Positions 1-35,444 of a stretch of DNA of 35,444 bases are shown in pieces. The translations under genes and the position numbers were made by a program. The notes beneath the pieces are model-generated. The model was not told where the DNA came from and ran no database searches. It was given only the letters and a program-made list of their open reading frames with translations. The first letter of the stretch is position 1, and each line of letters opens with the position of its first letter. This DNA comes from a virus. The stretch spans positions 1 through 35,444 of IMG/VR virus record IMGVR_UViG_3300029319_000195; one strand, written 5' to 3'.

Positions 1-95
1 GAAGAAAACAGGCTCGAAGAAATTTCATCTTGTTTGCCTTGCTCGCTTCAGCCTACGTTACCTTTGCAATTTCCCTAGCCATCTACAACATCTAA
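1..95 (+). CDS. C-terminal end of a small membrane protein (5' end outside window)
   Basis: The reading frame starting at base 3 is open from the window edge to a TAA at 93-95. It encodes about 30 residues: a basic stretch (RKQARR) followed by a hydrophobic segment (FILFALLASAYVTFAISLAIY) that looks like one transmembrane helix with a short tail. The other two frames look much less protein-like. A basic region before a single helix suggests a membrane-anchored C-terminus. The family cannot be named from this fragment. A hairpin terminator follows 11 bases after the stop, which supports a real gene end here. Confidence 0.5.
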   Translation, partial: RKQARRNFILFALLASAYVTFAISLAIYNI

Positions 96-105
96 CCCAC
101 ACATC

Positions 106-125
106 ACCCCTGCTACGGCAGGGGT
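106..125 (+). terminator. Hairpin terminator after the leftmost gene
   Basis: ACCCCTGC and GCAGGGGT form a perfect 8-bp GC-rich stem around the loop TACG, followed by TTGAT. The hairpin lies just after the stop codon at 93-95 and before the gene-free control region. The U-tract is short, so termination may be partial or factor-assisted. Confidence 0.6.
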
Positions 126-131
126 TTGATG

Positions 132-264
132 CCAGTACTATGTATAGCGTTGAGCATCCCGCCCCGCTCTTACCCCCCACACAAATAGCATTGAGCCTTA
201 ACATGTTAGGGAATCCCTAACATCACACCCCCCACCAGATACCAGTACTAGAGATAGCGTTGAG
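132..264 (+). repeat. Three short direct repeats (CCAGTACTA / ATAGCRTTGAG)
   Basis: ATAGCGTTGAG occurs at 144-154 and 254-264, and the variant ATAGCATTGAG at 185-195. The first and third copies are each preceded by CCAGTACTA (132-140 and 242-250), so these two repeats extend over about 23 bases with two or three mismatches. They occupy the left end of the gene-free region and are distinct from the AATGTTC family to their right. They are likely protein-binding sites. The function is not known. Confidence 0.6.
205..221. promoter_or_regulatory. 17-bp palindrome, copy 1 (centre A)
   Basis: GTTAGGGAATCCCTAAC: two perfect 8-base arms (GTTAGGGA / TCCCTAAC) around a single central base. This is one of six exact copies, counting the central A/T as either strand, within the first 7.5 kb. 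The symmetry and exact conservation suggest a dimeric DNA-binding protein site. This copy is in the control region between two ATAGC repeats. Confidence 0.75.
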
Positions 265-390
265 TGCCACGCATATGCAATGTTCGCGCTGTAACCCGCG
301 CCACATAAGCAATGTTCGGTTTTTTCGTGTAATGTTCTTGTAATGTTCGTTTTTCAAATGCCAAAAAAGAACATTATAAAACGTGACATC

Positions 391-430
391 TGGTGATATC
401 TGGTGATATCTATTTATATCTACTACTACT
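391..430 (+). repeat. 10-bp tandem TGGTGATATC and AT-rich stretch
   Basis: TGGTGATATC is repeated exactly at 391-400 and 401-410. A degenerate third unit, TATTTATATC, follows at 411-420, then TACTACTACT at 421-430. The following 40 bases are almost entirely A and T. Together they make an easily melted stretch in the middle of the AATGTTC array, as expected of an unwinding element. Confidence 0.5.
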
Positions 431-492
431 AAAATAGTCTTATTATTATACTTTTCTTATAATGTTCGTTTTTTCAGAAATTACTTAACTCT

Positions 493-509
493 GTTAGGGA
501 ATCCCTAAC
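493..509. promoter_or_regulatory. 17-bp palindrome, copy 2 (centre A)
   Basis: An exact GTTAGGGAATCCCTAAC, in the control region. It lies about 170 bases upstream of the consensus promoter and 7 bases before an AATGTTC repeat (517-523). Two different putative binding-site families are therefore interleaved here. Confidence 0.75.
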
Positions 510-676
510 TTTTTGCAATGTTCTCTTAAAAATATCACCTCAGAATCTGAGCGTCCAAATCTCAAAAAAAGCGAACAAACGAACATTACTTTATTATCAA
601 TGGCTTGCGCTCCTACCTAACAGAACATTACAGAACATTACAGAACATTACACAATACAACACGCTTTATCACGGC

Positions 677-704
677 TTGACATCGTATGGTAATATGTTA
701 TAAT
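677..704 (+). promoter_or_regulatory. Consensus sigma70 promoter for the first operon
   Basis: TTGACA at 677-682 and TATAAT at 699-704 are perfect -35 and -10 boxes separated by 16 bp. Transcription would start near 711, about 68 bases before the first ATG. Three tandem GAACATT repeats end 27 bp upstream of the -35 box, well placed for an activator, repressor or origin-binding protein to act on it. It is the clearest promoter in the window and predicts early transcription by unmodified host RNA polymerase. Confidence 0.85.
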
Positions 705-778
705 GCGCTCTGGTTTTGTGGTTGAGGTTCTTTTGGCCGCAACACCATTACACACTAACTTGTTAACAGGAGATCATT

Positions 779-1765
779 ATGATCGAAGACAATAACACAG
801 CAGTAGGGATCGAGTCCTTCGTGGATATCGCCCAACCCCGCAACGCGGGAGACACTGTTAGGGAATCCCTAACAAACTTCACCCAGAACAACGCAACGAT
901 GCAGAGCGGTACGGTGCTCGTTGAGTTCACGGTGACCAAGCCTACTTTCGCAAGAAAGGACAAGACAGAGACAGCAAAACTTTTGCAGAAGACAGGTGCC
1001 ACGGCAAAACAGGCCGCTAATGTGACCAAGAGGATGTTTGCAGGGTGTGACGAGCTAAGAGACATTGACTTATATGTACTCAACAGACGCAACGATCACA
1101 AAGCTGCAACGATGCGGTACGGTAACTTGGGTTACCGGCTCACAACCAGAGCTAAGTGGTTCGACTACCACAAGATGATGACCGGCTTTGAGAAGGTGTT
1201 TTACGAGAAGGTTGACGTGTTCGTGGATTGGTACGCGAGAGAGCACAAGATCATCGAGGATTGGCTCGGTACATTGTATGACGCAAACCTGTACCCACGT
1301 ACACCAGAGAAGCTACGCGGCATGTTCGAGTGGAGACTACGGTATCCAGAGTGGGAAGATTACGGTAGCGATGACATCACCGATATGCTGGACTCACACC
1401 GTGAGATGTTGGTTGATCTATCAGCAGAGACGGCTAGGGTCATGGAACAGGAAATGCAGAACGACTTCTACAAGAGACTGTATGACCCGCTAAAAAATAT
1501 GTGCGATAAGCTGTCTGACGTGGGAGACAAGAAGCAGACATTCCGTGATACGTTAATAGATAACGTGCTGAACATCGTGGACATTGTACGTGCTAGTCAC
1601 AGCCTAGATCCTGAGATGCGTAGCATCTGTAACGATCTTGAGAGTACGCTACGCCCGATCAACTGTGATGCGTTGCGTGACAGCAGTTACCTACGTAGTG
1701 AAACCAAAACCAAGGTCGATGACGTGAGGGCGCGTATCGAGGCTTTGAACACATTTGCAATGTAA
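779..1765 (+). CDS. DUF3150-like protein, first gene of the AAA+/VWA module
   Basis: A 328-residue soluble protein starting at ATG 779 behind an AGGAGA ribosome-binding site (767-772). I see no catalytic motif. The centre (about residues 100-250) is rich in aromatic and charged residues and probably helical, including a segment MTGFEKVFYEKVDVFVDWY and several HREM/AETARVMEQEM-type helices. Overall it recalls DUF3150 proteins. These are of unknown function and, from my knowledge of the family, are found beside CobS-like ATPases and VWA proteins in phages and mobile elements. The same neighbourhood is present here, which supports the call. Codons 27-32 read VRESLT from an embedded copy of the 17-bp palindrome. 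As the promoter-proximal gene it should be expressed strongly and early. Confidence 0.55.
   Translation: MIEDNNTAVGIESFVDIAQPRNAGDTVRESLTNFTQNNATMQSGTVLVEFTVTKPTFARKDKTETAKLLQKTGATAKQAANVTKRMFAGCDELRDIDLYVLNRRNDHKAATMRYGNLGYRLTTRAKWFDYHKMMTGFEKVFYEKVDVFVDWYAREHKIIEDWLGTLYDANLYPRTPEKLRGMFEWRLRYPEWEDYGSDDITDMLDSHREMLVDLSAETARVMEQEMQNDFYKRLYDPLKNMCDKLSDVGDKKQTFRDTLIDNVLNIVDIVRASHSLDPEMRSICNDLESTLRPINCDALRDSSYLRSETKTKVDDVRARIEALNTFAM
857..873. promoter_or_regulatory. 17-bp palindrome, copy 3 (centre A), inside a gene
   Basis: An exact GTTAGGGAATCCCTAAC within codons 27-32 of the first gene, about 150 bases downstream of the promoter. Read in the gene's frame it is GTT AGG GAA TCC CTA AC. The other two frames would contain stops (TAG or TAA), so only this frame tolerates the site. 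A bound protein here would be a roadblock to transcription from the promoter at 677-704. Confidence 0.7.
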
Positions 1766-1775
1766 GGAGACAGGC

Positions 1776-2162
1776 ATGGAATGGGAAGACATATCAACGT
1801 GGGATGAGATGGCGCGAGAAGTTGCCAAGCTCAAGCGTGATAACGAGTGGTTGCGTGAGAAAGTTACCTTTCTTGAGAACCGCGTCGATTTTCACAAGAG
1901 TCGTTTGCAACTATTGATGAAAGATGTAGCTCATTCGAGTGGTGATCTGAAGGATCTACTTGGGGAGTACAACTACCCACACTCATACATCGAGTATGCA
2001 GTAGGCGACATAACGACTGCCGACGATAACATTTCTGTTGGGCACAGTATGACCGAGACTGTAAACACAGGAGAACATGTTAGGGATTCCCTAACAACAA
2101 CAGACGAGCAGGACAACGAGGCTATTGAAGATAACCTTTACGACTTGCCAACAACTAACTAG
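1776..2162 (+). CDS. Small coiled-coil protein of the AAA+/VWA module
   Basis: 128 residues from ATG 1776, with AAGGAGA at 1764-1770. An in-frame TTG further upstream lies inside the previous gene and has no ribosome-binding site. Residues about 10-50 (EMAREVAKLKRDNEWLREKV and the following LENR/HKSR) show a leucine/charge pattern typical of a coiled coil. The C-terminal half is acidic and Thr/Asp-rich, probably disordered. An exact palindrome copy encodes VRDSLT at residues 102-107. No family recognised. Its position between the DUF3150-like gene and the ATPase gene suggests an adaptor or regulator of the complex, which is inference. Confidence 0.75.
   Translation: MEWEDISTWDEMAREVAKLKRDNEWLREKVTFLENRVDFHKSRLQLLMKDVAHSSGDLKDLLGEYNYPHSYIEYAVGDITTADDNISVGHSMTETVNTGEHVRDSLTTTDEQDNEAIEDNLYDLPTTN
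2079..2095. promoter_or_regulatory. 17-bp palindrome, copy 4 (centre T), inside a gene
   Basis: GTTAGGGATTCCCTAAC, the same palindrome with T at the centre, near the 3' end of the coiled-coil gene and about 80 bases before the ATPase start codon. It is again in the only stop-free frame. Confidence 0.7.
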
Positions 2163-2172
2163 GAGAAAGACC

Positions 2173-3282
2173 GTGACTATGAACTTTGAAAAACAAAACA
2201 GAATGTCGATTGACGAGATAGCGAATGATATCGCTGTGACAGGTACGTACCGAACTGTGTACGTGCAGGGCGATTCAGGATCGGGTAAGACCTCGATCAA
2301 GCACATACTTGCCAAGAAGTTTCCGAATCATCAGGTGGTGCATTGTGACTTGACCAACTACGATCTGGGTGACTTGAACCTACCAGCATACAAGGACATG
2401 GATGGCGATGAGTTTATCCGCTTTGTAGCGAACGAGGATCTTGGGTTACACCTTAACAAACCACTGATTATCTGTTGGGATGAGTTGGGTAAGGCCAACA
2501 ATTCAGTGAAGAACGCGGTACTGCGACTGTTCCTTGAACGTAAGATGGGGCGGTATCAGTACCATCCAGAGACAATCCAGTTTGCTACCGGCAACCTGAG
2601 TGCGGAGAACATGGGTGACCTGTTCCTACCACACCAGAGAGAACGTGTGACGATGGTACGGATGCGGAAGTCCAGCAATACCGAGCACGTAGAGTATGGG
2701 TTGAAGAACGACTTCGATGAGGCATACCTTGCATGGGTTGCCGACACCCCGATACTTGGTCAGTCATTCGATGACATCAAGAAACCAGAGGACAACCCCT
2801 ACATCTACCATCCTCAATCCAACGCGGATAAGTTCTTTACTTGGCGTGGTGGTGAGGCGGCATCGAACATGCTCAAGGACAGAGACAGGCTATCCAATGT
2901 GACCGCCATGCTAGGTGGCACTATCGGATGGGCCGCCGCTATGGATCTCATGGCATACGTGAATGTACGTGATGACTTGGCATCTCTTGAGGACATCAAG
3001 AAGAATCCAGAGACAGCCAAAGTACCTAATGGTGCTGGTGCCAAGATGATGTCGATCATGAGGGCATTACTTAACTTAGACGTGACGTGGATAGACGCAT
3101 GGATGAAGTACGCGGTGCGTATGGATGACCAAGTGATGGCGATGTTTGTCAACACAATCAAGTCTGCGAAGTTTGCAGAGGACGATACCAAGAAGGCTAA
3201 GGTGCAAGCGATGGTGATGAGCAACAAACTCTTCAGTGAGTGGTGTGCAAATCATCCGCATCTTTATTCAAGTGATATTTAA
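2173..3282 (+). CDS. MoxR/CobS-type AAA+ ATPase
   Basis: A 369-residue AAA+ ATPase. Walker A is GDSGSGKT at residues 33-40; Walker B is LIICWDE with D103-E104; a sensor-1-like FATGNL follows, then an arginine-rich HQRERVTMVRMRK segment. MoxR/CobS-type (AAA_5) ATPases form hexamers that remodel partner proteins and act with a VWA-domain partner, usually encoded next door, as here. The start is taken as GTG 2173, 7 bases after AGGAGA (2161-2166); ATG 2179 is the alternative. It would not be the cobalamin cobaltochelatase subunit despite resemblance to CobS, as no cobalamin gene is nearby. The protein target is unknown. Cytosolic. Confidence 0.85.
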   Translation: MTMNFEKQNRMSIDEIANDIAVTGTYRTVYVQGDSGSGKTSIKHILAKKFPNHQVVHCDLTNYDLGDLNLPAYKDMDGDEFIRFVANEDLGLHLNKPLIICWDELGKANNSVKNAVLRLFLERKMGRYQYHPETIQFATGNLSAENMGDLFLPHQRERVTMVRMRKSSNTEHVEYGLKNDFDEAYLAWVADTPILGQSFDDIKKPEDNPYIYHPQSNADKFFTWRGGEAASNMLKDRDRLSNVTAMLGGTIGWAAAMDLMAYVNVRDDLASLEDIKKNPETAKVPNGAGAKMMSIMRALLNLDVTWIDAWMKYAVRMDDQVMAMFVNTIKSAKFAEDDTKKAKVQAMVMSNKLFSEWCANHPHLYSSDI

Positions 3283-3294
3283 TTGGAGGATAAC

Positions 3295-4620
3295 ATGTTT
3301 AGTTTAGCTGAAAATTTACCCGCCGAACAGCGGATCGAGAAAGCGTATAGTGACATATACGCACATCCACGGTACGTCACATGGGGTGGCGTACTGATAA
3401 TAGGTGATTGGATTGTCAGTGATGATTGTCCAACTGCCTATACCAACGGACGTGACTGCATCTATGGTAGGAAGCTGGTTGATGACTCGGACGATAAAGA
3501 AGTACGTTTCGAGGTACTGCATGAAGAGATGCACAAGCTGGCTATGGATATGGGCGTGTGGAAACATCTATGGGATATCAACCCAAGGCTGGCAAACATC
3601 TCGGTAGATATTGTAAACAATCTCAAGATCGTTGAAGACGATAACGGTGAGGGGTTCGTGAAGTTACCCGATGCACCAGACAAACTGATGTTGGGTGGCA
3701 TACAGGTGTGCTATGACGAGCGGTTCAAAGGTATGGCGGCAGGGGATATATTCCATATCCTACTGGAGGAAGAAGAACAGAAACGTCAGAACGCACCGGA
3801 CAGCGGTGATGATTCTTCTGGTAACGAGTCAGGGGATGATGGAGAACCTAGTGACGGCGATACTACTGGAAATCAAAACACTGCTGTAGGTGGCGATGAC
3901 TCTGGTGGGTTCGATGCACATGATTGGGTTGGTGCGGCTGATATGCCGCAGGTCGAGAAGGATCTACTCAATCGTGAGATAGACTCGGCAGTACGTCAGG
4001 GTGCGCTCGCCGCGAGTAAGTCAGGGCATGGTAACGAGGCAATGGATATCTCTGGTGTGTTGGAGGCACAGGTGAATTGGCGTGACGTGTTACGTGAATT
4101 CTTTACCTCATCGTGCAAGGGTACGGACTATTCTACCTTTGCCAAACCGAATAGGCGATGGGTTGCGCGTAACATGTATATGCCTAGTGGTCTGTCGGAT
4201 CGGGTAGAGGACATCGTGATTGCGTGGGATACGTCAAACTCTATGTGGGATGCTACTCCCCAGCAAATCATCTTGTCAGAAGTTGTCAAGCTGTGTGAGA
4301 CAGTGACACCAAACAAGGTACATATCCTGTATTGGGACACCAAGGTACACACACCACATGAGACGTATACGTTTGATGAGCTAGATACTATGCGTGATTC
4401 GGTTAGTCCTAAAGGTGGTGGGGGTACAGATGTTGCCTGTGTACCGACCTATATAACTGAGCATGGACTTGATCCGCAATGTGTCATCGTGTTTACAGAT
4501 GGTGAGTTATGGGGTGATTGGGGTACATGGCATTGGCCTTTACTCTGGTGCTTCAAGGACAACAAGAGAGCTAGGCCAGACGTGGGCAAGTACGTCAACG
4601 TCGATAGCATGGACATTTAA
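3295..4620 (+). CDS. HEXXH metallopeptidase-like plus VWA domain protein (DUF2201 type)
   Basis: 441 residues from ATG 3295, preceded by GGAGGA at 3285-3290. An upstream TTG at 3283 overlaps the ribosome-binding site and is unlikely. The N-terminal domain carries HEEMH at residues 76-80, the zinc-ligand pattern of metallopeptidases. An acidic, Asp/Ser/Gly-rich linker follows (about 162-205). The C-terminal domain is a VWA fold with an intact metal-ion-dependent adhesion site: D312-x-S314-x-S316, T378-D379 after a glycine run, and D402-G-E. This arrangement matches DUF2201-type proteins that partner MoxR ATPases. It likely serves as the substrate-binding partner of the adjacent ATPase. Whether the HEXXH motif cleaves protein is unproven. 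Confidence 0.8.
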   Translation: MFSLAENLPAEQRIEKAYSDIYAHPRYVTWGGVLIIGDWIVSDDCPTAYTNGRDCIYGRKLVDDSDDKEVRFEVLHEEMHKLAMDMGVWKHLWDINPRLANISVDIVNNLKIVEDDNGEGFVKLPDAPDKLMLGGIQVCYDERFKGMAAGDIFHILLEEEEQKRQNAPDSGDDSSGNESGDDGEPSDGDTTGNQNTAVGGDDSGGFDAHDWVGAADMPQVEKDLLNREIDSAVRQGALAASKSGHGNEAMDISGVLEAQVNWRDVLREFFTSSCKGTDYSTFAKPNRRWVARNMYMPSGLSDRVEDIVIAWDTSNSMWDATPQQIILSEVVKLCETVTPNKVHILYWDTKVHTPHETYTFDELDTMRDSVSPKGGGGTDVACVPTYITEHGLDPQCVIVFTDGELWGDWGTWHWPLLWCFKDNKRARPDVGKYVNVDSMDI

Positions 4621-4633
4621 GAAGGAGGAGTAG

Positions 4634-4870
4634 ATGAAGATACCAGAAAAAATAACACCGGCATGGTTGGAGAAGAAGAAGTTTCGGTTGATAGAGATCT
4701 ACCGTAACGGTTATCGCTCGGCCATTCTTAGGAAGTCAGGCACCAAATGGGTACACCTCACCACTATGGATGGGGCGAACATAAGGATGCGTAAGGATAA
4801 ACTAAGGTACGCAAAGCCGATGGTTCGGGTACGTGGGAAGTGGAAGGTAGACAGAGAAAGTGTGCTATAG
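4634..4870 (+). CDS. Small basic protein, unrecognised
   Basis: 78 residues from ATG 4634 with an excellent AAGGAGG site (4622-4628), 13 bases after the VWA gene, so in the same operon. It is strongly basic (many Lys and Arg throughout) with an alternating hydrophobic pattern (FRLIEIYRNGYRSAIL, KWVHLTTMDG) suggesting a small beta-barrel such as an SH3-like fold. It could bind nucleic acid. No family recognised. It may belong functionally to the AAA+/VWA module. Confidence 0.7.
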   Translation: MKIPEKITPAWLEKKKFRLIEIYRNGYRSAILRKSGTKWVHLTTMDGANIRMRKDKLRYAKPMVRVRGKWKVDRESVL

Positions 4871-4920
4871 GTGCAAACACTACCGGAACAAACATCGTGT
4901 GGTGCTGCAAAAACTAAGTT

Positions 4921-4937
4921 GTTAGGGATTCCCTAAC
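4921..4937. promoter_or_regulatory. 17-bp palindrome, copy 5 (centre T), intergenic
   Basis: GTTAGGGATTCCCTAAC in the 86-base gap before the next gene, ending 8 bases before its AACAGGAGA ribosome-binding site. I see no clear -35/-10 pair around it. In the mRNA it could also fold as a stem just upstream of the start, so an effect on transcription or translation is possible. Confidence 0.75.
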
Positions 4938-4956
4938 ATATTAACAGGAGAAAATT

Positions 4957-6039
4957 ATGTTCGACAAAAACAACAGAAACAAAGTTAACGGATGGGTATA
5001 CCGAGGTGGCGACTCGGCATACAAGGCTGTCCCGCATCTGGATAATTGGGCAGACGTGGTGAGTCTCTACGATTCGGTCAAGCCAGTGGTCAGCAAGAAC
5101 CACAGTATCGAGGAGAACTTACGCCCAATCGGTCAGCGTAGACGCAAGTGGGAACACATAACCAAACAGGAAGACATATATGGTACTACCTATCGTATCG
5201 AAGATGGGAACGGTGGCACCGCTCTTATGTGGGAGAAGAAAGGAATAGTCCTAGATAAGCAAGATACCTACCTCACTATCTTCAGTGCAGGGTCTAGGTG
5301 GGTTTCAGCTAGAACTGCCAGATACAAACTTCTTGCTAACGTGTTACCGCATGGTTTGGATCTTGTGCAAGCCCGCAGCGGGACAAATCGTTACATACGC
5401 GGCATGGCATGGAATGGCAACGTGAATGAGTACGAAACGGATTACTACCTACCAGAAAACGTAGGTCAGGGGCAGTACAAAGAATTGGAAGGTACGCTTC
5501 TTCGATTCAAGCACACTAACATTGGATGGAAGCTGGATTCATCAGAGTGGGTGCCAGAGAAGAACCAGACGCTGGTGAACAAGGAAGAGAAGCGTCAGTA
5601 CAGGGAACACTACGAGTCATTCTATAAGTGGGCCGTTGCACTCACCCCGATACAGCCAAGAGTTGATGCCATTCGATCTGGTAATTGGATCAGAGATGAT
5701 TACAGGGAACAGTGTGCGTACAGGGAGCAGATAAAAGATCGTCTGGAGGAGTACATGCAAGAGAGGTATGCAGGGACTACTAAGATGATAACACGCAACC
5801 ACGGTGACTACGTGGGTATACCCAAGGAGATAATGCTTGAGGTGTTAACAGATGATAATCATCCGATGCGCGTTGTGGCATTGACTGATTTTCTTATGCA
5901 GAGCGCAGGTCAGTACTACATGATCGAGAAGCGTGACGAGAAGGAGTTTCGTAAAGGATTCAATACATGGCTGAACCATGTGTGTTTCCACGAAAACAAA
6001 ACAACCCCCCAATACATGATAACCAAGGAGGACAAATAA
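4957..6039 (+). CDS. Unrecognised 360-aa protein
   Basis: 360 residues from ATG 4957 behind AGGAGA (4946-4951). It looks soluble and is rich in Trp, Tyr, Arg and Lys, with no signal peptide, membrane segment or catalytic motif that I recognise. The middle (about residues 100-200) looks beta-rich, and the part from about 205 is helical (EEKRQYREHYESFYKW, EQIKDRLEEYMQERY). Its stop overlaps the next start (TAATG), so the two proteins are translationally coupled and may act together. It follows the AAA+/VWA module, separated by a palindrome, so it could be under separate control. Confidence 0.7.
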   Translation: MFDKNNRNKVNGWVYRGGDSAYKAVPHLDNWADVVSLYDSVKPVVSKNHSIEENLRPIGQRRRKWEHITKQEDIYGTTYRIEDGNGGTALMWEKKGIVLDKQDTYLTIFSAGSRWVSARTARYKLLANVLPHGLDLVQARSGTNRYIRGMAWNGNVNEYETDYYLPENVGQGQYKELEGTLLRFKHTNIGWKLDSSEWVPEKNQTLVNKEEKRQYREHYESFYKWAVALTPIQPRVDAIRSGNWIRDDYREQCAYREQIKDRLEEYMQERYAGTTKMITRNHGDYVGIPKEIMLEVLTDDNHPMRVVALTDFLMQSAGQYYMIEKRDEKEFRKGFNTWLNHVCFHENKTTPQYMITKEDK

Positions 6040-7022
6040 TGAGACACGATAAATCAAAAGAAGTTGTAGAGATAATCGAGATCGAAAGAACAGGCGATGC
6101 CGATGCTGGTGTTGGATATAAGCAATGGAGAGAGGTTCAATCCAGAGATCGGGTGTGGACTGATGCTCCAAATGGTGGCAACGATACAGGGTTTCAGATG
6201 GACTTGTTACTGCAAGATATACGTATGCGTGTACCCAAGGAAGTGAAGTTTGGGATATGTGACGAGCATAGCGGTGATCGAGTGTATCTGTACGTGGCAG
6301 ATCAGCAGTTTGCTATGGGGTGGGTAGCCTACGGTGACTACTCTGTTGGTCAAGGTTGGATGGGTAAGGAAAAGTACGCAGTTTGGTCACCCCACATCTA
6401 TAACGATAAGTTTAGTGGCGGTGGGGAACAGTCCGAACTTAACTACCACATGCGTATCAGCAAGAACCGCAAGCCCATACTCAAACACATTGAGGAGTTT
6501 GTGAAGCCGGTGAGTGCCTTGGAAACCGCAGAGAAATACGTAATCACGTTTCTCAATAAGTTAGGTCAGACTTACAGAATAGCATCCAATGATTTAAGTA
6601 ACGCGAAGGGTAACCTTGGTAATAAGGGAGCCGTGATAAACGAACTCTTGCGACTACATGCTATGGGGCATGAGTGGGCTGATGCGGGACTAAAGGCTGA
6701 CGTGTTAGCGTTAGTTGATAAAGATAGAGAGTTACGGGAGATACTTACTCCACGCTACAAACTAACCTTTGTCCGATTGTATGTACGTAATGAGGAGCAG
6801 CTATTTGATGTGATCGATATGGTGAGTCCTACCGTGATACAGGCTAACTCTTTTAACGATGCAGAGTTGGGTACTGAAACTAAAACCTACACCTTGGATA
6901 AGTTGCCGCAAAATCTCAGGCTAAAGATATCAACTATCAATACAATGGAGATAGGTCACTGTGTACTTGGTGTTGGGTATCGGGCAGAGCAGAACATATT
7001 CTATGTCTGTGAACAGCTTTGA
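6039..7022 (+). CDS. Unrecognised 327-aa protein
   Basis: 327 residues from ATG 6039, which overlaps the upstream stop as TAATG and has AAGGAGG at 6025-6031. The open frame extends further upstream, but those starts are inside the previous gene. N-terminal residues are charged and helical (EVVEIIEIER). The central part is rich in Tyr, Trp and Gly (VAYGDYSVGQGWMGKEKYAVW), suggesting beta structure. The C-terminal third is mixed. No motif or family recognised. Its coupling to the 360-aa protein suggests a pair. Confidence 0.7.
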   Translation: MRHDKSKEVVEIIEIERTGDADAGVGYKQWREVQSRDRVWTDAPNGGNDTGFQMDLLLQDIRMRVPKEVKFGICDEHSGDRVYLYVADQQFAMGWVAYGDYSVGQGWMGKEKYAVWSPHIYNDKFSGGGEQSELNYHMRISKNRKPILKHIEEFVKPVSALETAEKYVITFLNKLGQTYRIASNDLSNAKGNLGNKGAVINELLRLHAMGHEWADAGLKADVLALVDKDRELREILTPRYKLTFVRLYVRNEEQLFDVIDMVSPTVIQANSFNDAELGTETKTYTLDKLPQNLRLKISTINTMEIGHCVLGVGYRAEQNIFYVCEQL

Positions 7023-7284
7023 TACACACGTAATGATACGTAATGATGTGATATACCGTGTTTTCATACCAAATGATGGCAAAGATATAAAAGTGTCATG
7101 TATTGGTATGGAATGTGTTGACTCGACAATTCAGGGGGTGTATTCTGACCTAGATGCGCTACCAGAATTGTTGAAGGAACGCATTGCGGTATTGAGTATA
7201 TTGAAACCGAGTATTGATGTTAGCGAAGTTGTCGGCATAGGTAAACGACTAGACGAACAGACATATTGGGTTTACAACTTGTAG
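7003..7284 (+). CDS. Unrecognised small protein
   Basis: Up to 93 residues if translation starts at ATG 7003 inside the end of the previous gene, or 83 residues from ATG 7033. Neither has a good Shine-Dalgarno sequence, so the start is uncertain and coupling to the previous gene is likely. The body has regular alternation of hydrophobic and charged residues (VIYRVFIPNDGKDIKVSCIG, LPELLKERIAVLSIL), typical of a folded small alpha/beta protein. No family recognised. It is the last gene before a 520-base gap. Confidence 0.55.
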   Translation: MSVNSFDTHVMIRNDVIYRVFIPNDGKDIKVSCIGMECVDSTIQGVYSDLDALPELLKERIAVLSILKPSIDVSEVVGIGKRLDEQTYWVYNL

Positions 7285-7462
7285 GGTAAGTGGTTAGGCC
7301 AATATCACTTTACGGATGACATTCTCGGCAGGGGTGTCATCTTACGGATGGCATACTTTTTCTTTTAAGTAAGAGAAAGGCAGGATGCACAAGCACAGGC
7401 CGCTGTGTTGGAAATAACCAGAGCAGTGGCATGTCATCCCCCTACTTTCTTTCCCGCATAGT

Positions 7463-7479
7463 GTTAGGGATTCCCTAAC
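7463..7479. promoter_or_regulatory. 17-bp palindrome, copy 6 (centre T), intergenic
   Basis: GTTAGGGATTCCCTAAC in the 520-base gap, upstream of an AT-rich patch (about 7508-7530) that could hold a promoter. This is the last perfect copy in the window. Confidence 0.75.
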
Positions 7480-7711
7480 ATTCCTTCCTTTTACCGTTTC
7501 TGGTAGTTATAAAATATAGAATATATATGAAGTGTTGTTCCGGTGCTTCATAGGGTCAGGTGAGTCACAGCGTCAGACTTGTCCTCCGCGTTTTTGTTAT
7601 TGGTACTTCCAATACTAGGCAAGAACGTAAGACAGCCTGATAGGTGCATGTAGGGGTTTTCGTTGGGTTATCCTACGTGTGAACATATCAGAGTGTAAAG
7701 AAATAGGAACG

Positions 7712-7783
7712 ATGCCTTGGGTTGCACCGGCAGGTTTGACTACTAAACCTGAAAATTTGGCCCATAAATCGTTTCAACTGTGA
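7712..7783 (+). CDS. Possible 23-aa leader peptide or microprotein
   Basis: ATG 7712 is preceded at 5 bases by AGGA (7704-7707) and opens a 23-codon frame ending at TGA 7781-7783 (begins MPWVAPAGLTTKPENLAHK). The hairpin at 7731-7751 lies inside it. It could be a leader peptide or simply chance. The only support is the ribosome-binding site and its place in an otherwise unexplained gap just before the next operon. Confidence 0.25.
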   Translation: MPWVAPAGLTTKPENLAHKSFQL

Positions 7784-7807
7784 CAACTTATTATATAGGG
7801 GTTTAAT

Positions 7808-7963
7808 GTGGCGAAAGTAATTATAGAAGTAGATGAGGCGGAGCTACTTAAACTAATAGACGTACAGGTAGAGATGCTGACTACGCTAGAGAAGATCAAT
7901 ACCAATCTGGAGAAGTTGATGACCAGACGTGGAGACCTAGCAAAGCCAGATACCAGTACTTGA
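7808..7963 (+). CDS. 51-aa helical microprotein
   Basis: 51 residues from GTG 7808, with AGGGG (7796-7800) upstream. The overlapping ATG at 7807 hits a stop after four codons. The sequence has a heptad-like leucine pattern (ELLKLIDVQVEMLTTLEKI) over residues 11-40, so a short helical hairpin or coiled coil is likely. It ends at TGA 7961-7963. No family recognised; small coiled-coil proteins of this sort are common in phage early regions. Confidence 0.65.
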   Translation: MAKVIIEVDEAELLKLIDVQVEMLTTLEKINTNLEKLMTRRGDLAKPDTST

Positions 7964-7990
7964 CATTAAGGTAGCAAGGAGGCTTACAGG

Positions 7991-8104
7991 ATGGGTGACA
8001 TAGTAAATTTGTACGAGCAAGAAGAAGTCGAATACGTAGTGATATGTGAACACAAAGAACACAAACACTTCACGACCTTCGGAACTTGCAGAGGGTGTGT
8101 ATGA
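7991..8104 (+). CDS. 37-aa Cys/His microprotein, possible zinc knuckle
   Basis: 37 residues from ATG 7991, with a perfect AAGGAGG at 7976-7982. The protein contains C19-x-H21, H24, H26 and a C33-x-x-C36 pair, a spacing that could hold one zinc ion. It ends one residue after the last Cys. A zinc-binding DNA or protein adaptor is a reasonable guess. No family recognised. The strong ribosome-binding site is the best evidence that it is translated. Confidence 0.6.
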   Translation: MGDIVNLYEQEEVEYVVICEHKEHKHFTTFGTCRGCV

Positions 8105-8154
8105 GTTAAGAGCCGCCCCACTGAATATTGTGTGGTCAAAGGAGGAATCAGGTT

Positions 8155-8481
8155 ATGACTCCTGAAGCCAAGGTGAAGAAGGTGGTGGTCAAACAGTTAC
8201 GTAACCTTGGGGCTTACTACTTCTATCCAGTGACGAGTGGGTATGGGCGTAGTGGGGTGCCTGACATAGTAGGGTGCTACAAGGGTAAATTTTTTGGTAT
8301 CGAGTGTAAGGCTGGAAAGAACGTACCTACTGATCTGCAACGGATCAACCTCGAAGACATTGATAAGCAGGGCGGGATTGCACTGGTTGTTAATGAAAAG
8401 AATATGCACAGTGTTCAAGACCTTCTTGGGCCTTCTGATGTAAACGACAAACAACTGGAGTTTGATTTTGAGTACGAATAA
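8155..8481 (+). CDS. VRR-NUC domain nuclease
   Basis: 108 residues from ATG 8155, with AAAGGAGG at 8138-8145. Almost the whole protein is one VRR-NUC domain, a PD-(D/E)XK-type fold: GVPDIVG with D37, then IECKAG with E50-x-K52, and QRINLEDIDKQGG matching the family's Q-x-x-W/L region. In phages such single-domain proteins are thought to act as Holliday-junction or branched-DNA nucleases in recombination or packaging. The 3' end overlaps the next gene by 14 bases. Confident on family, less so on substrate. Confidence 0.9.
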   Translation: MTPEAKVKKVVVKQLRNLGAYYFYPVTSGYGRSGVPDIVGCYKGKFFGIECKAGKNVPTDLQRINLEDIDKQGGIALVVNEKNMHSVQDLLGPSDVNDKQLEFDFEYE

Positions 8482-8866
8482 ATACGGAAAAATAATGCGG
8501 GCGTTGAGTAAATCCCCAAAAAAGTCCAACAAAGAGGTAGCGGCAACACTTGGTGTGTCAGCTTCTTATGTGTACAAGGTGCGTAAAGACTACGAAGTAG
8601 ACGCTGAGGCTCATAACTTCGCACTTAAAGTAAATGAGCTAACGAAGACTGTATCGGACGGTAGCACTGCGTCTTACTACGAACTTCCAGAGGGAGCTAA
8701 CGAACTGCAAGACCTGATATCACATCGAGACATGAACGCACAGATCGGTGAAGTCTTTCGTTCCTGCTACCGATACGGAATAGCATCACACAGTGATAAG
8801 TTAAGGGATGCCAAGAAGATTAAGTTCTACATCGACGCGGAGATAAAGAGGTTAGAGAAGCTGTGA
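8468..8866 (+). CDS. HTH plus DUF3310 protein
   Basis: About 132 residues. The start is probably TTG 8468, with GGAG (8457-8460) upstream, giving MSTNKYGKIMRAL; ATG 8495 is an alternative that would cut into the HTH. Residues about 5-40 form a helix-turn-helix (NKEVAATLGVSASYVYKVRK). Residues about 65-128 match DUF3310 (YYELPEGANELQDLI, then IGEVFRSCYRYG and DKLRDAKKIKFYID), a phage family sometimes called nucleotide-kinase-like, of unproven function. Fusion to an HTH suggests a DNA-binding role such as transcriptional regulation. It overlaps neighbours on both sides. Confidence 0.8.
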   Translation: MSTNKYGKIMRALSKSPKKSNKEVAATLGVSASYVYKVRKDYEVDAEAHNFALKVNELTKTVSDGSTASYYELPEGANELQDLISHRDMNAQIGEVFRSCYRYGIASHSDKLRDAKKIKFYIDAEIKRLEKL

Positions 8867-9060
8867 AGAAGACAAAATTAGAACAAAGCAAAGAGTTAGA
8901 TGACCAAGTGGCTGAGTTCTTGAAGAAGGGTGGGGAGATTGAACAGGTAGATACCACAGTCTCTCAACTGAAAAGCTTAACCAAGTCACGTAGATTCTTT
9001 GCCAAAACACACTACTTGGTTGTCAACAACCATGAAAAAGATCAAAAAAATGATAAGTAG
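8863..9060 (+). CDS. Small phage protein, unrecognised
   Basis: 65 residues from GTG 8863 overlapping the previous stop (GTGA). The N-terminal part is helical and charged (LEQSKELDDQVAEFLKKGGE), followed by IEQV and a basic C-terminus ending in Lys/Asp/Asn. Small proteins with a FLKKGGEIEQV-like segment are common beside phage replication genes and are usually annotated hypothetical. A nucleic-acid-binding role is possible. Confidence 0.65.
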   Translation: MKKTKLEQSKELDDQVAEFLKKGGEIEQVDTTVSQLKSLTKSRRFFAKTHYLVVNNHEKDQKNDK

Positions 9061-9220
9061 GTGGTTAACAATCTTTAGGCGTTGCCAATATGTAAGTATG
9101 TACATAAAAGGAGATGCTTATAGGTTAAACATTTTAAAATTTAGACTCTACATAGAGAGGGCGGTTATCTACCAGACTCCAGATAGCTGCCTTCTTCAGG
9201 GATTGAAATCATGGATTTAA
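9050..9220 (+). CDS. Possible 56-aa basic protein
   Basis: An open frame from ATG 9050 to TAA 9218-9220 overlaps the gene before it by 11 bases and the polymerase gene by 10. The product is basic and hydrophobic (MISRWLTIFRRCQYVSMY). The start lacks a good ribosome-binding site. The DNA also holds a strong hairpin (9160-9191), which may be the real content of this 150-base gap. I list it because the overlaps fit the local style, but it may be non-coding. Confidence 0.3.
   Translation: MISRWLTIFRRCQYVSMYIKGDAYRLNILKFRLYIERAVIYQTPDSCLLQGLKSWI
9160..9191 (+). promoter_or_regulatory. Strong hairpin just before the DNA polymerase gene
   Basis: GGCGGTTATCT (9160-9170) pairs over 11 bp with AGATAGCTGCC (9181-9191), including two G-T pairs, around the loop ACCAGACTCC. 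It ends 8 bases before the polymerase's AGGGA ribosome-binding site (9199-9203). T7-like and T4-like phages control polymerase synthesis at such leader hairpins, so translational control is a fair guess. The TTCTTC after the stem would make a poor terminator. Confidence 0.55.
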
Positions 9221-11073
9221 TTACCTTGGATTTCGAGACGTTTTACAGTAAAGACTTCTCGTTAAAAAAGCTGACTACAGAAGAGTACATACGAAACCCA
9301 TTGTTTGAAGTGGTAGGCGTGGGTATAAAAGTGAATGACGGCCCTACTGAGTGGGCTAGTGGCACAGACGAACAGATGAAGGAGTATCTGGACGAGTTCG
9401 ATTGGGCTAACAGCATGTTACTTGCACACAATACTATGTTTGACGGTGCAATACTCAACTGGAAATTCGGCATAAGACCTAAGATATATGCTGACACGTT
9501 ATGCATTGCCCGCGCTCTGAATGGGGTGGAGCACAGTGTAAGTTTGGCTGCATTGGTTGAACGATATGGGTTGGGTAAGAAAGGAACTGAGATAGTCAAT
9601 GCGATTGATAAGAGACGTGAGGATTTCTCTGAAGAAGAATTAGATAAGTACGGAGACTACTGTGTTAACGATGTGGAACTTACCTACGAACTATTCAAGA
9701 CAATGGGAAAGTACTTCCCAAAACAGGAACTTAAACTTATCGATCTTACCTTACGCATGTTCATTGACCCAATACTGGACTTGGATCTAGGTCTATTAGA
9801 GCAGCATCTTACACAAACACGTAACCACAAGGATGAACTCTTAGAGGCTGCCGGTATAGAAGATAAAAAGGAGTTGATGAGCAATGTTAAGTTTGCGGAA
9901 CTCCTTAAAGGTATGGGTGTGGAACCTCCTACCAAGGTAAGCTTAACGACAGGACAGGAAGCATTTGCATTTGCCAAGACAGACGATGGTTTCAAAGCAC
10001 TACAAGAGCATGATAACCCGAAGGTGCAAGCATTGGTTGCAGCTAGGTTAGGTAACAAAAGCACACTGGAAGAAACCCGAACTCAACGATTTATAGACAT
10101 AGCCAAGCGTGGCTTACTGCCTGTGCCAGTGCGGTATTATGCTGCACATACTGGACGTTGGGGCGGTGATGACAAGATAAACCTACAGAACCTACCGAGC
10201 AGGGGGCCAAACGGCAAGATGTTAAAGCGTAGCATCATAGCACCAGATGGCTACATGCTAGTGGATTGTGATTCATCACAAATTGAGGCGAGGGTATTGG
10301 CGTGGCTGGCAGAACAGGAAGACTTGGTGTCTGCGTTTGCTAACAAAGAAGATGTGTACGTTAACATGGCAGCACGTATTTATGATAAACCAGAGGACGA
10401 AATATCCAAGGACGAACGCTTTGTTGGTAAGACCACGATCCTTGGAGCTGGTTACGGTATGGGAGCAGTGCGCTTTAAAGATCAATTAAAGAACTTTGGG
10501 TTTGATATAGAGTTAGGTGAAGCGAGACGCATCATACAGGTTTACAGGGATACTAACTGGAAGATCAATCATTTGTGGCGACGAGCACAACTCATGCTGG
10601 TTAATATGAACAACGAGGATAATGAAAGAACATGTTTCGGGGTTCGCGGGGTAGTGGAGTACGGCTTCGATCATCAAGGTGGGGAACGTGACGTAATCAA
10701 CGGTCACATACGTCTACCCTCTAAACTATTGATGCGTTACGAGCGACTTGAATCAACAGCGGGAGAACGTGGTGAAGAGTTTAGTTACGATACACGTAGA
10801 GGACGCACTAGGATCTACGGTGGTAAGGTAATTGAAAACGTCTGCCAAGCCATAGCCAGATGTGTTATCGGTGAGCAGATGCTGGATATAGCCAAGAAGT
10901 ACAGGGTGGTACTGACTGTACATGATTCAGTGGTGTGTTGTGTGCCAGAAGAAGAGGTAGAAGAAGCACAGCAGTACATAGAAGCATGTATGCGTAAAGT
11001 ACCAGAATGGGCAACCGGCTTACCTCTGGATTGTGAATCAGGGGTGGCTAAAGCATATGGAGATTGTGAGTAA
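9211..11073 (+). CDS. Family A DNA polymerase with 3'-5' exonuclease domain
   Basis: 620 residues from ATG 9211. It is the replicative polymerase. The N-terminal proofreading domain has Exo I (LDFET, D7 and E9), an Exo II-like AHNTMFD, and Exo III (YGDYCVNDVELTY). Polymerase motif A is VDCDSSQIEAR (D352), motif B KTTILGAGYGMG (K407 onward), motif C TVHDSV (H571-D572). The order and length match phage Pol A enzymes of the T7-like group rather than bacterial Pol I: there is no 5'-3' exonuclease domain. All catalytic residues look intact. It overlaps the next start (TAATG) and heads the replication operon. Confidence 0.95.
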   Translation: MDLITLDFETFYSKDFSLKKLTTEEYIRNPLFEVVGVGIKVNDGPTEWASGTDEQMKEYLDEFDWANSMLLAHNTMFDGAILNWKFGIRPKIYADTLCIARALNGVEHSVSLAALVERYGLGKKGTEIVNAIDKRREDFSEEELDKYGDYCVNDVELTYELFKTMGKYFPKQELKLIDLTLRMFIDPILDLDLGLLEQHLTQTRNHKDELLEAAGIEDKKELMSNVKFAELLKGMGVEPPTKVSLTTGQEAFAFAKTDDGFKALQEHDNPKVQALVAARLGNKSTLEETRTQRFIDIAKRGLLPVPVRYYAAHTGRWGGDDKINLQNLPSRGPNGKMLKRSIIAPDGYMLVDCDSSQIEARVLAWLAEQEDLVSAFANKEDVYVNMAARIYDKPEDEISKDERFVGKTTILGAGYGMGAVRFKDQLKNFGFDIELGEARRIIQVYRDTNWKINHLWRRAQLMLVNMNNEDNERTCFGVRGVVEYGFDHQGGERDVINGHIRLPSKLLMRYERLESTAGERGEEFSYDTRRGRTRIYGGKVIENVCQAIARCVIGEQMLDIAKKYRVVLTVHDSVVCCVPEEEVEEAQQYIEACMRKVPEWATGLPLDCESGVAKAYGDCE

Positions 11074-11459
11074 TGAATATGGGTAGACCGAGAGGGAGAT
11101 CTAAAAAACCTAAGTGCATAGTACCTAAATGTAAGAACACTCCATCCAGAATGACCCCAGAAGGTGAGCCTGTGTGCCGCACCCATTTGGCAAGGAGAAA
11201 TATGTTTGGTGCGGTGGATGCTGAATCTCCAACAATCCCCAGTGTGGGAAAAAGAAACCTCCAGTACAAAAATGGTTTTAATGTTGTATCAGCTACACAG
11301 GAAAGACAATCTGGGTACATTGAAGATTCAGTGAATCTTAAAACAAAATTTAAGAATAAACGCATAAGAGATATGCGGAAGCGATTCTTTCAAGGCAAAA
11401 ACTCATACATGAATTCATACAAAGATTTTGCAAGGGACGGAGGTTTGGATAATGAATAG
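11073..11459 (+). CDS. Small zinc-finger-like basic protein
   Basis: 128 residues from ATG 11073, overlapping the polymerase stop; ATG 11079 is an alternative. A basic N-terminus (GRPRGRSKKPK) is followed by a C15-x4-C20 ... C35-x2-H38 arrangement that could bind zinc. The remainder is basic and Asn/Lys-rich. It is probably a DNA-binding accessory protein of replication. No family recognised. It overlaps the next gene by 8 bases. Confidence 0.7.
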   Translation: MNMGRPRGRSKKPKCIVPKCKNTPSRMTPEGEPVCRTHLARRNMFGAVDAESPTIPSVGKRNLQYKNGFNVVSATQERQSGYIEDSVNLKTKFKNKRIRDMRKRFFQGKNSYMNSYKDFARDGGLDNE

Positions 11460-11679
11460 TAAATACGACATATTGTTTTTGGGAACACCTTTCATAGACG
11501 GACACTACGATTCGGTGCAAGACGCTTACGAAGCCAAAGAAACGCACGTAAGGAACTTTCCTAATATTGATTTGGCTATAGTAAAAACTATACATGATGT
11601 CACGTTAGGAAAAGATATATTCTGGATTCCTAACAAAGAAGAGTTAAAGGCTTTTAACAGCAGGGGGCAAGATGACTAA
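11452..11679 (+). CDS. Small unrecognised protein
   Basis: 75 residues from ATG 11452, with ACGGAGG at 11437-11443. The sequence alternates short strands and helices (YDILFLGTPFIDG, SVQDAYEAKETHVRNF, DIFWIPNKEEL) as in a compact alpha/beta fold. No family or active-site motif recognised. It overlaps the genes on both sides, in the middle of the replication operon. Confidence 0.65.
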   Translation: MNSKYDILFLGTPFIDGHYDSVQDAYEAKETHVRNFPNIDLAIVKTIHDVTLGKDIFWIPNKEELKAFNSRGQDD

Positions 11680-11818
11680 TGAGTTTTACCTAAAAAAGAG
11701 ACGTAGGCAAGTACAAACTGCGGTGAACAAGATGACTGCTAAACAACTTCAAGTGTGTACTCAACTACAAATACCTCCGCAAGACTACATAATCATTATG
11801 AACAAAATACATATATGA
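11672..11818 (+). CDS. 48-aa basic microprotein
   Basis: 48 residues from ATG 11672, with AGGGGG at 11662-11667, overlapping the gene before it by 8 bases and the next start as ATGA. The N-terminal part is very basic (LKKRRRQVQTAVNKM), suggesting nucleic-acid contact; the C-terminus is hydrophobic (DYIIIMNKI). A second ATG frame at 11679 stops after four codons. No family recognised, but spacing and overlap fit a real operon member. Confidence 0.55.
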   Translation: MTNEFYLKKRRRQVQTAVNKMTAKQLQVCTQLQIPPQDYIIIMNKIHI

Positions 11819-12480
11819 GCGCAGCACCTTGGTCGTACAGTAGGATAAAGTCTTTCGAGCAGTGTCCTAAGCAGTTCTACCATTTAAAGGTAGCGAAAGA
11901 TTACGAAGAGCCGCAGACAGAAGCAATGTTCTATGGTAACGACTTCCATAGTAGCGCAGAGCATCATGTCAGGGATAACGTACCGCTACCCGCCAAGTTT
12001 TCTTACGCGCAAAAAGCTATCGATGCGTTGAAAGGCAAGCGTGGTAACAGGTTATGTGAATACGAAATGGGTCTTACTGCGGATTTAGAGCCTTGTGGCT
12101 TTCGTAGTAAGAATGTGTGGTTCAGAGGTATAGCTGACCTTATAATTTTAGACAGTGAGTTAGCTTGGGTTGTTGACTATAAAACAGGAAAGTCGGCTCG
12201 GTACGCAGATAAAGGGCAACTGGAGTTGATGTCTTTAGCTGTGTTTAAACATTTCCCTGCGGTCAAGAAAGTCAGGGCTGGGTTACTATTTGTAGTATCC
12301 AATGAGTTTATCAGGGATACCTATAACAAAGAAGATGCACCTTCTCTATGGGAGAAGTGGTTATCTGATTTTGCGAGGATGGAAAAGGCGTATGAGTCTG
12401 ATACTTGGAACGCACACCCAAGCGGCTTATGCAAAAGACATTGTGCAGTGTTGGAGTGCCAACACAACGGGAGAAAATAA
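11815..12480 (+). CDS. Cas4/RecB-like PD-(D/E)XK exonuclease with Fe-S cysteines
   Basis: 221 residues from ATG 11815, the start of the SYSRIKSFEQCPKQFY motif typical of the family. Catalytic residues are D108 (GIADLI) and D121-Y-K123 (DYKTGK), following a conserved HSSAEHHV helix. Four cysteines, C17 near the N-terminus and C206, C210 and C215 near the C-terminus, match the [4Fe-4S] ligands of Cas4/AddB-type nucleases. Such enzymes degrade or trim DNA ends. Encoded inside a phage replication operon with no CRISPR array or cas1/cas2 in view, it most likely serves recombination. Confidence 0.88.
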   Translation: MSAAPWSYSRIKSFEQCPKQFYHLKVAKDYEEPQTEAMFYGNDFHSSAEHHVRDNVPLPAKFSYAQKAIDALKGKRGNRLCEYEMGLTADLEPCGFRSKNVWFRGIADLIILDSELAWVVDYKTGKSARYADKGQLELMSLAVFKHFPAVKKVRAGLLFVVSNEFIRDTYNKEDAPSLWEKWLSDFARMEKAYESDTWNAHPSGLCKRHCAVLECQHNGRK

Positions 12481-12764
12481 TGAGACGTAGAGACTATAAA
12501 CAGGAATACAAGACACAGAAGAAACGTGGCGAACATGCAGATCGGATGGAACGGCAACGTGCCAGACGTGCATTGGACAAGAAGGCCAAGAAGACAGGCG
12601 GGGACAAGAATAAGAACGGTGTAGCTGATAAGCGAGAGGGTAAAGACGTAGCCCACAATAAACCTTTACGTAGTGGTGGCACTAATAAAGATGGTTACAG
12701 AATATCCAGCCGTAGCAAGAACCGCTCTAATAACGGACAGAGACCAAGGAAAAGAAGAACTTGA
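12480..12764 (+). CDS. HNH-like small DNA-binding protein
   Basis: 94 residues from ATG 12480, overlapping the nuclease stop (TAATG). Very basic: an N-terminal RRRDYKQEYKTQKKRGEHAD helix and an RARRALDKKAK segment, then GKDVAHNKPLRSGG and YRISSRSKNRSNNG. This order matches a widespread phage family (DYKxEY ... GKDVDHxxxNPLxN ... LRVxSxSxNRS) with an HNH-nuclease-like layout. From memory the family usually has DVDH where this protein has DVAH, so the metal-binding residues may be incomplete. DNA binding is likely, cleavage uncertain. Confidence 0.7.
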   Translation: MRRRDYKQEYKTQKKRGEHADRMERQRARRALDKKAKKTGGDKNKNGVADKREGKDVAHNKPLRSGGTNKDGYRISSRSKNRSNNGQRPRKRRT

Positions 12765-14296
12765 AGATAGTGGATAATCGGGCGTTGTTATTGAAGTTAA
12801 GGAATCCGCAAAGAGTGACGACTGTGATACCTAAAAGTAAACAATTACCTGATAACAGGGTACTCGTTAATTGGGGTGTGGAAGAGAGCCACGTACTGAA
12901 GAACTTAAATATTAACGTACCATCACCCATTGAAGGTCTTTACGATTGGCCCGGTAAGTACAAACCTTTCTCTCATCAGCGCACTACCTCTTCCTTTTTT
13001 ACCCTCAACAGAAGGTCATTTTGTTTTAACGAACAGGGTACAGGTAAGACCGCTAGTGCGATATGGGCCTCTGATTTCCTTATGAAACAGGGACGCATCA
13101 ATAGAGTATTGATTATTTGCCCTCTGTCTATCATGGACAGCGCGTGGCGTACTGACTTGTTTGATTTTGCACCGCATCGGTCAGTGGATATTGCTTACGG
13201 TTCAGCTAAGAAACGTAAAGAGATAATCAAGAACGGTGCCGAATATGTCATTATAAACTATGACGGCATAGAGATTGTCTTCAACGAGATAGCTAATGGC
13301 GGCTTTGATCTAATCATTGCCGACGAAGCGACACACTATAAGAACGCGCAGACCAAACGGTGGAAGGCGTTGAATAGATTGATTACGCCCTCGACTTGGT
13401 TGTGGATGATGACAGGCACCCCTGCGGCACAGTCTCCTTTAGATGCATTTGGTCTAGCCAAATTGGTCAATCCAAATTCAGTGCCTAGATTCTTTAGTTC
13501 GTTTCGAGATCAGGTAATGTACAAGATCACCAACTTTAAGTGGGTGCCTAAAGAAGACGCGACAGATAGAGTCTTTAACGCATTGCAACCGGCTATACGG
13601 TTTACCAAGGATCAGTGCATGGATCTCCCTGCCATGACCTACGTGAAACGAAAAGTAGAGTTAACTCGTCAGCAGAAGGCGTACTACGACGAGCTTAAAA
13701 GTAAGATGGTTATAGACATGGGGGGAGAACGAGTTACGTCTATTAACGCAGCAGTAAACATGAACAAGCTCCTCCAGATATCAGCAGGGGCAATATACAC
13801 GGATGAAGGAGAGGCACTGGAGTTTGATATTAAGCACAGATACAAAGTGCTGCGTGAAGTGATCGATGAGTCTAGCAAGAAAGTCTTAGTCTTTGTACCG
13901 TTTAAACATGTGATCGACGTGCTTACCGCCAAGCTGTGCAAAGATGGGATCACTACAGAAATCATACGTGGTGACGTGTCTGCTCCTAACAGGACGGAGA
14001 TATTTAAACGCTTCCAAAAAACATCTGATCCAAAAGTGTTAGTCATACAGCCACAGGCAGCAGCCCACGGAGTGACATTGACTGCGGCTAACACGGTGGT
14101 GTGGTGGGGGCCAACTAGCTCTTTAGAAACTTACGCCCAAGCTAATGCTAGGGTGCATCGAGCGGGACAAGACCACAAATGTACAGTGGTACAGTTGGAA
14201 GGGTCATATATAGAAAAGCGTGTTTACTCATTACTTGATAACAGAATTGACGTACACACAAAAATGATAGACTTATATAAAGAAATTCTTGACTAG
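12761..14296 (+). CDS. SNF2/DEAD-type helicase
   Basis: 511 residues from TTG 12761 (TTGA overlap with the previous stop, AAGGA at 12746-12750). It is a superfamily 2 helicase/translocase: motif I GTGKT with K96, motif II DEAT (188-191), motif III MMTGTP, a second RecA-like domain with VLVFVPFKHV, motif V-like QPQAAAHGVTLTAAN, and motif VI ARVHRAGQ near residue 463. Phage SNF2-like helicases are found beside Pol A genes and probably assist replication or recombination by branch migration or protein displacement. All motifs look intact. Confidence 0.92.
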   Translation: MKIVDNRALLLKLRNPQRVTTVIPKSKQLPDNRVLVNWGVEESHVLKNLNINVPSPIEGLYDWPGKYKPFSHQRTTSSFFTLNRRSFCFNEQGTGKTASAIWASDFLMKQGRINRVLIICPLSIMDSAWRTDLFDFAPHRSVDIAYGSAKKRKEIIKNGAEYVIINYDGIEIVFNEIANGGFDLIIADEATHYKNAQTKRWKALNRLITPSTWLWMMTGTPAAQSPLDAFGLAKLVNPNSVPRFFSSFRDQVMYKITNFKWVPKEDATDRVFNALQPAIRFTKDQCMDLPAMTYVKRKVELTRQQKAYYDELKSKMVIDMGGERVTSINAAVNMNKLLQISAGAIYTDEGEALEFDIKHRYKVLREVIDESSKKVLVFVPFKHVIDVLTAKLCKDGITTEIIRGDVSAPNRTEIFKRFQKTSDPKVLVIQPQAAAHGVTLTAANTVVWWGPTSSLETYAQANARVHRAGQDHKCTVVQLEGSYIEKRVYSLLDNRIDVHTKMIDLYKEILD

Positions 14297-14324
14297 TACA
14301 TAATCGCTCACTAAACTACACCGC

Positions 14325-14714
14325 ATGTTACAAGTTAAAGACTTAGTTAAGCGATACATAGATATTCGCGATAGTAGGGCCGAGCTTAAAGAAAAATACG
14401 ATACAGCAGACGAGAAGCTGTCAGCCAAGCTGGACGAAGTAAAACGCCAGTTGCTTAATTTCTGCAATGAGAATGACTTGGATGGACTGAAGACCCCAGA
14501 AGGATCTTTATCGATATCAAACAAGACTAATTACTGGACAAACGATTGGGACTCATTAAGGGAATTTGTTTTAGAGCATGGTGTCACAGAGTTTTTTGAG
14601 AAGCGGTTGCATCAGAGCAACATAGCAGAGTTCTTGGAGGAAAACCCTGAGTTAATACCGAAGGGATTGAATGTAAGGAAGGAACGCGCAATTACCGTAA
14701 GGAAAGTAAAATGA
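14325..14714 (+). CDS. Conserved phage protein with N-terminal coiled coil
   Basis: 129 residues from ATG 14325. Upstream bases lack a clear Shine-Dalgarno sequence. The N-terminal half is a long charged helix (DIRDSRAELKEKYDTADEKL). The second half has a small domain (GLKTPEGSLSISNKT, WDSLREFVLEHGVTEFFEKR) ending in a basic strand (RKERAITVRKVK). This layout is common to a hypothetical phage protein family encoded near replication genes in many podoviruses and siphoviruses. Some relatives are described as nuclease-inhibitor-like, but I would not assign that here. Confidence 0.7.
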   Translation: MLQVKDLVKRYIDIRDSRAELKEKYDTADEKLSAKLDEVKRQLLNFCNENDLDGLKTPEGSLSISNKTNYWTNDWDSLREFVLEHGVTEFFEKRLHQSNIAEFLEENPELIPKGLNVRKERAITVRKVK

Positions 14715-14971
14715 ATGAGGAACCTTTTGTTCCGATAGAAACATTGGCAAAACACTTTGCTGTCTCAGTGCCTACGATAAGATCATGGTATCGTACAAAC
14801 AAGATACCCTCTGGTTCTTACGTAAAGGTAGGTAACACTTACAGGTTCAAGATATCTACTGTTGAGGATGCACTTAAAAACACAGCAGAAGAACCTGTTG
14901 ATTTAGAGGCGGAACAACATGAGCACGATCTCTTGTTCTCCGGCGACAATGACGTAGATAACGACGTGTAG
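14711..14971 (+). CDS. MerR/excisionase-like HTH protein
   Basis: 86 residues from ATG 14711 (ATGA overlap with the previous stop). Residues about 7-45 form a winged-helix HTH of the MerR/excisionase (HTH_17) type: PIETLAKHFAVSVPTIRSWY followed by a short wing, KVGNTYRFKIS. The C-terminus is acidic (EAEQHEHDLL, DNDVDNDV). It is probably a sequence-specific DNA-binding protein. No integrase lies in the window, so an excisionase role has no support. A regulator of phage operons, possibly using one of the repeat families here, is an open option. Confidence 0.75.
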   Translation: MNEEPFVPIETLAKHFAVSVPTIRSWYRTNKIPSGSYVKVGNTYRFKISTVEDALKNTAEEPVDLEAEQHEHDLLFSGDNDVDNDV

Positions 14972-14973
14972 AT

Positions 14974-16512
14974 ATGTTATCACGCGATATGTCAAATGAA
15001 GAATACCATGCTCACCCTGCAATAGGCAGTTCAGCAGTTAAGGAAGTCCACATGAGGTCTTTGTTGCATTGGCACCAAGGGCAGCATAAAGAGACACCTG
15101 CTTTAAATGTAGGGACAGCAGTTCATGCAATGATTCTGGAACCAGATAAGAAGTTAGTAATATGTGGGCCAGAGTCAAGGCGTGGTAAGGCTTGGACTGA
15201 AGCAAAGGAACAAGCCGATAGGAATGGGATGACATTGCTCACCCAATCAGATTATGAAATGTGCGAAGCTATAGCCGCAAGTGTTATGGGCAATTCTGAC
15301 GCGGCTCTTTTGATTAACGACAGAAGAGCGGTTAAGGAATCAAGTATATTTAACATAGACCCTGAGACGGGACTAGAACTTAAAGTACGTCCTGACTTGT
15401 TCATAGCAAATAAAGGAGTAGTGCTTGATTTGAAGACAACAAGGGATGCATCCCCTAGTGATCGGGGGTTTGCAAAACAGGTCTTCCAGTTGGGTTACCA
15501 CATCCAAGGCGCATTTTATAATTATGTGTTAGGATTAGAAGGTATAAAGGTTAATCAATTCACTTTTTTAGCGGTTGAGAAAGAACCTCCCTTCGCAGTC
15601 CAAATACATACTCTGGCTCCTGAAGTACTTGAGTTTGGCTTATGTCAGATGAAGAAGACTTTGCGCCAGATAAAACGAGCGAAGGAAGAAAAACACTACA
15701 GTACGGGGTGGCCTTCAGTAAACATAATCACTCTACCGGAGTGGTTGAAATCAGAAAATACTAATAGGGATATAGACGATATGGCAGACGCATATTTTAT
15801 TAAAGACGTGGAAGCGTTGTTTCCAAAAATTAACCAGACCTACCGATTCGACAGCAATGCGAATGAAGGTAAGGGTAAGAGTGTGCCTTGTGCGCCATTG
15901 GAGGCAGGGTCTAGCTACGAGCTATCATTTAAGATAACTAAAGAAAAAGCCCAAGCACTGTATAAGGATATGGTATTGGCTTTTCGGGCAGAAGGTGAAG
16001 GCAAGGGGTGGCCCGATAAGTTTCCAAACCCTTTCAAGAAAGACATAGTTGATGGTGAGCACACTGGACTATATATAGGTAAGGCGGGTATTGCCGGTGC
16101 TTACAAAGGTGAACCTACTCGTAAACCATCTCAAGTTGACGCAAAGGGTACTAAGTTAGCAGATGATTTCTTGCTGACTTCAGGAAGCACTGTGAACATC
16201 GCGGTTAATTTATCTCCTTGGGAAATGCAGGGTAACCACGGCGTTAAGCTACGTCTCAAAGGGGTACAAGTGACTAAGTATCTTCCGATAGAAGAGGATA
16301 ACTTGTTCGGTGAAGTGGATGGGTTTACCGTGGAGAAGGATGACAATCCTTTTGCTGAAGAACCAGAAGCTGTTGCCGAGACCGTAGACGAGTTTGATAT
16401 TGAGGAAGAGGAAGTTAAAGAGCCTAAGAAAGTGGTCAAGAAGACTGTAAAAAAGGCTGCGCCCAAGAAGGACGATGACTTATCAGATATCATCGATGAA
16501 TGGGACGATTAA
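14974..16512 (+). CDS. Fusion of RecE-like exonuclease and ssDNA-binding protein
   Basis: A single 512-residue frame from ATG 14974. Residues 1 to about 260 match RecE-like PD-(D/E)XK exonucleases (DUF3799): MSNEEYHAHPAIGSSAVK, GTAVHAMILEPD, D141 in VRPDLF and D152-x-K154 in LDLKTT. Residues about 275-440 resemble phage OB-fold ssDNA-binding proteins (DUF2815/gp2.5-like), with FPKINQTYRFD, WPDKFPNPF and SPWEMQGNHGVKLRLKGVQV. The tail (about 445-512) is acidic and Lys-rich and ends DDLSDIIDEWDD, like SSB tails that recruit partners. Many phages carry these as two separate adjacent genes; here they are one protein. Expected role: resect DNA 5' ends and coat the exposed strand for annealing. Confidence 0.85.
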   Translation: MLSRDMSNEEYHAHPAIGSSAVKEVHMRSLLHWHQGQHKETPALNVGTAVHAMILEPDKKLVICGPESRRGKAWTEAKEQADRNGMTLLTQSDYEMCEAIAASVMGNSDAALLINDRRAVKESSIFNIDPETGLELKVRPDLFIANKGVVLDLKTTRDASPSDRGFAKQVFQLGYHIQGAFYNYVLGLEGIKVNQFTFLAVEKEPPFAVQIHTLAPEVLEFGLCQMKKTLRQIKRAKEEKHYSTGWPSVNIITLPEWLKSENTNRDIDDMADAYFIKDVEALFPKINQTYRFDSNANEGKGKSVPCAPLEAGSSYELSFKITKEKAQALYKDMVLAFRAEGEGKGWPDKFPNPFKKDIVDGEHTGLYIGKAGIAGAYKGEPTRKPSQVDAKGTKLADDFLLTSGSTVNIAVNLSPWEMQGNHGVKLRLKGVQVTKYLPIEEDNLFGEVDGFTVEKDDNPFAEEPEAVAETVDEFDIEEEEVKEPKKVVKKTVKKAAPKKDDDLSDIIDEWDD

Positions 16513-16534
16513 CAACAACCTCTTGATGTATGTG

Positions 16535-16554
16535 GGGGTAGTTAATGCTACCCT
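16535..16554 (+). promoter_or_regulatory. Hairpin between exonuclease and primase genes
   Basis: GGGGTAG (16535-16541) pairs with CTACCCT (16548-16554), seven bp including one G-T, around TTAATG, in the 74-base gap. A T-rich run (16571-16576) follows but not directly after the stem. It may be a weak terminator or RNA processing site that tunes downstream expression. Confidence 0.4.
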
Positions 16555-16586
16555 AACATATACCTCTGCGTTTTTTAGGGATGACT

Positions 16587-19376
16587 ATGGAAACAAATAC
16601 GTTTCTAAAAGGGGTATTATCGGATGAAGGTTATTATTGTGTTTTTGCGTTCCGTACTAACGATGATCGCAGGGTACAAAAATTCTATGACTCCATAGAT
16701 GCTCTAATACAAGCGGCTGAAGATTTTGACAGCCAAGGATACGATACATATTTTGCATTAAGCACGTTTAACGAGCACAACTCGCGTAAGGTCATTAATG
16801 TAAAGTACCTTAAATCATTTTTCCTCGATCTTGATTGTGGCCCAAGTAAGGATTTTACTAACCAAAGGGAAGCAATAGACGAGCTACGTAGCTTCTGTGG
16901 TAGGTTATCACTACCCAAGCCACTGATGGTTAGTTCTGGCCGTGGCATCCATGCATACTGGCCGTTGACTGAACACGTTTGTCTTGATGATTGGCTACCA
17001 GTTGCCGAGGCATTAAAGAAGCAGTGTGCCAAACATGGGTTAGCGGCTGATCCTGCGGTAACAGCAGATGCAGCGCGTATACTGCGAGTACCATCTACTC
17101 ACAACTACAAAGATGATCCTCCTTCTGAGGTGGTGTGTCTTGAGAAGGGTAAACTAACTCCAGTTAACTTTGATGTGTTCTCTGAAAAATTAGGGGGCGG
17201 CATCATTATACCCCCTACGAAGATAGAACCTGACACGACTGACTACGGTAAAGAAAGCGTCTTCAAAGACATACTGTTAAAAACTCGTAGTGGAAAAGGA
17301 TGTAAACAACTTCATCATATAGTAACAAATCAACACGAAGTTACAGAACCTTTGTGGCGAGCCGGTCTATCTATTGCGAAGTTTTGCATTGATGGAGAGA
17401 AGGCGGCTCACATTATTTCGCGTGACCACACTGAGTACTCAGAAGAAGAGACCAGTACTAAGTTTGATTTAATAAAAGGGCCATACCTTTGTACGTCTTT
17501 TGACGAACACAACGCAGGGGTATGCACAGAGTGTCCTCACTGGGGAAAGATTAAATCGCCTATCGTGCTGGGACAACGCACCAGAGAAGCAACGGGAGAG
17601 GACAACGTGGTACAAGCTCCCGCCATTGATTTACCTGATAACCCTACGAATACATATGTCATACCGACTTACCCGAACCCTTATTTTAGGGGGGCGCATG
17701 GTGGGGTGTATGCACGTAGCCGTACTGCGGAGGGGGATCTGGATGAGAAACTTATATACCACAACGACATTTATGTGGTACGTAGGTTACGAGATGTAGA
17801 AGTTGGTGAAGCCATTGTTATGCGTCTTCATTTACCAAAGGATGGTGTGCGAGAATTTACTGTGCCTCTTACAGCCGTGACTTCACGCGAAGAGTTTAGA
17901 AAACAAATGTCTATGCAAGGCGTAGCAGTAACTAGGATGGATGATTTGATGCAATACACAACGACATGGGTAAATGAAATGCAAGCTAACAGCATAGCAG
18001 ATGAAGCGCACCGACAATTCGGGTGGACTAGTGAGGAATGTAAGGCTTTTGTATTGGGCAACCAAGAGATACATGCAGATCGCACAGAGCTTAACCCTCC
18101 TTCTACCCCTACCGCAGGGCTTTTTCCTTCTTTTGAACCCAAAGGTTCTCTTGAGGAATGGAAGAAGACAGTTAATTTCTACAACAAAGAAGGGTTTGAA
18201 CTGCATCAATACGTGTTAGGCACAGGCTTTGGCTCTGTCCTGATGCAGCTTTCCCCTATAAATTGTGCGGGGTTGCATCTTCATGGTGGTACTGGAGTGG
18301 GTAAGACTACCGCTATGTATGCAGGGGCTTCCATATGGGGTAACCCTGATGATCTGGTGCTGCACGAAAGAGACACCCACAACACCCGTATGAACAGAGG
18401 TGAGGTATACCATAACTTACCACTGTATATGGATGAACTTACTAACGCGAACGGGAAAGAACTTAGCAATCTGGCGTACCAGTTAACTGGCGGTAGGCAG
18501 AGGGGGAGAATGGCTAGTGGTAGTAATACTGAACGTCACAGAGGTGAATCATGGAGGCTACTAGCGGTTACTACAGGCAACGCTAGTTTTATTGAACAGG
18601 TAAGTACGTTGAAGGCGATGCCCAAGGCAGAAGCACAGAGGATCATGGAGTGCCGTGTAAAACGTATACAGTTCGATACAAAGGAAGAAACCGATAAGTT
18701 CAGCAATGCATTGATGAGTAACTATGGTCATGCAGGGGTTCCGTTTGTTAAGTACGTTATGAAGAATCTTGATGGCGTTAGAGCTTTATTGACCAAGATA
18801 CAGAGCAGAGTAGACGGTGCAGCTAAACTGACTGCGGAGAACCGTTTCTGGTCAGTAGGGGTTGCCACTACTATTACAGGTCTAATGATAGCTAAACGCA
18901 TAGGTCTCATTGAGTATGATGTTAACTCTGTATTTCGTTGGGCGGTTGGGCAGTTAAACGAAAACAAACGTGGTGTAGACGATATGGGGGCTTCAGTAGA
19001 AGAGATACTGAACAACTACATCAACGAGCATTGGGGTAACGTGTTATGGATAAAGAGCACTGATGACTTGAGGAGGCAGGGAGATAAGGAATCAATAATA
19101 ATCCCTGAGTTGTTACCTAGAGGCAAGTTGGTAGCGCGTTACGAGACAGATCTAAAGAGGGCTTTTCTTGTACCTAAACCACTTAAAGTATGGTGTGGGG
19201 ATCAGCAGATAAACTACAGTGAGTTTGTAAACCAACTTAAAAGTAAGTTAGGTGCGAAGAAAGCTAAGATGCGTCTAAGTAAAGGGACACACATGAACCT
19301 CCCTCCTACTGACGTAATAATTGTAGATTGTTCAGTGGATAATGAAAATGCAGCAGGGAGTGTTGAGGACGTTTGA
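16587..19376 (+). CDS. Primase-polymerase/DUF927 helicase fusion
   Basis: 929 residues from ATG 16587, 6 bases after AGGG; ATG 16581 touches that site and is less likely. The N-terminal third is an archaeo-eukaryotic-type primase (RepB/D5 group): FFLDLDCG with metal-binding D81 and D83, SSGRGIHAYWPL with the conserved His, and ADAARILRVPSTHNYK. A linker contains a Cys/His group, CTSFDEHNAGVCTECPH, which may bind zinc. The C-terminal half is a DUF927-type AAA+ helicase: Walker A GGTGVGKTT near residue 573 and Walker B LPLYMDE. It would prime and unwind the phage origin. Many phages have primase and helicase as one protein of this sort. Motifs look intact. Confidence 0.92.
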   Translation: METNTFLKGVLSDEGYYCVFAFRTNDDRRVQKFYDSIDALIQAAEDFDSQGYDTYFALSTFNEHNSRKVINVKYLKSFFLDLDCGPSKDFTNQREAIDELRSFCGRLSLPKPLMVSSGRGIHAYWPLTEHVCLDDWLPVAEALKKQCAKHGLAADPAVTADAARILRVPSTHNYKDDPPSEVVCLEKGKLTPVNFDVFSEKLGGGIIIPPTKIEPDTTDYGKESVFKDILLKTRSGKGCKQLHHIVTNQHEVTEPLWRAGLSIAKFCIDGEKAAHIISRDHTEYSEEETSTKFDLIKGPYLCTSFDEHNAGVCTECPHWGKIKSPIVLGQRTREATGEDNVVQAPAIDLPDNPTNTYVIPTYPNPYFRGAHGGVYARSRTAEGDLDEKLIYHNDIYVVRRLRDVEVGEAIVMRLHLPKDGVREFTVPLTAVTSREEFRKQMSMQGVAVTRMDDLMQYTTTWVNEMQANSIADEAHRQFGWTSEECKAFVLGNQEIHADRTELNPPSTPTAGLFPSFEPKGSLEEWKKTVNFYNKEGFELHQYVLGTGFGSVLMQLSPINCAGLHLHGGTGVGKTTAMYAGASIWGNPDDLVLHERDTHNTRMNRGEVYHNLPLYMDELTNANGKELSNLAYQLTGGRQRGRMASGSNTERHRGESWRLLAVTTGNASFIEQVSTLKAMPKAEAQRIMECRVKRIQFDTKEETDKFSNALMSNYGHAGVPFVKYVMKNLDGVRALLTKIQSRVDGAAKLTAENRFWSVGVATTITGLMIAKRIGLIEYDVNSVFRWAVGQLNENKRGVDDMGASVEEILNNYINEHWGNVLWIKSTDDLRRQGDKESIIIPELLPRGKLVARYETDLKRAFLVPKPLKVWCGDQQINYSEFVNQLKSKLGAKKAKMRLSKGTHMNLPPTDVIIVDCSVDNENAAGSVEDV

Positions 19377-19575
19377 CCTCAATCCTGATGGGGTACGTAT
19401 AAAAATATGTTGGGATAAGATGGTGATTAACTCATCTATTTTTATCCCATGTATTAATACACAGGAGGCAACACGTCAGGTTAAGAAAATAGTCCTGAGT
19501 AAAAACTGGGAAGTAGAAATAAAAGTTCGTATAGAAGGCGAAAAATTAGGTTTACGGGTGTGGCGTATTATGTGA
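19342..19575 (+). CDS. Small conserved phage protein
   Basis: Up to 77 residues from ATG 19342, overlapping the primase-helicase end by 35 bases; ATG 19348 or TTG 19363 are possible, so the start is unsettled. The conserved-looking core is FDLNPDGVRIKICWDKMVINSS followed by IFIPCINTQEATRQVKK and a C-terminal LGLRVWRIM. From memory this resembles 65-75-residue hypothetical proteins at the end of phage replication operons, which start near the FDLNPDGV segment. It looks like a compact beta-rich fold. Function unknown. Confidence 0.7.
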   Translation: MKMQQGVLRTFDLNPDGVRIKICWDKMVINSSIFIPCINTQEATRQVKKIVLSKNWEVEIKVRIEGEKLGLRVWRIM

Positions 19576-19604
19576 TAAGATAGTACAGACAGTCTGCTCA
19601 AGCA

Positions 19605-19615
19605 GAATCCCTAAC
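19605..19615. promoter_or_regulatory. Half-site of the 17-bp palindrome
   Basis: GAATCCCTAAC matches 11 of the 17 palindrome bases, while the left arm is lost. It lies in the gap between the converging operons, 20 bases before the terminator hairpin, and overlaps a small hairpin (TCTGCT/AGCAGA, 19593-19606). It may be a decayed or weak site. Confidence 0.4.
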
Positions 19616-19634
19616 TGTCAACCACACCCCTTTG

Positions 19635-19671
19635 CCCCCTGTTGTGCCCAGAGCAGCAGGGGGTATCTTTT
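19635..19671 (+). terminator. Terminator at the convergent junction
   Basis: CCCCCTG (19635-19641) and CAGGGGG (19657-19663) form a 7-bp GC stem, with further TGC/GCA pairing inside, followed by TATCTTTT on the + strand. It ends the replication operon exactly at the stop codon of the opposing 2578-aa gene (19670-19672). On the - strand the same hairpin lacks a T-run, so leftward transcripts would be stopped less efficiently. Confidence 0.75.
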
Positions 19672-22600
19672 AATCGTAAACGTATGTGGGTTTAATCTCT
19701 GCCAACGGCCCTTGCATGTTCTTACTAATAGTTACACCACCATGCATATCTGCCGTCGTCCGTATGTGACCTGCAATAGACCGTTTTATAGTGTCCCCAA
19801 GTATAGCGTTACTCGGATGCCTCTTATTAAACTTTTGAATTTCTTTTAGTACTTCGTTAGCTCCGTCCCAATCCCCTAACCTATACATCACATATAGTTT
19901 TTTCGTTAAGCTGGATTTTTTCCTGTTTACTTCAGTATCAATACGTTTTTTAATTTGGTTAAATTCTTGCGTTCGTGTGTACTCGGCGGGTGGAAAACCT
20001 AGCATCTGTGGTAACACATCACCAGCACCAAACTCTTCTAATATTGGATCTCCACGTCTGGTTAATATGCCATCATCACGTATGTAACGCACTCCACCTT
20101 TCCATGCATTTCTTATAGCAGAAGGCACCATATTCTCCATACCTCGCTCAAGTTCTCCATTCATAAAATCATTATGCGCCCGATCAAAGGATTTAATTAC
20201 ACCCCAAGCAGGGCCACCTAGATAGTGCGCTAGACTTTCTTCTGGAGATGCATCGTTATTATACCTATTAGCAGTCCAAAGCAGGTTAGTGAGGGCCACA
20301 CGTTGTGATACATCTATGTCTAACATAGAAGTGAGTCCTCCCTTGTACCACTCTTCACCTATATATTGTCGTACTATCGTATCAAAATCTTCTTCTTCCT
20401 CATCTAAGAACAACATGTCGGCAAGCATACTTACCGCGCCATAAAGAGGTACGCCACTCACTCCCGCAAAAAACAATGCCGTGCCATGCACACCGTATAG
20501 CTGTTTACGCGCAATCTTTCGTTCTTCTGGAGAAAAGTCAGCATCTAAAGCAATCTTCGCAGACTTCAACATAGAATAGTACATTTGTAACCCGAAGTTC
20601 TTGTACATCATGGCTACACGTAACCAACCATTTTGAGAAAGTCTTGGGCCTGTTTCTAATACAGCACCACCATTGGTTTCTTGGGTCGCGTATAATGCAT
20701 TAGTGGAAGCTAACTGTTGCTTCTCCGCTGTAGTCATTTTGCTTTCGGGGTTTTTACTATCTTTTGCTTTCTCGTTTATTTGTTGCATCTCTAATTTATA
20801 TGCAGCAATTAACGTAGTTTGGCGGTTTATTTGTTCTGCTTGGTGGAACATGTACGCAGATACTGCGCTTATTTTATCCGTAAGACTTCTTGTTCTTCCA
20901 GATACGTCAATGTTTAAACTATCGGCTATGAGGGAACGGTTTAATTGTCCTCTTTCAGTAGCCATCTTAACTAAAGGTAGTAAATTATCTACTTCCTTAC
21001 GTAATTCTTTTGATAACTCTAAATCTTCACGTACAACAAAGTCACCATCTTTCCATTCATAATAGTTATCAATCGCGGGCATTGATTTATCTCTTACTAT
21101 ACCTGTCTTCCTGTCTTTACCTTCCCCAAAAGCAACATCGAATGATCCTTTACTTGTAGTGCCACTGGATATCCCAAAACGCCCCGCTTCTTTTATTGCG
21201 GCTACGGTTTCCGTATATCCATACTTAGCACCAAACATAGGTAGAACGAACAAAGGTATCTGTGACAGGTTAACCAGTGCCGAAGATGCGTTAAATCCAA
21301 TAGTGTAAATAAATGCGGCTCGATTTAAATTCTGTGCAACAACATCTTTGGGTGGGTTACGAGCAAAATCGGCTCGTTTTTTAATTTCAGCTAAAATAAG
21401 CAATCCATTATCAGACCTTCCTTCTGGAGTTGTTTTGTTGTCTTCCTCTATCTTCTCCATTAAAGAGTTAATAGCTTCTGTGTTCTTCATACGCGCAATT
21501 TGTCTGGCTATGTCATAACCTTTCTTCTCCATTGCGTCCACAGCATCCTCTATGTAACCGGGAGTCCCTTTACGAGTTTTTAAAGACTTAGCAAATGAAG
21601 ACTCAGGGAGTGCGGTCAAAAACAAACGTGTTATTTCGTCTTTTATTTCGGTGGCTTTTTCCTGACTTAACCCTGCGGTGGCGTGGCTGTCAATTATCTT
21701 TAGTGTTTGACCTACAAAAGAACCAGAAGGAGCCATATCGTAAGAGAACTGTTCAGGATTTCGGAATGATTGGATAGTCTCTTCTGCCACTATCCCTTCT
21801 TCTTTAAGTAATTTAATCGCATGTCTACGGGTAGTAACAGACTCAAAAGTTTCTACAACGGTCTCACCACTTCCTTTTATTTGGTAGGACAACCAGTAAT
21901 CACCTGAACGCGTTAATGGGAAGAATGGATCAATATCACCTTGAGCGAATAACTGTTCAAACACTTCATTCTTTAATTTTGTTTTACCCTCTTCATCTAA
22001 AGGTAACACGTCAATCCTTCCTTTTATTACATCGTGCATCTCCTCCCATTTCTTTTTGTAAATATCTCGCATAAATTTGTAAGTATCTTGTCCAGCCGTG
22101 TCTAGCTTCCTATACTTACTGTTTAATTCATCCCATTTAGCTAGTTTTTCTGCGTCGTCTAAATCCGCTTGCGTTTTTATTTCGTCTAATTTTTCTTGGG
22201 GTATTTGTTTCCTAGCTTCTTTTAGACTAATTTCCTGTTTTGTCTTTTTAAATACACTGTTTTGAATACGCCTAGCTTCTTTATCAAGGGCTATCTCTTC
22301 TGCTCTTATATAAAAACTTTTTGGTTTAGATGGATCAACTTGTTCTATTGTGCTTGTATAGACAACATCATTAAAAAGTTTCTTTGTGGCTTCTGATTTA
22401 CCTTTAAACCAACTTTTTATCTGCGCTAAGTTGCTATCCATATTAGCATCTACTTTACTAAGATCCCCCCGCTGTTTTTCCATCGCAACGTGAAGGTCTT
22501 GCATACCTGTTATACCCATACCAGAAGCTACATCTGCTAATGCTTGAGAAGGTAACACCGACAAGAAAAAGGTTTTAGCATTATCTGCCATCTTCCCACT

Positions 22601-25600
22601 AAGGAAATCTTTTGCTAAAGCTTTAAATTCTTCTTTATCTTGGCTAGTAAGCTCTTCACGTATACCTTTTTGAACCTCACCTACTCTACCCATAAGACTC
22701 TTTATGCGAGGCACAGTGTTGTCCATAGCCAATATCCCTGCATCCCTTGAATCAGGTGCAGGTGAGAGTATCTCTAATATAATTTTGTTAGATTCTGTTA
22801 ACGCGTCATCATATGTTTTAAAATTCAAACCCAGTTTGTTGTTAAGAAATCTTGCCACGATGTTAAAAAATCGGGTAAGTGCATTAGTACCTGTAGCTGG
22901 TTTACCATCCTCCAACAGTATTTTGGCTAACTTCTTTTGAAAATCAGGGTTACTAAATGCTTCTGCGGCAAACTCATCTAACGTAGTCGCCCCATATGCA
23001 GTATCCAGACTGTCTTTAACTTCGTTGAATAGTTTATTAAGTCGTTTGGTTAACGGGTGATTCTTGTTAGCTAAAGTTTCTGAAGTTAATGCGTGAGTAA
23101 CCTCATGGAATACTACATGTGTATTGGTTCCTGATGCTGGATTTATGTATATCGTATTAGTCTTAGGATCAAATTGCCCTGCCATGTCTAAGTCGGGAGC
23201 AATCTGTATTTTGGTGCTGCCCACAAACTCACTTAATTTTCTAGCAATACTTCTTACTTTTTGATTACTAGAGGTAGTGCTTATGGATTCCAAGGCTTCT
23301 TTGAGATTACCGTCCGCGATCAACGCCATCGTGACAGGATGAAATCGTTCACTTAATGCACTGACTATCGCACTAGGTAATGGTAATGTCTCACCGCTGT
23401 ATACCTTACCTATTATATAGTCGGTTGGAGAGACATCTTTAACTACCCCAACTTGTGTTTTTCTTATAGTGTTAAAGTTAGATAAGTCTTGTCTTAGTTT
23501 TTCATTGCTGCGATCAGTGCGTTCTGTTTTTGGAGTTTTCTCTGCCGCTGCTATGTTCTTATCTTGTTCACTTGCTCTCTGCCTACGTAAATCATCTTTA
23601 TCTGAAGCAATAAGAGATAGTTGAGTTTTAGCTTCCTGTGCTTGAAGTTCGCGTCTTACGTTCTCCATCCATTGTTTGGTCTTGGGGGACATATTCTCGT
23701 TAGCCCACTCCAATACTTCCCTTGCTCGTTTCCGTCCTGTGGCCTTAAAAAACTTCTTGGTTGCCTCAGATTCACCTGTTGAGTTGAACTGCTGTGGGTA
23801 TACAAACTGCCCTTTCTTCTTACCTTCTGTGTACTTACGAGCATGAAACACATCTTCAAATATGGCCCAATACAATGCACTCAACGGCTCGACTTTAGGG
23901 TTGGTACGAGAACCAAAGAACCCCTGCAAACTCTCCATTAGAGAATTTTTAGTCACTTTCTCTGTATTTTTTATTGTGTCTATTTTGGCTGTGTCCCCTT
24001 GAGTAAGGGGGCTTGTCCCTGTGGCATCACTAGGTATACCGTCCATCAAGAAAGTAATCCTGAAGCCACCGTCCTGTACTGTCTCAAAACCTAAATACTT
24101 AGGATCGAAATATCCATCGTCCCTTAACTGTATCATGTCTTGTTTTTCTGCAACCTTCATCCCTTCGACATCTTTATACTTCTGCATTAATTGAAGTGTC
24201 GCTTCAGCCTGTTGTTTAGCTGTTAGTTTTTTAGGGGGTCTCGGTTTTGCTTTAGGTTTAGGTTTAGGTTTAGCAGTAATGTTCCCAGTGCGTTGTCCAG
24301 TTTTAGTAGTTTTCTTTGTGGTAACACGTTTAGCTGTATCATCTTTCTTATCGACTTGTTCGGGTGAAGTTGTTTCGCCTGTATCTGCAAGCTTACGTTG
24401 CATCCGATTAAGAGGAGCTTCGGTAAAGGCTTCTTCTATTGCGTCCCCTATTGTTTTTTGGTCGCGGTTAACTGCTGTAGGTTGCACGCCTCCCATTCTC
24501 TGGGCTTGCCCAACCATTAAATCATACAATTCCGTTAATTCTTTTTTAGCCGCTATAAATTCTGGCATCGCATCTATTTCTTCTTGCGACTTACCTTGAC
24601 TTAATTGATTAGCATTAGCTTGTTCTATCCTAGCTTCTGCTTCTTTGAAGTTCTTTTCGTATCTGTCTAGTACACGCTGTTGAACTTCAGGATCTGCATC
24701 AAACTCGGCATCTTGTTTTTTCCTTTGTGCAACGGCTTCTAGTCTGTTAAACCCGCTTTGTTCTGTTGGTTTACCAACAATTTTTTGTTTGGTGGGGTCA
24801 AACGCTACAATTTGGTCTTGGGTAAATATGGAAGGTATATCAAGTGCTTCCTGTTCTTTAAGAGTAAGCGCATCCATACCTTTTATTATTAACCCGTCAT
24901 ATCCCTGTTCTTTTAACCTAGATATTTCAGTTTCTTTTAACGTACCAATGTCATCTGTTACTGTGAAATCTATTTCACCAACAATTTCTTTAAATTTACC
25001 GACTGTTTCAGGGGTAAGTACAAAAGCTTTTTCAAATGTTGCTTCGACATCATATACAAACGGTAAAGGGTCGAAACCGTACATATCAAATTCTTCTGAG
25101 GGCTTTAAAAATGGGTTATCTGGGTAGCCCATGTACAAGACATCATCACCAAAGACTCCCGGCTCTTGCCCTTCTGCATAACGAGCTTCGGGGTTTACAT
25201 CTTTAGGATCAATAAAGCCTGTTAAGTCACTCTCTGAAGAACCATGCTTTAACGGTATTGTCCCACTAAACGAACTATCGTCTTTCTTTGGTTTGATAGA
25301 TTCTTTTAGCCGTTTGGTTTCTTGCTTAGTGGGTATTAGAGATAGCTGTTCATCAGGCACACCTGACAACAAACGGTCTACGTTTTGTTTAACGTCCTGA
25401 GATTTAGATTTTCTAGCAAATGCTATTAAGTCATCACGTACTACAGGATCGTTTAAGTCTTTACCTTCTATTCTTTTACGTATAAGTGCATTTTTTGATA
25501 TGCCAAGGCCGTCCATAACCTCAGAAGTTACAGGTGTGGGTTCTTGAGCAACTTCTACATCTTCGTCTACAGTTGGAGTAGCAGTGAGTCCCGCACGTCC

Positions 25601-27406
25601 CATACCGGGAAAAGAAGGTTGTTCTGTTATTTCAGTTCTTTCTTTTGGGGCAACAGCAGCTTCCATTTCAGCCTGTGCATCCCCGGCTTCTTCTTCTAAG
25701 ACTGCTCGTTCTGCTTCTGCCTCTTCCATAACTGATCGCTGTTTATCATCAATGGTATCTACCACTGGATCGGGCGGAGGCGCATCGGGTGTAGCCCTTT
25801 GGAAGTCTATGGCTCTGTCGATAGTAGCAAGTTCTGCTTTTGTGGGCTGTAGGTCAGTTATACCTTTTAAATCTGGTTCTAAATATCGTGCTTCTTCTAA
25901 CCCACGAATAAACCTTTTAATTAATGTGTCACGTTGTTTAGTAGGTTCGTTTTCTATTACGCTGCGTAATATTATCCCACGTATAGCTTCTGCTTCTGTT
26001 TCTGGCCTTCGTGTTTCAGGTATTAATAGTCGTTCGCTTCTTTCTGCATCTTCTTCTAGTAATGTAAATGGCCCTTCAGAATCAACTGTTGTGTACTCTT
26101 CTGCTTCCCTTCTAGCTCTATCACTTTCTGCTTCAGAATCTACTAGTTGTTGAAACTCTGCTTCTTCTGCGGCTGCTTCTTCCTCTACTAACTCTTGGAA
26201 TTCAACCTCATCAACGAGATCCATTTGAGCGGGGCTTGTTTCAGTACCGTACCGTTCTCTTCTTGCTTGCTCTGCTTTTTCTTCTTCAGTAGCTTCTCTT
26301 TCTGTTGTAGGGTAATCTTCTGCTCTTTCAAGTTCTTGTTCTAACTCAAGAGCAAACATGTCTTGTTGAGTATCGCCCAGACGTTCATTAGCGTCTTGTT
26401 GTGCTCCAAGATATTCCCCAACAGTCATATCATTAGGGTCACCAGTTTCTTTACGGCTCTTACCGGGGACAAATACATCAATTAATCCCTGTATGATGGC
26501 ACCAGCACCGCCACCGTAACCTGCCGCTGGCCCAATACCTTCAAAGGTTTCAGCTAATGCATTGTATTGTTGTTCGTTTATGTTCTGGAGTATTTCAGCA
26601 GTGGCTTCCTGCAATCCTTCTGCACCGCCTGTTACTGCCATATTACGTAATCTGCCGCCTATACCTTCAACTACTTCAGGGCCAAGTTTATTTACAAGAT
26701 CACTAACAACAGGTACATCTACATACTTAACAAAACGAGCAATAGGTAATATTTCGGTTAAGCCGATAAGTGCGCCACGAAAAGATGCTGCACCACGTTC
26801 TTCTTCGGTAGCATCAGCAGCACGGGCGCGTTCACTTGCTTCACCTGCACCGGCACCTACACCTAGTAAACCAGCTATTCCAGTACCTGCAACAGTAGCA
26901 GCACCAGCAAATGGGGACGCGGCAACACCGGCACCTACAAGAGCAGCAGGAGCAGCAATACCAGCAATCGAACCGAGAGCCTGACCTAATCCATAAGATA
27001 TAGAGTCTTCGTCACCTTCATCATCAGTAATAGAATCCGCAAATTTTTGTATAGTTTCACGGGCAGCAAGTTCATCTTCTTCTTCAAGTAGGGTAGCTGC
27101 GCCAAGAGCAGCCGATTCGCCCATCCCAACAAAACCAGCACCAAAACCTTCTATAAGGTTACCCAGTATGCCTTCGTCTTCTTCCTCTCTGGAACCACGA
27201 AACTCTGCTAATCTTGCGGCTAATTCTTTTTCTCGTTCGCGTTCTGCGCGTATCCTATCTAAAGAAGATGTAGATGAGGTAGGTGAGGCAGGTGTACCAC
27301 GTTGGTTTTCGCTAATTAAACGAGCAAGATCATCGTAAGTAGCATCTTCTGGTGCATCAACTAAGTATTCGCTACCGTCTTTTAGTTGAACATTAAATTG
27401 AGCCAT
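19670..27406 (-). CDS. Giant polyvalent internal virion protein (ART-like, metallopeptidase-like, LPD38-like)
   Basis: 2578 residues, ATG at 27406 overlapping the previous stop (TAATG). Order: an N-terminal QFNVQLKDGSEYLVDAP module; a Gly/Ala-rich hydrophobic region (about 95-320) able to form membrane helices; a Glu/Arg-rich helical part (about 330-500); an ADP-ribosyltransferase-like domain (about 720-895) with KHGSS, GYDGLII and DQIVAFDP; a Lys/Pro repeat near 1055; a zinc metallopeptidase-like HEVTH (1434-1438); long helical regions; and a C-terminal part (about 1990-2400) like LPD38, with NLSQIPLFVLPMFGAKYG. Polyvalent proteins of this type are carried in the virion and injected with DNA. 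Likely roles: DNA ejection and modification of host proteins during entry. The domain calls rest on motifs, not alignments. Confidence 0.85.
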   Translation of the reverse strand: MAQFNVQLKDGSEYLVDAPEDATYDDLARLISENQRGTPASPTSSTSSLDRIRAEREREKELAARLAEFRGSREEEDEGILGNLIEGFGAGFVGMGESAALGAATLLEEEDELAARETIQKFADSITDDEGDEDSISYGLGQALGSIAGIAAPAALVGAGVAASPFAGAATVAGTGIAGLLGVGAGAGEASERARAADATEEERGAASFRGALIGLTEILPIARFVKYVDVPVVSDLVNKLGPEVVEGIGGRLRNMAVTGGAEGLQEATAEILQNINEQQYNALAETFEGIGPAAGYGGGAGAIIQGLIDVFVPGKSRKETGDPNDMTVGEYLGAQQDANERLGDTQQDMFALELEQELERAEDYPTTEREATEEEKAEQARRERYGTETSPAQMDLVDEVEFQELVEEEAAAEEAEFQQLVDSEAESDRARREAEEYTTVDSEGPFTLLEEDAERSERLLIPETRRPETEAEAIRGIILRSVIENEPTKQRDTLIKRFIRGLEEARYLEPDLKGITDLQPTKAELATIDRAIDFQRATPDAPPPDPVVDTIDDKQRSVMEEAEAERAVLEEEAGDAQAEMEAAVAPKERTEITEQPSFPGMGRAGLTATPTVDEDVEVAQEPTPVTSEVMDGLGISKNALIRKRIEGKDLNDPVVRDDLIAFARKSKSQDVKQNVDRLLSGVPDEQLSLIPTKQETKRLKESIKPKKDDSSFSGTIPLKHGSSESDLTGFIDPKDVNPEARYAEGQEPGVFGDDVLYMGYPDNPFLKPSEEFDMYGFDPLPFVYDVEATFEKAFVLTPETVGKFKEIVGEIDFTVTDDIGTLKETEISRLKEQGYDGLIIKGMDALTLKEQEALDIPSIFTQDQIVAFDPTKQKIVGKPTEQSGFNRLEAVAQRKKQDAEFDADPEVQQRVLDRYEKNFKEAEARIEQANANQLSQGKSQEEIDAMPEFIAAKKELTELYDLMVGQAQRMGGVQPTAVNRDQKTIGDAIEEAFTEAPLNRMQRKLADTGETTSPEQVDKKDDTAKRVTTKKTTKTGQRTGNITAKPKPKPKAKPRPPKKLTAKQQAEATLQLMQKYKDVEGMKVAEKQDMIQLRDDGYFDPKYLGFETVQDGGFRITFLMDGIPSDATGTSPLTQGDTAKIDTIKNTEKVTKNSLMESLQGFFGSRTNPKVEPLSALYWAIFEDVFHARKYTEGKKKGQFVYPQQFNSTGESEATKKFFKATGRKRAREVLEWANENMSPKTKQWMENVRRELQAQEAKTQLSLIASDKDDLRRQRASEQDKNIAAAEKTPKTERTDRSNEKLRQDLSNFNTIRKTQVGVVKDVSPTDYIIGKVYSGETLPLPSAIVSALSERFHPVTMALIADGNLKEALESISTTSSNQKVRSIARKLSEFVGSTKIQIAPDLDMAGQFDPKTNTIYINPASGTNTHVVFHEVTHALTSETLANKNHPLTKRLNKLFNEVKDSLDTAYGATTLDEFAAEAFSNPDFQKKLAKILLEDGKPATGTNALTRFFNIVARFLNNKLGLNFKTYDDALTESNKIILEILSPAPDSRDAGILAMDNTVPRIKSLMGRVGEVQKGIREELTSQDKEEFKALAKDFLSGKMADNAKTFFLSVLPSQALADVASGMGITGMQDLHVAMEKQRGDLSKVDANMDSNLAQIKSWFKGKSEATKKLFNDVVYTSTIEQVDPSKPKSFYIRAEEIALDKEARRIQNSVFKKTKQEISLKEARKQIPQEKLDEIKTQADLDDAEKLAKWDELNSKYRKLDTAGQDTYKFMRDIYKKKWEEMHDVIKGRIDVLPLDEEGKTKLKNEVFEQLFAQGDIDPFFPLTRSGDYWLSYQIKGSGETVVETFESVTTRRHAIKLLKEEGIVAEETIQSFRNPEQFSYDMAPSGSFVGQTLKIIDSHATAGLSQEKATEIKDEITRLFLTALPESSFAKSLKTRKGTPGYIEDAVDAMEKKGYDIARQIARMKNTEAINSLMEKIEEDNKTTPEGRSDNGLLILAEIKKRADFARNPPKDVVAQNLNRAAFIYTIGFNASSALVNLSQIPLFVLPMFGAKYGYTETVAAIKEAGRFGISSGTTSKGSFDVAFGEGKDRKTGIVRDKSMPAIDNYYEWKDGDFVVREDLELSKELRKEVDNLLPLVKMATERGQLNRSLIADSLNIDVSGRTRSLTDKISAVSAYMFHQAEQINRQTTLIAAYKLEMQQINEKAKDSKNPESKMTTAEKQQLASTNALYATQETNGGAVLETGPRLSQNGWLRVAMMYKNFGLQMYYSMLKSAKIALDADFSPEERKIARKQLYGVHGTALFFAGVSGVPLYGAVSMLADMLFLDEEEEDFDTIVRQYIGEEWYKGGLTSMLDIDVSQRVALTNLLWTANRYNNDASPEESLAHYLGGPAWGVIKSFDRAHNDFMNGELERGMENMVPSAIRNAWKGGVRYIRDDGILTRRGDPILEEFGAGDVLPQMLGFPPAEYTRTQEFNQIKKRIDTEVNRKKSSLTKKLYVMYRLGDWDGANEVLKEIQKFNKRHPSNAILGDTIKRSIAGHIRTTADMHGGVTISKNMQGPLAEIKPTYVYD

Positions 27407-29235
27407 TACTTAACTCTAGTGACACTACCTACATCTCTACCGGAAACAACCCCCGGAAATCTATTTTCTAAAACGAATTGAGCTTGAGATTCTAACTCAG
27501 GTATGTTGCCATACTCTGGTTTAGCAAGTTCGTTAGTAATTATTAAATCAAGCATACTTTCAAGTTGTTTAAGTCGCGCTTCTTCTTCTGGGCTTCTATC
27601 TGGTTTTGCTTTTAATATTGCGTACTCAGCGTATTCTGGCATCGATTCAAATTTAGCTTCAGCCGCTTTTTTCGCTTTATCACGTAATATTCCAGCCCTT
27701 CTAATTATTTCAGTAGCAGCATTAACCGCAGTTGCATCGTCACGAGACTGAATATTTAATTTACTAATCTCGTTAGCTTCTATTGCTAGTTCATTTGCTA
27801 CTTGTTTATCTATGGAACTAGCTACAAGCTCTGCATTTTTTTGAAAATTTCGTTGTTGAGTTGCGTCTAATGTAGACCATGCTTGAGTTGCATTACCAAT
27901 TAAAGTGTTTATTGAGTTAGATGCGTCTGTGGCTTTCTGGAACAAAGTTTGACCAGCAGATACGCCTTGTTTTATACCTTCACTGGAAAGTGCTAATTCT
28001 TTATCTAAAAGTTCCGAACTCTTTAATAAATTAGCTCTGGTATTTTCACGTTGTTTATCTCTAGTTCCATAAAGCCCCGTGTACATACCTCTACCAAAAT
28101 CAGCTAGAGACCGACCACCACCTGCACCACCAGCTAACATAGCCATATATTGTTCGCGTTTATTGCGTTCGGGGTCTTCAAACATCCTGTTTAATTGGCC
28201 TTGAATACCTTCAGTTTCGGCTTTTCTTCTTGCAGCTAAAGCATCAAATTTGCCAGTAACTGTCTCAGGATCTAACCCAAGTGCTTTACCCCTAGCAATA
28301 GAAGCCTCATAAGCATCATCAGGATCTTTTCTTGCTAGTTCTTTTATTCTTGTTTCCAGCTCTGTATCCGGGGTGTACCCAGTATCTGTGGGTCGGCCCT
28401 TTTCAATTTCTGTTAACCTTTCTCTCAATGCATCTGCACCAGATACAGGAGGCGTTTTTTGGGTAACGCTACCACCACTAGGGGGTACAACAGCAGGAGG
28501 AGCACTTAATTCTTCTTTTTCTTTTTCAAATTGACCAAGTGGGTCAGGCATATAGCCGCTAGACGGGCCTTTAGGAACAGAAGGGCCAGCAGTTTGACCC
28601 GGAACAACACCAGCAGGAGGAGTTTGAGTTTGAGCTTGAACAGTTGAAGTAGTAACAGGCGTGGGCGTAGCTTGACCTAGTTTTCTAAACCCTGTTGGTT
28701 GCCTTTGGCTCATAGGCATACTCATTTGTGCTCTATTTCTGTCTCTTTTTATCATTTCTATAATCTGAGCATCAGTTGGGTTGCGTTGTGCCACGCTCCT
28801 GCGACCACGCAGTTTTTGCCTGTATGCATCTATATCTGCTTGAGTAATACCACCTACATTAAATTTTTTAACAGGGCCACCAGCAGCCATCATGCGTTCA
28901 ATACCTACAGGAGGTTGTTGTCCTTGTCTTTGCATGTTCTGTTGTTTTTGTTTTTGTGCTTGTCCTAATAAGCCAGCAGTCTGTTTAACTACCTCTTGCT
29001 TACTACGTTCAAGCATCTCATCTTCCATTTGCCGCTTAACCGTTGCAGGGTCTTGCTGCATACTTAACTGTATTTCACGAGCTTTAGAGTCTTGTTCGTT
29101 TTTTAATTTCTGTAATGCAAGAAGATCAATAAGATTCTTTGACATGTTATAGCGTTGATTAAGTTGCCCTTCTCTACCACGAAAGGCATCCATAGTACGA
29201 TCAACAGTTGCATCTATTCCTTGGCTACGTAACAT
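27406..29235 (-). CDS. Internal virion-type protein with Gly-Gly motif
   Basis: 609 residues from ATG 29235, with AAGGGA just upstream. The N-terminal 120 residues are helical, Gln/Arg/Glu-rich (ALQKLKNEQDSKAREIQLSM). MMAAGGPVKKFNVGG at about 116-130 is a Gly-Gly motif shared with other proteins in this operon. Residues about 190-290 are Pro/Thr/Gln-rich and probably disordered. The rest (about 300-600) is helical, rich in Ala/Glu/Lys, with repeated SEGI/NEIS segments, plus a GGAGGGRSLADFGRG loop. Its layout and position resemble T7 gp15-like ejection proteins in size, though sequence similarity is not claimed. Probably an inner-virion protein. Confidence 0.65.
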   Translation of the reverse strand: MLRSQGIDATVDRTMDAFRGREGQLNQRYNMSKNLIDLLALQKLKNEQDSKAREIQLSMQQDPATVKRQMEDEMLERSKQEVVKQTAGLLGQAQKQKQQNMQRQGQQPPVGIERMMAAGGPVKKFNVGGITQADIDAYRQKLRGRRSVAQRNPTDAQIIEMIKRDRNRAQMSMPMSQRQPTGFRKLGQATPTPVTTSTVQAQTQTPPAGVVPGQTAGPSVPKGPSSGYMPDPLGQFEKEKEELSAPPAVVPPSGGSVTQKTPPVSGADALRERLTEIEKGRPTDTGYTPDTELETRIKELARKDPDDAYEASIARGKALGLDPETVTGKFDALAARRKAETEGIQGQLNRMFEDPERNKREQYMAMLAGGAGGGRSLADFGRGMYTGLYGTRDKQRENTRANLLKSSELLDKELALSSEGIKQGVSAGQTLFQKATDASNSINTLIGNATQAWSTLDATQQRNFQKNAELVASSIDKQVANELAIEANEISKLNIQSRDDATAVNAATEIIRRAGILRDKAKKAAEAKFESMPEYAEYAILKAKPDRSPEEEARLKQLESMLDLIITNELAKPEYGNIPELESQAQFVLENRFPGVVSGRDVGSVTRVK

Positions 29236-29252
29236 TATTTAATCCCTTTAAT

Positions 29253-30107
29253 TTATGTATCGTCTTTTTTATCATCGTCGCCAGCAACATTATCTTTACC
29301 ACCAAATAACATATTATATAAGGCTCCTAGACCGCCTCCACCTTCTCCGGCTGACTCCATGCTTAGTAGACCACCTAAGATATTAGATAAGGTACTGGGT
29401 TTAGAATACTGATAAGACTGTGCAGCTAATGGTAAGCCTTGCAACAAAGACTGCATATATTGTACTTGCTTGTATGGAAACAACCTTTCTTCTTCAAACT
29501 GAGCACGATCAGCAGCAATGCCCTGTTGCTCTATATCACGTTGTTCTCTGCCCGCCGCTTGTTTTGCAGCTAACGCCTGTAGGCCATACCCTCTATCTCT
29601 ATCAAACAAATTAGCAGCTTGGTCAAATGCTTTAGCATATCCAGCACCTGCGGCTGCTCCTATGTTAGCTTGTAATGCACGGTCTCTTTCTGCATCCATA
29701 ACAGCTTGTCGGGTGCCTCCATAAGCACCTGCTTTAGTCAATCTGGCTGTATCGGCTAAACCACTGATCTCTGACTGTCTTCTCATCTCCGCTAGTTGCG
29801 GTTGTAGAGCAGCTTGTAAGTAAGGATTCATGTAGTTTTGAGCAGCAGTTGCATCAAAAGCACCTGTAGTGGGGGCAGATAACCCTGCTATTCCAGTAAA
29901 TGCAGACTGTTGTAACCCAGATGGCCCCGCTGTTAATGGCCCTTGATATGCTTGATAACCTTGGTCAGCTAGTGCCTGACCTTTACCCAACATGTCGGTG
30001 ACATAAGGGCCAGCCCAACTAGAAAGAGAAGATTCCTGACCCGTATATTGCGGTTCAAAACCTCCTCCTTGATTAGAAGTGCCTGTTGTATCTGTGCCAT
30101 TACTCAT
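29253..30107 (-). CDS. Probable internal virion/DNA-transfer protein
   Basis: 284 residues from ATG 30107 (GAGGTAAG upstream). The N-terminus is Gly/Thr/Gln-rich (GTDTTGTSNQGGGFE). The core has AAQNYMNPYLQAALQPQLAEM, a long Ala/Arg/Gln helix, and the segment KAGAYGGTRQAVMDAERDRA. This NPY ... GAYGGTRQA ... AERDRA pattern recurs in internal virion or DNA-transfer proteins of environmental phages. The C-terminus is Gly-rich (GEGGGGLGALYNMLFGG) with acidic end residues. Small, helical and virion-associated is the safest description. Confidence 0.65.
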   Translation of the reverse strand: MSNGTDTTGTSNQGGGFEPQYTGQESSLSSWAGPYVTDMLGKGQALADQGYQAYQGPLTAGPSGLQQSAFTGIAGLSAPTTGAFDATAAQNYMNPYLQAALQPQLAEMRRQSEISGLADTARLTKAGAYGGTRQAVMDAERDRALQANIGAAAGAGYAKAFDQAANLFDRDRGYGLQALAAKQAAGREQRDIEQQGIAADRAQFEEERLFPYKQVQYMQSLLQGLPLAAQSYQYSKPSTLSNILGGLLSMESAGEGGGGLGALYNMLFGGKDNVAGDDDKKDDT

Positions 30108-30115
30108 AACTTACC

Positions 30116-30862
30116 TCACGCAGGTAAAAATTTATTAGGGTTTATTTGTTTACCCTGTTTTGGGTTTCCAGTACGTGACTTACGTACCTTAGTCATCATA
30201 CCATCTAATACTTTTGCTCCAGCATCAGAATTGCCATTACCTAAATGACTAACTACATCTGCCGGTATTACAAACTCACCATCACTTAACGCAGCAGGTT
30301 GAGTTCCATTAATACTTGCCGGTATTTTATCTGCCATGCCGTCAGTAGAACCACTTAAATATCGTCCACGATTTAGTCTAGCGATACCACCCGCAGCTAA
30401 ATCAGTATTAACGGGCACATCTTCTATTACTGAAGAAGCTCCTCTAAATTCTGGTTGAACTGGAGGGCTTGCAGGTCGTTGTCTGTTACGTGCGTTTAAA
30501 GCTGCTAACCCACTTGCTTGTGATGCTGCCATAGCTTTAGCTTGTTCAGGAGTAATTTCAGGTCTTTTTTCTGGCCCTTTAGCATAAATGGTATCGGTAA
30601 AATACCGTTGCCCCATGCTACCGGGTCTTCTATTAGGGTCATACGCCATAGGAACACGCTGGCTTACTGCGGTGTAGCTAGGTATACCCCCTTGATATCC
30701 TGTCTTTGGTATCTGCTCATCAAACAACCCAGACTTACTAGCACCGTAGGAAAGTCCTAATTTAGCTAACGCTGCCAAACCAGAGTCACTACCCATAAAA
30801 TCCTGAAAACTACCGCCAACATCTTTAGCAGTACCAACTAAGTTATCCCACCACGAAGCCAT
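30116..30862 (-). CDS. Virion-associated protein with C-terminal LSDGEFVIPADVV domain
   Basis: 248 residues from ATG 30862, overlapping the previous stop, with GGGAGG upstream. The N-terminal 150 residues are Gly/Ser/Pro-rich and low complexity. The C-terminal 95 residues contain LAAGGIARLNRGRYLSG, then DKIPASINGTQPAALSDGE, FVIPADVVSHLGNG, and a basic helix (MMTKVRKSRTG). The SDGE(F/Y)VIPADVV pattern is, from memory, a common module in phage internal virion proteins and tail proteins. It ends in a basic tail KQGKQINPNKFLPA. A structural role is likely; the precise function is unknown. Confidence 0.7.
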   Translation of the reverse strand: MASWWDNLVGTAKDVGGSFQDFMGSDSGLAALAKLGLSYGASKSGLFDEQIPKTGYQGGIPSYTAVSQRVPMAYDPNRRPGSMGQRYFTDTIYAKGPEKRPEITPEQAKAMAASQASGLAALNARNRQRPASPPVQPEFRGASSVIEDVPVNTDLAAGGIARLNRGRYLSGSTDGMADKIPASINGTQPAALSDGEFVIPADVVSHLGNGNSDAGAKVLDGMMTKVRKSRTGNPKQGKQINPNKFLPA

Positions 30863-33800
30863 TAGGAACCTCCCACCATTCGCAAAAACTCATCTTCATC
30901 AATTAATCCTCCTGTGTTCCTCCCAAACGGAGCTAGGGGCGCACGTTGTACGGGTTGTGGAGGTTGTGCAGGATTTCTTGGTTGCATCATATTAGTTCCA
31001 AACGGATCAGCAAATAGCTGTTCTTGTTTAGGTGTAGCAAATATGCTACTGAAGTCATACAAGTAGTCAATATTAGCAGGATCAGCAGCTTTTACACTAA
31101 CTTGTTGCCCTGCAATATCGTCTGCACTACCTAATAATTGCAACATATCAGATATATTTGACCTGCGTTGAGTTTCTTGTATTTGTGCTTGTGTCTGTGC
31201 CTGTGCCTCTGCTTGTGCCTGTGCATCTTGTTGCGCTTGTTGTTGCAACATTTCGTAAAGCCCAGTTGGAGCGAACTTAGACTCTAATGCGGCTAAAGTG
31301 CTTGTGTCTCCTGCCATTAAAGATTCAAGTAATACTTGGTCTTCTTGGTTTACTACACCATCACCTGTTACGTCGTAAAGAAGTTGGTCTTCGGTAAATT
31401 CATAAGAGGAAGGATCAGCTAGTATTTCCTGTTCAGCAATTACGTTGCTAATAAAATCAATGTCTGCTTGAGTAACTTCGCTAACCGGCTTCCCTACCAG
31501 ATTAGCTATAGCATCAATATCCGTGCTTGTACTACTTGCAAGCTCATCTATAGCGGCTTGTAGGGCTTCATCACGGGTCATACCCTCTTGTTCGTATTTG
31601 TTTATTAAATCTAGTAATTCTTGATTGGTAACTTCTGTACCTGTATCTGTACCTGTATCTGTACCTGTATCTGTGCCATCAGCATCAGAGGGATCAGATT
31701 TATACTTACTGTAATTACTAAAAAACTGCGATATTAGTTGTTGGTTAGGTTTTCCGTCATAGAAATAACGAGCGAGAATGTCTTCTTTTTTAATGGTGTT
31801 TGGGTCAGCCCCCATATCTACCATAGCTCGTACAATTTGTTGCCCCACAGGTGGCAACTCGTCTAACCACGTTATTTGGTTTGATGTATCTGTAGTATCA
31901 GTGCCACCTGTATCTGTGGGGAAAGAACCAGAATCGGGTGGAGGGTTACCGTTCCACGGGTCATTAGGAAATTCATCTGTAGAATCTGGTATACCATCGT
32001 TGTCTTTATCTGTTAACAACGTAGAGTCAGCGTCTAATGCCTCTATTCGGTCTAATATTAAATCTAAAGTAGCGGCATCTGCTCCCGCATCTAATGCATT
32101 ATTAAATTGTAGTTGCAGCTCAAGTAGACTTGTTTCGTTAACTTTACTAGTTAAGTTACTGTCTTCAGGTTTACCCACTAAATCTGCAACTATGTCATCT
32201 ATAGACTCTCCACTAGCCCAAGGACTATCAGGGTCATACCCTGCTTCAGCTAGTAGTTCTCTAACTTCTGCTTCTGTTGTGTATAGCCTATCGAATACAC
32301 CCGTCATATCAGCAAGTTTGGCTTCTGCGCCGTTGTCATCTACTTGCTGTACGTATTTGGCAATTTCTTCGTCAGTTAGAGTAAGCCCTTCTGCTTCTGC
32401 TATTGCCCGAACTTCTTCCGCATCTACATAGTTTTGATCGACAAACTCATTAACTTTTGCGTCTAGTTCGGCTTGTAGGTTTTGCCCTACGTAACTATCA
32501 ATGGTTTCATTGCTTGCTTTGTAGTCAGGGTTAGCGTCTTCAAATGACTGTGTAACTTCTCCTACAGTCGTAAAGTCAGCATCAAAAGAGTCGTTTAATA
32601 ACTGGGCTTGTAACGCGCCGTACTCATCGGCGGTAATACCAAACATATCCATAGCTTCTGTGGCTTCTGTTAGGTCTATTTCCCCGCTGTAAGCCCTATC
32701 TATAATGCTTTTTACTTCTGCATTAGTGGTTTTTACAATGTTGCTAAGATATTCAGTGCTGTTTTTAGGTATATTAGCTATATCATTTACTGTGCTAACA
32801 GTTCCTGAAGTACCTATTCCAGTAAAAAATCCCCCAAAAAAACTACTTACCGTGTCTACTAAGGCTTGTCCTTCTTCTTTAAGCCCCCTAGTAGACCACC
32901 GTTCATTTTTAAACCATGCAGGTATAGCCTCTTCCAGACTTTCAGTAAAACCTTCTTTAGCAAGCATGGCTACTTTTTCTGTAAAGTACTGACGCACTGA
33001 CTTCATACCACCATCAATGCCTTTGGCTGCATCTTTAAATATAGAGTCTATTAAGGCAGTGCCACCCAACTCTTTATTCAGTATTATGTTAGAGAACGCA
33101 GCGACTGTACCTGTAGAGAAGCCGTCCATTTGAGCTTCTTCTTCTATTTTTGCTAACGTGTCAGCATCTATTAATTCAATAGCTTCTTCTAAAGTAATCT
33201 CGTTACCGCGAGCCTTTTCTAATTTCTGTATATGCGCTGCTTCTTTATTTGTTGCCAGTGCTTTAGATTCTTCATAAGCCCCATTAGCTTCAAGTCCAAT
33301 AACTTCTATAAGGTCTGCTGCTTTTGCTTCAAATAGCCCTGCGTCTTTAGGGTCTAAATTTTTAGCCCACTCCTGTATCTGTTTAGAACCAAACTCTTCA
33401 AATAGATTTTTAGCTCCAGTTTTTGCAATTTTACTTGCTGCACCGGCTATAAAAGGAGCAAATTCTTCAAAACTCTCTACGAGTATCTTGTTCATAAAGA
33501 ACGCATAAGGTTCTTGTGCTATCGCTTCTGTCCAAGCTTCTCCAATAATAACTGCGGTATCAGAAACATCTGCGCCTTTCTCAAGTGCTCGTTTTTCTGC
33601 TGCTTCTAATATGCCATCAAATCTTTCTAGGGCCGCCTTTAACTCATCAGAACTTTTAGCATTACCTATAGCATTTAGTGTTTTGGAGTACTCATCAGCT
33701 TTATCCAGTAACTCATCAGGTATTAATTCTGCAATACCCATAATCCCCGGAGCCGCTTTAAACACTTTATCCACTAGTTCAGAATCAATATCTCCAGCTT

Positions 33801-35178
33801 CTAAAGCCTTTTTAAACGCATTGTTAGCCCATTTTGCATATCGCCCAGCCCCAGCGACCATTTCAGCCATAGTTCCACCGGCTTGTATACCAGCGGTAAG
33901 TAAGTCGTTAATCCATTTATTGTTTTCTACAATCTGTTCGTCAGTGAAATTGCCATTCTCGAAAACATCGGCCATATCATCTTTTAAAGATCTTAGATCG
34001 TCGTATATAAAAGATTTTCTACCGTCAGGATCAGCATCAGGGTTGTAGTTTTTGTATTTTATGGCATCAAGTTGTTCTTGACTCCACCCATAAGAGTGTA
34101 TTCTGTTGGCTATTTGACGAGCTTCTGTATCACTTAATATGCCCGAAGCTTCTTCATATGCTTCTAAATCAGCTTGCTCTCCTACTTCTTTATTCATACC
34201 GCCCAAAAGCCTTACGTACTCTGCGGTATTTCCAGAATTTCTAGCTTCCTCTAGTTTTGTTAAATCAGCCCTTTCAAAATAATTTTTATGTTTAGCATCA
34301 ACTTCAATGCCTAATTCTTCCATTATGCGTAATTCAGAATACCCTTCATCCATTAACTCTTGGACATACCCTGATGTTTCTTTTATAGCAAGATTTAACT
34401 CTTCATCATCACCTTTGTATATTTTAAGATCCCCAAGCATTTCATACTCAGGTTCTTCTAATGGATAAAAATTTTCATCATCAAGACCAAGATCTTTTCT
34501 AAACGTAGCTGTTTCAAAATCACCTACAAAATATTTATCTCTAAATTCGTAATAATCTTGAGCAGTTCTTACTTGGTCTCCTAATATAGAATGTACGCTG
34601 AGAACCGGGTCAAAACCGGCTTCAATAAGTTTTTTAGCTGTTTTACCCGTATTGTCACTTCTACCAGCTAATGAACCTATATTTCTTACACTAAAAGGTG
34701 CTCTATTTTTACCCATGCTAAATAGGGCGGTGCCTATCATTACAATCGCTGCTATAACGGGGTTTGGAATAAAAACACCTTTAGCTACTTCTGAAAGTAG
34801 TGTTTTAGATACCGCTTCTAAACCTAATTTTTTTGCCATACCAGCCGCAATAGATATACCAGCAGTGTTCACGGCTCCTTCTTCAAGCCCTTCCTCAAAA
34901 TCAGAATCACCAGAAAAATTCATTATGATGTTGGGGTTGTACGTATCCGGTACTCCATCACCATCTGTATCTACGTTAGGGGGCATTTTAAATGCACCGC
35001 CAGCGGTTAATGCTTGACGTGCTTGCATTAATTTAGAAAGAAACGCTATAGTGGCTTGTAATTTTCTTTGGTTACCTGTGTAGGGAGTACGTTTTGCAGT
35101 GTATCCCGTTTGAGGTCGCCCACTTGGTATACCTTCATCTAGGTCTTCGGGTAGAAAATAATCCGCTTCGTTACTCAC
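30862..35178 (-). CDS. Large virion protein with Ca-binding-like DxDxDG motifs
   Basis: 1438 residues from GTG 35178 (TAGTG overlap with the previous stop, GAGG 7 bases upstream). A hydrophobic segment (VFIPNPVIAAIVMIGTALFSM, about 130-150) may span a membrane. Most of the rest is acidic, helical and Ala/Glu/Asp-rich. DTDGDGVPD (about 70), DKDNDGIPD (about 1056) and DVTGDGVVNQED (about 1268, dockerin-like) are calcium-loop motifs. A Thr/Gly/Asp tandem repeat sits near 1175, an Ala/Gln repeat near 1320, and the protein ends FGRNTGGLIDEDEFLRMVGG. Size and place suggest a T7 gp16-like ejection or tail-internal protein, without claiming homology. No lysozyme motif found by eye. Confidence 0.7.
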   Translation of the reverse strand: MSNEADYFLPEDLDEGIPSGRPQTGYTAKRTPYTGNQRKLQATIAFLSKLMQARQALTAGGAFKMPPNVDTDGDGVPDTYNPNIIMNFSGDSDFEEGLEEGAVNTAGISIAAGMAKKLGLEAVSKTLLSEVAKGVFIPNPVIAAIVMIGTALFSMGKNRAPFSVRNIGSLAGRSDNTGKTAKKLIEAGFDPVLSVHSILGDQVRTAQDYYEFRDKYFVGDFETATFRKDLGLDDENFYPLEEPEYEMLGDLKIYKGDDEELNLAIKETSGYVQELMDEGYSELRIMEELGIEVDAKHKNYFERADLTKLEEARNSGNTAEYVRLLGGMNKEVGEQADLEAYEEASGILSDTEARQIANRIHSYGWSQEQLDAIKYKNYNPDADPDGRKSFIYDDLRSLKDDMADVFENGNFTDEQIVENNKWINDLLTAGIQAGGTMAEMVAGAGRYAKWANNAFKKALEAGDIDSELVDKVFKAAPGIMGIAELIPDELLDKADEYSKTLNAIGNAKSSDELKAALERFDGILEAAEKRALEKGADVSDTAVIIGEAWTEAIAQEPYAFFMNKILVESFEEFAPFIAGAASKIAKTGAKNLFEEFGSKQIQEWAKNLDPKDAGLFEAKAADLIEVIGLEANGAYEESKALATNKEAAHIQKLEKARGNEITLEEAIELIDADTLAKIEEEAQMDGFSTGTVAAFSNIILNKELGGTALIDSIFKDAAKGIDGGMKSVRQYFTEKVAMLAKEGFTESLEEAIPAWFKNERWSTRGLKEEGQALVDTVSSFFGGFFTGIGTSGTVSTVNDIANIPKNSTEYLSNIVKTTNAEVKSIIDRAYSGEIDLTEATEAMDMFGITADEYGALQAQLLNDSFDADFTTVGEVTQSFEDANPDYKASNETIDSYVGQNLQAELDAKVNEFVDQNYVDAEEVRAIAEAEGLTLTDEEIAKYVQQVDDNGAEAKLADMTGVFDRLYTTEAEVRELLAEAGYDPDSPWASGESIDDIVADLVGKPEDSNLTSKVNETSLLELQLQFNNALDAGADAATLDLILDRIEALDADSTLLTDKDNDGIPDSTDEFPNDPWNGNPPPDSGSFPTDTGGTDTTDTSNQITWLDELPPVGQQIVRAMVDMGADPNTIKKEDILARYFYDGKPNQQLISQFFSNYSKYKSDPSDADGTDTGTDTGTDTGTEVTNQELLDLINKYEQEGMTRDEALQAAIDELASSTSTDIDAIANLVGKPVSEVTQADIDFISNVIAEQEILADPSSYEFTEDQLLYDVTGDGVVNQEDQVLLESLMAGDTSTLAALESKFAPTGLYEMLQQQAQQDAQAQAEAQAQTQAQIQETQRRSNISDMLQLLGSADDIAGQQVSVKAADPANIDYLYDFSSIFATPKQEQLFADPFGTNMMQPRNPAQPPQPVQRAPLAPFGRNTGGLIDEDEFLRMVGGS
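31635..31676 (-). repeat. 12-bp coding tandem repeat
   Basis: About three and a half units of a 12-base repeat (CTGTATCTGTAC) in the 1438-aa gene, encoding a run of Gly-Thr-Asp-Thr on the - strand. It is a likely slippage-prone site, so copy number may vary between related phages. The encoded segment is probably a flexible linker. Confidence 0.7.
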
Positions 35179-35444
35179 TAGCTAACCTCTAAAAGACTTG
35201 CAGTTACGTGCAAACGGTTAGCAGTAGCAGCGGTGACTTTTAAAACTTCAGACTCTTCTACAACTAACGGTGCTGTTAATAACTCAACAGTAGTATTGGC
35301 ACTAACGGCTTTAGTCTTGAATAGGCTAAATACTGCACTAGCAGAATCGGTAAGCGTTACTGTAATCGTATCGGCGTTACCGGAATCCTCTGAAACCAAT
35401 ATTGACTTAACAATAGCCGTAGTAGCCGTAGGGCAAGTGTACAG
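35178..35444 (-). CDS. Small tail-associated protein (5' end outside window)
   Basis: The frame is open to the window's right edge, reading LYTCPTATTAIVKSILVSEDS and on to a TAG at 35178-35180, about 88 residues visible. An in-frame TTG at 35397-35399 is not a likely start, because the frame continues with family-like sequence past it. The pattern YTCPTATTAIVKSI ... VTLTDSASA ... LVVEESEVLKVTAATANRLHVTASLLEVS resembles small beta-sandwich tail or virion-associated proteins common in marine phages. No catalytic site. It is the first visible gene of the leftward operon. Confidence 0.7.
   Translation of the reverse strand: MYTCPTATTAIVKSILVSEDSGNADTITVTLTDSASAVFSLFKTKAVSANTTVELLTAPLVVEESEVLKVTAATANRLHVTASLLEVS

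Follow-up and report, generated by a model that had tools for sequence, protein, structure and literature searches.

Across a large group of uncultured phages, a small early protein, here termed c2, and the wording of all of its palindromic sites change together, as in the rival immunity groups of temperate phages. The window studied, a 35.4-kb fragment (35,444 nucleotides) of an uncultured phage, carries six such palindromes, very probably the binding sites of a DNA-binding protein that the virus itself makes and whose family is unrecognised. The likely binder is c2, whose gene is not in the window and should lie just beyond base 1, off the left end. The reading favoured here, with a probability of roughly 0.68, is a stoperator-like system of early-gene repression in which c2 is the regulator and specificity is switched in the manner of heteroimmunity.

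Palindromic Sites and Early Genes of the Window

The palindrome GTTAGGGA-W-TCCCTAAC is present in exactly six copies, spanning positions 205-7479, and all six listed in an earlier note on this DNA have been confirmed as exact. A scan of the whole window with the 17-mer palindrome at up to 3 mismatches revealed nothing beyond these copies, and shuffled versions of the window contained a mean of 0.04 palindromes at this tolerance, with a maximum of 1. Scanning with the arms only and 2 mismatches allowed adds one poor match at 16541. The half-site that had been reported at 19605 is one of four lone GTTAGGG 7-mers outside the palindromes (16551, 19609, 19874 and 34975) and is considered meaningless, since about four are expected by chance. 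The sites and the early block in which they lie are as follows.

205..221, no strand: palindromic site 1, GTTAGGGAATCCCTAAC, exact match, in the non-coding leader region
493..509, no strand: palindromic site 2, GTTAGGGAATCCCTAAC, exact match, in the non-coding leader region
677..704, + strand: sigma70-type promoter TTGACA-16-TATAAT (12/12, TG before the -10), ahead of the window's first early gene
779..1765, + strand: early gene of cluster c4, 328 aa, conserved in the clade
857..873, no strand: palindromic site 3, GTTAGGGAATCCCTAAC, exact match, inside gene 779-1765 at its 5' end, read V-R-E-S-L-T
1755..2162, + strand: small early ORF, 135 aa, no relatives found
2079..2095, no strand: palindromic site 4, GTTAGGGATTCCCTAAC, exact match, some 80 bp ahead of the probable start of the ATPase and near the 3' end of ORF 1755-2162
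2125..3282, + strand: early gene, MoxR-type AAA ATPase (phrog_1297)
3283..4620, + strand: metallopeptidase-like/VWA protein (DUF2201), partner of the ATPase
4921..4937, no strand: palindromic site 5, GTTAGGGATTCCCTAAC, exact match, in the leader of gene 4957
4957..6039, + strand: early gene c14, 360 aa, no function assigned
5967..7022, + strand: early gene c7, no function assigned, conserved in 22 contigs
6961..7284, + strand: early gene c9, no function assigned
7463..7479, no strand: palindromic site 6, the last, exact match, lying between the early and the replication block

Counted from the expected start of the promoter at 677..704, site 3 is about 145 bp downstream. A T before and an A after the 17-mer are found in most copies, giving a true site length of 19 bp. 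In the left three copies the central base is A and in the right three T, as the earlier note had observed, but the polarity flip proposed there is not supported: in 201 non-redundant sites with a spacer of 3, oriented by gene direction, the counts were A 80, T 75, C 31 and G 15, and the central base therefore carries no polarity. An iteron-like TAATGTTC array is also present at 330-650 of the window.

The Motif across the Phage Clade

The palindrome has been detected in at least 73 other IMG/VR contigs, all belonging to one clade, with 5-11 copies in each of the best-covered contigs, and in every case the copies cluster within the early module. The restriction to the left 7.5 kb, as described for the window, is real and general, near-complete relatives keeping their sites in one block of about 7-12 kb. 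A search of 257 Gb of cellular genomes gave 8 matches to the motif, which is below chance, and the 17-mer occurred in no paper covered by a literature search. As a single-protein search with the VWA protein returned no confirmed loci, profile queries were used instead.

In the clade contigs the arms GTTAGGG/CCCTAAC are nearly invariant, the spacer is 3, 4 or 5 bases long only, and the consensus of the spacer (A-N-T, A-A-T-T) and that of the flanks are themselves palindromic. Sites with one mismatch are rare (21) and show no wobble bias. The sites occur mostly in leaders and gene junctions, about 1 kb apart over 7-12 kb, without overlapping core promoters. Strong promoters are enriched about five-fold 60-120 bp upstream of sites other than that of c2, which places these sites in leaders.

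The Candidate Regulator c2

In relatives, c2 is an early protein of about 175 aa, of an unrecognised family, whose gene adjoins the terminase genes, diverges from them and comes first among the rightward early genes. Nearly every c2 gene has a palindrome 35-190 bp upstream (within about 200 bp), and a near-consensus promoter is found between site and gene in about 32 of 46 non-redundant loci; its -35 element usually follows the site by 25-38 bp, and at c2 the centre of the site falls near -70 to -80 relative to a strong promoter. AlphaFold models c2 with confidence (pLDDT 86.8) as an all-helical protein in which a single long helix carries the conserved core. Fold comparisons (Foldseek, VIA-align) returned nothing above common helix matches, searches of Pfam, PHROG and PDB gave no match and no recognised DNA-binding fold, and no isolate phage matched at E 0.01.

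The earlier note had expected one sequence-specific binder, which is supported, as a dimeric binder, and had looked for it among the helix-turn-helix (HTH) proteins at 8468-8866 and 14711-14971, which is not; c2, off the window's left end, is likelier. The HTH protein 8462-8866 has a detectable relative in only one motif-bearing contig (L078), and that at 14711-14971 is a conserved Xis/MerR-like protein of the replication module, with no sites beside its gene.

The c2 core is mostly QQIGSKLKD in the GTTAGGG type, while the four main-type GTTAGTG proteins have [AT]xxGD and a second GTTAGTG type (L193, L429) has an unrelated core. For the c2 of the window's own genome, a core of the GTTAGGG type is predicted. 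A recognition code of one residue for one base was dropped because of single-residue exceptions in the core, all with GTTAGGG: G in L038 and L181, and A in L070 and L210.

c2 and the Palindromes Switch Together

When clade members were fetched without motif bias, they usually had, at the corresponding places, a different palindrome built to the same geometry (GTTAGTG, GTTATAC, AGTATGG and others). The earlier note had named relatives that keep the genes without such sites as a refutation; the relatives encountered kept the genes together with another palindrome of like design. Examples are L416 for GTTAGTG and L358 for GTTATAC, beside L110 (c2 at 5338-5856, - strand) for GTTAGGG. There are about 18 palindrome types within the one clade, with 17 palindrome changes on the TerS tree, and at syntenic positions the sites are rewritten in place with new letters. 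Where TerS is at least 90% identical, the 23 pairs with different motifs have c2 proteins at most 40% identical, and the 211 pairs with the same motif have c2 medians of 83 and 92%. In the L416/L202 pair, TerS and TerL are each 97% identical and c2 is 30% identical. The neighbouring zinc-finger gene c13 is also changed in the L358/L057 pair (49%), but not in L416/L202 when compared with a same-motif control (75 against 76%). Near-identical backbones with different palindromes at the same positions amount to a natural experiment in which a regulator and its many dispersed targets shift their specificity jointly.

Proposed Mechanism and Alternatives

Under the favoured reading, the palindromes would be double-stranded operators for c2 as a dimeric, phage-made regulator, each monomer reading one half-site of 7-8 bp (GTTAGGGA), presumably through the conserved helix; the centres of the two half-sites would be on the same face of the DNA, 10-12 bp from each other. 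The protein would probably be made first, from the sigma70 promoter next to its own site, and would then fill the 5-11 sites of the early block, in leaders and gene junctions mostly downstream of promoters, where bound c2 would block elongation and shut early transcription, as at the L5 stoperators. Specificity would vary between phages, and when c2 is replaced all sites of that phage would carry the new sequence, so that phage groups would be blind to each other's sites, like heteroimmune groups. Telling against this reading are the unrelated core of the second GTTAGTG type, the exceptions at single core residues, the change of c13 in L358/L057 and the failure of c2 to match any DNA-binding fold.

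The same sequences could instead act as RNA hairpins in early mRNAs, with stems of 7-8 bp and loops of 3-5 nt through which the translation, decay or processing of every early gene would be controlled. They fold well as RNA with a loop of ideal size, many lie just upstream of a Shine-Dalgarno sequence, and in gene direction conservation is higher for the +1 A than for the -1 T. Yet the spacer is palindromic even though a loop would be unpaired, neither the spacer ends nor the -1/+1 flank pair more than independence predicts, one-mismatch sites have no G-U bias, and the motif type tracks a DNA-coded partner gene. The c2 site, moreover, is upstream of the promoter and so outside that transcript; this position, together with the symmetry of spacer and flanks, points to sites on double-stranded DNA for a dimer, and hairpins are very unlikely. 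Intrinsic terminators (a GC-rich hairpin followed by a T run) have been rejected, only 9 of 327 non-redundant sites being followed by at least five T within 8 bases, as have N4-type hairpin promoters for a virion RNA polymerase, there being no directional loop or downstream conservation and near-consensus sigma70 promoters instead.

Less improbable, though still unlikely, is that c2 is an activator or an architectural, condensing protein rather than a roadblock repressor, its sites organising early DNA or boosting the c2 promoter from about -70. That is a usual activator position, and core promoters are free of sites; most other sites, however, follow promoters within leaders, a position from which activators do not work, and the c2 promoter is already near consensus. 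Since the c2 site is upstream of its promoter and the others are downstream, activation at c2 is equally possible, and c2 may have a dual role, activating there and acting as a roadblock elsewhere. The chance is slightest for partition sites, which the earlier note had also suggested, or replication sites, parS-like or iterons, read by a segregation or origin protein. Symmetric, dispersed, exact sites do resemble parS and the window has its iteron-like array, but c2 is not ParB-like by family search, the sites lie at gene leaders across the early block, and a ParA-type ATPase (PF13614) is absent from 16 long records, in which controls were positive. Integrase and resolvase were likewise not found in these 16 records, so that lysogeny is not supported, nor is immunity as usually understood, which would follow from it.

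Comparison with Known Systems

In cluster A mycobacteriophages (L5, Bxb1), one short site occurs in many copies in leaders and gene junctions, mostly off promoters, and is served by one phage-coded regulator, site and regulator differing together between phages to give immunity groups (PMC6550527, PMC9283540). The likeness to L5 stoperators drawn in the earlier note is supported by the dispersed sites outside promoters, 5-11 per well-covered genome, and by the joint switching of site and candidate regulator between relatives. In L5 the site is an asymmetric 13-mer that follows the direction of transcription and is bound by an HTH monomer (PMC9283540). The sites described here, in contrast, are symmetric, 17-19 bp long and non-oriented, without orientation bias in the central base; they are confined to one early block instead of covering the genome; c2 shows no homology to the L5 HTH repressor, matching nothing in Pfam, PHROG or PDB; and neither integrase nor ParA was detected in the 16 long records.

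Immunity regions of the lambda cI type have symmetric operators read by a dimer and exchangeable specificity, with few operators, placed at two promoters. The sites of the clade share the symmetry, the candidate dimeric reader and the exchangeable specificity, but number 5-11 over 7-12 kb and are rewritten in place.

It is conceivable, at somewhat short of an even chance, that c2 is the first member of a new family of DNA-binding phage regulators in which a long core helix reads the half-site, and that a lineage of hundreds of uncultured phages lacking recognisable lysogeny genes is split into many specificity groups that do not recognise each other, 5-10 scattered sites being rewritten in concert at each c2 replacement. 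If true, this would be an immunity-like code of self and non-self in phages without recognised lysogeny genes, with the way of changing all sites at once unexplained. The findings as a whole prompt one to ask what phages that lack integrase, resolvase and ParA gain by diversifying an immunity-like code. They also connect an unannotated protein family with a DNA target predicted base by base, in phages that are common in metagenomes.

KPP25, Rollin, phiA008 and Presley showed no comparable repeated palindrome. A dispersed palindrome of the same geometry, GTTACCT-N3/4-AGGTAAC, is present in Rhizobium phage RHph_TM3_14A, a distant relative with the MoxR/VWA pair and the DNA polymerase, in which no c2 relative was detected. 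Unlike in the clade, about 61 degenerate sites are distributed over the whole genome of this phage, 43 of them inside genes.

The palindrome as a probable DNA site

The earlier note had described six exact copies of a 17-bp palindrome, GTTAGGGA-W-TCCCTAAC, and all six (window positions 205, 493, 857, 2079, 4921 and 7463) have been found free of mismatches, with no further copies in the window at up to three mismatches (shuffle mean 0.04). Among viral contigs the 17-mer occurs in 79 stretches from 73 records, often in multiple copies per contig, and these contigs have the window's genes in common. In 257 Gb of cellular genomes it occurs 8 times, below the approximately 30 occurrences expected from base counts alone. 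The 17-mer is neither chance nor host sequence. Exact-arm copies number 227 in total, including those of the window. The GTTAGGG and CCCTAAC arms are separated by 3 (236 cases), 4 (132) or 5 bases (26) and never by 0–2 or 6–9, which places the half-site centers 10–12 bp apart, one turn of DNA; the spacer-4 form alone is found in at least 120 stretches, nearly all within the same clade.

Symmetry extends to the outermost spacer bases (A...T) and to a flanking T...A. Spacer-3 sites begin and end their spacer with A and T in 97–98% of cases, though these bases are unable to pair in a three-base loop, and no pairing of flank and spacer-end bases beyond independence was detected. One-mismatch sites are rare (21), with changes preserving G-U pairs not favored among them, and T runs follow only 9 of 327 sites. 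These patterns argue that the palindrome acts as DNA rather than RNA.

In long relatives, every exact site lies inside a single block of approximately 7–12 kb, reaching from the gene adjoining the terminase small subunit (TerS) to just short of the DNA polymerase gene. Many sites occupy leaders, 15–45 bases 5' of a start codon and directly after the preceding stop codon. At a distance of 60–120 bp 5' of these sites, strong sigma70-type promoters are enriched: 47 were counted for about 173 sites, with about 10 expected. The window has a perfect promoter:
677-704, perfect promoter upstream of the gene at 779 and of the third site (857)

The partner gene c2

The early block opens with the c2 gene (cluster 2), which diverges from the terminase and encodes a protein of about 175 aa; a site is located 35–190 bp upstream of nearly every copy. 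Of the few copies lacking an exact site, three (loci G007, L136 and L047) have one-mismatch sites nearby, one (L150) is at a contig edge and one (L072) is a weak family match. In about 32 of 46 non-redundant loci, site and gene flank a near-consensus promoter whose -35 element usually lies 25–38 bp past the site, which leaves the site outside the c2 transcript. No match to c2 was obtained in Pfam, PHROGs, PDB sequences or isolate phages. The structure model is all-helical and places the best-conserved stretch, Q-Q/K-[IV]-G-S-x-x-K-D-x-[RK], within a 29-residue helix. The window begins downstream of the expected c2 position and its own c2 is not seen.

Relaxed sites, with a variable first arm base and mixed spacers of 4 and 5, were observed at L136:8590-12006, perhaps a specificity in transition.

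Joint change of sites and c2

Relatives were retrieved by TerS (A2), which avoids motif bias, with 448 confirmed and 80 kept. Loci with enough upstream sequence mostly carry a repeated palindrome that keeps the geometry and differs in its letters, with arms such as GTTAGTG, GTTATAC, GTTATAA, GTTAGTC, AGTATGG, TGTATAC, ATTATGC, TGTAGTT, GGTAGTG, GTGTAGG, CTAGGGA and TGTGTAT, among others, and scores of 3–7.5 vs. about 1 in shuffles; where the upstream sequence was short, no clear family emerged. A TerS tree of 60 rows requires 17 motif changes, GTTAGTG alone arising four times; its long branches make some placements unsure, while the closest pairs are independent of them.

In these pairs c2 changes along with the palindrome. 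Locus L416 (GTTAGTG) and L202 (GTTAGGG) are 97% identical in TerS and 97% in the large subunit, TerL, vs. 30% in c2. L358 (GTTATAC) and L057 (GTTAGGG) share 92% in TerS, 89% in TerL, 94% in the portal, 89% in the early protein c4 and 33% in c2, and L367 (AGTATGG) and L158 (GTTAGGG) 96% in TerL, 94% in the portal and 25% in c2. In same-motif control pairs, c2 identity is 84 and 95%. Across 122 loci, with TerS at least 90% identical and pairs not independent, c2 identity is at most 40% in 23 different-motif pairs, vs. medians of 83 and 92% in 211 same-motif pairs. At syntenic positions the flanks are kept and the palindrome alone is rewritten, e.g., GTGGTTAGTT-GTTATACGGTGTATAAC-TTAGAAGCCGAG vs. 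GTGGTTAGTT-GTTAGGGAGTCCCTAAC-TTAGAAGCCGAG. The core helix mostly reads QQIGSKLKD in the GTTAGGG type and IGARIGD, IGARVGD, VGAIRGD or IGTKIGD in the GTTAGTG type; exceptions are an unrelated c2 type (L193 and L429) and single residues in L038, L181, L070 and L210.

At L388:4333-4923 and L395:610-1197 (minus strand), the C-terminal part of c2 is nearly identical and the core helix different, a visible case of domain shuffling of its presumed reading part.

Proposed mechanism and known systems

Linkage and joint switching suggest that c2 binds the sites. Most likely, c2 would be a dimeric regulator recognizing its own phage's palindrome, blocking transcription through the early block and feeding back on its own gene. 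Such a system would resemble in its working the operator and stoperator system of L5-type mycobacteriophages, in which, too, most sites lie away from promoters and related phages differ in specificity (PMC6550527). It does not belong to that system, since L5-type sites lack symmetry, have an orientation and are contacted by a monomer that carries an HTH (PMC9283540). Searches of 16 long records, with positive controls, gave no integrase, resolvase or ParA, so that immunity in the lysogenic sense is not supported; the role may also be superinfection exclusion or early shut-off with a private specificity.

A cultured phage that would allow work on sites of a related kind is Rhizobium phage RHph_TM3_14A (L112; MN988472.1), which carries about 61 degenerate GTTACCT-N3/4-AGGTAAC copies genome-wide (about 1 per kb; 30% intergenic vs. 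10% of the genome sequence) in the same geometry as the window motif. No c2 relative was detected in it.

The window and its phage

The window is a complete 35,444-base IMG/VR virus record, classed as a fragment, without a DNA-level match in the phage database. Its gene content is that of a tailed phage, comprising a MoxR-type ATPase and VWA pair, a family-A DNA polymerase, an SNF2-type helicase, a primase/helicase and the giant 2578-aa protein listed below. By protein, the nearest isolates are RHph_TM3_14A, Pseudomonas phages KPP25/phiR18 and Pseudomonas phage Rollin (30–40% identity). The MoxR/VWA pair (2125-4620) also occurs in N4-like phages (Schitoviridae, e.g., Presley gp25-like) and RHph_TM. 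The window has two giant genes:
19670-27406, 2578 aa, with DarB-like parts
30862-35178, minus strand, 1438 aa, without any PHROG match

Of 10 TAATGTTC copies in the window, where 1.75 would be expected over its full length, 8 fall in a non-coding, iteron-like cluster at 330-650, possibly an origin, which includes a 10-bp tandem, ACAGAACATT, at 620-652. An element GATRCCAGTA(C)...AGCGTTGAG is repeated beside palindromes at 128-163 and 238-273, and also at 7949; GATRCCAGT-type matches number 105, in 50 clade sequences.
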